64,000 bases of DNA from Zobellia barbeyronii (GTDB lineage Bacteria > Bacteroidota > Bacteroidia > Flavobacteriales > Flavobacteriaceae). Made by a program: the position numbers and the translations under genes. Location: assembly GCF_018603515.1 (NCBI RefSeq), contig NZ_JACATN010000002.1:124001-188000 (forward strand), in the 5' to 3' direction. Shown here piece by piece: positions 1-64,000 of this stretch. Under the pieces are notes generated by a model that did no database searches, was not told the origin of the DNA, and was given only the letters and a program-made list of their open reading frames with translations. Position 1 is the first letter of the stretch. Each line of letters begins with the position of its first letter.

Positions 1-11
1 TTTTTAGAGTT

Positions 12-389
12 ATGAATACTGCAGAAAACAAAAAAAATGCCATAGCTTTTTATAGAATGGCTTACGAAGGCAGCCCAAAAGAAGCTATTGATAAATTTTG
101 TGGAGGTCAATACATTCAGCACAATCCTGATGTGGCTAATGGGCCTCAAGGCTTCATTGATTATTTTGATAGGATGAAGCGGGAATACCCTCAGAAATCT
201 ATTGATTTTGTTCGTAGCATAGCCGAAGGAGATTTAGTTGCTTTACATACACACCAAATCTGGCCAGATGACGATCAATACGTTACTATGGATTTCTTTC
301 GGTTTGATGAAAAGGGAAAAATTTGTGAGCATTGGGACTCCATTCAACAAATTCCAAAAATATCCGCTAACCCAAACACCATGTATTAA
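12..389 (+). CDS. SnoaL-like / NTF2-fold protein
   Basis: A 125-residue protein of the SnoaL-like polyketide cyclase / NTF2 superfamily, matching the small cone-shaped fold group annotated as nuclear transport factor 2 family or predicted SnoaL-like aldol-condensation enzymes. Visible hallmarks are the N-terminal helix with AIAFYRMAYEG, the QYIQHNPDV strand, a central GxxxxxDYFDRM helix, and a C-terminal DFFRFDEKGKICEHWDSIQ strand pair that is highly typical of the family. No catalytic assignment is possible from sequence alone and the substrate is unknown. The ATG at 12 is close to the window edge; the few bases before it contain no in-frame stop, so a longer N-terminus cannot be excluded. 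It is followed by a 123-base gap before the acetyltransferase gene. Confidence 0.8.
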   Translation: MNTAENKKNAIAFYRMAYEGSPKEAIDKFCGGQYIQHNPDVANGPQGFIDYFDRMKREYPQKSIDFVRSIAEGDLVALHTHQIWPDDDQYVTMDFFRFDEKGKICEHWDSIQQIPKISANPNTMY

Positions 390-512
390 TCGTAGATTAT
401 AAGTAAATACGATTAAACGCATTTTACTTTTATATCAACTTTAGGATATACGAATGTTATTGTTCTCTTTATATTCTTAGTTTTATCAATCTATACTATA
501 AATTAATATAAC

Positions 513-947
513 ATGACCATTGAAATTTTACATAAGTACGACCTTAATGACCAGATTCAAGAAGAAATTCAGAATTTATATAAGCAGCTGAACGACAAAA
601 ATATACAGCGTCCGTTACACCAAATACTTCAAGATGGCAATCATGTAATTTTAGCGGCATGTAAAGAAGAAGACAATATTATAGGGATAGCGCTTTTGGT
701 TACGTATAAAGTAATTTCAGGCTACCGAGGATTGGTCGAGGATGTTGTAGTTGATGCCGAACATCGCGGAAAAGGAATCGGCAGAAAATTAATGGAAAAA
801 CTTTTAAAAGAGGCCGAGCATTTAAATATGGATGAAATTCTTCTATTCTCAGGACATCATAGAACACCGGCAATTAAACTGTATAAAAGTCTTGGTTTCA
901 CTTTAAGAGAAAGCGGAGTTTACAATCTGAAAGTGCCAAAATCATAA
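513..947 (+). CDS. GNAT family N-acetyltransferase
   Basis: A 144-residue GCN5-related N-acetyltransferase, expected to transfer an acetyl group from acetyl-CoA to an amine on an unknown acceptor. The acetyl-CoA pyrophosphate-binding motif A is clear: VEDVVVDAEHRGKGIGRKL (about residues 78-96), with RGKGIG as the R/Q-x-x-G-x-G/A loop. Motif B follows as AIKLYKSLGF (about residues 121-130). Length is normal for a single-domain GNAT. It ends 9 bases before the end of the convergent LexA-like repressor gene. Nothing in the context identifies its substrate. Confidence 0.9.
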   Translation: MTIEILHKYDLNDQIQEEIQNLYKQLNDKNIQRPLHQILQDGNHVILAACKEEDNIIGIALLVTYKVISGYRGLVEDVVVDAEHRGKGIGRKLMEKLLKEAEHLNMDEILLFSGHHRTPAIKLYKSLGFTLRESGVYNLKVPKS

Positions 948-956
948 AAAGGTGTA

Positions 957-1721
957 TTATACCTTTTTTACATGACGAAGCTGACTTTTTAATTCCTCCA
1001 TTGATTCTTGCAACTGTCTCAAAAGACCTTTCTCTGTGGTAGCATCTTCGCCAAATGTAATTCTACTACTCACCTCCCAAATCTCCTGTATTTGGTAAGG
1101 TTTGATGTCATATGGCGGATAAGTTTCATTAAGAGAAACCAAAGTAACATTATTAGAATTAGGTCTTTTTTCCACTTTTTTCACCAAAACGGCATCTTCT
1201 AAGACCACTACATACATTTTATTTTGGCTTACATCATCTATGTGCTCTACTGCCTTGGCCAAAACCCACTCCCCAGACCTTAAATTAGGTAGCATACTGT
1301 CTCCGTCAACCTGAAAACCACGATACGTAGCATTTCTAAATTCAGGAATAGGCAAATCAAAAGCAGGAAGTTGTTCGTACCAGCTTGTATCTGCAATGTT
1401 TTGTGGATAACCGGCAGCAGCTTTGGCGTTTACCAATACCATGTTGTCATTTCCAGCATTATCTACAGTAACCACCTTTGGAATTACGCTAACTTTAGAA
1501 GTCTCCAAGTATTGATTATCACTATCACCAAACAGCCACAACGGATTAATCTTGAACTGCTTTAAAAGTTCCATCACCACTTTACCGGATAACTTAGTAC
1601 GCCCACGCTCTATATCTGCTGTAGTACTAGATACGCCTAGAAGCTTAGCAAACTCCGCTTGGGTATAGCCCAACTCGCGGCGAATATCAGTGAAGCGTTT
1701 TAAAGTGATTTCATTTTCCAT
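957..1721 (-). CDS. LexA-like XRE/S24 self-cleaving repressor
   Basis: A 254-residue repressor with an N-terminal Cro/CI-type helix-turn-helix (about residues 10-60: TQAEFAKLLGVSSTTADIERG) and a C-terminal S24 (LexA/UmuD) peptidase domain. The catalytic pair is visible as Ser142 in GDSMLP and Lys181 in VLVKKV. An Ala-Gly pair in AAAG (103-104) sits where such proteins self-cleave. A short charged coiled-coil-like tail follows (about 228-252). This is the architecture of phage CI and of LexA substitutes that are inactivated on DNA damage. It is divergent from the radical-SAM/DUF4130 pair, and the 168-base gap between them is packed with TCCAAA/TTTGGA inverted repeats. Repression of itself and its neighbours is therefore a reasonable inference. 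The damage response itself is not shown by sequence. Confidence 0.85.
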   Translation of the reverse strand: MENEITLKRFTDIRRELGYTQAEFAKLLGVSSTTADIERGRTKLSGKVVMELLKQFKINPLWLFGDSDNQYLETSKVSVIPKVVTVDNAGNDNMVLVNAKAAAGYPQNIADTSWYEQLPAFDLPIPEFRNATYRGFQVDGDSMLPNLRSGEWVLAKAVEHIDDVSQNKMYVVVLEDAVLVKKVEKRPNSNNVTLVSLNETYPPYDIKPYQIQEIWEVSSRITFGEDATTEKGLLRQLQESMEELKSQLRHVKKV

Positions 1722-1789
1722 ATAATTCTTGAATTATCCCTGTTCATAAAAACAATAATAGACTTTATGCTCTCCACTACCCTTTCATT

Positions 1790-1871
1790 TCCAAATATAC
1801 ACAATTTGGACATACTCCAAAGTTTTATTTGGAATATATCCATATTATGGATTTTTTCCATAAATTTGGAA
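1790..1871. promoter_or_regulatory. Cluster of inverted-repeat operators for the S24 repressor (putative)
   Basis: The divergent intergenic region holds four dyads built from the same half-site. They are TCCAAAT-n7-ATTTGGA (1790-1810), TCCAAA-n6-TTTGGA (1816-1833), ATCCAT-n3-ATGGAT (1838-1852) and TTCCA-n6-TGGAA (1856-1871). All are perfect dyads on the bases given. They lie within 100 bases of the radical-SAM start codon, as expected for a repressor controlling both directions. Spacing is not constant, so which dyads are true operators is unresolved. Confidence 0.6.
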
Positions 1872-1889
1872 TAAATACAAATACCTACA

Positions 1890-3158
1890 ATGTCGTTATC
1901 ATTTGATAGAATTAAGGAAAAATTGAACATTCTGGCGGATGCCGCCAAATATGACGTTTCGTGCTCAAGCAGCGGAAGTGTTCGGAAAAACAGTACAAAG
2001 GGACTTGGAGACAGTAGCGGTATGGGAATTTGCCATAGCTATACGGAAGATGGTAGGTGCGTTTCATTATTGAAAATATTACTCACAAACCACTGTATTT
2101 TTGATTGTGCTTATTGTGTGACACGCAAAAGTAATGATGTGCAACGGGCTGCTTTCAAAATCCAAGAGGTAGTAGATTTGACCATTAACTTCTATCGCAG
2201 GAATTATATAGAAGGTCTTTTCTTAAGTTCAGGCATATTCAAAAGTCCAGACTATACTATGGAACGCTTAGTTGCTGTTGCTAAAAAGCTACGGTTGGAA
2301 GAGAATTTTAATGGATATATACATTTAAAATCTATTCCAGGAGCCAGTGATGAGCTTATGCGAGAAGCCGGACTTTATGCCGATAGATTATCTGTAAATA
2401 TTGAAATACCTACTATATCCGGGCTCAAACTATTGGCTCCGGATAAAAAGCATGAAGACTTCACCAAGCCTATGCTAAAGGTGAAAAATGAAATCATCCA
2501 ATACAAATCAGAGAAAAAAATAATTAAGAGCACTCCAAAATATGCGCCGGCCGGGCAAAGTACTCAAATGATTGTAGGTGCCACCGGAGAATCGGACAAG
2601 GATATTATGTACTCCGCCACACATTACTACAAAAATTATAATATGAAACGGGTGTATTATTCTGGTTATGTTCCAGTTGCGGAAGATAATAGGCTTCCTG
2701 CTATTGGCACCCAAGTACCTATGCTCAGGGAGAATAGATTATACCAGACAGATTGGTTGCTACGCTTTTATGGTTTTGGTGTTCAGGAACTTTTGAATAA
2801 CGACCACCCAAACTTAGATATGGATGTGGACCCTAAATTAGGGTGGGCATTACGGAACATGCAATACTTTCCTGTGGATATCAACAAGGCAGATAAAAGT
2901 GTTTTGGCACGTGTACCAGGGTTGGGTATGAAATCTGTTCATAAAATAATTAACGCAAGACGATTTAGAAACTTAAACTGGGAACATCTTCAGAAGATTG
3001 GTGTGGCACTAAATAGAGCAAAATATTTCATTGTTTGTGAATCCAACAAGTGGGAACATAGAGATATGGAAGGAACTAAAATAAAAGGCTTAATTCTACA
3101 GAATTCGGTCGGGAAATTTAGAAAAGAGTATAGTAATCAACTACAATTATTTAGTTGA
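1890..3158 (+). CDS. Putative DNA modification/repair radical SAM protein
   Basis: A 422-residue radical SAM protein of the type that always travels with a DUF4130/UDG-linked partner (TIGR03916-like). The iron-sulfur motif CX3CX2C is at Cys69, Cys73 and Cys76 (CIFDCAYC). The C-terminal part contains a helix-hairpin-helix DNA-binding segment (about residues 330-370: INKADKSVLARVPGLGMKS), which supports action on nucleic acid. The reaction is not known for the family; a role in DNA repair or modification comes from its pairing with uracil-DNA-glycosylase-type partners. Here it is divergent from a LexA-like repressor and 46 bases upstream of that partner, so damage-inducible expression is a reasonable inference. 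Confidence 0.85.
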   Translation: MSLSFDRIKEKLNILADAAKYDVSCSSSGSVRKNSTKGLGDSSGMGICHSYTEDGRCVSLLKILLTNHCIFDCAYCVTRKSNDVQRAAFKIQEVVDLTINFYRRNYIEGLFLSSGIFKSPDYTMERLVAVAKKLRLEENFNGYIHLKSIPGASDELMREAGLYADRLSVNIEIPTISGLKLLAPDKKHEDFTKPMLKVKNEIIQYKSEKKIIKSTPKYAPAGQSTQMIVGATGESDKDIMYSATHYYKNYNMKRVYYSGYVPVAEDNRLPAIGTQVPMLRENRLYQTDWLLRFYGFGVQELLNNDHPNLDMDVDPKLGWALRNMQYFPVDINKADKSVLARVPGLGMKSVHKIINARRFRNLNWEHLQKIGVALNRAKYFIVCESNKWEHRDMEGTKIKGLILQNSVGKFRKEYSNQLQLFS

Positions 3159-3204
3159 TTTAGCCTTATTGGCAACTAGTGTGAACAGAACAAAATATGA
3201 AACT

Positions 3205-3978
3205 ATGAATGCTACAAAAACCTTAATTTACGACGGAAGCTTCAACGGATTTCTAACAGCTATTTTTGTGGCTTTTGATGAAAAAGCACAAATAGCAGAT
3301 ATTCAAAAGAACTCGGCCTCTCAAAGTGGACTTTTTTCTGAAACTGAAACCATTTTCACTCAAATGGACAAGGCTAAAAGAGTATGGAATGGCATTCATA
3401 AAAAGAGTCACAACGCCATAAAGGATATCTACTTTGCTTTCTTAAGTGAGAATAAGGGTATTGAACTAGTACTGTACAGATATATTTGCAAGTTGTTTAC
3501 TTCTGAAACTTCCATTGCCTCTGATTACTCTGATGATATTGTTTTAAAAATAAGTCAATTGGCAAGGTCCGTTGGTCGAGAAAAGCATCGTATGGAGGCT
3601 TTTGTACGCTTTCAGTTAACGAAAGATGAAATCTACTTTGCCAATATAGAACCAGATTTTGATGTACTGCCTTTGATATCCAAACATTTTAGATCTAGAT
3701 ATGCAGATCAGCAATGGTTAATTTATGATGTAAAACGTAAATACGGTATTTTCTTTGATTTAAATCAAGTTGAAATCGTATCCTTAGACCTTGATGAAAT
3801 TTATACCAACAGCCTGAATAAAAGCGCTCATTTTGGTGATGAGGAATATAACTACCAAGACCTTTGGAACAATTACTTCAAAAGTACCAACATCAAATCT
3901 CGCATTAATTTAAAACTTCACAAACAACACGTTCCAAAACGTTACTGGAAATATTTGAGTGAGAAAAAGGCAGTTTAG
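3205..3978 (+). CDS. TIGR03915-type putative DNA repair protein (DUF4130)
   Basis: A 257-residue protein matching the DNA-metabolism family that partners the upstream radical SAM enzyme. Family features visible are the N-terminal LIYDGSFNGFLTAIF, the RFQLTKDEIYFANIEPDFDVLPL strand region in the middle (about 140-165), and the C-terminal KQHVPKRYWKYLSEK. In relatives this domain is sometimes fused to a uracil-DNA glycosylase; no glycosylase domain is present here. I start it at the ATG at 3205 because the family begins close to MNATKTLIYDG. A longer frame opening with TTG at 3169 adds twelve residues with no family similarity I can see. It probably shares a transcript with the radical SAM gene. 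Confidence 0.8.
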   Translation: MNATKTLIYDGSFNGFLTAIFVAFDEKAQIADIQKNSASQSGLFSETETIFTQMDKAKRVWNGIHKKSHNAIKDIYFAFLSENKGIELVLYRYICKLFTSETSIASDYSDDIVLKISQLARSVGREKHRMEAFVRFQLTKDEIYFANIEPDFDVLPLISKHFRSRYADQQWLIYDVKRKYGIFFDLNQVEIVSLDLDEIYTNSLNKSAHFGDEEYNYQDLWNNYFKSTNIKSRINLKLHKQHVPKRYWKYLSEKKAV

Positions 3979-4110
3979 CTTTATTTGCATTTATCTATTG
4001 AGGTATCTGGGTTTTATCACACAAAATATAGACTCATAAGCGGTTGACCCCCTTTATTTCAGGTGTTTTCCACGTTTTCCTTAACATAGATATAAGTAAA
4101 GGTCACTTCT

Positions 4111-4137
4111 TTGTTAATAGTCAAAATCGTACCTTTG
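4111..4137 (+). promoter_or_regulatory. Putative uvrA promoter (Bacteroidota type)
   Basis: A TTG at 4111-4113 is followed after 16 bases by TACCTTTG at 4130-4137, matching the -7 consensus TAnnTTTG. Transcription would begin around 4144, about 11 bases before the ATG at 4155. This placement argues against the longer reading frame that opens at 4044. Confidence 0.5.
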
Positions 4138-4154
4138 CAACTTTGCTATTGAAA

Positions 4155-6995
4155 ATGATAAACTACGAAGAAAATATTGAGGTTCAGGGCGCTCGCGTGC
4201 ACAACCTTAAAAATATAGATGTTACTATACCCAGAGAAAAATTGGTTGTTATAACCGGACTTTCCGGGAGTGGTAAATCTTCCCTTGCTTTTGATACAAT
4301 TTATGCTGAAGGCCAACGCCGGTACATTGAAACTTTTTCCGCCTATGCCAGACAGTTTTTAGGAGGATTGGAAAGACCTGATGTAGATAAAATTGATGGG
4401 TTATCACCTGTTATTGCTATCGAACAAAAAACTACGTCAAAATCACCACGGTCTACAGTAGGTACAATTACCGAAATTTATGATTTCCTCCGCCTGCTTT
4501 TTGCACGTGCCGGAGATGCCTATAGTTACAATACGGGCGAGAAAATGGTGAGTTATAGTGATGAGCAGATAAAAGAACTTATAAAGAAGGATTATGATGG
4601 TAAGAAAATCAACATCCTTGCTCCTATTATTAAATCTAGAAAAGGACATTATAGGGAGCTTTTTGAGCAAATTGCCAAACAAGGCTTTGTAAAGGTCAGG
4701 GTTGATGGTGAAGTAAAAGATATTGTCAAGGGAATGAAAGCCGATCGCTATAAAACCCATGATATAGAAATTGTAATTGACCGTCTAAAAGTGGTTGATT
4801 CGGAAGATATGGACAAACGTCTCACCGAATCCTTGAATACCGCTATGTACAGTGGAGACAACGTACTTATGGTCTTAGAAGAAGGTCATTCTGTAGCTCG
4901 GTATTTTAGTCGTGACCTGATGTGTCCAACAACTGGCATCTCCTACCCTGTTCCTGAGCCTAATACGTTTTCGTTCAACTCTCCCAAAGGAATGTGTCCT
5001 AATTGTAATGGGCTAGGTCATGTTTACGAAGTGAACGAAAAAAAGATATTTCCAGACAAAAAATTATCTATTAAATCTGGAGGAATCGCTCCCTTGGGAG
5101 AGTATAAAAATTCTTGGGCGTTTAAACAAATAGAAACTATAGCCAAACGCTATGAATTTGAACTGACAGACCCTATTTCCAAAATTACTGAAGAAGCTAT
5201 TGATGTTCTTCTTAACGGTGGTCACGAGACTTTTGAGGTCGACTCCAAGAGTTTAGGTGTTAAGCGGAATTATAAAATTGATTATGAAGGTATTGCCAAC
5301 TTTATTAAAAATCAATATGAGGAAGCAGGCACAACAGCATTAAAACGTTGGGCTAAAGAATATATGGACAAAATTACCTGTCCTGTATGTGAAGGTTCGC
5401 GTCTGCGTAAAGAATCGCTTAATTTCAAAATAGACGAAAAGAATATAGCTCAACTGGCACATTTGGATATTGCTGAACTGGCTAAATTCTTCAAAGGTTT
5501 AGAAAAGAAGTTAGAAGGCAATCAGCTTAAGATTGCTGAAGAAATCATTAAAGAAATACGAACGCGTATCCAGTTTCTTTTAGATGTTGGATTAGATTAT
5601 CTTTCTCTAAACAGAAGCTCAAAATCACTATCGGGTGGTGAAGCACAACGTATACGATTGGCTACACAGATCGGTTCTCAGTTGGTTGGAGTGCTTTATA
5701 TTCTTGATGAACCTAGTATTGGTTTACATCAACGAGACAATACAAGATTAATTAAATCGCTAGAAGCGCTTCGGGATTTGGGTAACTCAGTAATTGTTGT
5801 GGAACATGACCGTGACATGATAGAGTGTGCTGATCACGTAATAGATATAGGTCCAAGAGCCGGAAAGCATGGTGGTGAGATTATCTCACAAGGCTCTCCT
5901 AAGGATTTAAAAAATGAGAGCACCTTAACAGCTGATTATATTACTGGAAAAAAACAGATTGCAATTCCTGAAAAACGTAGAAAAGGGAATGGTAAAAAAA
6001 TTACCCTTTCAGGATGTACGGGAAATAATTTAAAGAATGTTTCTATAACGCTTCCGTTAGGTCAAATGATTGGAGTAACCGGTGTTTCGGGTAGTGGAAA
6101 ATCCACATTAATAAATGAGACCCTCTACCCTATCATGAACGCTCATTATTTTAATGGCGTAAAGAAACCTATGCCCTATAAGAAGATTACTGGGCTAGAG
6201 CATATTGACAAGGTAATAGACATTAACCAGTCCCCCATAGGTAGAACCCCGAGATCCAACCCTGCCACCTATACCGGAGTTTTTGGAGAGATTCGTGCAT
6301 TGTTCTCCAAAACACCTGAAGCAGCCATTAGAGGTTATAAACCTGGTCGTTTTAGTTTCAATGTAAAAGGTGGCCGTTGCGAAACCTGTCAAGGTGGAGG
6401 TCTACGGGTTATTGAAATGAACTTTTTGCCTGATGTCTATGTTGAATGTGAAACTTGTAACGGAAAACGCTTCAATAGAGAAACACTAGAAATACGTTAT
6501 AAAGGTAAATCTATAGCAGATGTTTTGGAGATGACAATCAACGAAGCTGTTGATTTTTTTGAGCTTATACCCAAAATTTATCGTAAGTTGAAGACCATTC
6601 AAGACGTAGGATTGGGCTATATTTCTCTAGGGCAGCAGTCCACTACGCTTTCGGGCGGTGAGGCTCAGCGTATTAAGCTGGCCACAGAACTTTCTAAGCG
6701 GGATACGGGCAATACTTTTTATATTTTGGATGAACCCACTACAGGACTTCATTTTGAGGATATTCGAGTTTTGATGGAAGTTTTGACTCGTTTGGTAGAC
6801 AAAGGAAATACCATATTAGTTATTGAACATAATATGGATGTTATTAAAATAGTAGATTATATTATTGATATTGGCTATGAAGGTGGCCGTGGTGGTGGAA
6901 AAGTAGTTGCCAAAGGAACACCGGAAGAAGTTGCTAAAGATAAAAAAAGCTACACGGCAAAATACTTGAGACCAGAATTGAATATTCCGGACTAG
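4155..6995 (+). CDS. uvrA: Excinuclease ABC subunit UvrA
   Basis: The damage-recognition ATPase of nucleotide excision repair, 946 residues, normal for the family. It has two ABC ATPase modules. The first Walker A is GLSGSGKSS (about 33-41) and the second is GVSGSGKST (about 643-651). Signature motifs [14 protein letters not shown] and [14 protein letters not shown] are present, as are Walker B/H-loop regions ([22 protein letters not shown]). Zinc-binding cysteine pairs are visible in [25 protein letters not shown] and CETCNGK. The frame is open from 4044, but UvrA proteins begin at about [20 protein letters not shown], and a promoter lies inside the apparent extension, so I start at 4155. 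It appears to be a single-gene unit, and no LexA-like TCCAAA dyad was noticed in front of it. Confidence 0.97.
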
Positions 6996-7148
6996 TCACC
7001 AAACACTCAACTGGTAGTTAAAAAAAACTTACAGGTTGAGCAATTAAAGATTAATTAAATTTATGCTGAGTTCAGTTATAAATATTAATAGCTTTACAAT
7101 TCAATAAAATAAAAACAATAAATTCATCCGCTGAGAAAAAAAAGTAGT

Positions 7149-7172
7149 CGTTTTGATTTATAAATGAAAACG
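7149..7172. promoter_or_regulatory. Inverted repeat upstream of the LOG-family gene
   Basis: CGTTTT (7149-7154) and AAAACG (7167-7172) form a perfect 6-bp dyad with a 12-base AT-rich spacer, about 50 bases before the start codon at 7222. It could be an operator or a leader hairpin. There is no T-tract, so it is not a convincing terminator for uvrA. Confidence 0.25.
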
Positions 7173-7221
7173 TTCAATCTAAATCAGAGGAAAAAAATTA
7201 TACAAATAAGAGTAATTATAC

Positions 7222-7908
7222 ATGAGAAAAGAACAACATCACAAAGGTTGGAACGAAATAAAGACTAACGATTCTTGGGCCATATTCAAAATTATGGGTG
7301 AATTTGTTATGGGATTTGAAAAAATGGGCTCTATTGGTCCATGCGTTTCTATTTTTGGTTCAGCCCGTACCAAGGCAGGTGATAAATATTACGAACTAGC
7401 CGTTAGTATTGCCGAAAGCATAGCAAATGCTGGTTATGGTGTAATAACTGGTGGAGGACCTGGTATTATGGAGGCTGGTAATAAAGGAGCACATTTAGCT
7501 GGCGGAACTTCTGTTGGTTTAAATATTGACTTACCGTTTGAACAACATGACAACCCTTATATTGATTCTGATAAAAGTTTAGATTTTGATTACTTTTTCG
7601 TGAGAAAAGTAATGTTCGTTAAATACTCTCAAGGGTTTGTAGTTATGCCGGGTGGGTTCGGTACATTGGATGAGCTTTTTGAAGCAATCACTCTTATTCA
7701 AACTAATAAAATTGAAAAATTCCCGATAATTCTTGTTGGGAGTGAATTTTGGACTGGTCTTATGGATTGGGTTAAGAACACTATGCTGGAGATGAAAACC
7801 ATAAGTGCTCATGATTTGGATCTTATTAAAATTGCAGATACAGAAGATGAAGTAGTAGATATCATTGATGCATTCTACAAGGGCCGAAATCTTAGTCCTA
7901 ATTTTTAA
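7222..7908 (+). CDS. LOG/TIGR00730 family nucleotide 5'-monophosphate nucleosidase
   Basis: A 228-residue Rossmann-fold protein of the LOG family (lysine-decarboxylase-like). Members release the base from nucleoside 5'-monophosphates, including cytokinin ribotides. The two diagnostic motifs are present: GGGPGIMEAGNKGA (about 75-88) and PGGFGTLDELFE (about 141-152), the PGGxGTxxE phosphoribohydrolase signature. The N-terminal extension before SIFGSARTKAG is typical of the longer bacterial type. The gene ends 8 bases before the TTG start of the next gene, and the two are probably cotranscribed. Cytosolic; the physiological substrate is unknown. Confidence 0.88.
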   Translation: MRKEQHHKGWNEIKTNDSWAIFKIMGEFVMGFEKMGSIGPCVSIFGSARTKAGDKYYELAVSIAESIANAGYGVITGGGPGIMEAGNKGAHLAGGTSVGLNIDLPFEQHDNPYIDSDKSLDFDYFFVRKVMFVKYSQGFVVMPGGFGTLDELFEAITLIQTNKIEKFPIILVGSEFWTGLMDWVKNTMLEMKTISAHDLDLIKIADTEDEVVDIIDAFYKGRNLSPNF

Positions 7909-7916
7909 TATCACCT

Positions 7917-10772
7917 TTGAAAATCAAACACCTCATATTTTGCTTTTATCTCGGAACCGTTCTTATGGGCGGTTTCGGAGAATTAGCTGCGCAACACGAA
8001 AACGTATTGACAGCCACACTAGATGGGCAAAGTAAAGAAATACAGGTTCAACAAGAATTTACGTATCAGAATAATTCTAACCAAACCTTAAGTACACTGT
8101 ATTTTAATGACTGGGCTCATGCCTACGCAAGTAAAAATACAGGATTGGCCAAACGGTTTGATGAGCAATTCAAAAAAAGCCTGCACTTGGCCAAAAAGCA
8201 CGAAAGAGGCTACACTACTATTATAAGTGCGGTAGATAGTGAATATAGAGGACTTCGCTGGCGCCGTACTACCGGTGAGGATATTATAAAAATCGATTTA
8301 AACAGTCCATTACCAGCAGGCGAATCTGCTAAACTTTTTTTAACGTACACCATAAAGCTTCCTGAAAATAAGTTTACGCCTTATGGTTATGACAAGAGAA
8401 AGAATAGTTACTACCTAAAAGATTGGTATTTAACACCGTCGTATTTTGATGGTGCTTGGCATTTATATTCCAACAAAAATTTAGAGGACCTCTTTACGGG
8501 AGTTACGGAAACTACGGTAAATTTTGTTTACCCTAGAAATTTAAACCTTGCCACTAACTTTACTGTTTTAGGAAACAATGGCATCTCCAACGGACAAATG
8601 GCCCAGTTAACGGCGGACCATCAAAAGAATTGCGAGATTTTACTTAGTCCGGAAAAGCGATTCATGACCCACGTTACCCCCCAAATAACGGTTATTACCG
8701 ATATTGAAGCTTTTAAGTATGCAGATGTATTTAAAGGATTATCTATCAATAGGGTTACAGAATTCATAGAGAACAACTTAGGAAAATATCCGCATCGTCA
8801 ATTATTGGTTAGCCAGTTGGATTATGAAAAGAATCCCCTGTACGGCATCAATCAATTACCTTCTTTTATAAGACCTTATGAAGAGCAGTTTCAGTTTGAA
8901 ATGAAATTTTTAAAAACTGCACTTATTAACATCTTGGAAGAGACTCTTTTCTTAGACCCTAGAAAAGAACAATGGTTAAGTGATGCTATTGCCAACTATC
9001 TAATGATAGAATATGTAGAGGAGTTTTACCCTGACCAAAAGCTGCTTGGAAAACTATCTAAAATATGGGGAGTACGCAGTTTTAATTTGGCGAAAATGAA
9101 TTTCAACGAACAGTATACATTTTTGTATATGCTTACTGCTCGTACCAATTTAGATCAACCCCTTAGCACCAGTAACGATTCCCTTATTAAATTCAACCAA
9201 AAAATAGGTAATAAATATAAGGCGGGACTTGGACTGGCATACCTTGCCAGCTATATTGGCAAAGACAAGGTAGATAAGAGTATTAAGACCTTTTATAAGC
9301 ACTATAAGCTTAGCCAAGTAAAGACATTGGACTTTGAATCCATATTAAAAAGATCTACGAATACAGATATCGACTGGTTTTTTAAAGACTTTGTGACTAC
9401 AGATCGCAAAATAGATTTCAAGATTAAAAAGGTAGAAAAAACCGAAGATTCACTTAGGGTTACCATAAAGAACAAAAAAGGGACTAATGTGCCTATTTCT
9501 TTGTTTGGGATGAAAAATGATACCGTAGTTTCTAAATATTGGTTTTCTGGCATTAATGATATTAAAACAGTTACCATTCCAAAAAATGGTGAAAAACGAC
9601 TAGTTCTTAACTATGACCAGAAAATTCCCGAATTCAACCAAAGGGACAACTGGAAATCTTTAGGAGGATTTTTCTCTGGGAATAAAAAGCTGAAATTTAC
9701 CTTTTTCCGTGATTCTGAGAATCCATATTACAATCAGGTGTTTTACGTACCCATTCTAAATTTTAATATTTATGATGGATGGACGCCTGGTATGCGACTA
9801 TACAACAAAACCCTATTAGAGCGTCCTTTCGTATACGATTTTGCTCCCTCCTATTCTTTTCGTGAAAACGCCTTTGTGGGCTCGGGAAGAATCTCATACA
9901 AAAAGTATCTAAGTAAAAGTGGACTTTATTTGGCTAATTATAGTCTTGGAGGCTCTACCTATCACTTTCAAGAAAATTCCCGATACTCAACCATTACACC
10001 TTCTATTACTTTTGGATGGAGACCAGCAAACCTTATTTCTAACAAAAGGGAGTTTTTGCGTTTTAGATATGTAAATGTATTGAGAGATAAAGCGGAGAGT
10101 TTAGGTGATTTTGAGACGCCGCCGGATTACAGTATTATGAATGTCCGTTACACCAATAGAAACCCAGGGATTATTAATTATGTTTCGTGGTTTGCAGATG
10201 CTCAACATGCAAGCGATTTTACCAAAGTGGCTTTTGAATTGGAATATCGCAAACTGTTTGAAAGTAACCGTCAATTCAATTTCCGTTTCTACGCTGGTAA
10301 ATTTATTAGAAATAAGACTACAGATTATACAGATCCCAATTATTACAGTTTTGCACTAGACCGCCCCACAGATTATTTATTTGATTATGGGTATTTGGGT
10401 CGCTCAGAAGACTCGGGTATTTATAGTCAACAGATTATTATTGCCGAAGGTGGATTTAAATCCTTTCTTCCTCAAGAATATCGTTTTGCAAATGACTATC
10501 TAGCCACCATAAACACTAGCGTTAACTTATGGAAATGGATTGAAGTTTATAGTGATTTGGGTTATGTCAAAAACAAAGGTGTAAACGGAAAATTCGTATA
10601 TGATTCCGGGGTTCGTCTAAACCTTCTTACAGATTATTTTGAACTTTACCTTCCGGTGTACTCAAACAATGGATGGGAGGTCTCGCAACCCAACTACGGT
10701 GAGAAAATCAGATTTATTGTCACTGTGAGCCCTAAAACGTTAATTGGCCTGTTCACACGAAAATGGTTTTAG
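7917..10772 (+). CDS. Degenerate M1-aminopeptidase-like protein with outer-membrane barrel
   Basis: A 951-residue secreted protein. A signal peptide covers about the first 25 residues (hydrophobic stretch, then LAAQ). The next ~500 residues resemble the N-terminal and catalytic domains of M1 metallopeptidases, but the zinc site is gone. Where HExxH is expected the sequence is LINILEETLFLD (about 335-346), followed by WLSDAIANYL in place of the usual WLNEGFA-type helix. The remaining ~350 residues alternate aromatic and polar residues in beta-strand fashion and end in ...FTRKWF, the terminal Phe typical of outer-membrane barrels. I infer a surface or periplasmic non-catalytic scaffold anchored by a barrel. 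The start is a TTG; no ATG precedes the signal peptide. It is tightly coupled to the LOG gene. Confidence 0.7.
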   Translation: MKIKHLIFCFYLGTVLMGGFGELAAQHENVLTATLDGQSKEIQVQQEFTYQNNSNQTLSTLYFNDWAHAYASKNTGLAKRFDEQFKKSLHLAKKHERGYTTIISAVDSEYRGLRWRRTTGEDIIKIDLNSPLPAGESAKLFLTYTIKLPENKFTPYGYDKRKNSYYLKDWYLTPSYFDGAWHLYSNKNLEDLFTGVTETTVNFVYPRNLNLATNFTVLGNNGISNGQMAQLTADHQKNCEILLSPEKRFMTHVTPQITVITDIEAFKYADVFKGLSINRVTEFIENNLGKYPHRQLLVSQLDYEKNPLYGINQLPSFIRPYEEQFQFEMKFLKTALINILEETLFLDPRKEQWLSDAIANYLMIEYVEEFYPDQKLLGKLSKIWGVRSFNLAKMNFNEQYTFLYMLTARTNLDQPLSTSNDSLIKFNQKIGNKYKAGLGLAYLASYIGKDKVDKSIKTFYKHYKLSQVKTLDFESILKRSTNTDIDWFFKDFVTTDRKIDFKIKKVEKTEDSLRVTIKNKKGTNVPISLFGMKNDTVVSKYWFSGINDIKTVTIPKNGEKRLVLNYDQKIPEFNQRDNWKSLGGFFSGNKKLKFTFFRDSENPYYNQVFYVPILNFNIYDGWTPGMRLYNKTLLERPFVYDFAPSYSFRENAFVGSGRISYKKYLSKSGLYLANYSLGGSTYHFQENSRYSTITPSITFGWRPANLISNKREFLRFRYVNVLRDKAESLGDFETPPDYSIMNVRYTNRNPGIINYVSWFADAQHASDFTKVAFELEYRKLFESNRQFNFRFYAGKFIRNKTTDYTDPNYYSFALDRPTDYLFDYGYLGRSEDSGIYSQQIIIAEGGFKSFLPQEYRFANDYLATINTSVNLWKWIEVYSDLGYVKNKGVNGKFVYDSGVRLNLLTDYFELYLPVYSNNGWEVSQPNYGEKIRFIVTVSPKTLIGLFTRKWF

Positions 10773-10881
10773 GATTTGGTTGCTGAATTCATAATAAAAT
10801 CAATTTTTGACAATAGAAAATTATCAATACACTATTGATTTCCGTTCTTTTTTAAATATATTTTGATCAAGTATGTTCTGC

Positions 10882-10917
10882 AAGCATTGTAAAAATGCTT
10901 CTAGTTTGTTATTTTTG
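10882..10917 (+). promoter_or_regulatory. E1 dehydrogenase promoter with overlapping dyad
   Basis: The promoter reads TTG (10887-10889), 20 bases, TATTTTTG (10910-10917), a good Bacteroidota match; the ATG is 21 bases further on. A perfect dyad AAGCATT-n5-AATGCTT (10882-10900) overlaps the -33 element, where a repressor could block the polymerase. Confidence 0.55.
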
Positions 10918-10937
10918 TAAAAACTCGTAAAGCTTAA

Positions 10938-13349
10938 ATGGATACTTCGCCTAAAACAAGTAACGATATTACGTTTGATGATTTCAAAACCCAAATCATA
11001 AGCGATTACAAAATTGCTGTTCTCAGCAGAACATGTAGTCTATTGGGAAGAAAGGAAGTTTTGACCGGAAAGGCAAAATTTGGAATCTTTGGAGATGGAA
11101 AAGAGTTGCCTCAACTGGCAATGGCTCGGTCTTTTAAAGATGGTGATTTTAGAAGCGGTTATTACAGGGACCAGACTTTTATGATGGCTTTGGGCCTTTT
11201 GACTCCAAAAGATATATTTCACGGTCTTTATGCTACAACTGATATAGAAAAGGAACCTATGAGTGCAGGTCGCCAAATGGGTGGCCACTACATAACTCAT
11301 AGTCTTAATGAAGACGGTAGCTGGAAAAACTTGATGAACCAAAAAAACAGTAGTGCAGATATTTCTTGTACTGCTGGCCAGATGCCTAGATTATTAGGCC
11401 TTGCACAAGCTTCCAAAGTATACAGAAACCTAAATGGTTTAGACGCTACTAAATTCTCTAATAAAGGGAACGAAGTTGCTTGGGGTACTATTGGTAACGC
11501 TAGTACAAGTGAAGGTATGTTTTTGGAAACAATTAATGCTGCAGGAGTACTTCAGGTGCCTATGGTAATAAGTATTTGGGATGATGAATATGGCATTTCT
11601 GTACCAGCAAAATTTCATACTACAAAAGAAGATATTTCAGAGATCCTAAGTGGTTTTAAACGTACCGAAGAACAAAACGGTTACGAAATATTTAAGGTTA
11701 AGGGATGGGATTACACTGCCCTCATGCACGCCTACGAAAATGCTGCGGATATAGCTAGGGACGAACATGTGCCTGTTATTATTCACGTAACAGAACTTAC
11801 CCAACCACAAGGTCATTCATCTTCTGGTTCTCACGAACGTTATAAGAATGAAGAAAGGTTAGACTGGGAAAAAGAAAACGATTGCAACAAGCGATTTCGT
11901 GAATGGATTCTGGAAACCGGTATCACCACGGACGAGGAGTTAAAACTAATTGAAAAGAATATTGTTAGGGAAGTTCGCTCTGCAAAAAGAGAGGCTTGGT
12001 CCGAGTATTTAGAAAACCACAAAGCTCTCAAGAAAAAATTGGTGGTTCTATTGGATAACGCTTCACTGAAAAGTCAAAACAAAAACTTTATTGTTAAGGT
12101 TAAAAACGACCTTATTGCCATTGAAGAACCTATTAAAAAGGATTTGGCAGTAAGTTCCAGGAAAGCACTTAGATATTTGATTGGAGAATCATTTCCTGAG
12201 AAACAAGATCTATTACAATGGACCAACACATTCCTTAAAGAAACACAACCGTTATATAGCGCCAATTTATACAATGATGGCCCTACAGGAGCTTTAAGCG
12301 TTACCGAAGTAAAACCGGAATACGCAGACACTACTGAAAATGTTGATGGCCGTGTTATTCTGCGAGATAATTTTGACAAAATATTTGAAAAATATCCGAA
12401 TACCTTAGTTTTTGGTGAGGATAGCGGTGCTATAGGAGATGTTAATCAAGGACTTGAGGGGCTTCAGGATAAATATGGTAAGATTAGAGTAGCCGATACC
12501 GGTATACGAGAAACTACCATTATTGGACAAGGGTTAGGCATGGCCATGAGAGGGCTTCGCCCAATTGCAGAAATTCAATATCTAGATTATATTTTTTATG
12601 CACTGTCTACTTTAACAGATGATGTAGCTTGTTTAAGGTACCGTACCTTTGGAAAGCAAAAAGCACCATTAATTGTGAGAACAAGAGGTCATCGCCTAGA
12701 AGGTATTTGGCATTCGGGTTCTCCTATGGGGACGCTAATTCACGCTTTGCGAGGCATGTATATTCTATCACCTAGAAACATGACACAAGCTGCTGGCTTC
12801 TATAACACGCTTCTAAAAACAGATGAACCTGCTTTGGTAATCGAAAGTTTGAATGGCTACAGGCTGAAAGAACAAAAACCTACAAACTTAGGAGAATTCT
12901 GTACGCCAATCGGTAAAGTTGAAACAATTAAAGAGGGAACCGATATTACATTAGTTTCTTATGGCTCTACACTTAGAATTGTATTACAAGCGGCAGAAGA
13001 ATTAAAAGAAGTAGGTATTGATGCTGAAGTAATAGATGCACAGACCTTATTACCTTTTGATGTACACCATGACACTTTAGAGAGTATTAAAAAAACAAAT
13101 AGACTACTTGTAATAGATGAAGATGTCCCTGGCGGATGTTCAGCTTACTTGCTTAACGAAATTATTGAAAAACAAGGAGCATATGCATATTTAGATTCTG
13201 CTCCACAGACTCTGACTTCAAAAGCTCACAGACCTGCTTATGGTACTGATGGGGATTATTTTTCAAAACCAAATGCGGAAGATGTTTTTGAAAAGGTATA
13301 TAATATCATGAATGAATTAGACCCAGAAAGCTTTCCAGAAATACGTTAA
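10938..13349 (+). CDS. Fused alpha/beta E1 subunit of 2-oxoacid dehydrogenase
   Basis: An 803-residue thiamine-diphosphate-dependent E1 component in which alpha and beta subunits are one chain. Residues ~1-400 are the alpha part, with the TPP-binding region GTIGNASTSEGMFLETIN and a phosphorylation-loop-like HSSSGSHERY. Residues ~450-803 are the beta part, with FGEDSG, GIRETTIIGQGLGMAMRGLRP, IAEIQYLDY and IDAQTLLPFD. The family oxidatively decarboxylates branched-chain 2-oxoacids or pyruvate together with E2 (acyltransferase) and E3. Neither E2 nor E3 is nearby, so they must be encoded elsewhere. Bacteroidota commonly carry such fused E1 genes as single units. Most likely branched-chain 2-oxoacid dehydrogenase E1, but the substrate is not decided by sequence. 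It is flanked by its own promoter and a hairpin terminator. Confidence 0.88.
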   Translation: MDTSPKTSNDITFDDFKTQIISDYKIAVLSRTCSLLGRKEVLTGKAKFGIFGDGKELPQLAMARSFKDGDFRSGYYRDQTFMMALGLLTPKDIFHGLYATTDIEKEPMSAGRQMGGHYITHSLNEDGSWKNLMNQKNSSADISCTAGQMPRLLGLAQASKVYRNLNGLDATKFSNKGNEVAWGTIGNASTSEGMFLETINAAGVLQVPMVISIWDDEYGISVPAKFHTTKEDISEILSGFKRTEEQNGYEIFKVKGWDYTALMHAYENAADIARDEHVPVIIHVTELTQPQGHSSSGSHERYKNEERLDWEKENDCNKRFREWILETGITTDEELKLIEKNIVREVRSAKREAWSEYLENHKALKKKLVVLLDNASLKSQNKNFIVKVKNDLIAIEEPIKKDLAVSSRKALRYLIGESFPEKQDLLQWTNTFLKETQPLYSANLYNDGPTGALSVTEVKPEYADTTENVDGRVILRDNFDKIFEKYPNTLVFGEDSGAIGDVNQGLEGLQDKYGKIRVADTGIRETTIIGQGLGMAMRGLRPIAEIQYLDYIFYALSTLTDDVACLRYRTFGKQKAPLIVRTRGHRLEGIWHSGSPMGTLIHALRGMYILSPRNMTQAAGFYNTLLKTDEPALVIESLNGYRLKEQKPTNLGEFCTPIGKVETIKEGTDITLVSYGSTLRIVLQAAEELKEVGIDAEVIDAQTLLPFDVHHDTLESIKKTNRLLVIDEDVPGGCSAYLLNEIIEKQGAYAYLDSAPQTLTSKAHRPAYGTDGDYFSKPNAEDVFEKVYNIMNELDPESFPEIR

Positions 13350-13362
13350 CTAATTAGTTATC

Positions 13363-13421
13363 AAACCCATTGGCATATAATAAAGCAACTTTGCTTTAAA
13401 ACTTTATATACCTATGGGTTT
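13363..13421 (+). terminator. Nested hairpin after the E1 gene
   Basis: Outer arms AAACCCAT (13363-13370) and ATGGGTTT (13414-13421) enclose a perfect inner hairpin TAAAGCAA-CT-TTGCTTTA (13381-13398). The outer stem runs into TTTATTTCTTT. It probably ends the E1 transcript. Confidence 0.55.
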
Positions 13422-13437
13422 ATTTCTTTGAAATGCA

Positions 13438-13469
13438 TTTGGGCAACTTCATAAAAAAGAATACTTTTA
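13438..13469 (+). promoter_or_regulatory. Putative DoxX promoter
   Basis: TTTG (13438-13441), a 20-base spacer, then TACTTTTA (13462-13469), one base off TAnnTTTG, 24 bases before the ATG at 13494. Confidence 0.35.
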
Positions 13470-13493
13470 TATTTAAAGTAAACTCAAAAATAG

Positions 13494-13868
13494 ATGTCTA
13501 ACACACTTTTAAAAGATATTGGCTTAGCCTTATTACGAATCGCAGCGTCTGCAATGATTGCTGTTCACGGATATGGAAAATTGCAAATGTTGATTAACGG
13601 TGTAGAATTTGCTGATCCCATTGGCATTGGTTCAACGCCTTCTTTGTTCCTAGCTGTGCTAGCAGAGTTTGTTTGTCCAATCTTAATCATCTTTGGTTTT
13701 AAAACTAGATTGGCAGCAATTCCCACGGCAATTACTATGGGTGTCGCAGCATTTATGGTACATGGAGCTGACCCATTTCAAAAGAAAGAACTGGCACTTA
13801 TTTATTTTGTCCTATTCGTTTCTATTATCCTCTTGGGCCCTGGAAAATACAGTGTAGATAAAAGATAA
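13494..13868 (+). CDS. DoxX family membrane protein
   Basis: A 124-residue inner-membrane protein of the DoxX family with four predicted hydrophobic segments. Family marks are the N-terminal LLRIAASAMIAVHGYGKL, the short loop before the second helix, and FLAVLAEFVCPILIIFGFKTRLAA with its conserved acidic residue and Gly-Phe-x-Thr-Arg turn. DoxX proteins have been linked to quinone or thiosulfate redox chemistry and oxidative stress in some bacteria; the role here is unknown. It converges with holA, with only one base between the two stop codons. Confidence 0.9.
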   Translation: MSNTLLKDIGLALLRIAASAMIAVHGYGKLQMLINGVEFADPIGIGSTPSLFLAVLAEFVCPILIIFGFKTRLAAIPTAITMGVAAFMVHGADPFQKKELALIYFVLFVSIILLGPGKYSVDKR

Positions 13869-13869
13869 T

Positions 13870-14871
13870 TTAGATAATCTTTACCAATAGTTCCTTTAAG
13901 AGGTCTGCTTGCGAATTAACGTTAGCGCCAACACCTTTCCCTTTCAAATCCATTTCGCGAAGAGATGATATAACACCACTAACCTTTTTCATAGGGTAGT
14001 TACGGGCTGCCGTCTGAAACTCACCAACAAAATATGGGTTAATCCGTAGTGCACTTGCTACGCTCTTAGGAGAATGATCATTTAGACCGTGATATTGTAA
14101 AAGTTGAGTAAAAAATGAATGCAACAAAGTTACGGTGAGCACAAAAGGATTATCCTTGGGGTTCTGAGAAAAATAATTAATGATACGCGTTGCCTTTAGC
14201 ACGTCTCTTTCTCCAATAGCCTTTTTGAGCTCAAAATTATTATAGTCTTTACTGATGCCTATATGGGCTTCTATATCCGCTGGTGTAATCTCGCTCTGTT
14301 TTGGCAGCACCAACTGTAGCTTTTCCAGTTCATTATTGATACGACTTAAATCCGTACCTAAGTATTCCGTTAGCAAAATAGCTGCTTTGTGTGATATACT
14401 ATACCCCCTATTCTGTAAATTTTTTCTAATCCAATCAGAGACTTTATTCTCATACAGTTTCTTACTTTCAAAAAGGACTCCTGCCTTTTGAACGGACTTA
14501 TATAACTTTTTACGCTTGTCTAATTTTTTGTATTTATAGCAAACCACTAATACAGTAGACATCTGTGGATTATCTACATAAGCCGTTAAATCGTCTATAG
14601 TCCTAACAAGGTGTTGTGCCTCCTTAACAATAACCACCTGGCGCTCTGCCATCATGGGGTATCGCTTTGCGTTGGCCACAATATCATCTATAGTAACATC
14701 TTTTCCATAAAGCACCATTTGGTTAAATCCCTTTTCCTCTTCGGCAAGGAGTTTTTTCTCAATGTAAGAGGCAATGCCATCAATATAATAGGGCTCCTCC
14801 CCAAACAAAAAATATATGGGTTTTATTTTGCCGTTTTTAATATCGGTAACTATTTGTTTTGCTTCATCCAT
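13870..14871 (-). CDS. holA: DNA polymerase III delta subunit
   Basis: The clamp-loader delta subunit, 333 residues, normal length. It opens the beta clamp as part of the DnaX complex. The N-terminal domain carries the family pattern IKPIYFLFGEEPYYIDGIASYI (about 16-37) and ends in PQMSTVLVVCYKYKKLDKRKKLY. The later region includes LTEYLGTDLSRINNELEKL (about 167-185), a strongly conserved HolA stretch. No P-loop is present, as expected for delta. It is divergent from the HsdR_N-like gene with only 26 bases between the two start codons, so the promoters must overlap coding sequence. This gene order is common in the group. Confidence 0.93.
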   Translation of the reverse strand: MDEAKQIVTDIKNGKIKPIYFLFGEEPYYIDGIASYIEKKLLAEEEKGFNQMVLYGKDVTIDDIVANAKRYPMMAERQVVIVKEAQHLVRTIDDLTAYVDNPQMSTVLVVCYKYKKLDKRKKLYKSVQKAGVLFESKKLYENKVSDWIRKNLQNRGYSISHKAAILLTEYLGTDLSRINNELEKLQLVLPKQSEITPADIEAHIGISKDYNNFELKKAIGERDVLKATRIINYFSQNPKDNPFVLTVTLLHSFFTQLLQYHGLNDHSPKSVASALRINPYFVGEFQTAARNYPMKKVSGVISSLREMDLKGKGVGANVNSQADLLKELLVKII

Positions 14872-14897
14872 CCAAAAAAAATCATCAAATTTGCTAA

Positions 14898-15344
14898 ATG
14901 GTACCCCTTAATTTTCCGGAGTATAAATTCCGTCTCAAAAGTAGCGAAAATAACGTGCGCATTTTTGACAGTATACGCAAAAAATTTGTTGTACTGCAAC
15001 CCGAAGAATGGGTAAGGCAACATGTTGTCAATTATTTACTAGAAGAAAAAAGCTATCCAAAAAGTCTGGTAAACGTTGAGAAGCAATTGGTTATAAACGA
15101 TATTAAGAAAAGGTATGATATTGTTGTTTTTAATTCGGACGGCAGTATTCACATCTTAGTAGAATGCAAAGCTCCCAAAATTAATATAGATCAAACCACT
15201 TTTGACCAAATAGCGCGCTACAACCTTGAATTAAAGGCCGATTATCTGATGGTAACCAATGGACTTGACCATTTTTATTGCAAAATGGATTTTACTTCAG
15301 AAAAATACACGTTTCTAAGGGATATTCCTGATTTTAGCCGTTAA
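14898..15344 (+). CDS. HsdR N-terminal-domain nuclease-like protein
   Basis: A 148-residue stand-alone protein related to the N-terminal nuclease domain of type I restriction HsdR subunits. The PD-(D/E)XK core is visible: RYDIVVFNSDG supplies the Asp and LVECKAP the E-x-K pair (about residues 73-99), after an EEWVRQHVVNYL helix. There is no helicase domain and no hsdM or hsdS neighbour, so it is not a restriction system. Bacteroidota carry this small protein widely beside holA, suggesting a housekeeping DNA-related role, which is inference. The glycosyltransferase gene starts 12 bases after its stop. Confidence 0.82.
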   Translation: MVPLNFPEYKFRLKSSENNVRIFDSIRKKFVVLQPEEWVRQHVVNYLLEEKSYPKSLVNVEKQLVINDIKKRYDIVVFNSDGSIHILVECKAPKINIDQTTFDQIARYNLELKADYLMVTNGLDHFYCKMDFTSEKYTFLRDIPDFSR

Positions 15345-15356
15345 TTTGCGATCGTT

Positions 15357-16358
15357 TTGCGTATTGCTGTCGTCATATTAAATTGGAATGGAGAGGTACT
15401 TCTTGAAAGATATCTGCCCTCTGTTGTGCAACACTCTGGTGACGCAGAAATTTACGTTGTTGATAATGCTTCCACAGATAATTCAGTTGCTTTTATCAAA
15501 ACCAATTATCCTTCCGTCAAGATTGTTCAGAATAGCGAAAATGGCGGCTTCACAAAAGGATATAATGATGGGCTAAAAAGTATAGATGCCGATATTTATT
15601 GTCTTCTTAATTCCGATATAGAAGTAACCGAAGGTTGGTTACCCCCTATTTTAAAAGTCTTTTCCGAAAACAAAGAAGTTGCTATTGTACAACCAAAAAT
15701 TATGGACCTCATGCGTCCGGATTATTTTGAATATGCAGGAGCAGGAGGAGGATTTATTGATCAATTAGGCTATCCTTTTTGTAGAGGACGTATATTTCAA
15801 GATCTTGAAAAGGATAACGGACAGTATGATGATGTTACCGAAATTTTTTGGGCAACAGGCGCATGCATGTTTATTAAAAAAGAAGTCTACTGGGAACTGA
15901 ATGGATTTGATGAACATTACTTTGCTCACCAGGAAGAAGTTGATTTATGTTGGAGAGCCAAGAATAATGGTCACAAAGTGTTTTATGTAGGTACTTCTAA
16001 GGTATTTCACCTAGGAGGTTCAACCCTTAGTAATATGAATCCCAAGAAAACGTATCTGAATTTCAGAAACTCTCTTTTCTCCATTACTAAAAATTTACCA
16101 AGAAGAAAAGCATTGACGATTATTATGCTTCGACTATTGCTTGATGGGATTGCAGCAATTCGTTTTATCTTTCAATTTAGATTCAGACATTGCCTAGCTA
16201 TATTAAGAGCGCATTTAAGCTTTTACAGGCATTTTAGAAAAATGTACAAAAGAAGGGAAAAAGCCAACTTTATCCAAAAATACTACTATACGAAGTCCAT
16301 TGTATGGCAGCATTTCGTACATCATGTAAAGAATTTTAACGATTTAGTAAAACATTAA
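15357..16358 (+). CDS. Family 2 glycosyltransferase
   Basis: A 333-residue GT2 (GT-A fold) glycosyltransferase. The N-terminus RIAVVILNWNGEVLLERYLPS, the DNAS-TDNS donor-site region and the metal-binding loop LLNSDIEV (about 82-89) are typical of rhamnosyl-transferase-like GT2 members. The acceptor-side motif is FWATGACMFIKKEVYWELNGFDEHYFAHQEEVDLCWRA, shortened here as GACMFIKKEVY and the E/D-D-LCWRA catalytic-base region (about 205). The C-terminal part is basic and amphipathic and may touch the inner membrane. The start is TTG: an in-frame stop lies 15 bases upstream and no ATG is available. Donor and acceptor sugars are unknown; surface polysaccharide assembly is the usual role. Confidence 0.88.
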   Translation: MRIAVVILNWNGEVLLERYLPSVVQHSGDAEIYVVDNASTDNSVAFIKTNYPSVKIVQNSENGGFTKGYNDGLKSIDADIYCLLNSDIEVTEGWLPPILKVFSENKEVAIVQPKIMDLMRPDYFEYAGAGGGFIDQLGYPFCRGRIFQDLEKDNGQYDDVTEIFWATGACMFIKKEVYWELNGFDEHYFAHQEEVDLCWRAKNNGHKVFYVGTSKVFHLGGSTLSNMNPKKTYLNFRNSLFSITKNLPRRKALTIIMLRLLLDGIAAIRFIFQFRFRHCLAILRAHLSFYRHFRKMYKRREKANFIQKYYYTKSIVWQHFVHHVKNFNDLVKH

Positions 16359-16374
16359 CTAATTTTACAAATAC

Positions 16375-16399
16375 TACCTTTGGCGATTATCTAATTTTG
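16375..16399 (+). promoter_or_regulatory. Putative promoters of the OmpA lipoprotein gene
   Basis: Two -7-like elements, TACCTTTG (16375-16382) and TAATTTTG (16392-16399), lie 60-90 bases before the start codon. Neither has a clear -33 TTG at the ideal distance, so which is used is undecided. Confidence 0.35.
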
Positions 16400-16461
16400 T
16401 CTCTTATTGACATTAGTTAAAAAATCAAATAACAATCATTAAATACTTAGTAACTCTCATT

Positions 16462-17316
16462 ATGAAAAAATTAATTTTAGGCTGTTTAGGAGTGACCATG
16501 TTGTTGTCTTCGTGTGTATCACAAAAAAAGTATACTGATTTAGAATCAAAACATAAAGAAGCACAAGATCTTTTAAATTCCGCAACGGTTAAATTGAACG
16601 ATTGTTTAGAAGAAAAGGCTACTACCGGTTCTAGACTTAAAACGTTACAAGATCAAAACGCATTTTTAAAAGCTAATAATCAAGAGTTGATTAATAACAT
16701 GGGGAACTTGACTACCTTGACTTCAAAAGGTGCCGAGAATCTTGAAAAATCTTTAGAAAGCTTACAAGAGAAAGATCTTACGATACGTAAATTACAAGAT
16801 GCCATCACTAGAAGAGATTCTGTAAACCTTTCTTTGGTACAGAGCTTAAAAGGTGTTTTGGGCAACTTAGATGACGAAGACATCCAAATTAGCGTTGAAA
16901 AAGGTGTTGTTTTTGTTTCTATATCTGATAAACTATTGTTTAGCAGTGGTAGCTATAATGTTACTAGCAGAGCAAAAGAAATACTTGGTAAAGTTGCACA
17001 GGTTGTAAACAACAAGCCAGATTTTGAATTCATGGTAGAAGGGCATACTGATGATGTACCTTACGGAAGACACGGTGTTCTTTTGGACAACTGGGATTTA
17101 AGTGTAAAACGTGCTACAGCAGTAGTTAGAATTTTACAGAACGATTACAATGTTGATCCTAAGCGTATGACAGCTGCAGGTAGAGCGGAATTTATTCCTG
17201 TTTCTACAACTGAAAAATCTAAAAACAGAAGAACTCGTATTGTTGTTCTTCCAAAAATTGATCAGTTCTACAGTATGATCGAAGAAGGTATGAATGACCC
17301 TGCTATCAATAAATAA
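16462..17316 (+). CDS. OmpA family lipoprotein
   Basis: A 284-residue outer-membrane-associated lipoprotein. The signal ends in a lipobox LLSSC (Cys at about 18). A coiled-coil stretch follows (about 25-125, rich in Leu, Glu and Lys). The C-terminal ~120 residues are an OmpA peptidoglycan-binding domain: VSISDKLLFSSGSYNV, then FMVEGHTDDVPYG, then the NRRTRIVVLPK end, including the conserved Asp and Arg that hold diaminopimelate. Role: a non-covalent link between outer membrane and cell wall. It has its own promoter region and a strong terminator. Confidence 0.92.
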   Translation: MKKLILGCLGVTMLLSSCVSQKKYTDLESKHKEAQDLLNSATVKLNDCLEEKATTGSRLKTLQDQNAFLKANNQELINNMGNLTTLTSKGAENLEKSLESLQEKDLTIRKLQDAITRRDSVNLSLVQSLKGVLGNLDDEDIQISVEKGVVFVSISDKLLFSSGSYNVTSRAKEILGKVAQVVNNKPDFEFMVEGHTDDVPYGRHGVLLDNWDLSVKRATAVVRILQNDYNVDPKRMTAAGRAEFIPVSTTEKSKNRRTRIVVLPKIDQFYSMIEEGMNDPAINK

Positions 17317-17340
17317 GCAGTAATCATAGCATAAATAAAA

Positions 17341-17369
17341 ACCGCAACTTTATAAGTTGCGGTTTTTTT
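17341..17369 (+). terminator. Rho-independent terminator after the OmpA gene
   Basis: Perfect 10-bp stem ACCGCAACTT / AAGTTGCGGT (17341-17350 and 17354-17363) with a TAT loop, followed by seven T. Confidence 0.9.
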
Positions 17370-17406
17370 ATGTTCAAATTTCAGATTTCCGAGACTCTAC
17401 TTCTTC

Positions 17407-18027
17407 TTAAAGTATATCAATATCTCCTTTACCCTCTCTAATAACTTGGGGTTCCCCATCAGATAGATCAATTACAGTTGAGGCTACATTATCTCCGTAG
17501 CCACCATCAATTACTATATCCACTAAGTTTTCCCACTTTTCAAAAATAAGCTCAGGATCTGTCGTATATTCCAGTAAATCATCTTCATCATGTATAGAAG
17601 TTGATACAATAGGGTTCCCAAGACCTTCTACAAGAGCTTGTGCTATAGCGTTAGCCGGAACTCTAATTCCTACAGTCTTCTTTTTTTTAAAGTCCTTAGG
17701 CAGGTTTGTATTACCGGGAAGAATAAAAGTATACGGCCCTGGCAGCGCCCTTTTGAGTATTTTAAAAGTAGCCGTATCTATTTGCCGAACATAGTCGGAG
17801 AGGTTACTTAAATCTGCACAGATAAAAGAAAAATTAGCCTTGGCTAATTTTATACCTTTGATGCGGGCTATCTTTTCCAACGCTCGCGAGTTAGTTATAT
17901 CACAACCCAAACCGTAAACAGTATCTGTTGGATAAATAACCAAACCACCTTTTCGCAAAACATCCACTACCCGCTTTATTTCTTTAGGGTTTGGATTCTC
18001 TTCGTATATTTTAATAAATTCCGCCAT
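17407..18027 (-). CDS. Sua5/YciO/YrdC family protein
   Basis: A 206-residue single-domain YrdC-fold protein. The family makes threonylcarbamoyl-AMP for the tRNA t6A modification. Visible: GGLVIYPTDTVYGLGCDI (about 27-44), ARIKGIKLAKANFSFICADLS, RALPGPYTFILPG and VGIRVPANAIAQAL. In TsaC/Sua5 the segment after PIVSTS usually continues as AN-S-G; here it is PIVSTSIHDED, and the lysine/arginine loop is also altered. This points to the YciO branch, whose activity is weak or unknown. It may still be annotated as a threonylcarbamoyl-AMP synthase, with reduced certainty. Cytosolic. Confidence 0.85.
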   Translation of the reverse strand: MAEFIKIYEENPNPKEIKRVVDVLRKGGLVIYPTDTVYGLGCDITNSRALEKIARIKGIKLAKANFSFICADLSNLSDYVRQIDTATFKILKRALPGPYTFILPGNTNLPKDFKKKKTVGIRVPANAIAQALVEGLGNPIVSTSIHDEDDLLEYTTDPELIFEKWENLVDIVIDGGYGDNVASTVIDLSDGEPQVIREGKGDIDIL

Positions 18028-18148
18028 AGTTTTAAACTAATCAATTTCTAATATATACACTTTTACATAAAAGTAATTACTATTTCTAATAGCTGATAAA
18101 ATAAAAGTAACTTCAGAAGAAAAGATAAAATATATTCTAAAACTCGTC

Positions 18149-20479
18149 TTACGAAATGACCTCCAACTTCGCAAAACGAAGCAATAGCTTTTTAATATCC
18201 CCTTTTATAAACTGAATTTCCGCTTTTCGGTCATTCCCTACGCCTTCTATTTTAATTACTTTTCCACGGCCAAAACGAGTATGATTAATAATACTACCCT
18301 CTGCTAAATTTGGATCTACCTCATTGGTATTCCCTATAGGAGTAGCAAGTTCTGGTTTTAATTTCCTCAGTTTTCTGAGTTGACCTTCATTAGGTTTTTT
18401 ACTGCTAGGCGGTGGTGTTCCTTTAGTAGGTTTACCCTGTCGCAACCTACTCTTATCAATCTCACCAAAAATATCGTTATCTACAAGTGGCTTATAACGG
18501 TAACCTGTATCGATTGGTGTGAGGTTTTCTACATATTTCTCATCTATTTCCTCTAAAAATCGACTAGGTTCTGCGTCTATCAACTTACCCCATCGGTATC
18601 TATTTTGAGTATAGGTAAGATATGCTTGTTTCTCAGCACGCGTAAGCGCCACATAGAATAACCTTCGTTCCTCTTCCAGTTCGCTTCGCGTGTTCATACT
18701 CATTCCGGAAGGGAATAAATCTTCCTCCATACCTACAATATAAACATATGGAAACTCAAGTCCCTTAGCCAAGTGAATGGTCATAAGGGCCACACGGTCA
18801 TCATCACCTTTATCATTATCCAAATCCGTTGCCAAGGCTACATCTTCAAGAAATTCACCTATGCTTCCTGTAGCATCGGCAATTTCCATCTGCCCTTCAA
18901 CAAAATCTTTAATACCGTTGAGTAGCTCTTCGATATTCTCCATTTTGCCAATACCTTCGGGAGTTCCATCTTTTTTAAACTCTAAAAGAATACCCGATTT
19001 TTTAGCCACATGCTCCGCCATAACAAAAGCATCCGCAGTTTGGTTCATGACCTGAAAACTTTGAATCATGGTGGTAAAGTCCTGCAGCTTTCGTTGCGTA
19101 CCAGCATTTATTTTCAGGTTAATTTTATCAAGGTTTTGAATCACCTCAAAAATAGAACGGTTATAATGATTGGCGGCTACCGTTAATTTGTCTAAAGTAG
19201 TTTGACCGATACCCCTTGCTGGAAAATTGATAATTCGCTTAAGGGCTTCTTCATCTTTAGGATTAATGACCAATCGCAAATAACTCAATACATCCTTTAT
19301 TTCTTTTCGCTGATAAAAAGAAAGTCCACCGTAAATACGGTAAGGAATATCACGCTTTCTTAGCGCATCTTCCATAGCACGTGATTGCGAGTTGGTACGG
19401 TAGAGTATAGCAAATTCACCATTACCCAATTGCTCGTTCATCTTGTGGTCCCAAATAGAACCAGCCACAAACCTACCTTCTTCGGCATCAGTTGTACTAC
19501 GATGTATTTTTATGCTAGAACCATCATCATTTGACGTCCAAACTATTTTCTCTAGCTGCTCTTTGTTTTTTGCGATAATTGAGTTTGCCGCATTTACTAT
19601 ATTTCTTGTAGACCTATAATTCTGTTCTAGGCGATACATGCCCACATTATCATAATCTTTCTGAAAGTTTAATATGTTACTAATATTCGCCCCACGAAAC
19701 GAATAAATACTCTGCGCATCATCTCCCACCACACAAATGTTATGAAAACGATCTGCTAGTGCTTTTACAATAAGGTATTGCGAGTGGTTGGTATCTTGGT
19801 ACTCATCAACCAAAATATATCGGAACCTATCTTGGTACTTGGCCAATACTTCAGGAAAACGATTTAAAAGTTCGTTCGTACGAAGTAAAAGATCATCAAA
19901 ATCCATGGCACCTGCTTTAAAACAACGGTCTACGTAATTCTGATATATCTCACCTATTCTAGGTCGTTTGGCCATGGCATCTGCCTCTACCAAATCAGGA
20001 TCTTTTAAATAAGCCTTAACGGTTATTAAACTGTTTTTAAATGAAGAGATACGATTCTGTACCTGTTTGTACTTATAAATATCCTTATCAAGACCCATTT
20101 CCTTAATAATGGAAGCCAGTAGCCGTTGCGAATCTTGCGTATCGTAAATAGTGAAATTGCTAGGAAAACCCAGTTTATCGCCATCAAACCGTAGCAACTT
20201 GGCAAAAACGGAGTGAAACGTACCCATCCAAAGGTTTTTAGTCTCCGACCTACCCGCAATCTTGGCTATACGCTCTTTCATTTCACGTGCCGCCTTATTG
20301 GTAAAAGTTAATGCCAGAATATTGAAAGGGTCAACACCTTGCTGCATTAAATACGCTATACGATAGGTAAGAACCCTGGTTTTACCTGACCCAGCTCCTG
20401 CAATAACCATTAGCGGTCCATCTTTATGTAGAACGGGTGCTCTTTGGGCATCGTTCAATTCATCTATGAAATTCTTCAA
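18149..20479 (-). CDS. uvrD: UvrD/PcrA-type ATP-dependent DNA helicase
   Basis: A 776-residue superfamily 1A helicase, 3'-5' polarity expected, acting in excision and mismatch repair and at stalled forks. Ordered motifs: Q motif LNDAQRAPV (about 8-16), Walker A AGAGSGKT (about 28-35), TFTNKAAREMKER (Ia), ILVDEYQDTNHSQY (Walker B/II), GDDAQSIYSFRGA (III), LEQNYRSTRNI (IV), TIHLAKGLEFPYVYIVGMEE (V) and RRLFYVALTRA (VI). The C-terminal ~80 residues form a tudor-like region (FGRGKVIKIEG) as in PcrA. The start is TTG at 20479: an in-frame stop lies six codons upstream and no ATG precedes motif Ia in the family-conserved N-terminus. Confidence 0.94.
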   Translation of the reverse strand: MKNFIDELNDAQRAPVLHKDGPLMVIAGAGSGKTRVLTYRIAYLMQQGVDPFNILALTFTNKAAREMKERIAKIAGRSETKNLWMGTFHSVFAKLLRFDGDKLGFPSNFTIYDTQDSQRLLASIIKEMGLDKDIYKYKQVQNRISSFKNSLITVKAYLKDPDLVEADAMAKRPRIGEIYQNYVDRCFKAGAMDFDDLLLRTNELLNRFPEVLAKYQDRFRYILVDEYQDTNHSQYLIVKALADRFHNICVVGDDAQSIYSFRGANISNILNFQKDYDNVGMYRLEQNYRSTRNIVNAANSIIAKNKEQLEKIVWTSNDDGSSIKIHRSTTDAEEGRFVAGSIWDHKMNEQLGNGEFAILYRTNSQSRAMEDALRKRDIPYRIYGGLSFYQRKEIKDVLSYLRLVINPKDEEALKRIINFPARGIGQTTLDKLTVAANHYNRSIFEVIQNLDKINLKINAGTQRKLQDFTTMIQSFQVMNQTADAFVMAEHVAKKSGILLEFKKDGTPEGIGKMENIEELLNGIKDFVEGQMEIADATGSIGEFLEDVALATDLDNDKGDDDRVALMTIHLAKGLEFPYVYIVGMEEDLFPSGMSMNTRSELEEERRLFYVALTRAEKQAYLTYTQNRYRWGKLIDAEPSRFLEEIDEKYVENLTPIDTGYRYKPLVDNDIFGEIDKSRLRQGKPTKGTPPPSSKKPNEGQLRKLRKLKPELATPIGNTNEVDPNLAEGSIINHTRFGRGKVIKIEGVGNDRKAEIQFIKGDIKKLLLRFAKLEVIS

Positions 20480-20579
20480 TTTACTAGAGTGTTTTTTAGA
20501 ATTGTGAATTTAACCATAAATAGGCTTATCCTAAAATGATGTTGATTTCTTTTATAAACAGGAAGCCTATTTATAAATA

Positions 20580-20610
20580 AAGACCACATAAGATATACTC
20601 ATGTGGTCTT
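20580..20610 (-). terminator. Terminator downstream of ychF
   Basis: Ten-bp stem AAGACCACAT / ATGTGGTCTT (20580-20589, 20601-20610) with an 11-base loop; on the minus strand it is followed by an AT-rich TTTATTTATAAA stretch. Confidence 0.6.
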
Positions 20611-20661
20611 CAAATATTATTTTGCTACCAACTTAACAAATAGTCATAGCTATATTGAATA

Positions 20662-21756
20662 CTATACGTTGAATCTAAAGTGCATTACATCGCCATCTTT
20701 AACAATGTACTCTTTACCCTCAACACGCATTTTACCAGCTTCCTTTACCTTAGTTTCGCTACCAAATTCCACATAGTCATTATAAGCAATAACCTCTGCA
20801 CGAATAAAACCTTTCTCAAAATCCGTATGAATTACACCAGCGGCCTGTGGGGCAGTTGCACCAACAGGAATAGTCCAAGCTCGTACTTCCTTTACACCAG
20901 CCGTGAAATAGGTTTCTAAATTTAATAATTTATAAGCACCACGAATCAATTTTGCAGACCCTGGTTCTTCTAAACCAAGATCCTCCAAAAACATTTGACG
21001 TTCTTCGTAAGTTTCTAGTTCAGTAATATCTGCCTCTGTTCCAACAGCTAGAACAACTACTTCTGCATCTTCTTGGGCAACAGCAGCCTTTACTCTATCA
21101 ACATATTCGTTTCCTGTTGCTGCAGCATCTTCATCTACATTACAAACGTACATTACAGGTTTATCTGTAATAAACTGTAATGGCTTTACAAATTCTTCTC
21201 TATCATCTTTAGACAATTCAATAGCACGAACTGAAGTACCTGCTTCTAAACCTGTTTTCAACTTTAATAGAACGGCTTCTTCTTTTTGGGCTTCTTTGTT
21301 ACCCGTTTTAGCAGCACGTTTTACCTTGTCCAGTTTTTTATCTACTGTTTCTAAATCTTTTAGTTGTAATTCCATATCAATGGTCTCTTTATCCCTGATT
21401 GGGTCAACAGAACCATCTACGTGAATAATATTATCATCATTAAAACAACGTAAAACATGCAAAATAGCGTCGGTTTCACGAATGTTCCCCAGAAACTGAT
21501 TTCCTAATCCTTCACCCTTACTTGCTCCTTTTACCAAACCAGCAATATCAACGATTTCAACCGTTGCAGGTAAAACGCGTTCTGGGTCTACCAAAGTCTC
21601 TAGTTTTTGCAATCGAGCATCCGGAACATTTACCACTCCTATATTAGGCTCTATTGTGCAAAAAGGAAAATTGGCACTTTGCGCCTTGGCGTTGGAAAGA
21701 CAATTGAAAAGAGTTGATTTTCCTACATTTGGCAATCCTACAATACCTGCTTTCAT
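20662..21756 (-). CDS. ychF: Redox-regulated ATPase YchF/Ola1
   Basis: A 364-residue Obg-family P-loop ATPase that binds ribosomes and prefers ATP to GTP. Visible: G1 [12 protein letters not shown] (about 6-17), the [20 protein letters not shown] switch region, NVDE in place of the usual NKxD nucleotide-base motif (this change underlies ATP preference), and the C-terminal TGS-like domain with [14 protein letters not shown]. The frame is open to 21861, but all family members begin [14 protein letters not shown], and a -7 element lies inside the apparent extension. The start is therefore 21756. Confidence 0.96.
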
Positions 21757-21812
21757 CTTGAAAATTGTAATTAAAGTTTGAATAAATTTAAAAGGTCTTC
21801 TAAAATAGGCTG

Positions 21813-21820
21813 CAAAGATA
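21813..21820 (-). promoter_or_regulatory. ychF -7 promoter element
   Basis: On the minus strand this reads TATCTTTG, a full TAnnTTTG match, 56 bases before the chosen ATG. No clear -33 TTG is visible. It supports the short start of ychF. Confidence 0.4.
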
Positions 21821-22038
21821 ACTTTTTGAATTGGTATTTTTAATAAAAGTCTCTCCCTCACTTATCACTCTAAATCATCTCTTTTCAACTATACTATTTA
21901 ACATTAAACAATACTCAGTTAAATAAGTGTATCATTACCACATATTTAATTAATTGTTATGTTTGCTGATTTTATTATTTCATTTAACATAATTTTAATA
22001 ATGATTATATATATTTATGGTCTGGACAGATATAGAAT

Positions 22039-22617
22039 ATGAACACTTCTTCTGAAAAACCTTTGTGGCAATTATTTATCGAAGGTGATAAAAATGCCTT
22101 TTCTTCATTATTCAAAACCTACTATTCACAATTATATAGTTATGGTTTGAAAATATCTTCTGATCAATTTATTACTGAAGATTGTCTCCAAAGCTTTTTT
22201 ATTTACTTACATAAAAATAGAAGAAATTTAGGCGAAGTTAATAATGTAAAATCTTATTTATTTATATCATTCAGAAGAGCTGTCTTAAAAAGTCTTAAAA
22301 AAGAACGCCTTTTTACTTCTTTTGAAGAAAGTTTAGAGTCTAGTCAATCCTTTGGATTTTCACCCGAAGAATTAAAAATTGAACAAGAAATAAGCAACAC
22401 AAAGAACACTACCCTAGTAATCCTACTCAACTCCCTATCTACAAGGCAACGGGAAGTAGTGTATTTAAAATACTACAGTGGACTATCTATTGAGGACACT
22501 GCAGAAGTTATGGATATCTCCTATCAAAGTGTCCTTAATACGCTGCAGAAAGCATTTACCAAGTTGCGAAGCGAGATACTAGACCACGAAATTTCTGCTG
22601 TTTTAAAAAAAACTTAA
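22039..22617 (+). CDS. ECF-type RNA polymerase sigma factor (FecI-like)
   Basis: A 192-residue group 4 sigma factor. Region 2 is at about residues 14-85 (FSSLFKTYYSQLYSYGLKI, then DCLQSFFIYLHKNR) and region 4 at about 130-185 (LNSLSTRQREVVYLKYYSGLSIEDTAEVMDISYQSV), a canonical helix-turn-helix. The order sigma, FecR, TonB receptor is the cell-surface-signalling layout: substrate at the receptor signals through FecR to free the sigma factor. It follows a 177-base AT-rich gap that should hold its promoter. The FecR gene starts 25 bases downstream. Confidence 0.92.
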   Translation: MNTSSEKPLWQLFIEGDKNAFSSLFKTYYSQLYSYGLKISSDQFITEDCLQSFFIYLHKNRRNLGEVNNVKSYLFISFRRAVLKSLKKERLFTSFEESLESSQSFGFSPEELKIEQEISNTKNTTLVILLNSLSTRQREVVYLKYYSGLSIEDTAEVMDISYQSVLNTLQKAFTKLRSEILDHEISAVLKKT

Positions 22618-22642
22618 AAAAATAGGGTATAAATAATATAAG

Positions 22643-23668
22643 ATGGTCTCTTTATTAATGAAGACCATTTTTATGAGTAAACAAAACCTTTCCCTTTTAG
22701 AGATTCTTATAGACGATATTTCGTTTGTGAATTGGGCCAAGAACCAAAATCAAAACGATGTAGCCTTCTGGAACAATTGGATTGAGAAGCACCCTGATAA
22801 AATAGAAACCGTATTTAATGCTAAGGCAATAGTTTTAGGTATTCAGTTTGATAAAACCAAACTTTCTGAAAGTAAAATTGAAAGGGAGCTTAGTCATGTG
22901 CTAGCTCAGCTAGAGCCAGAAAAAAATAGTCCTAAAAGCAAAAAAATTACTTCAAAAGCATTCAAATATATTGCAATTACCGCTGTCCTAGTCCTTATGG
23001 TAACTTTCGGTTATAGTTTTTTGCCTACTAACACCACAGTAACCCATAAAACGGTATTTGGTGAAATCATCGATTTAAAACTACCTGATGGTACTTCTGT
23101 TGTTTTAAACGGAAATTCTGAAATTTCATATGATAAAACATCCCCACGTAATATAAACTTATCAGGAGAGGCTTATTTTAAAGTAAAATCTATACCATCT
23201 ACGAAAGCTAAATTTTGGGTAAATACGAAAGATTTAAAAGTTGAAGTCTTTGGAACACAGTTCCATGTAAGTACAAGAGATAATAAAACCGGTGTTCTTT
23301 TAGATGAGGGTTCTATAGAACTTTTATTGGACGATGGCACTACCCAAAAGATGATACCAGGTGAGTTGGTTTCCTACTCTAAAGACGATAAAGCAATAAC
23401 ACATGACAAAGTAACCCAAGACCTTTCATACTCTTTATGGCGCGAAGGAACTTATATTTTCAATAACACCACAGTATATGAGGTTATGAAAAATGTAGAG
23501 CAGGCATATGGAATGAAAACAGAATTCATTGACGAAGAACTTAAAGACCAAAAACTAACCGGGGGCATCCCTAATCAAAATCTCAAAATTTGTTTGTCAG
23601 CAATAGAAAAATCGACTGGGACTAGAATTGTCGTTAAAGACAAAAGACTACTAATATTTAAGAACTAA
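22643..23668 (+). CDS. FecR family anti-sigma factor
   Basis: A 341-residue inner-membrane regulator. It has a cytosolic N-terminal ~110 residues that bind the sigma factor, one membrane span (about 112-130, FKYIAITAVLVLMVTFGYS) and a periplasmic FecR domain. That domain carries TVFGEIIDLKLPDGTSVVLNG, NLSGEAYFKVK, VEVFGTQFHV and VLLDEGSIELL. The C-terminal ~80 residues (VYEVMKNVEQAYGMKTEFI to KSTGTRIVVKDKRLLI) resemble the DUF4974/STN-like tail that contacts the receptor. The ATG at 22643 gives a short extra leader; 22673 (MSKQNLSLLEIL) is an alternative start. The TonB receptor starts 11 bases after its stop. Confidence 0.9.
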   Translation: MVSLLMKTIFMSKQNLSLLEILIDDISFVNWAKNQNQNDVAFWNNWIEKHPDKIETVFNAKAIVLGIQFDKTKLSESKIERELSHVLAQLEPEKNSPKSKKITSKAFKYIAITAVLVLMVTFGYSFLPTNTTVTHKTVFGEIIDLKLPDGTSVVLNGNSEISYDKTSPRNINLSGEAYFKVKSIPSTKAKFWVNTKDLKVEVFGTQFHVSTRDNKTGVLLDEGSIELLLDDGTTQKMIPGELVSYSKDDKAITHDKVTQDLSYSLWREGTYIFNNTTVYEVMKNVEQAYGMKTEFIDEELKDQKLTGGIPNQNLKICLSAIEKSTGTRIVVKDKRLLIFKN

Positions 23669-23679
23669 CTAAAAATTAA

Positions 23680-26600
23680 ATGATGATTATGAGAAAAACT
23701 ATTATGAAAACACTGTTAACTGCAAGCCTAGCAATAGGAACTGTGCAGGTTCAGGCATCAGAAAACAACATTACCATGGAAGTGGAAGAGAATGTTGCTC
23801 TGTCCGATTTTCTTACTGATATAAGCAAAAAGCATAAAGTTTATTTTACTTACAATGCTAGTCTTATATCTGGAGAAAATTTAGATCCTGAAGAGTATAG
23901 ATATAGTAAACTCAATAAAATTATAAACAAACTTGAAAGTAAAACAAGTTTTGATTTTGAGTATTTGGGTAATAACTACTACGTGGTTTACCACAAGAAA
24001 GCAGAGAAAGTAAAACTTAATAAACTCTCTCTTAATACTTTGAAATTTAGTACTGTTAAAGATTTGTCCATATTACAGCAATCAATAACAGGTAATATTA
24101 AAGATCAAGATGGTAATCCATTAGCAGGTGTTAATGTTGTCGAAAAAGGTACGACCAATGGAACTACATCTGATTTTGATGGTAACTACACTATTGATGC
24201 TGCAGCAGATGCCACTTTGGTATTTAGTTACATTGGCTTTCCTACCAAGGAAAAAAAGGTGTCAGGTAAATCTGTTGTTAACGTATCACTAAGTGAAGGT
24301 GTGCAATTAGAAGAGTTTGTAGTAGTAGGTTCTAGAACTGCTCCTAGAAGTAATGCTGATACACCTTTACCAGTTGATGTTGTTGGTGTAAAAGAATTGA
24401 CTTCTACAGGTCAAGCAACTTTTGACAAAGCTTTGCAGTACAGGATTCCATCATTTAATACGGTTCAAACACCAGTAAACGATGCAACTTCTTTACTAGA
24501 TCCTTATGAAATTCGTAACATGGGACCAAGTAGAACTTTGATCCTTATTAACGGTAAACGTAAAAACTTAAGCGCCTTGCTTTATACACAAACCTCTCCA
24601 GGACGTGGTGAAACAGGTGCGGATATTTCTGCGATACCTACAGATGCAATCAAAAGAGTAGAGATATTAAGAGATGGTGCTTCTGCTCAATACGGTTCTG
24701 ATGCAATTGCAGGTGTAATGAATATTATCTTAAAAGACACCCCTAATGAAGGTTCTGCTACAATTCGTACAGGAATTACTTCAGAAGGTGATGGAGAGAT
24801 GTTTGGTGTTGCGGCTAACAATGGGTCTACCATTGGAGACGATAAAGGTTTTATAAATTATACTATAGATTTATCAAAAGTAAACCAAGCGAACAGACCA
24901 GGTACGGTAAATGCAGCTGGTGAGGCGGCTGATTTTGGCGCTGATATTGCAGATGTACAGGAGTTTTTATCTAGAACGCCTGATGCCGGAAATATAAATG
25001 GTTCGCCAGAAACTGCTGCAGCTAAATTCTCAGTAAACTTAGGTTATGATTTAAGTGAAAATACTTCATTATATGGTAATGCAGCTTATGTCTACAAATC
25101 TGTAAATAGTTTTGCTAACTACAGAACACCATATTGGAGACGTGCTGATGCAGCAAATGCTGGTGATATAGATGGATTAGATTATTTTTCTTATTTAGCT
25201 GATTTTTTCCCTGGAGAAAATCCTAATACTCCTGGAGGATATGACGGTTATTTACCAACTTTTGAAGGTTTACTTAGCGATTACAATGCTACCATTGGTT
25301 TCAAATCAACTATAAATGATTGGAATATTGACGCTAGTTTCACTACTGGTGGAAATACGCAAACTTATAAAGTAAGTAATACTCATAACAGAAATGCAGT
25401 TTTTGCACCAACTTTTGTGGATGCCAATGAAAACGGAATTGCTGATGTAGGAGAGGGATTTGAACCTACTGAATTATACAGAGAAAACAGCCAGCAATCA
25501 TTTAATCCAGGAGGAACAAGTTTTTCACATAATGTTGGTAACATTGATATATCAAGATTATTATCTGACAAAATAAGTATTGGTGTTGGTGCTGAGTTTA
25601 GAACAGAAACATTTGAAATTATAGAAGGTGAATTAGCTTCTTATGATGGCGGTGGTGCAGATTCATTTGCTGGAGCAGCTCCTCAAAACTCAGGTAAATT
25701 CAATCGTTATAATATTGGTGGTTACTTGAGCTTAGATTACGATGTAACTGATGCCTTCCTATTAAGTGGTACTATTAGAACAGAAAACTATTCTGATTTT
25801 GGTAATGCTTTTGTTTACAAGTTCAGTACCCGTTACAAAGTAGCTGATGCATTTACATTAAGAGGTTCTATCTCTTCTGGTTTTAGAGCTCCTACCTTAC
25901 ACCAAATTTATACCCAAAAAGCACAATATAGTTTTGTGCCAGGACAAGGTATTCAAGTGGGTGGTTTGATAAACAACGTATCTACACAAGCTAAACTTCT
26001 TGGTATTCCACAATTAGATGCAGAAACTTCTACTAACTTTACAGTAGGTTTTGGTGGAAAAATCGGGAATAAATTAAGCTATACTTTTGATTACTACAAT
26101 ATTGCTGTAGAAGATAGAATTGTATTAGGAAATGAAATTGGAGGTAGTGGAGATCCTACTAACCCATTAGATATTCTTTTAGCAAGCAATAACTTAAGTG
26201 ATGTTAGCTTTTTCTCTAATGCTATTGACACCAAAACATCTGGTGTAGATGTTGTTCTTGCCTACAAAGGTATTGCGCTTGGAGCAGGTAGTTTAGATTT
26301 AAATCTATCTGGAAACTATACGATTCAGAACGAACTTGATGGTCCTGTTAAGGATATTGATTTAGTAGCAAATTCAGGTCAGTCTGTAGTTAACGGTACT
26401 CAAGAAGCTTTGTTCTTTACTTCGCGTCCGGAAACAAAATGGATTTTTGGAATTAACTACGATATCAATAAATTCGGTTTCTCTTTGAATAATACGTATT
26501 TCGGAAAGACTAAATTTCAACAACAAGGTTTAGACGAGAATTTATTTACTGAATTTACACCAAACGTTGTAACCGACTTGGGAATTAATTTTAATGCGAC

Positions 26601-26832
26601 TGAAAAATTTACGATTGCATTAAATGTCAACAACATATTTGATGTGTTGCCTGAGTGGAGTTTTCAATCTAAAAACGCTGCAGGTAATGCTATTCTTGCT
26701 GACCCAGCGCAGGTTCAAAACCAATCTAACTTAATTACTTTCAACCAAAGATATTCTCAAATGACTTATGATGGTTACCATTTCAGTCAATTAGGAACGA
26801 TGTTTAACTTATCGTTGAACTATAAGTTCTAA
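23680..26832 (+). CDS. TonB-dependent receptor with STN signalling domain
   Basis: A 1050-residue outer-membrane transporter. Domain order: signal peptide (to about 27), STN domain (about 30-108, the part that talks to FecR), carboxypeptidase-regulatory-like repeat (about 133-210, ITGNIKDQDGNPLAGVNVVEKGT), plug (about 220-360, including RTLILINGKR and VEILRDGASAQYGSDAIAGVMNI) and a 22-strand-type barrel ending LSLNYKF. No SusD gene follows, so this is not a typical polysaccharide-utilisation SusCD pair. The plug resembles receptors for iron chelates, cobalamin or other small ligands. Ligand unknown. Several in-frame ATGs (23680-23704) could start it; all keep the signal peptide. Confidence 0.93.
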   Translation: MMIMRKTIMKTLLTASLAIGTVQVQASENNITMEVEENVALSDFLTDISKKHKVYFTYNASLISGENLDPEEYRYSKLNKIINKLESKTSFDFEYLGNNYYVVYHKKAEKVKLNKLSLNTLKFSTVKDLSILQQSITGNIKDQDGNPLAGVNVVEKGTTNGTTSDFDGNYTIDAAADATLVFSYIGFPTKEKKVSGKSVVNVSLSEGVQLEEFVVVGSRTAPRSNADTPLPVDVVGVKELTSTGQATFDKALQYRIPSFNTVQTPVNDATSLLDPYEIRNMGPSRTLILINGKRKNLSALLYTQTSPGRGETGADISAIPTDAIKRVEILRDGASAQYGSDAIAGVMNIILKDTPNEGSATIRTGITSEGDGEMFGVAANNGSTIGDDKGFINYTIDLSKVNQANRPGTVNAAGEAADFGADIADVQEFLSRTPDAGNINGSPETAAAKFSVNLGYDLSENTSLYGNAAYVYKSVNSFANYRTPYWRRADAANAGDIDGLDYFSYLADFFPGENPNTPGGYDGYLPTFEGLLSDYNATIGFKSTINDWNIDASFTTGGNTQTYKVSNTHNRNAVFAPTFVDANENGIADVGEGFEPTELYRENSQQSFNPGGTSFSHNVGNIDISRLLSDKISIGVGAEFRTETFEIIEGELASYDGGGADSFAGAAPQNSGKFNRYNIGGYLSLDYDVTDAFLLSGTIRTENYSDFGNAFVYKFSTRYKVADAFTLRGSISSGFRAPTLHQIYTQKAQYSFVPGQGIQVGGLINNVSTQAKLLGIPQLDAETSTNFTVGFGGKIGNKLSYTFDYYNIAVEDRIVLGNEIGGSGDPTNPLDILLASNNLSDVSFFSNAIDTKTSGVDVVLAYKGIALGAGSLDLNLSGNYTIQNELDGPVKDIDLVANSGQSVVNGTQEALFFTSRPETKWIFGINYDINKFGFSLNNTYFGKTKFQQQGLDENLFTEFTPNVVTDLGINFNATEKFTIALNVNNIFDVLPEWSFQSKNAAGNAILADPAQVQNQSNLITFNQRYSQMTYDGYHFSQLGTMFNLSLNYKF

Positions 26833-26865
26833 TTTTTGAGTTTAAGTGTATTTTTGTTTTAGCTA

Positions 26866-26894
26866 AAGCTGCCTGTAACCAGGCAGCTTTTTTT
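26866..26894 (+). terminator. Terminator after the TonB receptor
   Basis: Perfect 10-bp stem AAGCTGCCTG / CAGGCAGCTT with TAAC loop, followed by a T run. Confidence 0.9.
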
Positions 26895-27100
26895 ATACAG
26901 ATAATTCAAAATATAATATTCAAAGCGCTTGGCTTTGATTTAAAAAATTTATTTCTATGAATACTGGCATAAATACTCATTATATAAATACATCTACACA
27001 AGCTCATTTTAGGGTAAAGACACTATTGGCCTATGTGAGCCTAAAAAATGGTATAACAGCTTCTAAACCCTTGTGTAAATAGCCGAAATAGGGAAACAAA

Positions 27101-27123
27101 AAACCCGAGCATTGCCCGGGTTT
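27101..27123 (-). terminator. Terminator after the ferredoxin gene
   Basis: Stem AAACCCG / CGGGTTT (27101-27107, 27117-27123) extended by GC/GC inside. On the minus strand it is followed by a T-rich tract, and on the plus strand by TTTTTATT, so it may work in both directions. Confidence 0.8.
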
Positions 27124-27162
27124 TTATTCTATGTCTTTCGACTGAAAAATTATTTTAATATT

Positions 27163-27516
27163 CTAACCGTCAGGATGCATGAATTTTTGCTTCGCTAATA
27201 GCGTTTCTTCAGACTCTACATGGTCTTCATCAGGCACACAACAATCTACAGGGCATACCGCTGCACATTGTGGCTCTTCATGAAAGCCCATACATTCTGT
27301 ACACTTATCTGGTGAAATGTAATAAATCTCATCACTAATAGGTTCTTGTACCTCGTCTGCGTTCACAGCCTTACCATCAGGAAGCACAACATCACCCTCT
27401 AAAGAGGTGCCATCGTTGTAGCGCCATTCGTCTGCTCCTTCATAAATTGCAGTGTTCGGACATTCCGGCTCACAAGCTCCGCAATTAATACATTCATCCG
27501 TTATAACTATTGCCAT
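27163..27516 (-). CDS. 4Fe-4S dicluster ferredoxin
   Basis: A 117-residue ferredoxin with two cysteine sets. The first is [12 protein letters not shown] near the N-terminus (about 9-20). The second is [18 protein letters not shown] (about 73-90), with the long insertion between the second and third Cys that marks the Alvin-type (Allochromatium) 2[4Fe-4S] ferredoxins. A 45-residue acidic insert separates them, common in Bacteroidota homologues. It is a low-potential electron carrier in the cytosol; its partner enzyme is unknown. It is divergent from the acyl-CoA reductase gene, an arrangement frequent in this group, but I cannot show a functional link. Confidence 0.92.
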
Positions 27517-27600
27517 ATTATTTTTATTAAGCTGAACGGCCTTTAACCCGTTCGTTATATTTCATTTTAATCGTGAAAGCAAAAATCAATTCAGTATTCT

Positions 27601-27608
27601 TACTTTTG
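27601..27608 (+). promoter_or_regulatory. -7 element of the acyl-CoA reductase gene
   Basis: TACTTTTG matches TAnnTTTG and lies 37 bases before the ATG at 27646. The -33 TTG is not clear. Confidence 0.4.
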
Positions 27609-27645
27609 CACAAAGGTACTTCGGAATACAATTTTGAACAAATAT

Positions 27646-28686
27646 ATGAACGACCATCACAAAACTTTTATTGCATTTGTTAAACTCGGCCACTTTCTTA
27701 GAGAGTTTGTTACATTGGAAACACCAAATGACGAATGGTCTATCAAATTAGACGAAGCCGTCACCCTTTCCAAACACAAAAATGGTTGGTTTACTAGAGA
27801 AAATGTCACCCATGCTATCAAAAGTTGGGGAGAATTACTAACGGAAGAACAACTTTCTGCTTGGTTGGAACCCTATAATTTAAGTCAGAATAAACCAAAA
27901 ACCGTGGCATTGATCATGGCAGGAAACATTCCGCTAGTTGGTTTTCATGATTTGCTATGTGTACTTATAACCGGTAACAAAGTTTTTGCGAAATTGTCTT
28001 CTAATGACAACGCACTAATCTTATTTATAAAAGATTACCTATCTTCCATAGAACCTGCTTTTAAAGACACCATTAAAATTGCAGATGGTAAAATGGAAGG
28101 TTTTGATGCAGTTATAGCTACAGGAAGTAACAATACTTCGCGTTATTTTGAGCATTACTTTAATAAAGTGCCCAACATTATTAGAAAAAACAGGAACTCT
28201 ATTGCTGTATTGACCGGAAACGAATCAGAAGAACAGTTGAATGCTCTGGGTGAGGATATTTTCAGGTATTATGGACTAGGATGTCGTAGTGTTAGTAAAG
28301 TTTTTGTTCCAAAATCGTATGATTTTGATACGCTTTTTAAGGCTGTTTACTCCTACCACCCTATTGTAGACCAGGTAAAATATTCTAATAATTATGATTA
28401 CAATAAAGCAGTTTATCTGATGTCAGAATTCAAGATATTAGATAACGGCTTCCTGATTCTTAAAGAAGATAAAAGCTATTCCTCCCCTATCGCCTCCCTA
28501 TTTTATGAGCGCTATGAGAGTTTAAATCTTTTAAAAGAACGCCTTACTGCAGATGCCAATGAGCTGCAATGTATTGTTAGTGAAAATATTGTTGAGGGAG
28601 AAATAACCTTTGGACAGACCCAACAACCCTCACTTGCTGACTATGCAGATAATGTAGACACTGTTGATTTCCTGTTAAAAAACTGA
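27646..28686 (+). CDS. Acyl-CoA reductase (LuxC-like)
   Basis: A 346-residue protein of the LuxC/acyl-CoA reductase family, NAD(P)H-dependent reduction of an acyl-CoA or acyl-enzyme thioester to the aldehyde. Aldehyde-dehydrogenase-like features: VALIMAGNIPLVGFHDLLCVLITGNKVFAKLSS (about 84-117, nucleotide-binding region), AVIATGSNNTSRYFEHYF, the RKNRNSIAVLTGNES loop and the catalytic-Cys region RYYGLGCRSVSKVFVP (Cys at about 209). The first in-frame start is a TTG four codons upstream; I prefer the ATG at 27646. No luciferase or transferase gene is present, so this is not a lux operon. The physiological substrate is unknown. Confidence 0.85.
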   Translation: MNDHHKTFIAFVKLGHFLREFVTLETPNDEWSIKLDEAVTLSKHKNGWFTRENVTHAIKSWGELLTEEQLSAWLEPYNLSQNKPKTVALIMAGNIPLVGFHDLLCVLITGNKVFAKLSSNDNALILFIKDYLSSIEPAFKDTIKIADGKMEGFDAVIATGSNNTSRYFEHYFNKVPNIIRKNRNSIAVLTGNESEEQLNALGEDIFRYYGLGCRSVSKVFVPKSYDFDTLFKAVYSYHPIVDQVKYSNNYDYNKAVYLMSEFKILDNGFLILKEDKSYSSPIASLFYERYESLNLLKERLTADANELQCIVSENIVEGEITFGQTQQPSLADYADNVDTVDFLLKN

Positions 28687-28763
28687 TAGAATTTTTTGTT
28701 AATACTAGCCCTGTTTCCCCTTAAATTCAAGACCTTTACCACTTAATTTTTTTTACAATTCTT

Positions 28764-29828
28764 ATGAAAAAACATAATTTTAGCGCCGGACCTAGCATAC
28801 TGCCACAGGAAGTATTATTAAAATCTTCTGAAGCCATAATGGACTTTAACGGTTCTGGACTTTCCCTTATAGAGATTTCTCATAGAAGCAAAGACTTTGT
28901 TGAAGTCATTGAAAAAGCTCGTAGCCTTGCTCTTGAGCTTTTGGGTCTTGAAGGAAAAGGTTATACAGCACTATTTCTTCAAGGTGGTGCCAGCATGCAA
29001 TTTTTAATGACGGCCTATAACCTATTAGAGAAAAAAGCAGGATACCTTAACACAGGTACTTGGAGCGAAAAAGCAATTAAAGAAGCCAAAATGTTTGGTG
29101 AGATTGTTGAAGTAGGCTCTTCTAAAGATGAAAATTTCAATTATATTCCAAAAGGATATTCAGTTCCTGAAGACCTAGATTACCTTCACGTTACCTCTAA
29201 CAATACCATTTTTGGTACGCAGATGAAAAAATTCCCAACGACCAATGTGCCGTTGATATGTGACATGAGTTCTGATATTTTCTCGCGTCAAATGGATTTT
29301 TCTCAATTTGATTTGATTTATGCTGGAGCGCAGAAAAATATGGGGCCAGCAGGAACAACGCTAGTAGTCGTAAAAGATGATGTTCTAGGAAAAGTATCTA
29401 GAAAAATTCCTAGCATGCTAGATTACCAAGTGCATATTTCAAAAGACAGCATGTTCAATACACCTCCTGTTTTTGCAGTATATACTTCTATGCTAACTTT
29501 AGAATGGTTGAAAAATCTTGGCGGTATTGCCGCTATTGAAGAAATTAACGAGAAGAAAGCACGATTAATTTACTCTGAAATTGATTTAAATCCTGTGTTT
29601 AAAGGTTTTGCCAAGACAGAAGATAGATCAATAATGAACGCTACTTTCAATTTAGCTAACGACAAATTAAAAGATACTTTTGATGCCCAATGTAAAGAAG
29701 CTGGCATTAATGGCATTAACGGTCACCGTTCTGTTGGTGGATACCGCGCCTCTATGTACAACGCTCTTTCATTAGAAAGTGTTGGCGTCTTAGTAGATAT
29801 CATGAGTGAAATGGAAAGAAAAGGGTAA
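28764..29828 (+). CDS. serC: Phosphoserine aminotransferase
   Basis: A 354-residue PLP enzyme, class V aminotransferase fold: 3-phosphohydroxypyruvate + glutamate to phosphoserine + 2-oxoglutarate; it may also serve pyridoxal phosphate synthesis. Visible: HNFSAGPSILPQEVL (3-17), LFLQGGASMQF (about 72-82), NTGTWSEKAI, and the PLP lysine in DLIYAGAQKNMGPAG (about 186-200). The C-terminal INGINGHRSVGGYRASMYNAL is strongly conserved. It is followed by a hairpin terminator and then serA, so the serine pathway genes are adjacent but perhaps separately ended. Confidence 0.96.
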   Translation: MKKHNFSAGPSILPQEVLLKSSEAIMDFNGSGLSLIEISHRSKDFVEVIEKARSLALELLGLEGKGYTALFLQGGASMQFLMTAYNLLEKKAGYLNTGTWSEKAIKEAKMFGEIVEVGSSKDENFNYIPKGYSVPEDLDYLHVTSNNTIFGTQMKKFPTTNVPLICDMSSDIFSRQMDFSQFDLIYAGAQKNMGPAGTTLVVVKDDVLGKVSRKIPSMLDYQVHISKDSMFNTPPVFAVYTSMLTLEWLKNLGGIAAIEEINEKKARLIYSEIDLNPVFKGFAKTEDRSIMNATFNLANDKLKDTFDAQCKEAGINGINGHRSVGGYRASMYNALSLESVGVLVDIMSEMERKG

Positions 29829-29869
29829 AATTACTTTTTTACCATAATTCACTAAATAATAAAAAATGC

Positions 29870-29900
29870 GTCCGTTGGCACAAGGCTAACGGACTCTTTT
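29870..29900 (+). terminator. Terminator between serC and serA
   Basis: Ten-bp stem GTCCGTTGGC / GCTAACGGAC (29870-29879, 29885-29894, one G-U pair), loop ACAAG, then CTTTTTGAG. The T-tract is short, so some read-through into serA is possible. Confidence 0.7.
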
Positions 29901-29936
29901 TGAGTAATAGCAACACTAATAAATTTTCCGAATAGA

Positions 29937-30887
29937 ATGAAGATACTTGCAAATGATGGAATTGCCCAGTCGGGTATTAAAGCGCTCGAAAACGCAGGTT
30001 TTGAAGTACTAACTACTACGGTAGCCCAAGAGCAGTTACAAAATTTCATAAATGAAAACGAAATAGCCGGATTATTGGTACGAAGTGCTACACAAGTGAG
30101 AAAAGACCTTATTGACAATTGCCCTAACCTTAGACTTATTGGAAGAGGTGGTGTTGGTATGGATAATATTGATGTGGAATATGCTGAGAAAAAAGGTTTA
30201 TTTGTCATTAATACGCCTGAAGCATCTTCTTCATCGGTAGCAGAGCTTGTTTTTGCACATCTTTTTGGTGGTGTTCGCTATTTGCACGATGCTAATAGAA
30301 ACATGCCACTTGAAGGCGATAGCAATTTCAAGAAACTGAAGAAATCTTATGGGTCAGGAACGGAACTCCGCGGAAAGACTTTAGGGATTATCGGTTTTGG
30401 GAGGATAGGACAGGCTACGGCAAAAATAGCTTTGGGAATTGGCATGAAAGTTATTTACCATGACCCTTACCTAGAAAAAGCTTCTATTGAAGTTCCCTTT
30501 TTTGATGGGCAAGCGGTGACGTTCAATTTTGAATCGCAAACCAAAGAAGAATTGGTATCTACTTCAGATTTCATTACCCTTCATGTTCCCGCACAAAAGA
30601 ACTATGTTCTTGGGAAAGAAGAATTTGAATTGATGAAGCCCGGTGTTGGTATTATAAATGCTGCCCGAGGAGGTGTTTTGGATGAAGTTGCCCTTGTTGA
30701 TGCTTTAGAGAACGGCAATGTTATTTTTGCCGGTCTTGATGTTTATGAGTCCGAACCTAAACCGGAAATCAGAATACTTATGCACCCCAACATTTCCATG
30801 ACGCCACACATTGGGGCTGCTACTGGAGAAGCTCAAAGCAGAATAGGAATAGAGTTAGCAGAACAAATCATTACCCTTTTAAAATAG
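29937..30887 (+). CDS. serA: D-3-phosphoglycerate dehydrogenase / 2-hydroxyacid dehydrogenase
   Basis: A 316-residue NAD-dependent D-isomer 2-hydroxyacid dehydrogenase. It probably oxidises 3-phosphoglycerate, given that serC lies directly upstream. Visible: LLVRSATQVRKDLI (about 41-54), GRGGVGMDNIDV, the Rossmann signature LGIIGFGRIGQATAKIA (about 144-160), FITLHVPA, NAARGGVLDE and the catalytic His in TPHIGAATGEAQ (about 294). It is the short form without ACT or ASB regulatory domains, so serine feedback through an ACT domain is not expected. A strong terminator follows. Confidence 0.9.
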   Translation: MKILANDGIAQSGIKALENAGFEVLTTTVAQEQLQNFINENEIAGLLVRSATQVRKDLIDNCPNLRLIGRGGVGMDNIDVEYAEKKGLFVINTPEASSSSVAELVFAHLFGGVRYLHDANRNMPLEGDSNFKKLKKSYGSGTELRGKTLGIIGFGRIGQATAKIALGIGMKVIYHDPYLEKASIEVPFFDGQAVTFNFESQTKEELVSTSDFITLHVPAQKNYVLGKEEFELMKPGVGIINAARGGVLDEVALVDALENGNVIFAGLDVYESEPKPEIRILMHPNISMTPHIGAATGEAQSRIGIELAEQIITLLK

Positions 30888-30909
30888 GACATATACAATA
30901 CCTTAAAGA

Positions 30910-30950
30910 AAACCTCGTTGAACAATTTACTGTTTAGCGAGGTTTTTTAG
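30910..30950 (+). terminator. Terminator after serA
   Basis: A 15-bp stem runs 30910-30924 with 30931-30945 (core AAACCTCG / CGAGGTTT plus an inner G-U-tolerant extension), loop ATTTAC, followed by TTT. Confidence 0.85.
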
Positions 30951-31148
30951 GATATCCTCAGTAAGCAGTAGATTTTTTTCTCTCATTTTATCAAGCTATT
31001 TTTTTTGATAAAAACCTGTTAATCAAAATAATATAAAATTAAATTAATCAGATTAAGATCAGTCATTTTAAGAGTTCTTTTCAATATTTCTCATTTTTGA
31101 CAGAAACTTTTTCGTAAATTGTTAAACAAACATAAACCATTAAACATT

Positions 31149-31781
31149 ATGTCAGGATTATTAGACCTATTAGGCAGCCCAATGGGCAAACAATTAATAA
31201 GTGGCGTAGCCAGCCAAACCGGTAATTCTACCGATCAAACAGGTAGCGTATTAAGTATGGCTTTGCCAATCTTAATGGGAGCAATGAAAAAGAACGCAGC
31301 TTCACCAGAAGGTGCACAGGGATTAATGAGTGCTCTTTCAGGAAAACATGATGGAGGCATCTTAGATAACCTTGGTGGCCTTTTTAGTGGTGGCGTAGAT
31401 CAATCTGTAATGGATGATGGCGCCGGAATATTAGGACACGTTCTTGGCGGTAAACAAGCAACTGTAGAAAATGCGTTAAGTCAAAAATCTGGAATGGACG
31501 CAGGTTCTGTTGCTACTATATTAAAAGTAGCTGCCCCTATTCTTTTAGGGTTTTTAGGTAAACAATCAAAAGAACAGAATGTTAGCGATTCCAACGGAAT
31601 TGGAAATCTACTAGGTAGCTTTATGGGCGGTGGTGACTCTGGCAACCAACAGCAGTCTCTAATTGAATCGTTTTTAGATTCTGATGGTGATGGTAGTATT
31701 CTTGACGATGTTGCTTCTATGGCTCTTGGTGGCAATAAAGGTGGTATTGGCGGCCTTTTAGGTGGTCTTTTTGGAAAGTAA
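31149..31781 (+). CDS. DUF937 family protein
   Basis: A 210-residue DUF937 (YidB-like) protein. The N-terminal LLDLLGSPMGKQLISGVASQTG and two repeated units built on ALPILMGAMKK (about 37-47) and KVAAPILLGFLGKQ (about 122-135) are the family core. The C-terminal ~70 residues are Gly/Asp/Ser-rich low-complexity, ending GGLLGGLFGK. No signal peptide or catalytic motif is seen. The function is unknown. The frame is open from a TTG at 31119, but the family starts at MSGLLDLL, hence 31149. A hairpin terminator follows directly. Confidence 0.88.
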   Translation: MSGLLDLLGSPMGKQLISGVASQTGNSTDQTGSVLSMALPILMGAMKKNAASPEGAQGLMSALSGKHDGGILDNLGGLFSGGVDQSVMDDGAGILGHVLGGKQATVENALSQKSGMDAGSVATILKVAAPILLGFLGKQSKEQNVSDSNGIGNLLGSFMGGGDSGNQQQSLIESFLDSDGDGSILDDVASMALGGNKGGIGGLLGGLFGK

Positions 31782-31807
31782 AAACTAGATTATAAAATAT
31801 TATACTG

Positions 31808-31839
31808 AAGCCACTTGTTAATTCAAGTGGCTTTTTTTT
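31808..31839 (+). terminator. Terminator after the DUF937 gene
   Basis: Perfect 10-bp stem AAGCCACTTG / CAAGTGGCTT with TTAATT loop and a long T run. Confidence 0.9.
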
Positions 31840-31883
31840 GTAATTTGTATAACAGTCGCTGCGATACTACTAAGAATCAGATT

Positions 31884-32342
31884 ATGAAAAAGATATGTTT
31901 AGTTTTAGGAACACTTAGCCTTTTTACCTTGTTGATTGCGAGTAGTTGCTCCAGTACAAAAGAAGCTGTTGCTATTTCTGATGAAGAAAAAGCCGCCTTT
32001 CAACAAAAGGAAGGAGACACTATTACAATTGCTAGCGACGCTAAAGAATATGAGATTATAATCATTGAACCAGGATTCAATTTCTGGTTACAGAGTATTG
32101 CAAAACCACGCAATTTCTATTCACAATCATACATGGAAAGTCGGAATCAGATTTTTGTTGCCAATTACAACCTAAAAGTAATGCAGCCTATGCGTTACGA
32201 CCCCAATCTTTACGAGCAACAAATAAACTACGAACCCAATACGGATTATGGTTATGAAGTGAATTATAAACTCTATAATTACTTTATTTATTTTCAACGA
32301 AAATACAATCAGCGCTTAGGACCTTTCATACCCCGTATATAA
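31884..32342 (+). CDS. DUF6146-like lipoprotein
   Basis: A 152-residue lipoprotein. Signal peptide with lipobox IASSC (Cys at about 22). The mature part has EYEIIIIEPGFNFWL, then RNFYSQSYMESRNQIFV, and ends in a tyrosine-rich stretch NYKLYNYFIYFQ, the pattern of a Bacteroidota-only family (DUF6146). The function is unknown. The frame is open from 31815 inside the preceding terminator, but the signal peptide sets the start at 31884. A small DUF6787-like membrane protein gene follows 30 bases downstream. Confidence 0.78.
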   Translation: MKKICLVLGTLSLFTLLIASSCSSTKEAVAISDEEKAAFQQKEGDTITIASDAKEYEIIIIEPGFNFWLQSIAKPRNFYSQSYMESRNQIFVANYNLKVMQPMRYDPNLYEQQINYEPNTDYGYEVNYKLYNYFIYFQRKYNQRLGPFIPRI

Positions 32343-32372
32343 AAAGTATATTTGCCGCTTTCAATAATTATC

Positions 32373-32687
32373 ATGCAAAAATTAAAAGAGCGCTGGGGCG
32401 TTACCAGTAATTTTCAATTAACCATTATTTTTATTGTATTTTCCATTACAGGCTCCTCTTCGGTTCTTGTGGCTAAACCTTTTTTAAATTTAATTGGCTT
32501 ACAGCAAGCCAATTTTCCAGATGCATGGTGGGGAACAACATTATACTGGATTTTGCGAATTCTCATCATTTTTCCTTTTTATCAGGTGTTATTAGTAATT
32601 TATGGCTGGTTATTTGGACAATTCAAATTCTTCTGGGCATTTGAAAAAAAGATGCTTAAAAGAATTGGACTGGGTTTTTTATTTTAA
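32373..32687 (+). CDS. DUF6787-like small membrane protein
   Basis: A 104-residue protein with two hydrophobic spans (about 18-36 and 62-82). The pattern KERWGVTSNFQLTIIFIVFSITGSSS and the C-terminal FGQFKFFWAFEKKMLKRIG match a Bacteroidota-specific family (DUF6787) usually beside DUF6146. The function is unknown. The start at 32373 is chosen over an upstream codon at 32352 because the family begins at MQKLKERW. A -7-like TATATTTG lies at 32347-32354, so it may have its own promoter. Confidence 0.75.
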   Translation: MQKLKERWGVTSNFQLTIIFIVFSITGSSSVLVAKPFLNLIGLQQANFPDAWWGTTLYWILRILIIFPFYQVLLVIYGWLFGQFKFFWAFEKKMLKRIGLGFLF

Positions 32688-32745
32688 ATGCTTTTGTTAG
32701 GTCTTCTTTAACATTCAGTTCTACTTCTTTTAGTATTTTAGCACT

Positions 32746-33051
32746 GTGAATAATTCAATATATACCTATTTTTCCGTATTTATATTGTTTAGCCTTATGC
32801 TAATTAAGGTTACCTCTTTTCACGTCTACACTCATCAAGATAGCCCAGATGATTCTATAGAAAATTGTAGTATTTGCGATATAGCTATTCAGAATCAGAA
32901 TTCTGAATTTACTCTTGTTGCTTTCTTGGTATTGATTCTTTTACCGCTTATTATTTACGCGGATAGAAAAATTGTGTCTTTAGTTTTTGATGCACCTTCA
33001 TTTTTCTTTCCATATGCCCAATTTGGCAGACCCCCTCCTTTTCAAAGCTAG
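32746..33051 (+). CDS. Small membrane protein with His/Cys loop, upstream of metal-type TonB receptor
   Basis: A 101-residue protein I do not recognise by name. Two hydrophobic segments (about 5-22 and 56-72) flank a short loop with His26, His30, Cys41 and Cys44 (FHVYTH and CSIC), a plausible metal-binding arrangement. The C-terminus is FGRPPPFQS. The start is GTG at 32746. It lies 70 bases before the TonB receptor gene. A similar architecture (hydrophobic N-terminus, His-rich middle, Pro-Pro tail) is seen in the protein encoded just upstream of the metal efflux operon at 53 kb. A role in metal sensing or delivery is inference. Confidence 0.55.
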   Translation: MNNSIYTYFSVFILFSLMLIKVTSFHVYTHQDSPDDSIENCSICDIAIQNQNSEFTLVAFLVLILLPLIIYADRKIVSLVFDAPSFFFPYAQFGRPPPFQS

Positions 33052-33073
33052 GACTCCACATTGAAAAAAATAA

Positions 33074-33097
33074 ATCGATTTATATCTCTAAATCGAT
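33074..33097. promoter_or_regulatory. Operator-like dyad before the TonB receptor
   Basis: Perfect 9-bp arms ATCGATTTA / TAAATCGAT with a 6-base spacer, 24 bases before the start codon at 33122. Size and symmetry fit a Fur/Zur-type or other dimeric repressor site. The regulator is unknown. Confidence 0.5.
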
Positions 33098-33121
33098 ATC
33101 TATCTGCGCTAAACTTATATA

Positions 33122-35515
33122 ATGAAATATTATTTATATGTTTTCGCAATCTTCTGTAGTTCAACTATTTGTGCTCAAGATTGCAATTCAATATTATTAG
33201 GAGAAATAGTAGATTTCCACGACAACAGTGCGTTGAGTGATGCTACTATTAGTATTACCGGTAAAAATGTCTCCACAGTATCCGATGAGAATGGAAAATT
33301 TAATTTCAAAAACCTCTGTAATGGAGTGTTGGAATTAGAAATTTCACATCCAGAATGTACTACCAAATTTGTAACTATCACCATAAATGGCGATACCTAT
33401 TCTGAAATTAGATTAGAACATCACTTAGAGGAGCTGAAAGAAGTAAAAGTGGTTGGCAATGTTCCTAAAAACACAAATTCTGGACAAGAAAATATTCTCT
33501 CCATGCAAGATTTGGAACGCAATAGCGGTAATAGCTTAGGTGATGCCTTAAAAAAGATTCCTGGAGTATCTACCTTAAATACTGGAGGTAACATTGTAAA
33601 ACCCATAATTCAAGGGTTAAACGGTAGCCGAATCTTAATCCTTAACAATAATGTTAGGATGCAAGACATGGAATGGGGAGAAGAACATGCACCCAATGTA
33701 GATGTAAACGCGAACCAAAACATTAGCGTTATTAAAGGTGCGGCGGCTATTGAATTTGGCGGTGATGCCATTGGCGGGGTTATTGTTTTAGAGCCTTTAC
33801 CGGTCGTAAGAACAGATTCTTTATTTGGCAAAACCCAACTGAATCTTTCCTCTAATGGGCGGGGTGGCAACATAACATCATCATTGACCAAGTCATATAA
33901 ATCCGGTCTATACATTAAGGCTCAAGGCTCATATAAAATACTTGGTGATTTAGAAGCTCCAGATTATCTTCTGTCTAATACAGGCATAAAAGAAAGTGGC
34001 CTATCTCTAAATTTTGGTAAGCGAGATTTTGTTCAGGGCTGGGAAGGCTATTATTCCTATTTTAATTCAGAAGTAGGAATATTAAGAGCCTCGCATATTG
34101 GAAATATAGATGATTTGATACTTTCTATTAACAGTCAAACACCTAGTATTATTAATGATTTCACGTATGACATCACCCAACCTAACCAAGAGGTAACTCA
34201 TCATTTAGCAAAACTAAGTTACTACAGAAGATTTGAAGGTTTTGGAAAATGGACGATTCAGTATGATTTTCAAAAAAACAGGAGATTTGAGTATGATATC
34301 CGTGTAGGAGATGATGTTGACAAGGCTTCTCTAGACCTTCAATTAACTACGCATTCTGTTCTATCGAACTTAACTTTTGATGCAAAACAAGGTTTACATA
34401 TAAAAGTTGGCGGTTTAGGTAGATTTCAATCCAATTTTGCAAATCCGGATACAGGGGTAAGAAGGTTAATTCCCGATTACGATAAGTATGATTTTGGATT
34501 TTTTGCAATTGGAAGTTATGAACTAAATACAGATTGGACAATAGATGCAGGAGCAAGATATGACTTTAGTAGAATTGATGCGAAGAAATTCTATAGAGAA
34601 TCTCGTTGGGAAGAACGCGGATACGATGTAGATTATGCCAATATAGTTCTGGAAGATTTAGGAACACAACTGCTTACAAATCCGGTTTTTGACTACCATA
34701 ATTTTTCTGGAACTGCAGGTTTTCACTATGAAATTAATGAAAATGACCATTTACGATTTAATTATGCCTTTTCACAAAGAGCTCCTAATCCATCAGAATT
34801 ATTTAGTGATGGCCTTCATCATTCGGCCGCACGCATAGAACTTGGAGACTTAAGAATAAAGAGCGAAACATCATCTAAGTTTTCAGCTTCTTTAGAGCGG
34901 AACACCGGCACATGGGGATATTCCTTAGCACCATACCTAAATAGTATTGATGATTTCATAGTTCTAGAACCAACAGGTGTAGAATTTACCATTAGAGGAG
35001 CTTTTCCTGTATGGGCTTATCGTCAGACAAATGCTGTTTTATTAGGAGTTGACACTTCAGTTTACAATAACTGGTCTTCTAATATTAGAACAGACCATAA
35101 GTTTGCTTGGGTAAAGGGAACAGATATTGAAACAGATGTTCCATTAATAAATATGCCTGCCGCAAATTTCACCAATAGCATTACCTATACAAATCCTAAG
35201 TGGAATAATTTTCTGGTAAATCTAGAAAGTCAGTATGTGTTTAAACAAACCAGATACCCTTCTAATATAGAGGTATTTTCGCCACAACTACAAGAAAACG
35301 TGGTTTTAGATATTAATACTCCTCCAGATGCTTATCACCTTTTATCCTTAAATACAGAGGCTTCTTTTACACTTAAAAACAAAAATGATTTAACTGTAGG
35401 CTTAAGTGCTACCAATCTATTGAATACTAATTATCGTGATTACTTAAATCGTCAACGATATTTTGTAGACGACATGGGTAGGAACGTAAGTCTACGCCTA
35501 ATTTTTAACTATTAA
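33122..35515 (+). CDS. TonB-dependent receptor, ZnuD-like
   Basis: A 797-residue outer-membrane receptor. Signal peptide to about residue 18 (STICAQ), a carboxypeptidase-regulatory-like domain (about 26-105), plug (about 120-225, KKIPGVSTLNTGG, IQGLNGSRILILNN, VIKGAAAIEFGGDAIGGVI) and barrel ending SLRLIFNY. The stretch APNPSELFSDGLHHSAARIE followed by GDLRIKSETS is like the surface region of ZnuD-type zinc/haem receptors. Together with the His/Cys protein upstream and the dyad operator this suggests metal uptake, which is inference. A small lipoprotein gene follows 17 bases later. Confidence 0.85.
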   Translation: MKYYLYVFAIFCSSTICAQDCNSILLGEIVDFHDNSALSDATISITGKNVSTVSDENGKFNFKNLCNGVLELEISHPECTTKFVTITINGDTYSEIRLEHHLEELKEVKVVGNVPKNTNSGQENILSMQDLERNSGNSLGDALKKIPGVSTLNTGGNIVKPIIQGLNGSRILILNNNVRMQDMEWGEEHAPNVDVNANQNISVIKGAAAIEFGGDAIGGVIVLEPLPVVRTDSLFGKTQLNLSSNGRGGNITSSLTKSYKSGLYIKAQGSYKILGDLEAPDYLLSNTGIKESGLSLNFGKRDFVQGWEGYYSYFNSEVGILRASHIGNIDDLILSINSQTPSIINDFTYDITQPNQEVTHHLAKLSYYRRFEGFGKWTIQYDFQKNRRFEYDIRVGDDVDKASLDLQLTTHSVLSNLTFDAKQGLHIKVGGLGRFQSNFANPDTGVRRLIPDYDKYDFGFFAIGSYELNTDWTIDAGARYDFSRIDAKKFYRESRWEERGYDVDYANIVLEDLGTQLLTNPVFDYHNFSGTAGFHYEINENDHLRFNYAFSQRAPNPSELFSDGLHHSAARIELGDLRIKSETSSKFSASLERNTGTWGYSLAPYLNSIDDFIVLEPTGVEFTIRGAFPVWAYRQTNAVLLGVDTSVYNNWSSNIRTDHKFAWVKGTDIETDVPLINMPAANFTNSITYTNPKWNNFLVNLESQYVFKQTRYPSNIEVFSPQLQENVVLDINTPPDAYHLLSLNTEASFTLKNKNDLTVGLSATNLLNTNYRDYLNRQRYFVDDMGRNVSLRLIFNY

Positions 35516-35532
35516 TATAATTTAACCTAAAA

Positions 35533-36099
35533 ATGACAACTATGAAAACAAACAAAATTTTGAAAACAATTTTAGCATTAAGCTTAATAGCATCAGTAGC
35601 AACATCATGTTCTAGTGACGACAACACACCTGAAGCTGTTGATGAAGAAGAGGTTATTACCACAATGAATATTAGCCTTTTAAGCGAAAACGGAGATACT
35701 GTTTCCCTTCAATCTCAAGATTTAGATGGTGATGGACCAAATTCACCCGTAATCACAGTCGAAAACCTAGCGGCAAACACAACATACACCGGTTCTATAG
35801 AATTATTGAACGAAACAGAAACTCCAGCAGAAGATATTACCGAAGAAGTAGCTGAGGAATCTGATGAGCACCAGTTTTTCTTTAACGTAAGTGGATCAAT
35901 AGCATCAACAACTTATGGCGATACTGATGGTGATGGAAACCCAATTGGCTTATCATTTACACTAGTTACAGGAGATGCTGGTGAAGGAACCATCCAAGTA
36001 ACTTTACGTCATGAACCTACAAAACCAAATGACGGTACTTTAGCTGATGCAGGTGGAGAAACTGACATTGCACAGACATTCACGGTAGTAGTGGAATAG
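35533..36099 (+). CDS. Surface-type lipoprotein partner of the TonB receptor
   Basis: A 188-residue lipoprotein. Signal peptide with lipobox VATSC (Cys about 26), then an acidic linker rich in Asp and Glu, and a beta-rich domain with repeated calcium-loop-like stretches (DLDGDGPNSP, DTDGDGNPIG). It belongs to a Bacteroidota family that commonly follows this type of TonB receptor, sometimes labelled type 1 periplasmic binding fold protein, though I see no proof of that fold. It is probably an outer-membrane accessory to the receptor. The second ATG at 35542 (MKTNKILKT) is an equally good start. Confidence 0.7.
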   Translation: MTTMKTNKILKTILALSLIASVATSCSSDDNTPEAVDEEEVITTMNISLLSENGDTVSLQSQDLDGDGPNSPVITVENLAANTTYTGSIELLNETETPAEDITEEVAEESDEHQFFFNVSGSIASTTYGDTDGDGNPIGLSFTLVTGDAGEGTIQVTLRHEPTKPNDGTLADAGGETDIAQTFTVVVE

Positions 36100-36121
36100 T
36101 CTATAAATTATAATGCAATTC

Positions 36122-36152
36122 AAAAGCCTTTAGTTTAAACTAAAGGCTTTTT
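36122..36152. terminator. Bidirectional terminator overlapping a gene end
   Basis: A perfect 30-bp palindrome (36122-36151), arms AAAAGCCTTTAGTTT, followed by T on both strands. It sits between convergent genes, and its right half encodes the last residues and stop codon of the sterol-desaturase-like gene (stop 36135-36137). Confidence 0.9.
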
Positions 36153-37043
36153 GTTTTTCTTTTTATATCGAAAACCATGAAAAAGCTGACCAAAAAAACC
36201 AGTAGGCATTTCATCATCACCTTCATACCCTAATGGAACCAAACCACTATCTTCTGGGATATAATCAGTTTTAAAGATATAATCCCACAAGCTTAGGCTA
36301 ATGCCATAGTTTACACCATTCTTCTTTCCTTCCGGAAGCTCGTACGCATGATGGTACAAATGCATGACCGGATTATTAAAAATGTACTTTAAAGGACCCC
36401 AAGTAAGTTTTATATTAGAATGATTAAGATGCCCTATTGCAATAGCGAAAAAATGAACAATATAAGCTTGCTCAGGTTCAAAACCTCCCAACACCATTAC
36501 TGCAAAAGTTTTAAGGGGCTTGTAAAATAAATTCTCCATCCAATGGTACCGCATATGGGCTGCAAAACCCATTTCTTTTACGCTATGGTGAACCTTATGA
36601 AACTCCCATAAAAAAGCATATCTATGGAGTAACATATGTGTAAACCATTGAACAAAATCTAGTAGCACAAAAAAGACTAATAATTGCAAAAATGGAGGCC
36701 ACTCTTGCAGGTTGATAAGAGTTAAAGTATCAGATGGTATTCCGATATCTAAAAACATTAACTCCAATAATTTATAAAATCCACTTATAGCAATTACAAA
36801 AAGAAAGAAATTGAAAAATATATAAAAAGCATCCAGCCAAAAATCCTTTCTAAATACCGCCTGATTTTTACGCCAAGGAAAAGAAATTTCAAGAATCCAA
36901 ACCAATACAGAAAGCACTATAATTCCCCAGAAATAATTGGTATACCAAGGCACGTCAAACAGGATAGATTTCCATGTCCAATTAAGAGTCCCCATTAGGG
37001 AATCTAGAAATGCATTAAAGTATTTTTCCATTGCTAAAGGCAT
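36135..37043 (-). CDS. Sterol desaturase / fatty acid hydroxylase family protein
   Basis: A 302-residue integral membrane di-iron oxygenase-type protein. Histidine clusters are in the expected order: HMLLH (about 140-144), HKVHH (about 153-157), and HLYHH near residue 241, with another His in GHLNHSN. There are four to five hydrophobic helices. The family hydroxylates or desaturates lipids using O2; the substrate here could be a carotenoid, sterol-like or acyl lipid. The C-terminus KKKNKKPLV is basic. The coding end lies inside the bidirectional terminator. It is followed upstream by the cytochrome/sulfite-oxidase pair with a 26-base gap, so these may be cotranscribed. Confidence 0.88.
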   Translation of the reverse strand: MPLAMEKYFNAFLDSLMGTLNWTWKSILFDVPWYTNYFWGIIVLSVLVWILEISFPWRKNQAVFRKDFWLDAFYIFFNFFLFVIAISGFYKLLELMFLDIGIPSDTLTLINLQEWPPFLQLLVFFVLLDFVQWFTHMLLHRYAFLWEFHKVHHSVKEMGFAAHMRYHWMENLFYKPLKTFAVMVLGGFEPEQAYIVHFFAIAIGHLNHSNIKLTWGPLKYIFNNPVMHLYHHAYELPEGKKNGVNYGISLSLWDYIFKTDYIPEDSGLVPLGYEGDDEMPTGFFGQLFHGFRYKKKNKKPLV

Positions 37044-37069
37044 TTATCATATCAGTCGAAAAAGGAAAC

Positions 37070-37558
37070 TTAATCTTTCAATTCATACCAATCAATATTA
37101 GAAAGAACCTCTCTTCTCCCCTTCTTTTGAGGTGGGTAATTCGTAACCAGATAATCTATGATAATATCTTCATTTTTTCCTAAGTCCCATAAATTTTGGG
37201 TTTCTTGCATCCATTTAATTGTTGATTTCCATCGCTCTTTGTTCATTCTGTTCTGAATGACAAGTTTGGCAGAATGGCAATTGGTGCAATTTTGAACGGT
37301 CTCCATCATTCCAGGAGCTTCAACAAAACCGGTACGCACGTGAATGCCGTTTTCTACTTTATCTAAACCCTCTTCTTCAACAGGCACAGCAACTATTTCT
37401 GAATTGGGCTCAGAACTCTTGAAAATAGATACATCAGGATTTTTTATCAAATACATTAGCGCAACGACGAAAACACCAATACTAGCGCAAGCGATCATAA
37501 GTACTTTATAGAAACTCCTAAAATCCTTTTTTAGTTTGTCATGATTTTGCTTTTTCAT
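37070..37558 (-). CDS. Monohaem cytochrome c subunit, SorB-like
   Basis: A 162-residue membrane-anchored c-type cytochrome. One N-terminal span (about 17-38) acts as uncleaved anchor or signal. The haem site is CTNCH (about 91-95). The distal Met is likely in the MNKERW or MQETQNLW region. It begins directly after the stop of the molybdenum oxidoreductase gene with no base between, so the two are translationally coupled. Role inferred: electron acceptor for the sulfite-oxidase-like subunit, as in SorAB, passing electrons to the respiratory chain. Confidence 0.82.
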   Translation of the reverse strand: MKKQNHDKLKKDFRSFYKVLMIACASIGVFVVALMYLIKNPDVSIFKSSEPNSEIVAVPVEEEGLDKVENGIHVRTGFVEAPGMMETVQNCTNCHSAKLVIQNRMNKERWKSTIKWMQETQNLWDLGKNEDIIIDYLVTNYPPQKKGRREVLSNIDWYELKD

Positions 37559-38779
37559 CTATGCGATTTTTACAGCTATTCTATGACAAGCATTATTTAA
37601 ATATCCTTTTGGATTCCAACCAGGAAGTAACATAGGTTGAGCAACACCATTAGAATCGGTGGCCTTTGCCCAAACTTCATAGTACCCTTCTTGCGGAAAA
37701 TCTACGTCTGCAGAAAAATGTTGCCATGCTAAACGGTTAGCAGGTTTATCTAGCATACATGTTTTCCAAGTAGCACCGAAATCTATGGAATACTCCATTT
37801 TAGCAACCTGCAACTCACCTGCCCATGCATGGCCTCTAATAGTCAATGTTTTTCCTTTAGAAATAGTGGCGCCAGATTTTGGGTAGGTAATCAATGATTT
37901 TACCGGCATAGATTCTATGATACACATATCCTCATCTGCTACTTTAGAACCAGGAGCAACCGGTTTACAAGGAACACGGTATGCGGTACCCGTCATTTTA
38001 GTACCGTCATGCACTATATTTCTAATACTTATTCTCTGCAACCATTTACCGGAAACCGAAGCTGGCCACCCCCCAGCAACCACACGAAGTGGATAACCGT
38101 GCGCCAAAGGAATATCTTCCCCATTCATTTTAAATGCCAATATAGTTTCATCTTGAAGTGCTTTTGCCATTGGCGCACCTCGCGAAATGGGCTCTTTTGC
38201 AGGGTCTCTACTTAAATGAATATCTGCAGCGTGATAACCAAAATATACCGCATCATCTTTTATACCAACATCTTCAAGCACATCACGAAGTCTAATACCC
38301 GTCCAACTAGCACAGTAAACAGCTCCTATTGTCCACTGGTTTCCTTTGGCTGGTGGATCAAACTCACTTCTGCCATTACCTCCGCATTCTAGCGTTAACT
38401 GATAAGTATGTTGTTTAAATTTTGATTTAAGCTCGTCTAAGGTGTAGGTTTTCTTTTCCTTGACAGATTCGCCGTCTATGGTAAGTGTCCAGTTATTTAC
38501 GTCTATTTCTTCCGGTATCAGTCCGTTATTACGAACAAAAATATACTTGTTAGGCGTGATTTTATCATCTAACAAATGGGCCTGAGCCTCCATATTCCAT
38601 GGCTTGTCGTTCAAAACAACCATTTCCTTGTCTTTATTGAATAATTTAAAAGGGTCCGGGTCTTGCAGCGCCAATGGAATATAATTCTCTGCCATTTTTG
38701 AGCCATACACAATATCAGCTCCAACAATACTTGCTAAGGATGCAAGTGCTGCTTTCCCTATGAACTTTCTTCTTTGCAT
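37559..38779 (-). CDS. Sulfite-oxidase-family molybdopterin enzyme (SorA-like)
   Basis: A 406-residue molybdopterin oxidoreductase. A Tat signal MQRRKFIGKAALASLAS is at the N-terminus (twin Arg at 3-4). The Moco-binding region includes LTLECGGNGRS with the molybdenum-ligating Cys, then GAVYCASWTGIRLRDVL. A C-terminal dimerisation domain of immunoglobulin-like type follows (about 290-400, ITYPKSGATISKG). The predicted reaction is sulfite to sulfate in the periplasm with a c-type cytochrome as acceptor, supported by the coupled cytochrome gene. Tat export fits cofactor loading in the cytosol. Confidence 0.88.
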   Translation of the reverse strand: MQRRKFIGKAALASLASIVGADIVYGSKMAENYIPLALQDPDPFKLFNKDKEMVVLNDKPWNMEAQAHLLDDKITPNKYIFVRNNGLIPEEIDVNNWTLTIDGESVKEKKTYTLDELKSKFKQHTYQLTLECGGNGRSEFDPPAKGNQWTIGAVYCASWTGIRLRDVLEDVGIKDDAVYFGYHAADIHLSRDPAKEPISRGAPMAKALQDETILAFKMNGEDIPLAHGYPLRVVAGGWPASVSGKWLQRISIRNIVHDGTKMTGTAYRVPCKPVAPGSKVADEDMCIIESMPVKSLITYPKSGATISKGKTLTIRGHAWAGELQVAKMEYSIDFGATWKTCMLDKPANRLAWQHFSADVDFPQEGYYEVWAKATDSNGVAQPMLLPGWNPKGYLNNACHRIAVKIA

Positions 38780-38952
38780 AAAATTTAGGTCTGGATTACA
38801 CTCAAAGTTATAGATATTTAGTATATCCCTCTGTGCTATGTCCTAAATTTAATTGTTTTTTAAGGATATTTAAAAACCTACAGAATTCATAGGCATATAT
38901 AGTGCTGCATAAAAACTAACCATACAGAGAATTTAATGTCGTAAAGAAAGAA

Positions 38953-39258
38953 TTAAGCACTAACCTCTATTGTTTCCGTTTCTTTAGATTTTTTGAAAAC
39001 ATAGGTATACAGCCACATGAGCGTAAAAGTGGGTATGACATCTAAACCAGGAATAATCTCTTCTAAGAAAGTAACGATACCTGCACCCTGTCCAATTTTC
39101 CCTTTGTACATACGGGTCATGAGCCAACCAGCTAGCGGCGCCCAAACAATATCAGAAAATTCACCTATAAACGGAATGGCAAACGAAAGCATGCCTATGC
39201 CATCAAAAAGCAAGCTTATGAGTAGTTTTTTATATTTTTCGTCTTTATCTTTTGACAT
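38953..39258 (-). CDS. Conserved small membrane protein
   Basis: A 101-residue protein not recognised by name. It has two hydrophobic stretches (about 14-30, and 60-88 interrupted by a charged pair), a GAGIVTFLEEIIPGLDVIPTFTLMWLYTYVF segment of which EEIIPGLDVIP is the most distinctive part, and a lysine-rich N-terminus. Probably inner membrane. It is a single gene between the sulfite oxidase and folE units. The function is unknown. Confidence 0.65.
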   Translation of the reverse strand: MSKDKDEKYKKLLISLLFDGIGMLSFAIPFIGEFSDIVWAPLAGWLMTRMYKGKIGQGAGIVTFLEEIIPGLDVIPTFTLMWLYTYVFKKSKETETIEVSA

Positions 39259-39272
39259 AATGGAAAGTGTTT

Positions 39273-39299
39273 ATTCTTATTACTAAAAGCAATAAGAAT
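39273..39299. promoter_or_regulatory. Dyad in the leader of the small membrane protein gene
   Basis: Perfect 9-bp arms ATTCTTATT / AATAAGAAT with a 9-base spacer, starting 14 bases before the start codon at 39258. It could be an operator or a leader hairpin masking the translation start. Confidence 0.35.
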
Positions 39300-39324
39300 G
39301 CCAAAAAATATTCCAAAGAAAACA

Positions 39325-39339
39325 CCCCTTTAGAAGGGG
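39325..39339 (-). terminator. Short terminator after folE
   Basis: Stem CCCCTT / AAGGGG with TAG loop; on the minus strand it is followed by TGTTTTC. Compact but GC-rich. Confidence 0.6.
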
Positions 39340-39356
39340 CATTATTTAAAAAGTTC

Positions 39357-39956
39357 TTAAGATAAATCTGAGCTTATTAATTTTAAAAACTCATTCCGAG
39401 TTTCAATTTTTTCGAATTGCCCTCTAAATCCGGATGTTGTGGTGACAGAATTCTGCTTTTGAACCCCACGCATCATCATACACATATGCGATGCTTCTAT
39501 TACTACCGCAACACCTTTAGGCTTTAAAGTACTATTAATACACTCCAGAATATCATGCGTAAGACGTTCTTGTACCTGCAAACGACGCGCAAAAACATCT
39601 ACCACACGTGGAATCTTACTTAAACCTACAATATGACCATTTGGAATGTATGCCACATGTGCTTTACCAAAGAAAGGCAACATATGATGTTCGCAAAGCG
39701 AATACAATTCTATATTCTTAATGATGACCATATCATCATAATCTTCTTTGAACATGGCGCTTTTAAGAATTTCTACAGCATCTTGTTGGTAGCCTTGCGT
39801 TAGAAAAAGCATAGCTTTGGCTGCTCTTTCAGGTGTTTTCACCAAACCCTCTCGAGTGACATCCTCTCCTATTCCATCTATAATTTTTGAAAAACGGTCT
39901 TTGACCTCCGTTGTGATTTCCATATTATATTCCTCAAAATTTTTATAAGGTACCAT
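39357..39956 (-). CDS. folE: GTP cyclohydrolase I
   Basis: A 199-residue FolE: GTP to 7,8-dihydroneopterin triphosphate, entry step to folate and to tetrahydrobiopterin-like pterins. Zinc ligands and catalytic residues are visible: [20 protein letters not shown] (about 86-105), [25 protein letters not shown] and MCMMMRGVQ. The start ATG at 39956 ([11 protein letters not shown]) fits the family; an internal ATG at 39923 has a better-placed GA-rich ribosome site and is possible. Directly upstream is a 36-bp inverted repeat also found before the pterin, peroxidase and DUF2237 genes at 53-57 kb, with the -7 element of this gene inside it. Confidence 0.96.
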
Positions 39957-39968
39957 AAAGGTTTCTTG

Positions 39969-40004
39969 TTTTGTTTATTGTATGTGCAAAAATAGTGAAC
40001 AAAA
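39969..40004. promoter_or_regulatory. 36-bp inverted repeat, folE copy
   Basis: TTTTGTTTA (39969-39977), 18 bases, TGAACAAAA (39996-40004): the left arm is identical to the copies at 55.6 and 57.1 kb, and the right arm matches TAAACAAAA at 8 of 9. On the minus strand a -7 element TATTTTTG (39994-39987) lies inside the spacer, so a bound protein would control folE directly. Confidence 0.6.
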
Positions 40005-40165
40005 GTATAGCTTTCTATACCAATCTGCCAATTTAATCTTTTTGTGTCAAAAACAGCTTCTCAACACATCTGTCTGTAAACATCAATTTTCATTACTTTT
40101 ACCATCCAAGAAAGTTTCGTATTAGTTTTTTCGATGAAATTCACACGGATTAAGAATCAAAATAT

Positions 40166-40858
40166 ATGATTAAGGCCAATAATATTAAAAAGTTTTACGG
40201 CGATTTAGAAGTTCTAAAAGGCGTAGGCCTTCATATTAAAAAAGGAGAAGTTATTTCTATTGTTGGTGCCTCAGGAGCAGGAAAAACGACTTTATTACAA
40301 ATCTTAGGTACTTTGGACGTTCAATCTAACCCGTCTGATAGCGCGCTTTTGATTAACGGTACCGAAGTAACCACACTGTCCGATAAAAATTTGGCGAAGT
40401 TTAGAAATGAACATATTGGTTTTATTTTTCAATTTCATCAGTTACTTCCAGAATTTACAGCACTTGAAAACGTCTGCATTCCTGCCTTTATAAAAAACAC
40501 ACCTAAAGCTCAGGCCGAAGCAAAAGCTAAGCAATTATTAGATTTTTTAGGGTTATCCGAACGATATAATCACAAGCCTAACGAACTCTCTGGTGGAGAA
40601 CAACAACGTGTAGCAGTGGCACGTGCATTAGTAAACGACCCTTCTATTATTTTTGCCGATGAGCCTAGCGGAAACCTAGATTCTGAAAGCGCCGATAATC
40701 TTCATAAACTCTTCTTTGAGCTGCGTGATGAATTTGGACAAACGTTTGTTATAGTTACTCATAATGAGCAGTTGGCAGACATGGCAGACAGGAAGCTGAC
40801 CATGGTAGACGGCTTAATCGTCAATAAACAAGTGGTTCTTGATACTCCGGAACTCTAA
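40166..40858 (+). CDS. ABC transporter ATP-binding protein, LolD/MacB type
   Basis: A 230-residue ABC ATPase. Walker [10 protein letters not shown] (about 33-41), Q-loop [18 protein letters not shown], signature [15 protein letters not shown] (about 137-151), Walker [14 protein letters not shown] (about 158-170) and H-loop VTHNEQLA. The sequence around the Q-loop and the N-terminus ([18 protein letters not shown]) places it with LolD/MacB-type lipoprotein or mechanotransmission exporters. No permease gene is adjacent, so the partner is encoded elsewhere. A DUF2400 gene follows 27 bases downstream. Confidence 0.9.
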
Positions 40859-40885
40859 GCTAATTTTACTTAATTTTTACACGGA

Positions 40886-41650
40886 ATGAACCGCACCGAA
40901 CTGAAGCAATTTTTGGACGCCAAGGTATTAGAATATGAGCATCCAAAGTTCTTGGAGACGGACCCCATTCAAATTCCCCATAAATTCTCTCGCAAAGAAG
41001 ATATTGAAATAAGCGCATTTCTTACAGCAACCATTGCTTGGGGTAATCGTAAGAGCATTATTAACAATGCCAATAAACTTATGGATCTCATGGGCAATTC
41101 ACCTTACGATTACGTCCTAGAATATACAGAGGATAACAATGAAGAGCTATCTACATTTGTACACCGAACTTTTAATGGTGAGGATTTAGGCTACTTCATA
41201 AAAAGCCTTCAAAATATCTATATTAATCATGACGGACTGGAAGCTGTTTTTGCTAAGCACGCTACAGGACAAAACATGCAAACTGCTATTTCTGGCTTTA
41301 AGAAAATATTTTTTGAACTACCACATCCTTCACGAACCCAAAAACACGTAAGCGACCCTTTGAAGGGTTCTGCTGCGAAACGCATTAATATGTTTTTACG
41401 ATGGATGGTAAGGCCCAATACTACCTCTGTAGATTTTGGGATTTGGAAAACTATTACTCCCAGTCAACTATCATGTCCTTTAGATGTTCATTCTGGAAAT
41501 GTAGGCAGGAAATTGAAGCTACTTACCCGCAAACAAAATGATGCCAAAGCTCTTGCCGAACTGGATAAAAACTTACGAAAACTGGACCCGATAGACCCTG
41601 TAAAATATGACTTCGCCCTTTTTGGATTAGGTGTTTTTGAGAAATTTTAA
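40886..41650 (+). CDS. TIGR02757/DUF2400 family protein
   Basis: A 254-residue protein of the TIGR02757 family. Typical stretches are DPIQIPHKFSRKEDIEISAFLTATIAWGNRKSII (only the core ISAFLTATIAWGNRKSI is diagnostic, about 47-63), RINMFLRWMVRP (about 168-179), the DVHSGNVGRKLKLLTRKQND segment and a C-terminal LDPIDPVKYDFALFGLGVFEKF-type end. The pattern resembles HhH-GPD-type base-excision folds, so a DNA-related role is possible but unproved. Probably cotranscribed with the ABC ATPase. Confidence 0.85.
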   Translation: MNRTELKQFLDAKVLEYEHPKFLETDPIQIPHKFSRKEDIEISAFLTATIAWGNRKSIINNANKLMDLMGNSPYDYVLEYTEDNNEELSTFVHRTFNGEDLGYFIKSLQNIYINHDGLEAVFAKHATGQNMQTAISGFKKIFFELPHPSRTQKHVSDPLKGSAAKRINMFLRWMVRPNTTSVDFGIWKTITPSQLSCPLDVHSGNVGRKLKLLTRKQNDAKALAELDKNLRKLDPIDPVKYDFALFGLGVFEKF

Positions 41651-41694
41651 AATAATAACAAAAATACATAAGAACATTAAATACAATGTATTAC

Positions 41695-42570
41695 CTACAA
41701 ATACCTCTTTCTAAACTCTAAGGGTGTCATCTTCGCTTTTGTTTTGAATATTCGTGAAAAATAGGCATAATCCTCATAGCCCAGCAATTCAGAAACGTGA
41801 GATAAGGAGTTCCCAGAGTGTACTATAAGTCGTTTTGCTTCTAAGAGAATATGTTCCTGAATTAATTCCGTTGTGGTCTTTCCCAAAGTACTCTTCGTTA
41901 CCCGGTTTAAATGCTTTGTAGTAATGTTCAATTTGTCCGCATAAAAGTGAGCCTGCTTTTCTGTTTTATAAAATACTTCAATAGCCCGTTCCAAGTCAGA
42001 AAGTATCTTTAGATAAGTAGTTGAAAGTGAGTTTTCAGCTATATCATAAACAGTATAAATTCTACTTAAATCTATGTATATAAGATTAATGAGACTTGCT
42101 AATTTTTGTTTCTTATAAACGACATTAATATTATACTCTACATTAATTTCATCAAAACGACTAGCTATTTTTTGAAGTTCTACAGGTGATAGATTGAGGC
42201 TAGGCGGGTTCTTATATGAATAGTAAAATGGAAATTGATTAACCTTAACATCAGAAATACTCAACTCAAAGAAAGACTGTGTGTGAAAGAAAATATAACC
42301 TTCAGCAGGTGAATCAAAATTCCAACTATGAGTTTGCCCTGGTTTTAGAAAAAATAAACTCCCTTCTTTTATAGGGTATGAAGTAAAATCTATTTCGTGC
42401 GCACCACTCCCCTTTAGGAATAGGACACATAAGTAAAAATCGTGCTTATGAGACTTATGTACAATTGCTTCATTATTCTTTAAATGAGTGGCTAAATCAT
42501 TACTATAAAACTCAACCGTTGCATTTTCAGCCTCAAACTGTTCTATATGTAATATTGGCAAAACCTTCAT
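41695..42570 (-). CDS. AraC family transcriptional regulator
   Basis: A 291-residue regulator: an N-terminal cupin-type sensing domain (about 15-130, with KHDFYLCVLFLKGSGAHEIDF and FFLKPGQTHSW) and a C-terminal double helix-turn-helix (about 205-290). The first helix pair is around LNITTKHLNRVTKSTLGKTT and the second around LSHVSELLGYEDYAYFSRIFK, ending MTPLEFRKRYL. Effector unknown. It is divergent from the DUF983 gene, which is therefore a candidate target. Confidence 0.92.
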   Translation of the reverse strand: MKVLPILHIEQFEAENATVEFYSNDLATHLKNNEAIVHKSHKHDFYLCVLFLKGSGAHEIDFTSYPIKEGSLFFLKPGQTHSWNFDSPAEGYIFFHTQSFFELSISDVKVNQFPFYYSYKNPPSLNLSPVELQKIASRFDEINVEYNINVVYKKQKLASLINLIYIDLSRIYTVYDIAENSLSTTYLKILSDLERAIEVFYKTEKQAHFYADKLNITTKHLNRVTKSTLGKTTTELIQEHILLEAKRLIVHSGNSLSHVSELLGYEDYAYFSRIFKTKAKMTPLEFRKRYL

Positions 42571-42641
42571 GAAAGCAAATTATGTCCTAAAAGTACAAAA
42601 AGCTGCGATAAGTCTATAAGTGCTCAACATCTCATGTGCTT

Positions 42642-42649
42642 TAAATTTG
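42642..42649 (+). promoter_or_regulatory. -7 element upstream of the DUF983 gene
   Basis: TAAATTTG matches TAnnTTTG in the gap between the AraC regulator and DUF983, 90 bases before the ATG at 42740. No good -33 TTG is seen, which would fit an activator-dependent promoter. Confidence 0.35.
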
Positions 42650-42739
42650 CACGGTGATTGAATAACTAGCTAATCGTTATTCGTTTCAAAAGTGAGATTA
42701 TAAAATCATCAAATTTCAAACTATCTAAAAAAAGAGGAT

Positions 42740-43135
42740 ATGGAATTTTTAAAAGGGACAAAGATTTACAGCATATTTACGGGAACTTGCCCTGTTTGTC
42801 AAAAAGAAAGTATGTATGAGGAACCCAATCCTTATCAAATTTCTAGTACTCTAAAAATGGAAGAACGCTGTAGCCACTGTCACACAAAGTACAAAATAGA
42901 ACCTTCTTTCTTTTATGGAGCAATGTATGTTAGTTACCCTGTGGGGCTCTTTTTTGCAAGTATTGCCCTATTTCTTTGTTTTTTTATTCTTCATCTGAGT
43001 CTTTTAACCACATTTTTAGTTATAGTTGTAGAAATGATATTGGTACTACCAATAATTCTACGTTTATCTAGAAATATTTGGATTAACTTCTTTCTACATT
43101 ATAAACAACCTCTTAAAAGTGAACAGAAGGCTTAA
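42740..43135 (+). CDS. DUF983 family membrane protein
   Basis: A 131-residue DUF983 protein. The N-terminal zinc-ribbon-like part has CPVCQKESM and CSHCHTKYKIEPSFFYGAMYVSY (about 19-65; Cys19, Cys22, Cys44, Cys47). Two transmembrane helices follow (about 68-90 and 93-115). The function is unknown; in other bacteria DUF983 genes often sit near respiratory genes. It ends 15 bases before the end of the convergent thioredoxin-like gene. Confidence 0.88.
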   Translation: MEFLKGTKIYSIFTGTCPVCQKESMYEEPNPYQISSTLKMEERCSHCHTKYKIEPSFFYGAMYVSYPVGLFFASIALFLCFFILHLSLLTTFLVIVVEMILVLPIILRLSRNIWINFFLHYKQPLKSEQKA

Positions 43136-43150
43136 TTATAGTTTTAAAGA

Positions 43151-43717
43151 CTAAGACGCAATAAGTTCCTCTAAAATTAGTCTGAATTTTTTAGCATTCC
43201 AATCCGTAGAACCGGTCTCCTTTATGACAATCTTTCCGCTTTTATCTATGATAAAGTTGGTAGGAATACTTTTCTCTTTAAGTTCTTTAGGCGCTTGCAT
43301 TCTAGGGATATATGCCGGTAAAGTATATCTCTTCTTGTTTAAAAAGTTCTTCACAACTTCAGGTTCCTCGTTAGTCAACAAGATAAATTGTACCGAATCC
43401 CCATAATCATCATATACCTTTTGGATGCTGGACATTTCGGCAATACAGGGTGGACACCACGTGGCCCAATAACTAATAAAAGTTACTTTATCCTTACCTA
43501 TTTCTATCGATGAGGCTGTGCCGTCCAAAGCAGTTACCTGATACAAAAATGGTTGTAATAAGATTTGGTCTTCCTCTTCTAGCGCTGACGGAGAAAAGAA
43601 TTGCATTTTTATGTTATTCAAAGCAACCTGAATGGGCTTTCTTGTTTGTGGTATAATTAACAAGAGAACAAAAATAAATAACAGACCATCGCTAATACTT
43701 AATTTTCTTTTTTTCAT
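43151..43717 (-). CDS. TlpA/ResA-like membrane-anchored thioredoxin
   Basis: A 188-residue thioredoxin-fold protein with an N-terminal membrane anchor (about 7-25) and a periplasmic domain. The active site is WATWCPPCIAEM (CxxC about 95-98), the CPPC form typical of TlpA/ResA reductants for cytochrome c maturation or other envelope disulfides. The cis-Pro loop is IPTNFIIDKSG. The open frame begins at a TTG (43735), but the ATG at 43717 (MKKRKLSISD) gives a normal positive N-terminus before the anchor. Confidence 0.88.
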   Translation of the reverse strand: MKKRKLSISDGLLFIFVLLLIIPQTRKPIQVALNNIKMQFFSPSALEEEDQILLQPFLYQVTALDGTASSIEIGKDKVTFISYWATWCPPCIAEMSSIQKVYDDYGDSVQFILLTNEEPEVVKNFLNKKRYTLPAYIPRMQAPKELKEKSIPTNFIIDKSGKIVIKETGSTDWNAKKFRLILEELIAS

Positions 43718-43917
43718 TAAAAGCAAGTTACTCAAATCAAAGAAACCTATCGTTTCTAACCGTTCATAAAATTCATGTTAGATTGTTTTACGAATACTTG
43801 ACATCCTTAAACTAAAAATGACCGTACATTATTTGAGGCCTATATTAACCGTGTTAAAAATGACGCCTTGATTTATTTTGATAACCCCAAGTTACCGAAC
43901 TTTAAAAAAATGTTAGA

Positions 43918-45003
43918 ATGAGACACAACATGAAATTATATGCATGGCTTGCACTGGTTACTTTAATCTCCAGTTGTTCCCCAAATGAAATTAAAAGCAT
44001 TACCGTACCTATACAAGAAACTAAAGATACTGTTGCTATTGATAAAGAAGAGGTTGAGGAAGAAGCTGAGGAAGAGGAGACTGAAGCTGAAGAGAATCCA
44101 ATACCTGAAGAAACTATTGACAGTACAGTTACAGAAGAAAATGAAGAAGAAATACCAATCGAAGAACCTTTTGATAGTGTTATAGTAGAGAAAAAAATAC
44201 AAGTTGTTCTTTTGGCAGGACAATCAAATATGAGTGGGCACGGAAATTATGATGCCCTAGACGACCAAACTAAAGGGCAAATAATAAAAGCATCAGAAAC
44301 TGTATTTTTAAGTAACTACAGAGATAATGCTCCGAGTCCTCTTACCTATTACGACTATACAGGTAATAACTACGATTTTAAGAACCACTTTGGCCCCGAA
44401 CTTTTAGCAGGAGCTACCTTAGCCGAGAAATATCCTGAAAAAGAATTTTTATTTATTAAGCTTGCCATGGGGGGTACTTCTTTATATGGAGCCTGGAACG
44501 CAAATTGGTCTGCTGAACAAGCTGCAGAAATAGAGAATGAAGTAATTAGGGAAAGACCTTTATACAATTGGCACTTAGAGCATATTAAGGACAATCTCCT
44601 AGCTCTTGAAGAACAAGGTAAATTATATGAAATTATTGGTCTTCTTTGGTTTCAAGGAGAACATGATACTCTTAGAGAAGCTGCCGCAAATAGCTACCTA
44701 CAAAACTTAACCGCTTTAGTAAACGCTTATAGAAATGAATTTGACGTGCAAAATATGCCCGTGGTTGTTGGTCAGATTAACTCTACTTATGGTGTTGATG
44801 GTGGTGCTGGAAAAATTAGAGCTGCTATGGAACAATACGCTGAATCTGATAGGTATTCTAAATTGATAACGACTACAGAGGGACCTAATTGGAGTGATTA
44901 TCCAAAACACGAAGACAACATTCACTACAATGCAGAAGGCTTAAAAAGACTTGGTGAAGAATTTGGAAAGAAATTGATTGATTTACTGGAGCAAGCTCAG
45001 TAG
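43918..45003 (+). CDS. Sialate O-acetylesterase-like SGNH hydrolase lipoprotein
   Basis: A 361-residue secreted esterase of the DUF303/SASA, CE6-like group. Lipoprotein signal with lipobox LISSC (Cys about 21). An unusually long acidic linker follows (about 33-95, mostly Glu, Ile, Pro and Thr). The catalytic domain has block I LLAGQSNMSGHG (Ser in GQSNM, about 106), LAMGGTSLYG, WFQGEHDT and the terminal catalytic pair DNIHYNAEG (about 335-343). The expected reaction is removal of acetyl groups from sugars of polysaccharides. No glycoside hydrolase gene is adjacent. The ATG at 43930 is an alternative start with a cleaner signal peptide. Confidence 0.85.
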   Translation: MRHNMKLYAWLALVTLISSCSPNEIKSITVPIQETKDTVAIDKEEVEEEAEEEETEAEENPIPEETIDSTVTEENEEEIPIEEPFDSVIVEKKIQVVLLAGQSNMSGHGNYDALDDQTKGQIIKASETVFLSNYRDNAPSPLTYYDYTGNNYDFKNHFGPELLAGATLAEKYPEKEFLFIKLAMGGTSLYGAWNANWSAEQAAEIENEVIRERPLYNWHLEHIKDNLLALEEQGKLYEIIGLLWFQGEHDTLREAAANSYLQNLTALVNAYRNEFDVQNMPVVVGQINSTYGVDGGAGKIRAAMEQYAESDRYSKLITTTEGPNWSDYPKHEDNIHYNAEGLKRLGEEFGKKLIDLLEQAQ

Positions 45004-45024
45004 CATTGGAGATAAAAAAAAGGG

Positions 45025-45381
45025 TTACTGGGATTCCCCCAATTTCTTAAACTGCTTGTAGACCCATTGCTTTTCTTTAAGTGAAAACTCTTTGTTTTCA
45101 AACCAATCGTGAGCGGCTATTTTCTCGTTTTCAATTTGTGCGGTTCTAATGGCATCTAATGATACCAAATGCCAATGGACTCCTTTATGACGATTTACAG
45201 AATAACCAATGCCCTCCGTTATATAAGAAATTTTAGGCTGGTTAATTAGCTTAACTCCGTTTCTTAAAACTGCCAAAGTTTTGGTCAGTTCCACAACTTC
45301 TGAAAAAGAATACCGTATAAAATCGTTAAACCCTTCTTGTTTGGTATTATATAATTTGTCTCCTATTTCTAGTTCTTTCAT
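45025..45381 (-). CDS. Conserved hypothetical protein
   Basis: A 118-residue soluble protein, not recognised. It has no signal peptide or membrane span. It begins MKELEIGDKLYNTKQEG and ends in a basic helix KEKQWVYKQFKKLGESQ. The N-terminal part (IGDKLYN...) has the look of a small beta-barrel. The frame is open to 45414, but the ATG at 45381 gives the compact start. It converges with the esterase gene. Confidence 0.6.
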   Translation of the reverse strand: MKELEIGDKLYNTKQEGFNDFIRYSFSEVVELTKTLAVLRNGVKLINQPKISYITEGIGYSVNRHKGVHWHLVSLDAIRTAQIENEKIAAHDWFENKEFSLKEKQWVYKQFKKLGESQ

Positions 45382-45541
45382 AGCTGTAAAAGCATGTAAA
45401 TTTAATGGCTTCAAATGGTTTACAAAGAATTAGAATATCAGAAATTATTAACAAATTTTTCAGTCTTATGATAGTAGACTGACCTTTAAGTATTCACATA
45501 AAAAAATCAAAACTTTACTTAAATAACATATGTAAATAAAA

Positions 45542-45567
45542 AAACCACTGCCTTACGACAGTGGTTT
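45542..45567 (-). terminator. Terminator after the sugar isomerase gene
   Basis: Nine-bp stem AAACCACTG / CAGTGGTTT with an 8-base loop; on the minus strand it is followed by seven T. Confidence 0.88.
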
Positions 45568-45589
45568 CTAAAATTTAAAAGGTTTTAAC

Positions 45590-46447
45590 TTAATTAAAGC
45601 CAAACTTCTTTAAGCCTTCATGACTTACTTTAATAGCTTCTAAAGGTTCCATAGTAAATGTTTTATCTTGCTCTACCATATAGTACTTCATACCAGACAG
45701 TTTCTTTTGTGCCTGAATTGAACCAAAATCAATACTACCGGTTCCTACAGGAGCAAACCACCCATCTTCATTCATATCTTTAACATGCCAAATTTTGAAT
45801 CTTTTTGGATACTTCTTGAAGTATGCCACTGGATCAGCACCTGCTTTGGTTACCCAAAATAAGTCCATTTGAAAGTTTACAAATTTTGGATTACAGTTTT
45901 CTAATAGGTAATCTATAACCACTACTCCATTTTCATCTTTCTTGAACTCAAAATCATGGTTATGATAAAGTAATTTTAGTCCCGCTTTTTTACATTTCTC
46001 TCCTAGTGTATCTAAAATACCTGCAAGGTTTTCTGCGCCTCCTGTCATACCCATTACCATACCTTCTTCCTGAAAAGTAAAAAGACCCATTGGTGGAATA
46101 GGAATAACAAAATACTTAAACCCAGCAGCCTTAACATCAGCTATCATAGCATCTGCATTCTCTAAAGTCACAGTAGCCTGGTGACTACTAATTGGTTTTA
46201 AACCAATTTCTTTAAGTACTTTTTTGAATTCAACTGGAGTCATTCCGTAAAACTTACCATTATCATATCCTGCGGCTTCAATATACTTATAACCCGCATC
46301 TGCTACAGCTTGTAAAGTAGTTTTGGCATCAGAGGCCATATCATCTCTAAGAGTATATAGAGCCAATCCGCCATAAGTGTCTTGAGCGTTTACCAATGAT
46401 GCTGCGCCCATAAGAAGACAAAACAGTAGTACTTGAATTTTTTTCAT
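45590..46447 (-). CDS. Secreted sugar phosphate isomerase/epimerase-like protein
   Basis: A 285-residue xylose-isomerase-like TIM barrel with a signal peptide (about 1-21, ending VNAQ). Metal and substrate residues of the AP-endonuclease-2 superfamily are visible: YIEAAGY (Glu about 56), SSHQATV, LLYHNHDFEF (about 151-160), FQMDLFWVTKAG (Asp about 183) and HVKDMNEDG. Export to the periplasm is typical of Bacteroidota members acting on oligosaccharides, for example 3-keto sugars, but the substrate is unknown. Single-gene unit with its own terminator. Confidence 0.85.
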   Translation of the reverse strand: MKKIQVLLFCLLMGAASLVNAQDTYGGLALYTLRDDMASDAKTTLQAVADAGYKYIEAAGYDNGKFYGMTPVEFKKVLKEIGLKPISSHQATVTLENADAMIADVKAAGFKYFVIPIPPMGLFTFQEEGMVMGMTGGAENLAGILDTLGEKCKKAGLKLLYHNHDFEFKKDENGVVVIDYLLENCNPKFVNFQMDLFWVTKAGADPVAYFKKYPKRFKIWHVKDMNEDGWFAPVGTGSIDFGSIQAQKKLSGMKYYMVEQDKTFTMEPLEAIKVSHEGLKKFGFN

Positions 46448-46624
46448 TTTGTTTGAGTTTAGTGAAGAATGCTAATATACTACATCTGCTTAAAAAGTAT
46501 CTGACCGATAATCGTAAAATTAGAACAACCTTTAACTTAAAATGTAAAGGGAAACAAATTCTATAATGCATCGTTTTAAAAAAGCATTCAAAAAATGTAG
46601 TTTTAGCCTCTAAATTCGTTTAAT

Positions 46625-47020
46625 ATGAAATGCCCCTGCAATCCTCAAAACAATTTTACTGATTGCTGTCAAAAAGCTCACAATGATATTTTAAATGTCA
46701 AAACCGCTGAAGCCTTAATGCGATCACGTTACAGTGCTTTTGTAGTGGCCAATATAGAATACCTGCAAAAGAGTCACCATAGCACTACCCGCCCCAATAA
46801 AAGAGAAAAACGTCAGATAGAAGCTTGGGCTAAATCCGTGAATTGGATAAAATTAGAAATTTTGATTACAACCAAAGGAACCGCAGCAGATACCGAAGGG
46901 ACTGTAGAATTCAAAGCTTTCTATATCGAAAACGGTCAAATGGGCATCATTCATGAAAATTCAAACTTCAGCAAAGAAAATGGTCATTGGGCTTATGTAG
47001 ATGGAAAACATTCATCCTAA
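46625..47020 (+). CDS. YchJ family protein
   Basis: A 131-residue YchJ/UPF0225 protein. The N-terminal SEC-C-like metal site CPCNPQNNFTDCC (about 3-15) is followed by the NTF2-like domain: AEALMRSRYSAFVVANIEYLQKSHH (core MRSRYSAF, about 32-39), VNWIKLEIL, EGTVEFKAFY and HENSNFSKENGHWAYVDG. Length is normal for the family. The function is unknown. It converges with the metal efflux operon. Confidence 0.9.
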   Translation: MKCPCNPQNNFTDCCQKAHNDILNVKTAEALMRSRYSAFVVANIEYLQKSHHSTTRPNKREKRQIEAWAKSVNWIKLEILITTKGTAADTEGTVEFKAFYIENGQMGIIHENSNFSKENGHWAYVDGKHSS

Positions 47021-47044
47021 ATTTTTAAATATTCATAAGACTAC

Positions 47045-48193
47045 CTATTCCCCTCCGATAAGATTAAAAGTTCCTTTGGTCAAAATTTTATCTTCCTTAG
47101 TTAATTTATCCATTGCTATCAAGGCAATGTTTCCTTCATAAGTATTCCCCACATTTACGGAAACCGAATCAAAATAATAGCCTTCATCCGTTTCTTCATT
47201 TAACTTTAATAGCGAATAAGTGTTTTCTATGGCAACAACTGCAGTTTCAGCTATTGCGTTGGCCTCAGATATTTCCGTTATAATTTCAGCCTCTACGAAC
47301 ATCCCTGTCAAGAAATTGGCTTCTTTTTCATCTTCAAGATGTGCATGCACTTTAATTGTTCTATTTTCTTCAATAGCCGTACCGATCAAATGGACTTCTG
47401 CTTTAAAAACATTGGCTGAAGATTCTGGGACCCTAAAATTGATTTCCTGACCTTTCTTTAGTTTCATAATATCCTTTTCGAATACCGATAATTCTAGATG
47501 AATATGGTCATTGTCTATAATTTCCATGATAGAGGTGGCTGGTGACACATAAGTACCTCTAGTCACATTAACCTTTGTTATACTTCCAGAAATTGGGGCG
47601 TAAATTGACACTACAGAACTTATATTCCCACTTTCTACTTGCGACGGTGAAATATTTAAAAGCGTCAATTGTTTACGGAGACCATTATAACGCGCAACAG
47701 CGGTTTTATAATTGCTCTGTGCTTGTAAAAAGCTTTTTTGAGAAGTAATATTCTCCTCCATCATCGTTTTTTGTCGCTCGTATTCTGATTTTAGAAAACC
47801 TAACCTTTCGTTTACTTCCATGTAGTCTTGCTGCAATGTAATAAACTCGGGATTTTCAATAGTTAGCAGCTTCTGTCCTTTATTCACCTTATCTCCTATC
47901 AACAAAGGAACGGTCTTAATATACCCCCCTCTAGTAGCATTAACAACCGCTCTGTTTTCTGGCGGTACATCAATCATTCCCGTAGTTTTCACGGTTATGG
48001 GAAAAGACATGGATTCTATGTTACCCAACGTCATTTTACTGCCGTTAAATTGTGCTTTTGAAACAAATATTCTATGGTCTACAGTCTCCTCTTGTTGCTT
48101 TTTAGTTTTGCTGTTTTCTGATTCCTTTTCGCCACAACTAAAGAGTGTAATGAATAAGCTTAAGGTTAGTATATTATATATGATACGTTGCAT
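47045..48193 (-). CDS. czcB: Efflux RND periplasmic adaptor (CzcB/CusB-like)
   Basis: A 382-residue membrane-fusion protein joining the inner-membrane pump to the outer-membrane channel. Lipoprotein-type start (lipobox LFSCG, Cys about 20). Barrel-sandwich halves lie around VNATRGGYIKTVPLLIGDKVNKGQKLL (GDKVNKGQ about 99-106) and VVSIYAPISGSITKVNV, with an alpha-hairpin between (about 113-175) and a beta-barrel domain from about 215. The gene starts 10 bases after the stop of the fused pump gene. Substrate by context: divalent heavy metal. It is in an operon with the pump. Confidence 0.9.
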   Translation of the reverse strand: MQRIIYNILTLSLFITLFSCGEKESENSKTKKQQEETVDHRIFVSKAQFNGSKMTLGNIESMSFPITVKTTGMIDVPPENRAVVNATRGGYIKTVPLLIGDKVNKGQKLLTIENPEFITLQQDYMEVNERLGFLKSEYERQKTMMEENITSQKSFLQAQSNYKTAVARYNGLRKQLTLLNISPSQVESGNISSVVSIYAPISGSITKVNVTRGTYVSPATSIMEIIDNDHIHLELSVFEKDIMKLKKGQEINFRVPESSANVFKAEVHLIGTAIEENRTIKVHAHLEDEKEANFLTGMFVEAEIITEISEANAIAETAVVAIENTYSLLKLNEETDEGYYFDSVSVNVGNTYEGNIALIAMDKLTKEDKILTKGTFNLIGGE

Positions 48194-48203
48194 AATGCAT
48201 GTA

Positions 48204-51200
48204 TTAAAGGGTTAGGTAATTTATGGCGATAACTATTTGGTTGTATTGCTCTAGTTTGTCTAAATAATCTAGCTTTACTTCATAAGCACTTTCCAAACTC
48301 TGTATGTATTGGTAAAAATCTACTTCGCCATTTTTAAAGCTTCCATTGGCTGTTTTTAAGATTTCATCAGACAAAACGGTTCCTTCTCGCTCGTAATAAT
48401 CCAAGGAACTTTTCAATTGGTCCATCTGCTCTTTTAACGTCTCGTATTTTGCTTTCAGTTGAATTTCATATTCGTTATATTCTTCGGCGGCTATTTCCTT
48501 AGCAAAACCTGCTGCTTTAATTTTATACGCCTGCCCGCCAAACAAAATGGGAATCTTTAATCCTACTTGGTATCCGTACAAATTACTATTGAGTCCGGAG
48601 TTGGTGCCTTGAAAATAATTTAAGCTTATATCCGGCAACAGCCGTTGTTTTTCAAAACCGTACTTTACTTGTAATAAGGAAATCCTTTTTTGGTAATAGT
48701 CTAATTCTGAACTCGTACTTATGTCAATGGAATTAAAACCTACTTTTAGAATAGTTTCATTCGCAATCACCAATGGTTCCTCTGACTGTACTACCTTCAT
48801 TAAATCTACATAGGCCAATGCTACGTTCTGTTGAGATTCAAGATATTTTATATTGATTTGCTTCTGTTTTGAAGCTGCGGTAATCTTTTCCAAATAATTG
48901 GTTTCACCCAGTTCAAAACGTCTAGCAGCCATACTAGAAAAGTTAGCATACAGACTGTCTAACGTAGCTAGGACACGTTGCTTTTCACGAGCAATTTGAT
49001 AGGCATAATATGCACCTGTAACCTTACGTTTCAAACCTTTTTCTTGTATATCATAAGAACTTGTAGTCAAAGCCAAGCTAGCTTTGTTTACTTTTTTCTC
49101 TGAAAAATAAACCGTTGGAAACCTAAAGTCTTGCTGTACGCCATATACTCGTAACGGTTCATTGTTTGATGCTAAATTATTCTCGTCAAACTCATAATAC
49201 ACCTGGGTTTTATCAAAACTGAAAGCACTGTTAACTAACGCATTTGATTGGTCTACTTCTAACCTATTGGCATTAAGACCTGCATTATTTTCCATGGCCA
49301 TTGGAATCAAAATTTCCAAATCCACGGGAGCTTCTTGCGCATTGTTATTTATGGTGAATAGTAGTAAGAGCGTAGTTAGGACCGAAAGTTTGCTTCCCTT
49401 GGCCGTTAACCCACCTTTTTTGGGCGAATTAAAATAAGCATATAAAACGGGCAATACCACCAAGGTTAATAGTGTAGCTGTAATTAAACCTCCAATAACC
49501 ACCGTGGCCAACGGGCGCTGAACTTCCGCTCCTGCGTTTGTTGAAATAGCCATAGGCAAAAAGCCAAAAGCTGCTGCCATTGCGGTCAATAAAACAGCTC
49601 GCAACCTATCTTTAGAACCCTGCTTAATCAATTCATTAATATCACTAAATTGATTCCCTTTTTTAAGTTCTTTAAAATGTTCTATTAAAACAATTCCGTT
49701 AAGAACGGCTATTCCGAATAAGGCAATAAAACCAACTCCAGCAGATATACTAAACGGCAAACCGCGTATCCATAACAACAATACGCCACCCACCGCTGCC
49801 AGAGGTATGGCGGAATAAATCATTAAAGCTTCTTTAACCGATTTAAATGCAAAATATAGGAGTACAAATATTAGAATTAAGGCGATAGGGACCGCAACCA
49901 ATAACCTAGATTTTGCACTCTGAAGATTTTCAAACTGGCCTCCATAGGTTATAGAATACCCTATGGGTAAGGTTATATTATCACTTATTAGTTGCTGTAC
50001 ATCGTTTACGACGGATTGTAAATCTCGGTTACGTACATTAATCCCCACTACAATTCTTCGCCGGGTATCATCACGTGATATTTTTGCAGCACCTTTTTGA
50101 TAGGTAATATCAGCCAATTCACTTAGAGGTATTTTGCCTCCTCTTGGCAAGTCTATATAAAGATTTTTTAGGTTGTCTATATCCTGCCTTAATTTTTTGT
50201 CCAAGCGAACTACGAGATCAAAACGTCTTTCGCCTTCAAAAACATTTCCGGCACTACGTCCTGCAAACCCCATGGATATCATATCATTTACCTCTTGAAT
50301 ATTTAGGCCGTACCGTGCAATCTTGGCTCGGTTAAACTTCACATTCATTTCAGGAAGTCCCGCTATTTTCTCAACCGAAATATCTGCGGCACCCTCTACA
50401 CTTTCGATTAACGCACCAATTTCATTTCCTTTTTTTGCTAGAATATCAAGGTCATCGCCAAATATTTTGATGGCAATATCCGCACGAACTCCTGTAATAA
50501 GCTCATTAAATCGCATTTCTATAGGTTGCGTAAATTCTACTTCCATTCCCGGAATAATTGACAGAGCTTCTTTAAAAAGATCCGCCAATTCATCCTTAGA
50601 ATTGGCAGAAGTCCATTCGCTTTTCGGCTTTAAAACAATAATTACATCACTCTCTTCCATAGACATGGGGTCCGTAGGCACTTCTGCAGCACCAATACGC
50701 GTGACCACCTGTTTGACTTCTGGAAATTTATCTAGTAAAATATTCTCTATTTTGGTTGTGATTTTCACTGTATTACTTAAGGACGTCCCCGTTTTGAGCA
50801 CAGGCTGAATCACAAAATCGCCCTCATCTAATGTGGGTACAAATTCACCTCCCATACTAGAATACAAATACACAGATATTACCAATAAAAAGCCCGCAAT
50901 ACCCAAAACAATCCGCTTGCTATGTAAAGCCCAATGAATGACTGGTTCGTATTTTGAATTTAGCCATCTCATAAGACGCACAGAAATATTCTTATCCGAT
51001 GCCATAGAGGGCTTCAAAAATAGAGAAGCTGCTACAGGAACATAAGTAAAACACAATATCATTGCGCCAATAAGAGCAAAACTAAAGGTCAAGGCCATAG
51101 GTTTGAACATCTTTCCTTCTACACCGGAGAGAGATAAAATAGGAATAAATACGATTAAAATAATCAACTGCCCAAAAATGGCAGAATTCATCATTGTTGA

Positions 51201-52538
51201 AGCCCCGTTTAATGTGATTCTATCCTTTATTAGCTGTTGTTCTGCTTTTGGGACACCAATAATCTCGTCTTTCTTTTGAGTAATCTTAAAGGCTATGAAC
51301 TCCACTATAATTACTGCCCCGTCTATAATAATTCCAAAATCAATAGCTCCTAGACTCATTAAATTGGCGTCTACTCCAAAAATATACATGAGTGATAAAG
51401 CAAAAAGCAAACAAAGCGGAATTACAGAAGCTACCACTAGCCCAGAACGCAAGTTCCCCAACAGAAGAACAACAACGAAAATTACAATTAGACATCCTAA
51501 AATAAGATTCTCAGATACGGTAAAAGTAGTTTTAGCAATAAGTTCGCTACGGTCCAAAAAAGCATTGATGTACACTCCTTCAGGTAACGATTTTGAAATG
51601 GTAGCCACCCGTTCATGAACGGCATCAATCACTTTTTTAGAATTGGCATCTTTCAACATCATTACTTGCCCCAGTACTTTTTCTCCTTCTCCGTTACCGG
51701 TTATAGCACCAAATCTGGTAGCGCTACCAAAGCCAACATCTGCAACATCTTTTATGTAAATTGGCAGGTTCCCATCGTTCTTAATCACAATATCGCCTAT
51801 ATCCTTCAAAGAAGTTACCAAACCTTCTCCCCTAATAAAATAAGCCTGATTAACCTTCTCAATATATCCCCCACCAGAAATACTATTGTTCATTTCAACA
51901 GCTTTGAAGACATCTTGGGCAGTGATGTTCATGGCATTGAGCTTTTCTGTATTTATGGCTACTTCGTATTGCTTTAAGAATCCACCCCAAGTATTAACTT
52001 CTACAACACCTGGAATACCAGAAAGCTGCCGCTTTACGACCCAATCTTGAATGGTACGCAAATCTTCTGCGTTGTATTGACCCTTATACTCCGGTTTAAC
52101 ATCTAGAATATATTGATAGATTTCTCCTAATCCTGTGGTTATGGGACCCATTTCCGGTACTCCAAAACTTTCTGGGATTTTCTCCGATGCCGATTTAATT
52201 TTCTCGGCAATAAGCTGCCTGGGCAAATATGTACCCATATCATCATCAAAGACGATGGTTACGACAGATAATCCAAATTTTGATATAGACCTAATTTCTT
52301 GTACGCCCGGTAAATTTGCCATTTCCAGCTCTACAGGATACGTGATAAATTGCTCTATATCCTGCGTAGAAAGATTACGCGAAGTGGTAATAACCTGTAC
52401 CTGATTGTTCGTTACATCGGGCACTGCTCCTATAGGTATTTGTGTTAATGAATATAAACCAAACCCTATAATAAAGGATGTAAACAAAAGAACGATTAGC
52501 TTGTTCTTTATGCTGAAATTAATGATATATGATAGCAT
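48204..52538 (-). CDS. czcA: CzcA-type heavy-metal RND pump fused to a TolC-type channel
   Basis: A 1444-residue fusion. Residues 1-~1040 form a complete RND pump with twelve membrane spans. The TM4 motif DFGIIIDGAVIIVEF is of the CzcA (Zn/Co/Cd) rather than CusA (Cu/Ag) kind. The pump part ends VVLPVLYAYFNSPKK. A signal-peptide-like hydrophobic stretch follows (about 1050-1068, LSVLTTLLLLFTINNNAQ), then a TolC/OEP domain (about 1070-1444) with the usual two coiled-coil halves. Normal CzcA proteins stop near 1040 and TolC is a separate gene. Such fusions occur in Bacteroidota. Possible signal-peptidase cleavage at NAQ/EA would release the channel. It heads an operon with the adaptor. Confidence 0.92.
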   Translation of the reverse strand: MLSYIINFSIKNKLIVLLFTSFIIGFGLYSLTQIPIGAVPDVTNNQVQVITTSRNLSTQDIEQFITYPVELEMANLPGVQEIRSISKFGLSVVTIVFDDDMGTYLPRQLIAEKIKSASEKIPESFGVPEMGPITTGLGEIYQYILDVKPEYKGQYNAEDLRTIQDWVVKRQLSGIPGVVEVNTWGGFLKQYEVAINTEKLNAMNITAQDVFKAVEMNNSISGGGYIEKVNQAYFIRGEGLVTSLKDIGDIVIKNDGNLPIYIKDVADVGFGSATRFGAITGNGEGEKVLGQVMMLKDANSKKVIDAVHERVATISKSLPEGVYINAFLDRSELIAKTTFTVSENLILGCLIVIFVVVLLLGNLRSGLVVASVIPLCLLFALSLMYIFGVDANLMSLGAIDFGIIIDGAVIIVEFIAFKITQKKDEIIGVPKAEQQLIKDRITLNGASTMMNSAIFGQLIILIVFIPILSLSGVEGKMFKPMALTFSFALIGAMILCFTYVPVAASLFLKPSMASDKNISVRLMRWLNSKYEPVIHWALHSKRIVLGIAGFLLVISVYLYSSMGGEFVPTLDEGDFVIQPVLKTGTSLSNTVKITTKIENILLDKFPEVKQVVTRIGAAEVPTDPMSMEESDVIIVLKPKSEWTSANSKDELADLFKEALSIIPGMEVEFTQPIEMRFNELITGVRADIAIKIFGDDLDILAKKGNEIGALIESVEGAADISVEKIAGLPEMNVKFNRAKIARYGLNIQEVNDMISMGFAGRSAGNVFEGERRFDLVVRLDKKLRQDIDNLKNLYIDLPRGGKIPLSELADITYQKGAAKISRDDTRRRIVVGINVRNRDLQSVVNDVQQLISDNITLPIGYSITYGGQFENLQSAKSRLLVAVPIALILIFVLLYFAFKSVKEALMIYSAIPLAAVGGVLLLWIRGLPFSISAGVGFIALFGIAVLNGIVLIEHFKELKKGNQFSDINELIKQGSKDRLRAVLLTAMAAAFGFLPMAISTNAGAEVQRPLATVVIGGLITATLLTLVVLPVLYAYFNSPKKGGLTAKGSKLSVLTTLLLLFTINNNAQEAPVDLEILIPMAMENNAGLNANRLEVDQSNALVNSAFSFDKTQVYYEFDENNLASNNEPLRVYGVQQDFRFPTVYFSEKKVNKASLALTTSSYDIQEKGLKRKVTGAYYAYQIAREKQRVLATLDSLYANFSSMAARRFELGETNYLEKITAASKQKQINIKYLESQQNVALAYVDLMKVVQSEEPLVIANETILKVGFNSIDISTSSELDYYQKRISLLQVKYGFEKQRLLPDISLNYFQGTNSGLNSNLYGYQVGLKIPILFGGQAYKIKAAGFAKEIAAEEYNEYEIQLKAKYETLKEQMDQLKSSLDYYEREGTVLSDEILKTANGSFKNGEVDFYQYIQSLESAYEVKLDYLDKLEQYNQIVIAINYLTL

Positions 52539-52615
52539 CTTTTCATAAAATAATAAACGTTAAGTGTCCGAAGTTTCACTCTAGTGAATGGACCTATAAA
52601 ATGAATACGATTATT

Positions 52616-53014
52616 TTACGAAAGCCGAGGCGGCTGAAGAATACCTTCTAGATGAAGTGATGAAGAAGGTGCTTGATAAAAGAAATTACGTGACTTGTAC
52701 TCAGAAACTTCAAGAGATTTTAAATCCTCTTTAATAGAGTTCAGAACAAAAGTCGTGGCAGAAGAAAAGTGAGACTGGTGCTGAAATGGCAACTGTTCAT
52801 GATCTTCCTTTTCTTCTTGGTGCTCTTTGTCATGAGTTGCTTTTAATTCTCCATAATGCTTTGAAATGAACACAATAACATTATCTCCATATTGTTCACT
52901 ATGAAATTGAGCATGCTCTATGAATTCATCTATTTGAGACACATCATAGAGACATATTCCAAAGCTTTGCAATAGAATAACAAATGATAGAGATATGGAT
53001 ACTATTTTACTCAC
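52616..53014 (-). CDS. His-rich small protein upstream of the metal efflux operon
   Basis: A 132-residue protein I do not recognise by name. A hydrophobic N-terminus (about 5-25) precedes a mixed helical region and a His/Glu-rich stretch (HDKEHQEEKEDHEQ, then FQHQSHF), typical of a metal buffer or sensor. The C-terminus is LEGILQPPRLS. Similar small genes often precede CzcA-type operons in this group. A GTG at 53014 (MSKIVSISL) gives a normal signal; an earlier GTG at 53038 also opens the frame, but a TACCTTTA -7-like element lies between them. It lies 77 bases before the pump gene. Confidence 0.6.
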   Translation of the reverse strand: MSKIVSISLSFVILLQSFGICLYDVSQIDEFIEHAQFHSEQYGDNVIVFISKHYGELKATHDKEHQEEKEDHEQLPFQHQSHFSSATTFVLNSIKEDLKSLEVSEYKSRNFFYQAPSSSLHLEGILQPPRLS

Positions 53015-53038
53015 GAGTATAAAGGTAATGATTAACAC

Positions 53039-53710
53039 AATTAATTAGTTGCATGATTATCAATTCCTTGGTAATATAGAATCTGTCTACTTTACTTTTT
53101 ACGGCATTTTATTACAGTCCAATTCTTATAACTATTGAAAAAAGATGTTGATGAGATTGAGTAATTAAAATTATGCTAAGAAAAGAAGATTCTTATAGAC
53201 ATATACCTTAATAGATTGTTTTTAAGTAAAAAGAATATAGATAAGAAGATCTTCAAAATCATTTGCTTTATTCCGTATAAAACAAATAGTAATGCTTGGC
53301 TCCCTAACCGACAATTTCGTACCACAATTGTCATGTTAACTGTAATAAAGTCACCCTAAATTGTAAATGAAATAGGTTTTTTTGAAAAAAACATAAAATT
53401 CTTATAGTACGGAACCATTTTTGCTAGTAACAGTTAAAGTGCCTTTAAACATTTGGTTTATAGGGACTTTCTCTGAAGGAACTGAGAAAATTAGTTAATA
53501 ATCATCTTAGTTAGCATGGGATTGAAAATTAATTTTTAAAAATTAATGTCCCTAAATTAGGGTCATTTTAATACTATTTTGTAATTTAAGATTAAGTTTG
53601 CAATTATTTAGCGCATCATAGTGGTGTTAAAGTATTATTAATGTATATGTGATACTTGCTATTATTTTTTTGTTTAATTACTTTTATAAAAGATCAAACG
53701 TAATATATTT
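53039..53710. other. 672-base gene-free region with palindromes
   Basis: No reading frame of note. It contains a hairpin with GACAATT / AATTGTC arms (53310-53316, 53326-53332), extended by TAAC/GTTA; a 20-bp perfect AT palindrome (53528-53547); and a dyad CCCTA-AAT-TAGGG (53550-53562). The last 43 bases hold the weak copy of the 36-bp inverted repeat (53668-53703). It could encode a small RNA or be a long control region; no known RNA family is recognised. Confidence 0.5.
53668..53703. promoter_or_regulatory. 36-bp inverted repeat, weak copy before the DUF2237 operon
   Basis: TTTTGTTTA (53668-53676), 18 bases, CAAACGTAA (53695-53703). The left arm is identical to the other copies; the right arm matches TAAACGAAA at 7 of 9. 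It ends 7 bases before the ATG at 53711, so the true start of that gene may lie further in. Confidence 0.4.
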
Positions 53711-53938
53711 ATGGACATTTTAGAAGAAGCATCAAATTTTGAAACTGCCAAAATGAGTCATATGAGTACCAGTGATAGGGTAACGGCTTCGCGTGAAGCA
53801 AAAAGACTTATTTTAGAAATCAACGAAATTTATAAAAAGACGCAAGATTCAAATTTAATGGATGTCATGAAGCGGTTAACCGCTAAGAAAAAGAGAATTG
53901 ACATTCGTTTAAAAGGAAGACCTGACTCAGGACTTTAG
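53711..53938 (+). CDS. Conserved small hypothetical protein
   Basis: A 75-residue soluble, basic, helical protein (NFETAKMSHMSTSDRVTASR, then EAKRLILEINEIYKK and MDVMKRLTAKKKRID). Not recognised. It ends two bases before the DUF2237 start, so the two are translationally coupled. In-frame ATGs at 53753 and 53762 could be the real start, since an operator-like repeat and a possible -7 element (TATATTTA, 53704-53711) crowd the first ATG. Its partner and its operator suggest it belongs with the photolyase-associated genes. Confidence 0.65.
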   Translation: MDILEEASNFETAKMSHMSTSDRVTASREAKRLILEINEIYKKTQDSNLMDVMKRLTAKKKRIDIRLKGRPDSGL

Positions 53939-53940
53939 CA

Positions 53941-54315
53941 ATGCCAGAAAGTAACAAATTAAATGTTCTCGGAACTGCTTTAGAAGCTTGTTGTACCAAT
54001 CCCCCTACTGGATATTTCAGAGACGGGTTTTGCACAACTATTCAAGAAGATTCCGGAACGCACATTTTATGTGCTATTGTTACTGAGGATTTTTTAAATT
54101 TTACAAAAGGGCGTGGAAATAATCTTTCTACGCCCTTACCTCATTGGAATTTTCCCGGCCTTAAACCTGGCTCCAAATGGTGTTTATGTATTTCTAGATG
54201 GCTAGAAGCTGAACGCGCAGGAAAAGCTCCGTTTGTAGTTCTTGAGGCAACTCATCAAAAGGCTCTAGAATATACGACCTTAAAAATGCTTCAGAAATAT
54301 GAAGCCTTAGTTTAA
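53941..54315 (+). CDS. DUF2237 family protein
   Basis: A 124-residue DUF2237 protein. Nearly every conserved block is present: NVLGTALEACCTNPPTGYFRDGFC (core GTALEACC and TGYFRDGFC), SGTHILCAIVTEDFLNFTKGRGN-type stretch, LKPGSKWCLCISRWLEA and APFVVLEATHQKALEYTTL. The many Cys residues are part of the family. The function is unknown; it is widespread in bacteria, often near photolyase or redox genes. It ends 15 bases before the end of the convergent FAD oxidoreductase gene. Confidence 0.92.
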   Translation: MPESNKLNVLGTALEACCTNPPTGYFRDGFCTTIQEDSGTHILCAIVTEDFLNFTKGRGNNLSTPLPHWNFPGLKPGSKWCLCISRWLEAERAGKAPFVVLEATHQKALEYTTLKMLQKYEALV

Positions 54316-54330
54316 CTGCACCCAACATTA

Positions 54331-55593
54331 CTACCTATTGGAAGAAATGGTATTAGAGACTATTTCTACAACAGAAAGCGCAGCTCTTTCTCCAGAAATC
54401 ATAGCTGCATTCAACGAACCATTTAATTGTGTATCTCCGGCTAAAAATATATTTGTTGTTAACCGTGTTTCAGATGGCAACATGTCATATTGTAGGTTGT
54501 CCAATCTAGGAAGTGCCATTGGTATACTGTACTGTTTTATAAACTTGCACGAATCAATTCCACAGTGCTCCTTTAATTCTAATTTCACCCGTTCAGTAAG
54601 GTCTTCGCCTTTTAAATTTTGATTCTCCACTACTGTTACCGATAACAATTCTTTATTCGGTATAATATTAGTTTCCAAACTTGTGTGGTAGAAAATATTA
54701 TTGATTAACGTTCCTGGTTCAGCAACAAGACCTATGAGTGGCTTTTTAATAACTCTATTTTCTGTTTCGAAATATAAGGTATCACATGATTTCCATTCAG
54801 TTGACTGATTTTTTAAATTAGAAATCAAACTACTCGCATCTGTGGCTACTATAGAATAATGACTTTCTAATTTCGTATTATCCTCAAGTGTTATTTCGGC
54901 ATCTTTTACGGATGTTACTTTTGTATTGAATTTGAAGGTTGTGTTTTTTAGATTGTTTGCCAGCTGTTTTGGAATTTCCTCAATTCCAGATTTTGGTAAA
55001 GCAGCATACCCTTCTCCAAACATTTTGTATACAAACTCAAACATTCTACTAGATGTCTCTAACTTGTTTTCAAGAAAAATACCACTAAAGAATGGTGAGA
55101 AAAAATCTCCTATAATTTCAGAGGAAAAGCCTAATTGTTTTAAATAAGACAAAGTAGATTGCTCTTTATCAGAGAAAATATCTGACAATGTTTTTGTCTT
55201 TAATTTACTATTAAGTTTAAGTATTTTAATTTTATCAGAGAGAGTTCCAACTCCAGATAGTAATGTGGGGAATAATAGCGAGAAATCTCGTAGAGGGTCC
55301 CCAATAGCCAATTGTTTACCATTTTTAAAAATAGCGGCACCAGGCAAGAACTTTTGCAAATCTAAAGCCTCAAAATCTAGATAGTTTTGAGCTGCAGGAT
55401 AAGCCGTGAGCAACACCTGAAAGCCATGATCTAATTGATACCTATCTACAGTATCTGTTTTAACCCTTCCACCAACGCGGTCAGTAGCTTCAATAATAAC
55501 AGGAAAAAAGCCATTTTGTTCCAGAACGGTAGCTGCGATTAAACCACTGACCCCAGCACCTATAATATGTATTTTAAAGTCCTGTTTTTTCAT
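54331..55593 (-). CDS. FAD-dependent amine-oxidase-like oxidoreductase
   Basis: A 420-residue flavoprotein of the amine oxidase/phytoene-desaturase/protoporphyrinogen-oxidase superfamily. The dinucleotide motif is IHIIGAGVSGLIAATVLEQNG (core GAGVSG, about 12-17), then EATDRVGGRVKTD (about 34-46). A C-terminal FAD motif follows as NIFLAGDTQLNGSLNAAMISGERAA (core AGDTQLNGSLNAA). Enzymes of this type sit in light-induced photolyase/cyclopropane-fatty-acid clusters of other bacteria. The substrate is unknown here. The frame opens with a TTG at 55611, but the ATG at 55593 is the better start. A 36-bp inverted repeat lies 60-95 bases upstream, shared with the divergent PTPS gene. Confidence 0.86.
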   Translation of the reverse strand: MKKQDFKIHIIGAGVSGLIAATVLEQNGFFPVIIEATDRVGGRVKTDTVDRYQLDHGFQVLLTAYPAAQNYLDFEALDLQKFLPGAAIFKNGKQLAIGDPLRDFSLLFPTLLSGVGTLSDKIKILKLNSKLKTKTLSDIFSDKEQSTLSYLKQLGFSSEIIGDFFSPFFSGIFLENKLETSSRMFEFVYKMFGEGYAALPKSGIEEIPKQLANNLKNTTFKFNTKVTSVKDAEITLEDNTKLESHYSIVATDASSLISNLKNQSTEWKSCDTLYFETENRVIKKPLIGLVAEPGTLINNIFYHTSLETNIIPNKELLSVTVVENQNLKGEDLTERVKLELKEHCGIDSCKFIKQYSIPMALPRLDNLQYDMLPSETRLTTNIFLAGDTQLNGSLNAAMISGERAALSVVEIVSNTISSNR

Positions 55594-55652
55594 AATTAAA
55601 TCATTTATCAAAATAGAATAATCTTTTACTAGGCTAATTTAATAGTTCTTAT

Positions 55653-55688
55653 TTTTGTTTAACAATTAACTGCTAAAAATAAACAAAA
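55653..55688. promoter_or_regulatory. 36-bp inverted repeat, PTPS/FAD-oxidoreductase copy
   Basis: TTTTGTTTA (55653-55661), 18 bases, TAAACAAAA (55680-55688): perfectly symmetric 9-bp arms, in the 150-base gap between divergent genes. A -7-like TATCTTTA for the plus-strand gene begins six bases after it (55695), and a TACCTTTG for the minus-strand gene is at 55713-55706. Confidence 0.7.
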
Positions 55689-55743
55689 TACATTTATCTT
55701 TATCTCAAAGGTAAATAACACATAGCCGATACTTATACCATAT

Positions 55744-56157
55744 ATGAACAAAATAGCCATTACACGTTGTGAACATTTTAATGCAGCTCATAGATTGCAT
55801 AACACGAACTGGAGCGATGAAAAAAACTTCAAGATTTTTGGTAAATGTAATAACCCCAACTATCACGGACATAATTATGATCTGGAAGTTAAGGTTATTG
55901 GCTTTTGTGATCCAAATACCGGCTATGTAATAGATACAAAAGTTCTTTCTGGCCTTATTAAAGATAAAGTATTGGACAGATTTGACCATAAAAATCTAAA
56001 CTTAGATACCAAAGAATTTGAAAGTTTAAATCCTACCGCAGAAAATATCGCAATGGTAATTTATGACATTCTTAAGGCGGAGTTAGATGAAGGTCTAGAA
56101 TTACGAATAAAGTTATATGAAACGCCAAGAAACTTTGTGGAATACCCTTATGCGTAA
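55744..56157 (+). CDS. 6-pyruvoyl-tetrahydropterin synthase family protein
   Basis: A 137-residue PTPS/QueD-fold enzyme. Zinc ligands His16 (NAAHRLHN), His41 and His43 (HGH); catalytic Cys35. The spacing Cys-x5-HGH in CNNPNYHGHNY is that of animal-type PTPS (CNNPNGHGHNY) and not the Cys-x3-HGH of QueD. The C-terminal ELRIKLYETPRNFVEY carries the substrate-binding Glu. So I favour 7,8-dihydroneopterin triphosphate to 6-pyruvoyl-tetrahydropterin, a tetrahydrobiopterin-type route, rather than queuosine. The substrate is the FolE product, and the two genes share an upstream repeat. Confidence 0.88.
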   Translation: MNKIAITRCEHFNAAHRLHNTNWSDEKNFKIFGKCNNPNYHGHNYDLEVKVIGFCDPNTGYVIDTKVLSGLIKDKVLDRFDHKNLNLDTKEFESLNPTAENIAMVIYDILKAELDEGLELRIKLYETPRNFVEYPYA

Positions 56158-56184
56158 ATTGGGATTACTACTGCCTTTCTATAA

Positions 56185-56946
56185 TTACAACAGCTTTCTA
56201 ATACTAATAAAGACAATAATCATTAAGGAATACCACAAGAAGAACGGAATAATGTACTCTTTAAAGCCTGTAACCAAAAGCAAACTTATAGTCAGCAGTT
56301 GGAACCCAAGACCAAATGTTGACAAAGCCGTCATTAGTAGGTTTGGGAGTCGTTTGCCATTAGAAGCATTTGAATCTAAGGTGTAAATAATTTTATCAAA
56401 AACGCCATAAAGCGCTTTATAAAATCCAAAGAGAATATTTACATTTTTTTGCTTCTCTCCTTTTAAAGCTGTTGGAGAATCATATTCAAAAACTCTACTT
56501 GTTGTATCGCCATCTACACTATTTCTTAAAATAACATAGTAGTAATTATATAAAGTACCTTGCAGTTGAATTCCTAAAAAAGCAAAAAAACTATACATTA
56601 AATTGGCCTCTGTGGTATACCAAAGTGCTGTAAAAATAAACAGGTTTAAAATTATATCTGCAACAGAATCAAGATAGCGGCCTGTGTACGAAGGTGTGTT
56701 TTTTACTCTTGCCAACTCCCCATCGGCAGCATCTAATATTGATTTGAATATCAAGAAAAAAGCTGCAGCCCAATAATAACCAAGTATAATACAAACAACA
56801 GCTATCAAACCCGAGATTATAAACCATATCGTCACATCAATAGGTGTATATGAAGTCTCTTTAAGCGAATTTGCTATCAGTCTTGCAATAGGTCTTCCAT
56901 AATCAGAAAGGTCTATGAATTTATGCTCTTTTGGTAATTTAGACAT
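56185..56946 (-). CDS. CDP-alcohol phosphatidyltransferase family protein
   Basis: A 253-residue membrane enzyme that exchanges CMP of a CDP-alcohol for another alcohol, making a phospholipid or phosphodiester. The signature D-x2-D-G-x2-A-R-x8-G-x3-D-x3-D is complete at about 72-97 (DAADGELAR, then GRYLDSVAD). There are five to six membrane spans. The N-terminal 40 residues are cytosolic and charged. The donor and acceptor are not decided by sequence. It is divergent from the glutathione peroxidase gene; the shared gap contains a 36-bp inverted repeat. Confidence 0.9.
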   Translation of the reverse strand: MSKLPKEHKFIDLSDYGRPIARLIANSLKETSYTPIDVTIWFIISGLIAVVCIILGYYWAAAFFLIFKSILDAADGELARVKNTPSYTGRYLDSVADIILNLFIFTALWYTTEANLMYSFFAFLGIQLQGTLYNYYYVILRNSVDGDTTSRVFEYDSPTALKGEKQKNVNILFGFYKALYGVFDKIIYTLDSNASNGKRLPNLLMTALSTFGLGFQLLTISLLLVTGFKEYIIPFFLWYSLMIIVFISIRKLL

Positions 56947-57066
56947 GCTACTTTTTAATTCTGAAATTTTGAGTCTATCACCAAAAATCCATTAGAATAT
57001 ATAATTATATAAGTAATTGGTAAATGTACAATAGCCTCATGGATAAAGCCTAGCTTAACCCGTTAA

Positions 57067-57102
57067 TTTTGTTTATCATTTTACATTATTAATTAAACGA
57101 AA
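57067..57102. promoter_or_regulatory. 36-bp inverted repeat, peroxidase/CDP-transferase copy
   Basis: TTTTGTTTA (57067-57075), 18 bases, TAAACGAAA (57094-57102): 8 of 9 symmetric positions, the spacer identical in length to the other copies. It ends three bases before the -7 element of the peroxidase gene. Confidence 0.65.
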
Positions 57103-57105
57103 TTG

Positions 57106-57113
57106 TAACTTTG
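57106..57113 (+). promoter_or_regulatory. -7 element of the glutathione peroxidase gene
   Basis: TAACTTTG matches TAnnTTTG, 43 bases before the ATG at 57156. The place of the -33 element is taken by the inverted repeat, as in activator-dependent promoters. Confidence 0.5.
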
Positions 57114-57155
57114 TTTATGATGTAGATAGGTAATTACATCTTTTAAAATTTAGCT

Positions 57156-57680
57156 ATGAAAACAACTAATAAAGCAAAACTGTCCCCAAGTACTTCTTCT
57201 AACACAAAAGAACAATCCGTCTATGATATAGCTATCAATACTTTAGATGGTAAACCTATATCTCTTTTGGATTATAAAGGAAAAAAAATACTTTTTGTGA
57301 ATGTTGCTTCTGAATGTGGGTTTACAAAACAATACAAAGAGCTACAGACTTTAAGTGACACATACAAGGAAGAACTTGTTGTTATTGGTTCTCCTTGCAA
57401 CCAATTTGGAAAACAAGAACCTGGTGATGCTTCGCAAATTCAAGAGTTTTGTGAATTGAATTTTGGAGTCAAATTCTTACTCACCGAAAAGATTGATGTA
57501 AAAGGAAACAAACAACACCCTTTATATAAATGGCTAACCTCCAAAGAATTAAATAGCAAAAAAAGCTCTAGTGTGAAGTGGAATTTTCAAAAATATTTGT
57601 TAGATGACAAAGGGAATTTAATTGATTATTATTTTTCAATTACTAAACCTATGAGTTCTAAAATAACCAAACATTTATAA
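57156..57680 (+). CDS. Glutathione peroxidase family protein
   Basis: A 174-residue thioredoxin-fold peroxidase reducing H2O2 and lipid peroxides, usually with thioredoxin in bacteria. The catalytic tetrad is visible: Cys in NVASECGFT (about 54), Gln in PCNQFGKQEPG (about 89), Trp/Asn in VKWNFQKYLLD (about 141-142). Cys replaces the selenocysteine of animal enzymes. No signal peptide; cytosolic. Its stop codon shares a base with the start of the next gene, a membrane protein. The 36-bp repeat directly before its -7 element suggests regulation with the photolyase-associated genes. Confidence 0.93.
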   Translation: MKTTNKAKLSPSTSSNTKEQSVYDIAINTLDGKPISLLDYKGKKILFVNVASECGFTKQYKELQTLSDTYKEELVVIGSPCNQFGKQEPGDASQIQEFCELNFGVKFLLTEKIDVKGNKQHPLYKWLTSKELNSKKSSSVKWNFQKYLLDDKGNLIDYYFSITKPMSSKITKHL

Positions 57681-58102
57681 TGTCAATAGCTATCATTAGG
57701 CTTCTATTAGATTTTGGCCTTGTTGTCTTAATTTGGATTATACAACGTATTGTCTACCCGAGTTTTCTTCATTATGAAACTCAAAATCTAATTGTTTGGC
57801 ATAATGCTTACACTGCTCGTTTTAGCACCATAGTCATACCATTAATGCTTGGCCAACTTGCCATTTCTATCTATCAAGTTATTGTAGTGGCTAATTTATA
57901 TACCGTAATAAGCATAGTATGTATTGTTCTTATATGGGCATCTACTTTCTTGCAGTTTGTACCTATACATTCTCAAATCTCAAAAGGAATAGTTAGTGAA
58001 AAAATGTTGATTTCACTCGTTAAAAAGAATTGGACGCGAACCATATTATGGACGTTGCTATTTATATTTAGCTTTACTTATTATGCTTATTGGAGTCTGT
58101 AG
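57680..58102 (+). CDS. Four-helix membrane protein, function unknown
   Basis: A 140-residue protein with four hydrophobic helices (about 5-22, 48-68, 74-95, 118-138). Conserved-looking polar positions lie in the first loop (WHNAYTARFSTIVIP) and third loop (FVPIHSQISKG). The arrangement is reminiscent of small DUF1772-like proteins, but I cannot assign it. TAATG overlap with the glutathione peroxidase gene shows translational coupling. It ends 7 bases before the end of the convergent CIA30 gene. Confidence 0.65.
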   Translation: MSIAIIRLLLDFGLVVLIWIIQRIVYPSFLHYETQNLIVWHNAYTARFSTIVIPLMLGQLAISIYQVIVVANLYTVISIVCIVLIWASTFLQFVPIHSQISKGIVSEKMLISLVKKNWTRTILWTLLFIFSFTYYAYWSL

Positions 58103-58109
58103 AGTAGGT

Positions 58110-58607
58110 TTATTTTAAAACGATAGAACCAATTTCTAGTTTAAAATCTTCTGCTTTTTTATTACCTATTAAAAAAGCAACCTCCTGAATACTGTTACCA
58201 TCATAATTTGGAATATTTAGCTTACGACCTCTAAAAGTAGGATACATGTCTGCTAGAAGCAACTCTATAACTCCCCAATCTTCTGATGTATTGAAGTATG
58301 ACACATAAGAATGATCATCTGATACGTTCTTTTTTAATCTAAACTGATATTTTTTACCATCACCTTTTATATTCAAAATAATCTTTGAATATGGTTTTGT
58401 AACTATATCATTGAAACGATATTTTAAAGTAGAAAAACCACCATTATTATCTAATGAAACATGCCCTTCAAAAATAACCTTGCCTTCATTATTTAAATGG
58501 ACGGTTCCGCATGACTTCCCGCCCATGACAACATCGTCTATCACTTTCCAATCGTTAATATCATTCACTGCATTGAAATCGAAAATAGTGTAAAGTTGTG
58601 TTGTCAT
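58110..58607 (-). CDS. CIA30 family protein
   Basis: A 165-residue CIA30 (complex I intermediate-associated protein 30) domain, a jelly-roll fold. Visible: DINDWKVIDDVVMGGKSCG (core DDVVMGGKS, about 21-29), FEGHVSLDNNGGFSTLKYRF, KIILNIKGDGKKYQFRL and the C-terminal IQEVAFLIGNKKAEDFKLEI. Whole single-domain protein, cytosolic. The function of bacterial members is unknown; they occur in photolyase-containing clusters. Last gene of the minus-strand operon, 18 bases after the PhrB-like gene. Confidence 0.87.
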   Translation of the reverse strand: MTTQLYTIFDFNAVNDINDWKVIDDVVMGGKSCGTVHLNNEGKVIFEGHVSLDNNGGFSTLKYRFNDIVTKPYSKIILNIKGDGKKYQFRLKKNVSDDHSYVSYFNTSEDWGVIELLLADMYPTFRGRKLNIPNYDGNSIQEVAFLIGNKKAEDFKLEIGSIVLK

Positions 58608-58625
58608 TAGAAATATTTAATTACT

Positions 58626-60107
58626 TTATAAAGTCGATAAAAAAGCTTGTCCATTCTCTAAATGCTGTTGCTGTTTCTCAGCAGGCATCTTATCAAACAT
58701 TCGCACTAGCATTCCTAAGCGCGGATTTGATAAAAAGAAATCGCGATGTACATGCATAAAACGCCAAAAGAGCCCATCCCAAGTGTCCTGCCACTCCCCT
58801 TTTTTATAGTTGCTCATTTTTAATAAATAATTACTGCCACTGATATAGGGTTTGGTTGCCATAAGCCCACCATCTGCAAATTGACTCATTCCATAAATAT
58901 TAGAGACCATAACCCAATCATAAGAATCTATAAAAAGTTCCATAAACCAAGTATAGACTTCATCCGGATCAAACTCGCACAGCATCATAAAATTACCTAA
59001 AATCATTAGACGTTCTATGTGGTTACAATACCCTGTTTGTAATACTTTTTTAATGGTTTGATCAATTGGCGGAATACCAGTTGTTCCATCATAAAAAGAA
59101 GACGGTATTTTTCTTTTAAACTTCCAGAAATTAGTTGTGCGCTCTTCACTACCTCTAGATTCATAAATACCTCTCATAAACTCTCGCCATCCTATGATTT
59201 GCCGGACGAAACCTTCGAGAGAATTGATGGGTACCTTGTTTTCTTCAGCATATAGTAAACAAGCTTCAATAATTTCTTTAGGCGTTATTAAACCTACATT
59301 GAGCATGGGCGTTAAAACGCTGTGGTTTAAAATAGAATTTTCAGCAACCACTGCATCTTCATAGGTACCGAACTCCATAAAGCGTTGCTCAAAAAACTGA
59401 TGCAACCACATTTGGGTTGTTTCAAAACTTGTTGGATATAAGGACTGTTTTGTTAGAATTCCTAAATGATTAGAAAAGTGCTTTTCTACATAGGTTATAG
59501 CTTCTTCATAATAGATATCTACATCTGGAAATTGAATAGAAGGAGGCGTTTTCTTAGCAGGATATTTCTTTCTGTTTTCCGCATCAAAAGTCCATTTTCC
59601 ACCTGTAGGTTTACCATCAGCATCTATTAAAATATTTCGCTTTTTACGCTGCTCAGTGTAAAAGGTAGTTTGATGGTATTTCTTTTTATCGGTTCTAAAA
59701 AAAGTCGCTAAATCTTCTTTCGTATTTAAAAATAAAGGTGAATTGAGTATCGTTGTTGAAATATCATTTGCTAAACAGCCTTTTTCTATCCGCTTCTGTA
59801 ACCAATTATCCGTTGGGTCTATATAGTTAATATGTTCAATTCCCTGGAGCTTTAATGTTGGGATGAGCTCTCTAATATCAGAAGTTACATCCGTTTCTTC
59901 AATATAAGATACTTCAAGGTTTTTATCTTCTCTTAGAAAACTGGCATACCGCTGCATTGTAGCTCTATGAAACGCTATTTTTTGCTTGTGGAAAGGGTAC
60001 TGCTTAAAGAATAAATATTCTTCAATAATATATATGGGCGCATCCACTTCAAAAAGTGGTGACTCTTTAAATAATTGATGTGGAAATATTAAGTTGATAC
60101 TTTTCAT
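58626..60107 (-). CDS. PhrB-like cryptochrome/photolyase lacking the Fe-S cysteines
   Basis: A 493-residue member of the prokaryotic (6-4)-photolyase-like group (COG3046). The N-terminal domain has [16 protein letters not shown] and the C-terminal FAD-binding domain has [35 protein letters not shown] and [15 protein letters not shown]. In standard PhrB proteins the next stretch is a CxxC-x-Cys segment holding a [4Fe-4S] cluster. Here residues 431-445 read [15 protein letters not shown], without any of these cysteines. It may be a photolyase, or a cryptochrome with changed redox behaviour. Its ATG overlaps the stop of the DUF2256 gene (ATGA), showing coupling. Confidence 0.88.
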
Positions 60108-60232
60108 TTGTTCCTTCTACAACGTTCACTACAATATTTTACGGTGTCCCAGTTTCTCTCCCATTTTTTACGCCATGTAAATGGCCGCTCACAAACAATG
60201 CATATTTTCTCAGGAAGATGTTGTTTTTTCAT
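60104..60232 (-). CDS. DUF2256 zinc-ribbon protein
   Basis: A 42-residue protein easily missed because of its size. It has Cys11 and Cys14 (CIVC) and Cys34 and Cys38 (CSERC), a four-Cys zinc-ribbon pattern, with a Trp/Arg-rich centre ([11 protein letters not shown]). This is the DUF2256 signature, known to be encoded beside cryptochrome/photolyase genes in many bacteria. Function unknown; the basic, aromatic centre would suit nucleic-acid or protein contact. The start overlaps the stop of the flavin reductase gene by one base (TAATG), and its stop overlaps the start of the photolyase gene (ATGA). It is therefore translated as a coupled middle gene. Confidence 0.92.
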
Positions 60233-60861
60233 TACTCAAATTCAGGCATCTTGTTTAACCTAGCATAAGGATGGTTCTCTATCTTTTTTAAGGAGTAGTA
60301 ACTATTTAAACCTGAAATACCCACGGCGTTGGTTGTTTCTAAATCAATATCTCCGTCTATCATAGCATTGTCCGGCAATATCAAATGTTCAATTTCGCCA
60401 ATAATCAAAGTCGTTCCGTTGTGCTTAATATCAATTGCTTCTACAAAACGCATTCCTATTTTAAAACTGCTTTCTTTAACAAAGGGAGCTTTAAAATTAG
60501 TTATGTATTCTTCCGTAAGTTTACATCGTTCAAATTCAGAAATATCTACATCAAATTTTGCCGAAGTGTAATGTGCATTTTTTACAAATTCAGGATGAAT
60601 GTGATTAATAGTATAGGTTCCGTTTTCTAGAATATTACGATACGTATGCCCCACTTCTGCCGTTCGTGGTCTAGCGATAAAGCCTAGAAGCGCAGGGTCA
60701 CTGCCTAAGTGTACCACAGAGCTGAAAATAGCAAGATTAGTCTGTCCTTTATTATTTATAGTACCTATAAGATTAGCCGGCTTAATTCCCGTAACCGAAT
60801 TAATTATTTTTAGTTTAGTAACACGGTCTAGTTTTACTATATCTTCTTTAGTATACATCAT
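60232..60861 (-). CDS. Flavin reductase family protein
   Basis: A 209-residue flavin-reductase-like protein with the FMN-binding split-barrel fold. Visible: [31 protein letters not shown] (core [16 protein letters not shown], about 33-48), LGFIARP, and [22 protein letters not shown]. Members use NAD(P)H to reduce free or bound FMN/FAD. In this setting it might supply reduced flavin to the photolyases, which need FADH-; that link is inference from gene position. The cryptochrome gene ends four bases before its start, and the DUF2256 gene overlaps its stop. Confidence 0.85.
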
Positions 60862-60865
60862 ATTA

Positions 60866-62320
60866 TTATCTATTGACGTGGGTATTTAAAAGGCGATTCT
60901 TCTCTTGCTGCACTGCGGGATGTTCTTTATGACCCCAAATCTTATCTCTGGCTGCGCGAGCACTTTCTTGTAAATCTACAATGGGTAAAGGATAATCCTC
61001 TCCTATTATAACACCACAAAAAGTTTGTTCCATTGCTGTCATTTTCCAAGGCTCATGAATATGAACGATTGGTATATTACCGAGTTCTGGAATCCACTTT
61101 TTAATGAATATACCCTGTGGGTCGTGTTCTTTCGAGTTCTTAATCGGGTTGTATAAACGTACCGTGTTAATACCCGTAGTACCAGCTTGCATTTGAAACT
61201 GTGGATAGTGAATACCTGGCTCATAGTCTAAAAACTGTCTTGCCAAATGATAAGTGCCGTCCCGCCAATCTTGGTCTAGATTGAGTGTTAAAAATGAAAC
61301 CACCATGGCGCGCATTCTAAAATTTACCCACCCGGTTTGCTCAACAGCCCGCATACATGCATCAATTAACGGATAACCGGTTGTACCAGTTTTCCAAGCT
61401 TTAATAAAAGCTTCGTTCTTTTCATGTTTTAGTAATTCATATCCATTATTAATACAATGCGTCTCATAACGACATTCTACTTCAAATTTCTGTATGAAAT
61501 GACAATGCCAATGCAAACGAGTAAGCATAGCAGAAAAAGTATCGCTGTTTTTTGTTCCGTTAGGGTGTATTCCTATAAACTGAAAAGCTTGCTTAACACT
61601 TAGGTTACCCCAAGCCAAATAAGGAGATAAACGGCTGCAGGCCGTTCTACTTTCTGTTGGTTTTGAAATATGCTTTTTATAATTAAAACCTCTTTGAGCA
61701 GCAAATGATTTCAAATACCGCCAAGCATTGTATTCCCCCGCAGGTTGGTACTGTTTTGGGTATAATTGTAATTGGTATTCTAATTTTACAGGAATTATAA
61801 AATGATGTGTAAATGGCTTTTCTTCTGAAACTGAAAACTTGTTTTGAATCACAGGCTCATGCATCTTAGCGTGCCATTGCTTATTCCAATCGTCTCTGTT
61901 TTTGATACCTCTTAAAATACCATCCCGTTGGGATTCTTCCCAAAGAATACTATTTTTTTTACAAAACGATTTCACTTTCTTGTCACGGTGCCAAGTAAAC
62001 TGAGTGCCACTTTCACGAAAGCTAAAAATGCCTTTTACATCAAAACATTCTTGAAGATGCTTAAACACATCACTAGCTTCTCCATAAAATACATCTACGT
62101 TTCTATTAAAGGGTGCCAGTGTCTTGTTTAAAGCCACAATGGAATGATATATAAACTGCAAATGCCGTGGACTCGTATCTGGATACGCTATAAAGCTAGG
62201 CTCAAACAAATAAACAATGCGGTACGGTATACCTGCTTGCTCCGCTTTTAGCAAGGGCTCATGGTCTTGCGAACGAATATCACGTTTTAACCAAACAATA
62301 TGTATAGCCTGCTTTTTCAA
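60866..62320 (-). CDS. Cryptochrome/deoxyribodipyrimidine photolyase
   Basis: A 484-residue two-domain photolyase-superfamily protein. The N-terminal alpha/beta domain has [19 protein letters not shown] and [11 protein letters not shown]; the linker [18 protein letters not shown] leads to the FAD-binding domain, with [47 protein letters not shown] (core [11 protein letters not shown]) and the FAD-contacting region [21 protein letters not shown]. All parts of a normal photolyase are present. It repairs UV dimers or senses blue light. The start is a TTG whose last two bases begin the TGA stop of the preceding gene, so translation is coupled. Confidence 0.92.
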
Positions 62321-63435
62321 TAGGTAAGCTGCTTTTTACATTTTTTCCAGAAAGCAAAGAAAGACGGATAATACCCTTGCACATCAAACATCCATTCTCT
62401 TGGCTCTTCAAAACCTTCATAATGCTTATTTAAAGGATGTTCTTTATAATAAACGTCCTTTGTTTCATAATCAGAAATGAACTCATTAAACTCGCCTACA
62501 TAAACCTGAATATTCTCTATATTTTCGGCAGAAATAGTGAATATAAAATCAAGTGTTTTTAGGGAAACAGGATAGCTTCTGAAATGTGAAGGTTCTAATA
62601 GCAAAATTCTATTTGCAGTAGTATCTTTTTTCCATAACGGATCTAGGTTATAGAAATTATAGATACAAGCAGGCATGTCTTTATCAATAGTAATCGTTTG
62701 CTTCTTTGGTAAGGGCGTTTGTAAAACTAAGGTTGAAGTCTTTTTTAAAATTTCAGGGACCTCTAATCCACTAAAAGCTTCATAAGGCACATCTAAAAAG
62801 GTGTTTTTTTGTTGAGTAAAGCTGTATTTATTGATGTTCTCCTGATTGGCAACGTACTTCTTATTTGCATTTGCCCCAGCAACAGATTGCCAGCTTAACG
62901 CATTACTAGCCCAATCTGCATCTAGTAAATGATAATACATCCATTGTGCAGGAACTTTCCAATGACTTTGGGCCACATTACACGCCATAGATGCAATATA
63001 CATTCTTAGGTGATTGTGTAAATAACCCTCATCGTAAAATTTCTTAATAGAACTATCAATAGCATCAATACCCGTATCTGCTTCAACAATAGCTTTTGAA
63101 ATTGAATGATTGGAAACTGGTGTTTGCTGATTTTTTAAATCCGAATTAATAGCATCTCCTTTAGCAATCCATACTTGTTGCCAGTAATCTCGCCAAGCCA
63201 ATTCTTGAATAAATTTTTCAATTTGTGCAGGTTGATAGCCTCGCTTTAAAACTTCAGAAAGAATAAATTTTGTTGAAATAATTCCTCTAGAAATATAGGG
63301 AGACAAATAGGTAACTGAACCATTTACAAAATTTCGTGTTTTACCATACTTAACCGGATCAATATTACGAATACGCTGAAGAATTTCAGAATATGAAGTT
63401 GGAAAAATAGAATCTTGGTCTTCAAACAATTCCAT
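62317..63435 (-). CDS. Photolyase-like FAD-binding protein without N-terminal antenna domain
   Basis: A 372-residue protein that begins directly with the photolyase FAD-binding helical domain: [76 protein letters not shown] and [21 protein letters not shown]. The usual N-terminal Rossmann-like antenna domain is absent. Instead, about 110 residues follow at the C-terminus ([48 protein letters not shown]) that look like an alpha/beta domain. This would be a swapped domain order. It may be a partner or a light-independent flavoprotein. The ATG directly follows the TIGR03643 stop. Confidence 0.85.
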
Positions 63436-63726
63436 TTATCGCTTACTTATTTTATTCCCTGAAATAGCTCTTTGGCGCGAAGATTTAAAACGAGTAATAT
63501 CTGAACTGCGTTTCTTTAAATGCTTTTGGCTAACTCCACTATTAACGCGTTTGCGCCAACGCTTAAAACTAGATTCCTTAAGGTTGCCACGCATAACCTT
63601 AATGACTTCCTTTTCCGGTAAACCAAACTGAAACAGAATAGCTTCAAAAGGTGTTCTGTCCTCCCAAGCCATTTCTATTATACGGTCTAATTCTCTTTCT
63701 GTAAATTGTTTTGTTTCTGTTGTCAT
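63436..63726 (-). CDS. TIGR03643/DUF2805 family protein
   Basis: A 96-residue basic protein of the TIGR03643 family. The N-terminal helix-rich core FTERELDRIIEMAWEDRTPF (about 8-27), then IQ-like FGLPEKEVIKVMRGNLKESSFKRWRKRVN, a helix-turn-helix-like section with Trp-Arg, and a very basic tail RSSDITRFKSSRQRAISG. DNA or RNA binding is plausible by charge, unproved. Found almost always beside photolyase genes. I use the ATG at 63726 (MTTETKQFTE); an earlier ATG at 63762 would overlap the DUF2452 stop by 29 bases. The next gene begins with no gap. Confidence 0.85.
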   Translation of the reverse strand: MTTETKQFTERELDRIIEMAWEDRTPFEAILFQFGLPEKEVIKVMRGNLKESSFKRWRKRVNSGVSQKHLKKRSSDITRFKSSRQRAISGNKISKR

Positions 63727-63733
63727 ACTAAAA

Positions 63734-64000
63734 CTAGATTTTTTCCCAAATTTGGTCTGCATTCAAATAAAAGCTTCCTAATGCATTAAATCTACATTCT
63801 TCTGGTGCTATTATGGAAAGAAAAGATTCTCCGTTTTCCCTCTTATATAAATGATAGACTTTACCAATAATGGGTTCAAAATTGAATTTTGCATTATAAA
63901 TGAGTTTGTTGAATTCAAACTCTTGCATCATTTTATCATATTCCGCCTTTAACTCAAGATATCTTGCTTCAATCTTATGGTTTACTTTACTTATACTTCT
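63734..64000 (-). CDS. DUF2452 family protein (partial, runs off the window)
   Basis: The C-terminal 88 residues of a DUF2452 protein. The frame is open through the right edge: residues before the internal MMQEF read KVNHKIEARYLELKAEYDK, which matches the helix of the family before its C-terminal core FEPIIGKVYHLYKRENGESF and EECRFNALGSF. DUF2452 proteins are about 150-170 residues, so roughly half is missing and the real start lies beyond base 64000. The apparent start at 63931 is only an internal Met. It ends 7 bases before the TIGR03643 start and is the first visible gene of the photolyase operon. Confidence 0.88.
   Translation of the reverse strand, partial: RSISKVNHKIEARYLELKAEYDKMMQEFEFNKLIYNAKFNFEPIIGKVYHLYKRENGESFLSIIAPEECRFNALGSFYLNADQIWEKI

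Follow-up and report, generated by a model that had tools for sequence, protein, structure and literature searches.

Close to gene starts around the photolyase genes of Zobellia barbeyronii (genome G000) lies a 36-base inverted repeat with an 18-nucleotide spacer, which raises the question of what this element is and which protein reads it. The repeat is a real DNA switch—conserved, placed near gene starts and tied to the regulator LitR—and most likely the place where a light-sensing repressor of LitR/CarH type binds. To the explanation as a whole, in which a MerR repressor of the LitR/CarH family uses TGTTTA-n18-TAAACA as its operator, bound in the dark and released by light across a regulon, we assign a probability of about 0.8; LitR binding to the operator, repression in the dark and dependence on B12 and light are what we infer from comparative sequence data.

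Operator copies in and beyond the window

The first-pass annotation had placed three copies in the window (the whole 64-kb stretch of DNA analysed), and all three were confirmed at the coordinates it gave, each with an 18-nt spacer. Mismatches were counted against the reference pattern TTTTGTTTA-n18-TAAACAAAA, whose two 9-base arms give 18 scored bases. The sites, unstranded, are:

55653..55688, operator with perfect arms (0/18 mismatches), divergent gap between FAD oxidoreductase (-) and PTPS (+)
57067..57102, operator (1/18 mismatches), divergent gap between CDP-alcohol transferase (-) and glutathione peroxidase (+)
53668..53703, weak operator-like site (3/18 mismatches), 5' of a 75-aa protein and DUF2237
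39969..40004, operator (1/18 mismatches), before folE (- strand)
G000:C22:188377-188412, site past the window, before the photolyase operon/DUF2452; core TGTTTA-n18-TAAACA at C22:188380-188409 (window-equivalent 64380)

The arms reported earlier as perfect at 55653 and with one mismatch at 57067 are as described; the right arm at 53668, given as '7 of 9', matches TAAACAAAA at 6/9. The copy forecast beyond base 64000 before DUF2452 is present, with no mismatches in the core and 3/18 over the longer arms. A further window copy, at 39969-40004 (one mismatch), had been overlooked.

With at most one mismatch across both 9-base arms, the window holds three sites against a mean of 0.005 in 200 order-2 Markov sequences of 64 kb, none of which reaches three; at the same threshold, other spacers from 10 to 26 gave zero sites in the window. 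When up to three mismatches are allowed, four window sites compare with 0.6–0.7 expected, so the 53668 copy alone is not significant. For the 12-base core at no more than one mismatch, there are three sites in the window against 0.7 expected, a count reached in 9/200 simulations. The earlier doubt about AT-rich noise stands for the two strong copies (55653 and 57067), for which we reject a chance origin; the 53668 copy is weak by itself and could have arisen by chance. A position weight matrix trained on 18 sites outside this genome, two of which belong to the congeneric G106, scored 55653 at 23.9, 57067 at 20.3, 53668 at 15.8, the folE site at 9.0 and a site termed AraC187 at 7.1; scores of at least 15 occurred in 10/41 preselected sequences (40 plus sp75).

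The genes beside these operators are:

39357..39956 (-), folE, GTP cyclohydrolase I
53711..53938 (+), sp75, 75-aa protein, no Pfam match
53941..54315 (+), DUF2237 protein
54331..55611 (-), FAD-dependent amine-oxidase-type oxidoreductase
55744..56157 (+), 6-pyruvoyl-tetrahydropterin synthase (PTPS) paralogue; second copy at C31:555495
57156..57680 (+), glutathione peroxidase (GPx)
57680..58102 (+), 140-aa protein, membrane-like by eye, no Pfam match, probably co-transcribed with GPx
58110..63762 (-), photolyase operon: CIA30, DPRP-type photolyase, flavin reductase, two photolyase-family proteins, DUF2805

The photolyase operon, whose genes presumably form one transcript, runs beyond the window into DUF2452. 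Among the eight other genomes compared, only G103 matches the whole block within the genus; it keeps the 55653 site and the arms of the 57067 site. At the counterparts of the 53668 site, G103 and G106 both show CAAACG as the right arm, whereas G101 reads CGTTTA..GAAACG. Two relatives of sp75 in other genomes have a core site with no mismatches (L081 and L102, loci fetched for carrying the pattern), and sp75 relatives are included in the photolyase clusters of G069, G085, G009, G008 and G055. A relative of the FAD oxidoreductase in G106 has a zero-mismatch core site at its start. The PTPS proteins read from relatives are mostly 57–65% identical to the window PTPS and are probably another paralogue; across PTPS loci L104–L132, one has a site, at one mismatch, and the PTPS of G066 (77% identical) has none, in a genome with a distant LitR only. 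FolE relatives encoded in other genomes' clusters are only 39–41% identical and may be another paralogue; folE is the most doubtful of the targets named.

A single LitR and the site at its own start

A MerR-type sensor of the LitR/CarH family, not encoded in the window, had been put forward as a candidate regulator. The genome does encode one, and only one, LitR/CarH-type protein, on a different contig and beside carotenoid genes:

G000:C35:72229-73122, litR, LitR/CarH-like MerR protein

The only other MerR_1 protein found in the genome has 109 aa. LitR combines an N-terminal MerR DNA-binding domain (PF13411, E 2.2e-13) with a B12-binding_2 helical bundle (PF02607, E 2.7e-11). The Rossmann B12-binding profile PF02310 gave no match to LitR; however, the AF2 model (pLDDT 87.8) fits the cobalamin-domain chains of CarH with a target-normalised TM of ~0.85. 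PF02310 was rejected as a means of finding the regulator, as it recovered only two long ORFs of 925 and 721 aa, the latter presumably methylmalonyl-CoA mutase, as recognised from its sequence. At full length the model superposes poorly on CarH (TM ~0.55), single domains superpose well, and identity in the structural alignment is ~20%; by sequence and by fold, the best PDB matches are T. thermophilus CarH. W142, E152, H153 and H192—the W-x9-EH motif plus the cobalt-ligand histidine—are invariant in 21/21 orthologues. The light-responsive cobalamin signature, which requires GxxW, EH, GxxH and GxxxP together (PMC11796333), is incomplete: LitR has GxxW, EH and GxxxP, and where CarH has GxxH it reads NEIH, with N replacing G.

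The gene order is litR-crtI-crtB-crtZ (sequence being the basis for the names crtI and crtZ, and SQS_PSY for crtB), and crtI follows litR in 29/30 loci (best 30 of 84) and 78/80 loci (best 80 of 588). According to the accessible parts of two reports, a MerR-family gene at crtI-crtB-crtZ has already been published for Flavobacterium sp. TH167 (PMC5887021) and Nonlabens spongiae (PMC11855829); those parts mention neither an operator nor a role in light nor additional targets. To judge from the available portions of the CarH literature (Thermus thermophilus, Bacillus megaterium and myxobacteria; LitR class I), the likeness extends to the MerR domain, helical bundle and a probable Rossmann-like domain, to W-x9-EH and the ligand histidine, to adjoining carotenoid genes and to an operator overlapping the predicted promoter. 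MliR of Bizionia argentinensis, as described in an excerpt (PMC9478572), is a Bacteroidetes MerR-domain protein of 109 residues that is iron-linked and lacks a sensor domain, resembling in length the 109-aa second MerR protein and not LitR.

One alternative is that LitR binds the operator without sensing light through B12, and that a partner photoreceptor (a short PAS/LOV protein) relieves repression, as with class II LitR of Pseudomonas. The PF02310 result and the NxxH reading would fit such an arrangement, as would the pairing of class II LitR with a short LOV protein (PMC9758184, seen in part). Against it, all 21 orthologues keep W-x9-EH and the ligand histidine unchanged, and the sensor domain aligns with AdoCbl-bound CarH chains at the TM given above. 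A 170-aa PAS protein does adjoin a site-bearing gap in the genome, but by eye it is without the LOV cysteine. We consider this arrangement unlikely.

LitR and the repeat are also tied by the site at the litR gene itself: in G000, TGTTTA-n18-TGAACA spans the litR start codon. Exactly this placement, at -23 from the litR start, recurs in 27/30 family loci (best 30 of 84 genomes with a match) and, with at most two mismatches, in 73/80 named loci (best 80 of 588). Loci in which litR begins other than with ATGAACA (for example L215, L218 and L234) have a complete site, TAAACA included, at a more upstream position. Class-wide, at no more than one mismatch, the site flanks litR in 20/29 loci other than our own (best 29 of 125 genomes), the other nine of these best loci having no site at that threshold; outside the family it does so in 14/23 of the best class-wide loci, from 11 other families. 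Near-matches with an n27 spacer at litR (10/30 and 40/80 of the best loci) look like an effect of the coding sequence that follows the start codon, and alternative spacers were dropped, as litR loci and genome counts point to n18.

These loci also bear on a rival assignment of the operator, to some other regulator within the regulon such as the TetR_C_23 protein of the TetR-ABC1 operon, with LitR as a mere target. Sites do stand before TetR in G000, G069, G085, G009, G008, G027, G039 and G012 and can be read as autoregulation, but adjacency to litR has been tested more widely, holding outside the family as above, and the half-site matches that of CarH/LitR proteins, which leaves the TetR reading quite improbable.

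Half-sites, spacing and promoter registers

Candidate -7 boxes were called with the consensus TAnnTTTG, which we take to be the -7 element:

55650..55657 (+), candidate -7 box TATTTTTG, overlapping the left arm, PTPS direction
57106..57113 (+), candidate -7 box TAACTTTG, directly past the right arm of the 57067 operator
57064-57071, second candidate -7 box TAATTTTG, overlapping the left arm of the 57067 operator
40007-40000 (-), candidate -7 box TACTTTTG, folE site

Three registers are predicted—overlapping the left arm, inside the spacer or after the right arm—and the counts of candidate -7 boxes at three registers are 72/73, 35/37 and 8/16 operators, each overlapping the operator or lying at most 5 nt away (litR rows with more than two mismatches at -23, 7/80, were excluded). 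Boxes so placed favour repression over classic MerR activation. LitR as an activator that untwists DNA within an over-long promoter spacer would suit a MerR domain and an inverted repeat, but an activator of fixed geometry should not tolerate a -7 box at three positions, and we hold this to be very unlikely.

The half-sites TAAACA and TGAACA conform to TnnACA, at fixed registers relative to the predicted -7 elements, and TnnACA is the CarH half-site in the consulted portions of two papers (PMC9304148, PMC8156234). Whereas the CarH operator consists of three or four tandem 11-bp direct repeats, here there is one inverted pair of half-sites with an 18-bp spacer; tandem repeats of the CarH type were dropped, with no 11- or 22-bp TnnACA series in 16, 73 and 22 operators. 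In the operators scanned, regular TnnACA is confined to one arm per strand, right on the first and left on its complement. The class II proteins PplR1 and PmlR2 of Pseudomonas putida and P. mendocina, insofar as the accessible text describes them (PMC9758184), are repressors with spaced half-sites, T(G/A)TACA-N12-TGTA(C/T)A, and their light-inducible genes include photolyase, folE and other pterin genes, an SDR, an FAD oxidoreductase and a cryptochrome-like protein. They differ in having a short LOV partner, no B12 dependence and a spacer of 12 instead of 18, and that text names no carotenoid genes in the regulon, whereas litR here adjoins crt genes.

Census across genomes

The 69 strong-LitR genomes contain 161 zero-mismatch n18 sites, counting those adjacent to litR, where other spacers yield 11.8 and 10.7 each, making n18 ~14 times commoner, and the nine genomes with only a distant LitR hold six sites against one for the control and 1.0–1.3 per other spacer. 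At least one site occurs in 66/69 LitR genomes versus 5/22 LitR-less genomes, a comparison between related genomes, the LitR-less ones smaller, so that its P values do not rest on independent draws. The zero-mismatch 14-base site is absent from the LitR genomes G092, G010 and G085, despite which G085 has two core sites; conversely, G079 has seven sites and no LitR was found, probably because its assembly is incomplete (81% complete, 610 contigs).

Leaving litR-linked rows out of the ORF-depth and target census, 46/48 non-litR sites among the matches listed in LitR genomes are not deep in ORFs, compared with 522/2200 random positions; among the matches listed in LitR-less genomes, 4/4 are deep in ORFs. 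Zero-mismatch core sites accompany the photolyase clusters of ten LitR genomes and were absent from the clusters read in three LitR-less and three distant-LitR genomes; G092 has no site by its photolyases, and in G067 the cluster is broken by a contig end. Conservation of arms and spacing, which the first-pass annotation proposed to check, holds at litR inside and outside the family and by photolyase operons. Among the matches listed, genes of the photolyase cluster and those for fasciclin, TetR/HSP90 and rhodopsin repeatedly neighbour a site. Labels such as fasciclin, GLPGLI, HSP90 and rhodopsin were derived from proteins first met beside sites, so their source loci match by construction and only a renewed occurrence in other genomes counts.

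In the genome-wide scan proposed earlier, most core matches with one mismatch are background (40 versus 28 for the reversed pattern). Further, tentative sites lie at C22:373970 (ThrE/DUF4199 gap), C11:127539 (AraC187) and C35:113991. An origin of the repeats in AT-rich chance matches, or as a side effect of -33/-7 promoter sequences, draws on a window of 34–37% G+C, a left arm that can contribute to TAnnTTTG and this genomic background, but is barely credible beside the spacer specificity, the LitR link, the fixed litR register and the avoidance of gene interiors. The initial idea of one regulator's operator in a photolyase-associated regulon is instead supported by the single LitR, the site at the litR start, their co-occurrence and the specificity for spacer 18.

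Under LitR repression, LitR in the dark—probably loaded with adenosylcobalamin—would sit on both inverted TnnACA half-sites, thereby masking the promoter. Illumination would detach the protein and so induce a joint set of functions: carotenoid synthesis, photolyases, flavin reductase, pterin synthesis through FolE and PTPS, glutathione peroxidase, fasciclin, TetR-ABC1/HtpG and LitR. In Bacteroidetes, Chryseobacterium lacus has light-induced crt genes, for which its authors, in the part of the paper available (PMC7064467), reported no car or lit operon genes and speculated on an unknown regulator. Within the literature searched, whose coverage was partial, we recognised no description of a LitR/CarH operator or regulon in Bacteroidetes. 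We lean towards a class-wide light regulon of Bacteroidia, governed by a LitR branch with inverted TnnACA n18 geometry and three promoter registers, that would control carotenoids and photolyases and, beyond them, pterin synthesis, fasciclin adhesins and the chaperone HtpG, as well as the proteorhodopsin/beta-carotene dioxygenase gap in genomes that have it.

Flavobacteria are major heterotrophs of sunlit water and, to our knowledge, their light sensing has been little described. The outcome here is an operator that genomes can be scanned for, one candidate sensor and a set of predicted targets that includes proteins of unknown function (DUF2452, DUF2805, DUF2237 and sp75), together with the suggestion of a different mode of DNA reading for LitR-type proteins. 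Photoprotection, DNA repair, pterins and perhaps rhodopsin would be joined in one testable circuit and, if this is true, light itself would turn on rhodopsin phototrophy in marine flavobacteria.

Operator sites in the window and the source genome

The first-pass annotation had reported three inverted repeats near the photolyase genes, at 53668, 55653 and 57067; a rescan of the window found all three to be genuine and correctly placed, together with a fourth that had been overlooked, at 39969-40004 before folE. The core of this operator is TGTTTA-n18-TAAACA, n18 being an 18-nt spacer. With 9-base arms and ≤1 mismatch, the window held three sites where 0.005 were expected, a count reached in 0/200 simulated windows, and zero sites with any other spacer from 10 to 26. 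At 3 mismatches, the 53668 site, before the gene for a 75-aa protein (sp75), does not reach significance when taken alone.

In the 4.98-Mb source genome, G000, where the window spans C22:124001-188000, the core occurred 40 times at 0 or 1 mismatch, against 28 for the reversed pattern, and the majority of the 40 are background. The interpretable sites include the copy predicted earlier beyond base 64000, upstream of DUF2452.

Interpretable core sites in G000, 0 or 1 mismatch (contig:position)
C22:188380, before the DUF2452-DUF2805-photolyase operon just outside the window
C31:534151, TetR-ABC1 / HtpG gap (HtpG shares 78% identity with an HSP90 named by Pfam)
C22:314590, before SRPBCC-SDR-photolyase
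C11:731886, PAS/AraC gap
C11:127539, before an AraC gene
C31:483446, adjoining a fasciclin-type gene
C22:373970, ThrE/DUF4199 gap
C35:72206, over the litR start codon

A weight matrix built from 18 sites of other genomes and scored on 41 preselected G000 sequences ranked DUF2452 (34.8), TetR (32.4), C22:373970 (31.5), PTPS/FAD (23.9), fasciclin (22.9), PAS/AraC (21.9), litR (21.4) and GPx (20.3) first to eighth, followed by sp75 (15.8) and SRPBCC (15.7); the folE site scored 9.0.

The PAS gene sharing a site-bearing gap with AraC (L022:3312-3824, on C11) encodes 170 aa, a size like that of short LOV proteins; judged by eye, it has no LOV cysteine. G000 carries two PTPS genes (C31:555495-555890 and window 55744-56157), the window copy being a paralogue whose 77% identical relative likewise accompanies the photolyase cluster in G066. 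A single 1444-aa ORF at window 48204-52538 reads, by eye from its translation, as an RND pump of the CusA type with an outer-membrane efflux domain joined to it in one protein.

The candidate regulator and its own promoter

Two MerR_1 proteins were found in G000, one of 109 aa and one of ~298 aa. The latter, LitR, combines MerR_1 and B12-binding_2 domains and is followed downstream by crtI, crtB and crtZ; its nearest named relatives are from Zobellia (81% and 78% identity), which probably places G000 in that genus. T. thermophilus CarH came out as its closest solved relative in the sequence comparison (E about 2e-13) and again in the fold comparison (5c8d, E 4.7e-14), and the structure model (pLDDT 87.8) matched CarH with a full-length TM of about 0.55 and, for cobalamin-domain chains, a target-normalised TM of about 0.85. 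LitR W142, E152, H153 and H192, invariant across 21 orthologues, align with CarH W131, E141, H142 and H177, key residues for AdoCbl binding (PMC11796333, excerpt). Against a CarH-like reading, Pfam B12-binding had no match in LitR and the GxxH element reads NxxH.

Of the 30 best family loci, 27 had a site at exactly -23 of the litR start; with ≤2 mismatches, so did 73 of the 80 best named loci, 67 of the 80 having exact TGTTTA there (runner-up position, 3). The right arm is usually the start codon region, ATGAACA; since litR genes that begin otherwise (e.g. L215, L218, L234) keep a whole site farther upstream with its own TAAACA, the constraint seems to act on DNA and not on coding sequence. 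A second site directly preceded crtI in 15/30 best family and 22/80 best named loci. In many of these (L043-L072, L182-L261) roughly 8-12 nt separate the end of a -7 box from the ATG, a spacing at which crtI may be transcribed with little or no leader.

Class-wide, counting ≤300 nt before litR or around its 3′ end, sites with ≤1 mismatch occurred in 20 of the 29 best loci, own excluded (15 at zero mismatches), and were absent from nine, five of them in one family, f10. Outside the Flavobacteriaceae, 14 of the 23 best class-wide loci had a litR-flanking site, spanning 11 other families.

Co-occurrence with LitR and targets across the family

Among 100 sampled family genomes, 69 had a strong LitR (≥220 bits), nine a distant one and 22 none. 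Zero-mismatch TTGTTTA-n18-TAAACAA occurred 161 times in the 69 (reversed-pattern control, 17), with at least one in 66 of them; six times in the nine (control, 1); and 12 times in the 22 (control, 9), in five genomes. Averaged per spacer, lengths of 12-17 and 19-24 gave 11.8 and 10.7 sites in the LitR genomes, and 4.3 and 4.7 in the LitR-less ones. Seven of the 12 came from G079, a fragmented genome in which several sites have typical targets and the missing LitR is probably an assembly gap.

Among the matches listed, non-litR sites numbered 48 in 22 LitR genomes, four in three LitR-less genomes and seven in G079; 2/48, 4/4 and 0/7 respectively fell deep within ORFs, as did 1678/2200 random positions. 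Fasciclin genes were flanked by 15 of the 48, in 12 genomes; others flanked TetR/HSP90, GLPGLI, DUF2452, SRPBCC, flavin reductase, sp75 or unlabelled genes.

Photolyase surroundings were read in 19 other genomes, with the G067 and G079 regions ending at contig ends. A zero-mismatch core site lay before or within the cluster in G063, G050, G026, G086, G069, G076, G085, G009, G008, G065 and G079. None was found by the photolyases of LitR-less G004, G055 and G081, of G014, G066 and G025 (distant LitR only), or, despite LitR, of G092 and the contig-end-cut G067. The grouping with photolyases in G069, G085, G009 and G008 of a folE relative (39-41% identity, perhaps another paralogue), sp75, SDR, SRPBCC-photolyase, TetR and ABC1, joined in three of them by GPx, supports the assignment of most scattered G000 targets to one regulon.

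Both rhodopsin loci examined (L312 picked for this site, L090 for a match elsewhere) carried the operator in the rhodopsin gap, which suggests that rhodopsin itself may be under light control. Several promoters had operators in pairs, perhaps cooperative, with a distance of 40-45 bp between the two, or about four turns of the helix.

Operators in proteorhodopsin / beta-carotene 15,15′-dioxygenase gaps, and paired operators
L312:7294-7325 (G034), rhodopsin gap
L090:1043-1117 (G086), rhodopsin gap
L320:2253/2296, pair
L322:1844/1887, pair
L314:1702/1744, pair
L323:2145/2185, pair
L090:1043/1088, pair

Proposed mechanism and relation to known systems

The predicted -7 box, consensus TAnnTTTG, occupied three fixed positions relative to the operator in target orientation: overlapping the left arm at litR (72/73), within the spacer and abutting the right arm at crtI (35/37), and 5 nt past the right arm at photolyase clusters (8/16 exact, 11/16 as TAnnTTT). 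Because in every register a protein sitting on the operator should stand in the way of RNA polymerase, we infer that LitR is a repressor. LitR would bind the operator, repress in the dark and depend on AdoCbl, with light as the inducer by analogy with CarH (PMC8156234, PMC9304148, excerpts).

The operator arms agree with TnnACA, the half-site of CarH, but the operators here lack the direct repeats of 11 bp that mark the CarH operator. The target list resembles that of Pseudomonas class II LitR, namely photolyase, folE, SDR and FAD oxidoreductase (PMC9758184, excerpt). Excerpts of earlier reports describe a MerR gene adjoining crt genes in flavobacteria (PMC5887021, PMC11855829) and light-induced crt expression in one Bacteroidetes member, its regulator not identified there (PMC7064467). 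Among the literature matches listed, none was recognisable as a LitR operator or regulon for Bacteroidetes. The regulator belongs to a known family, but its operator is laid out differently and its regulon is wide and in part new.
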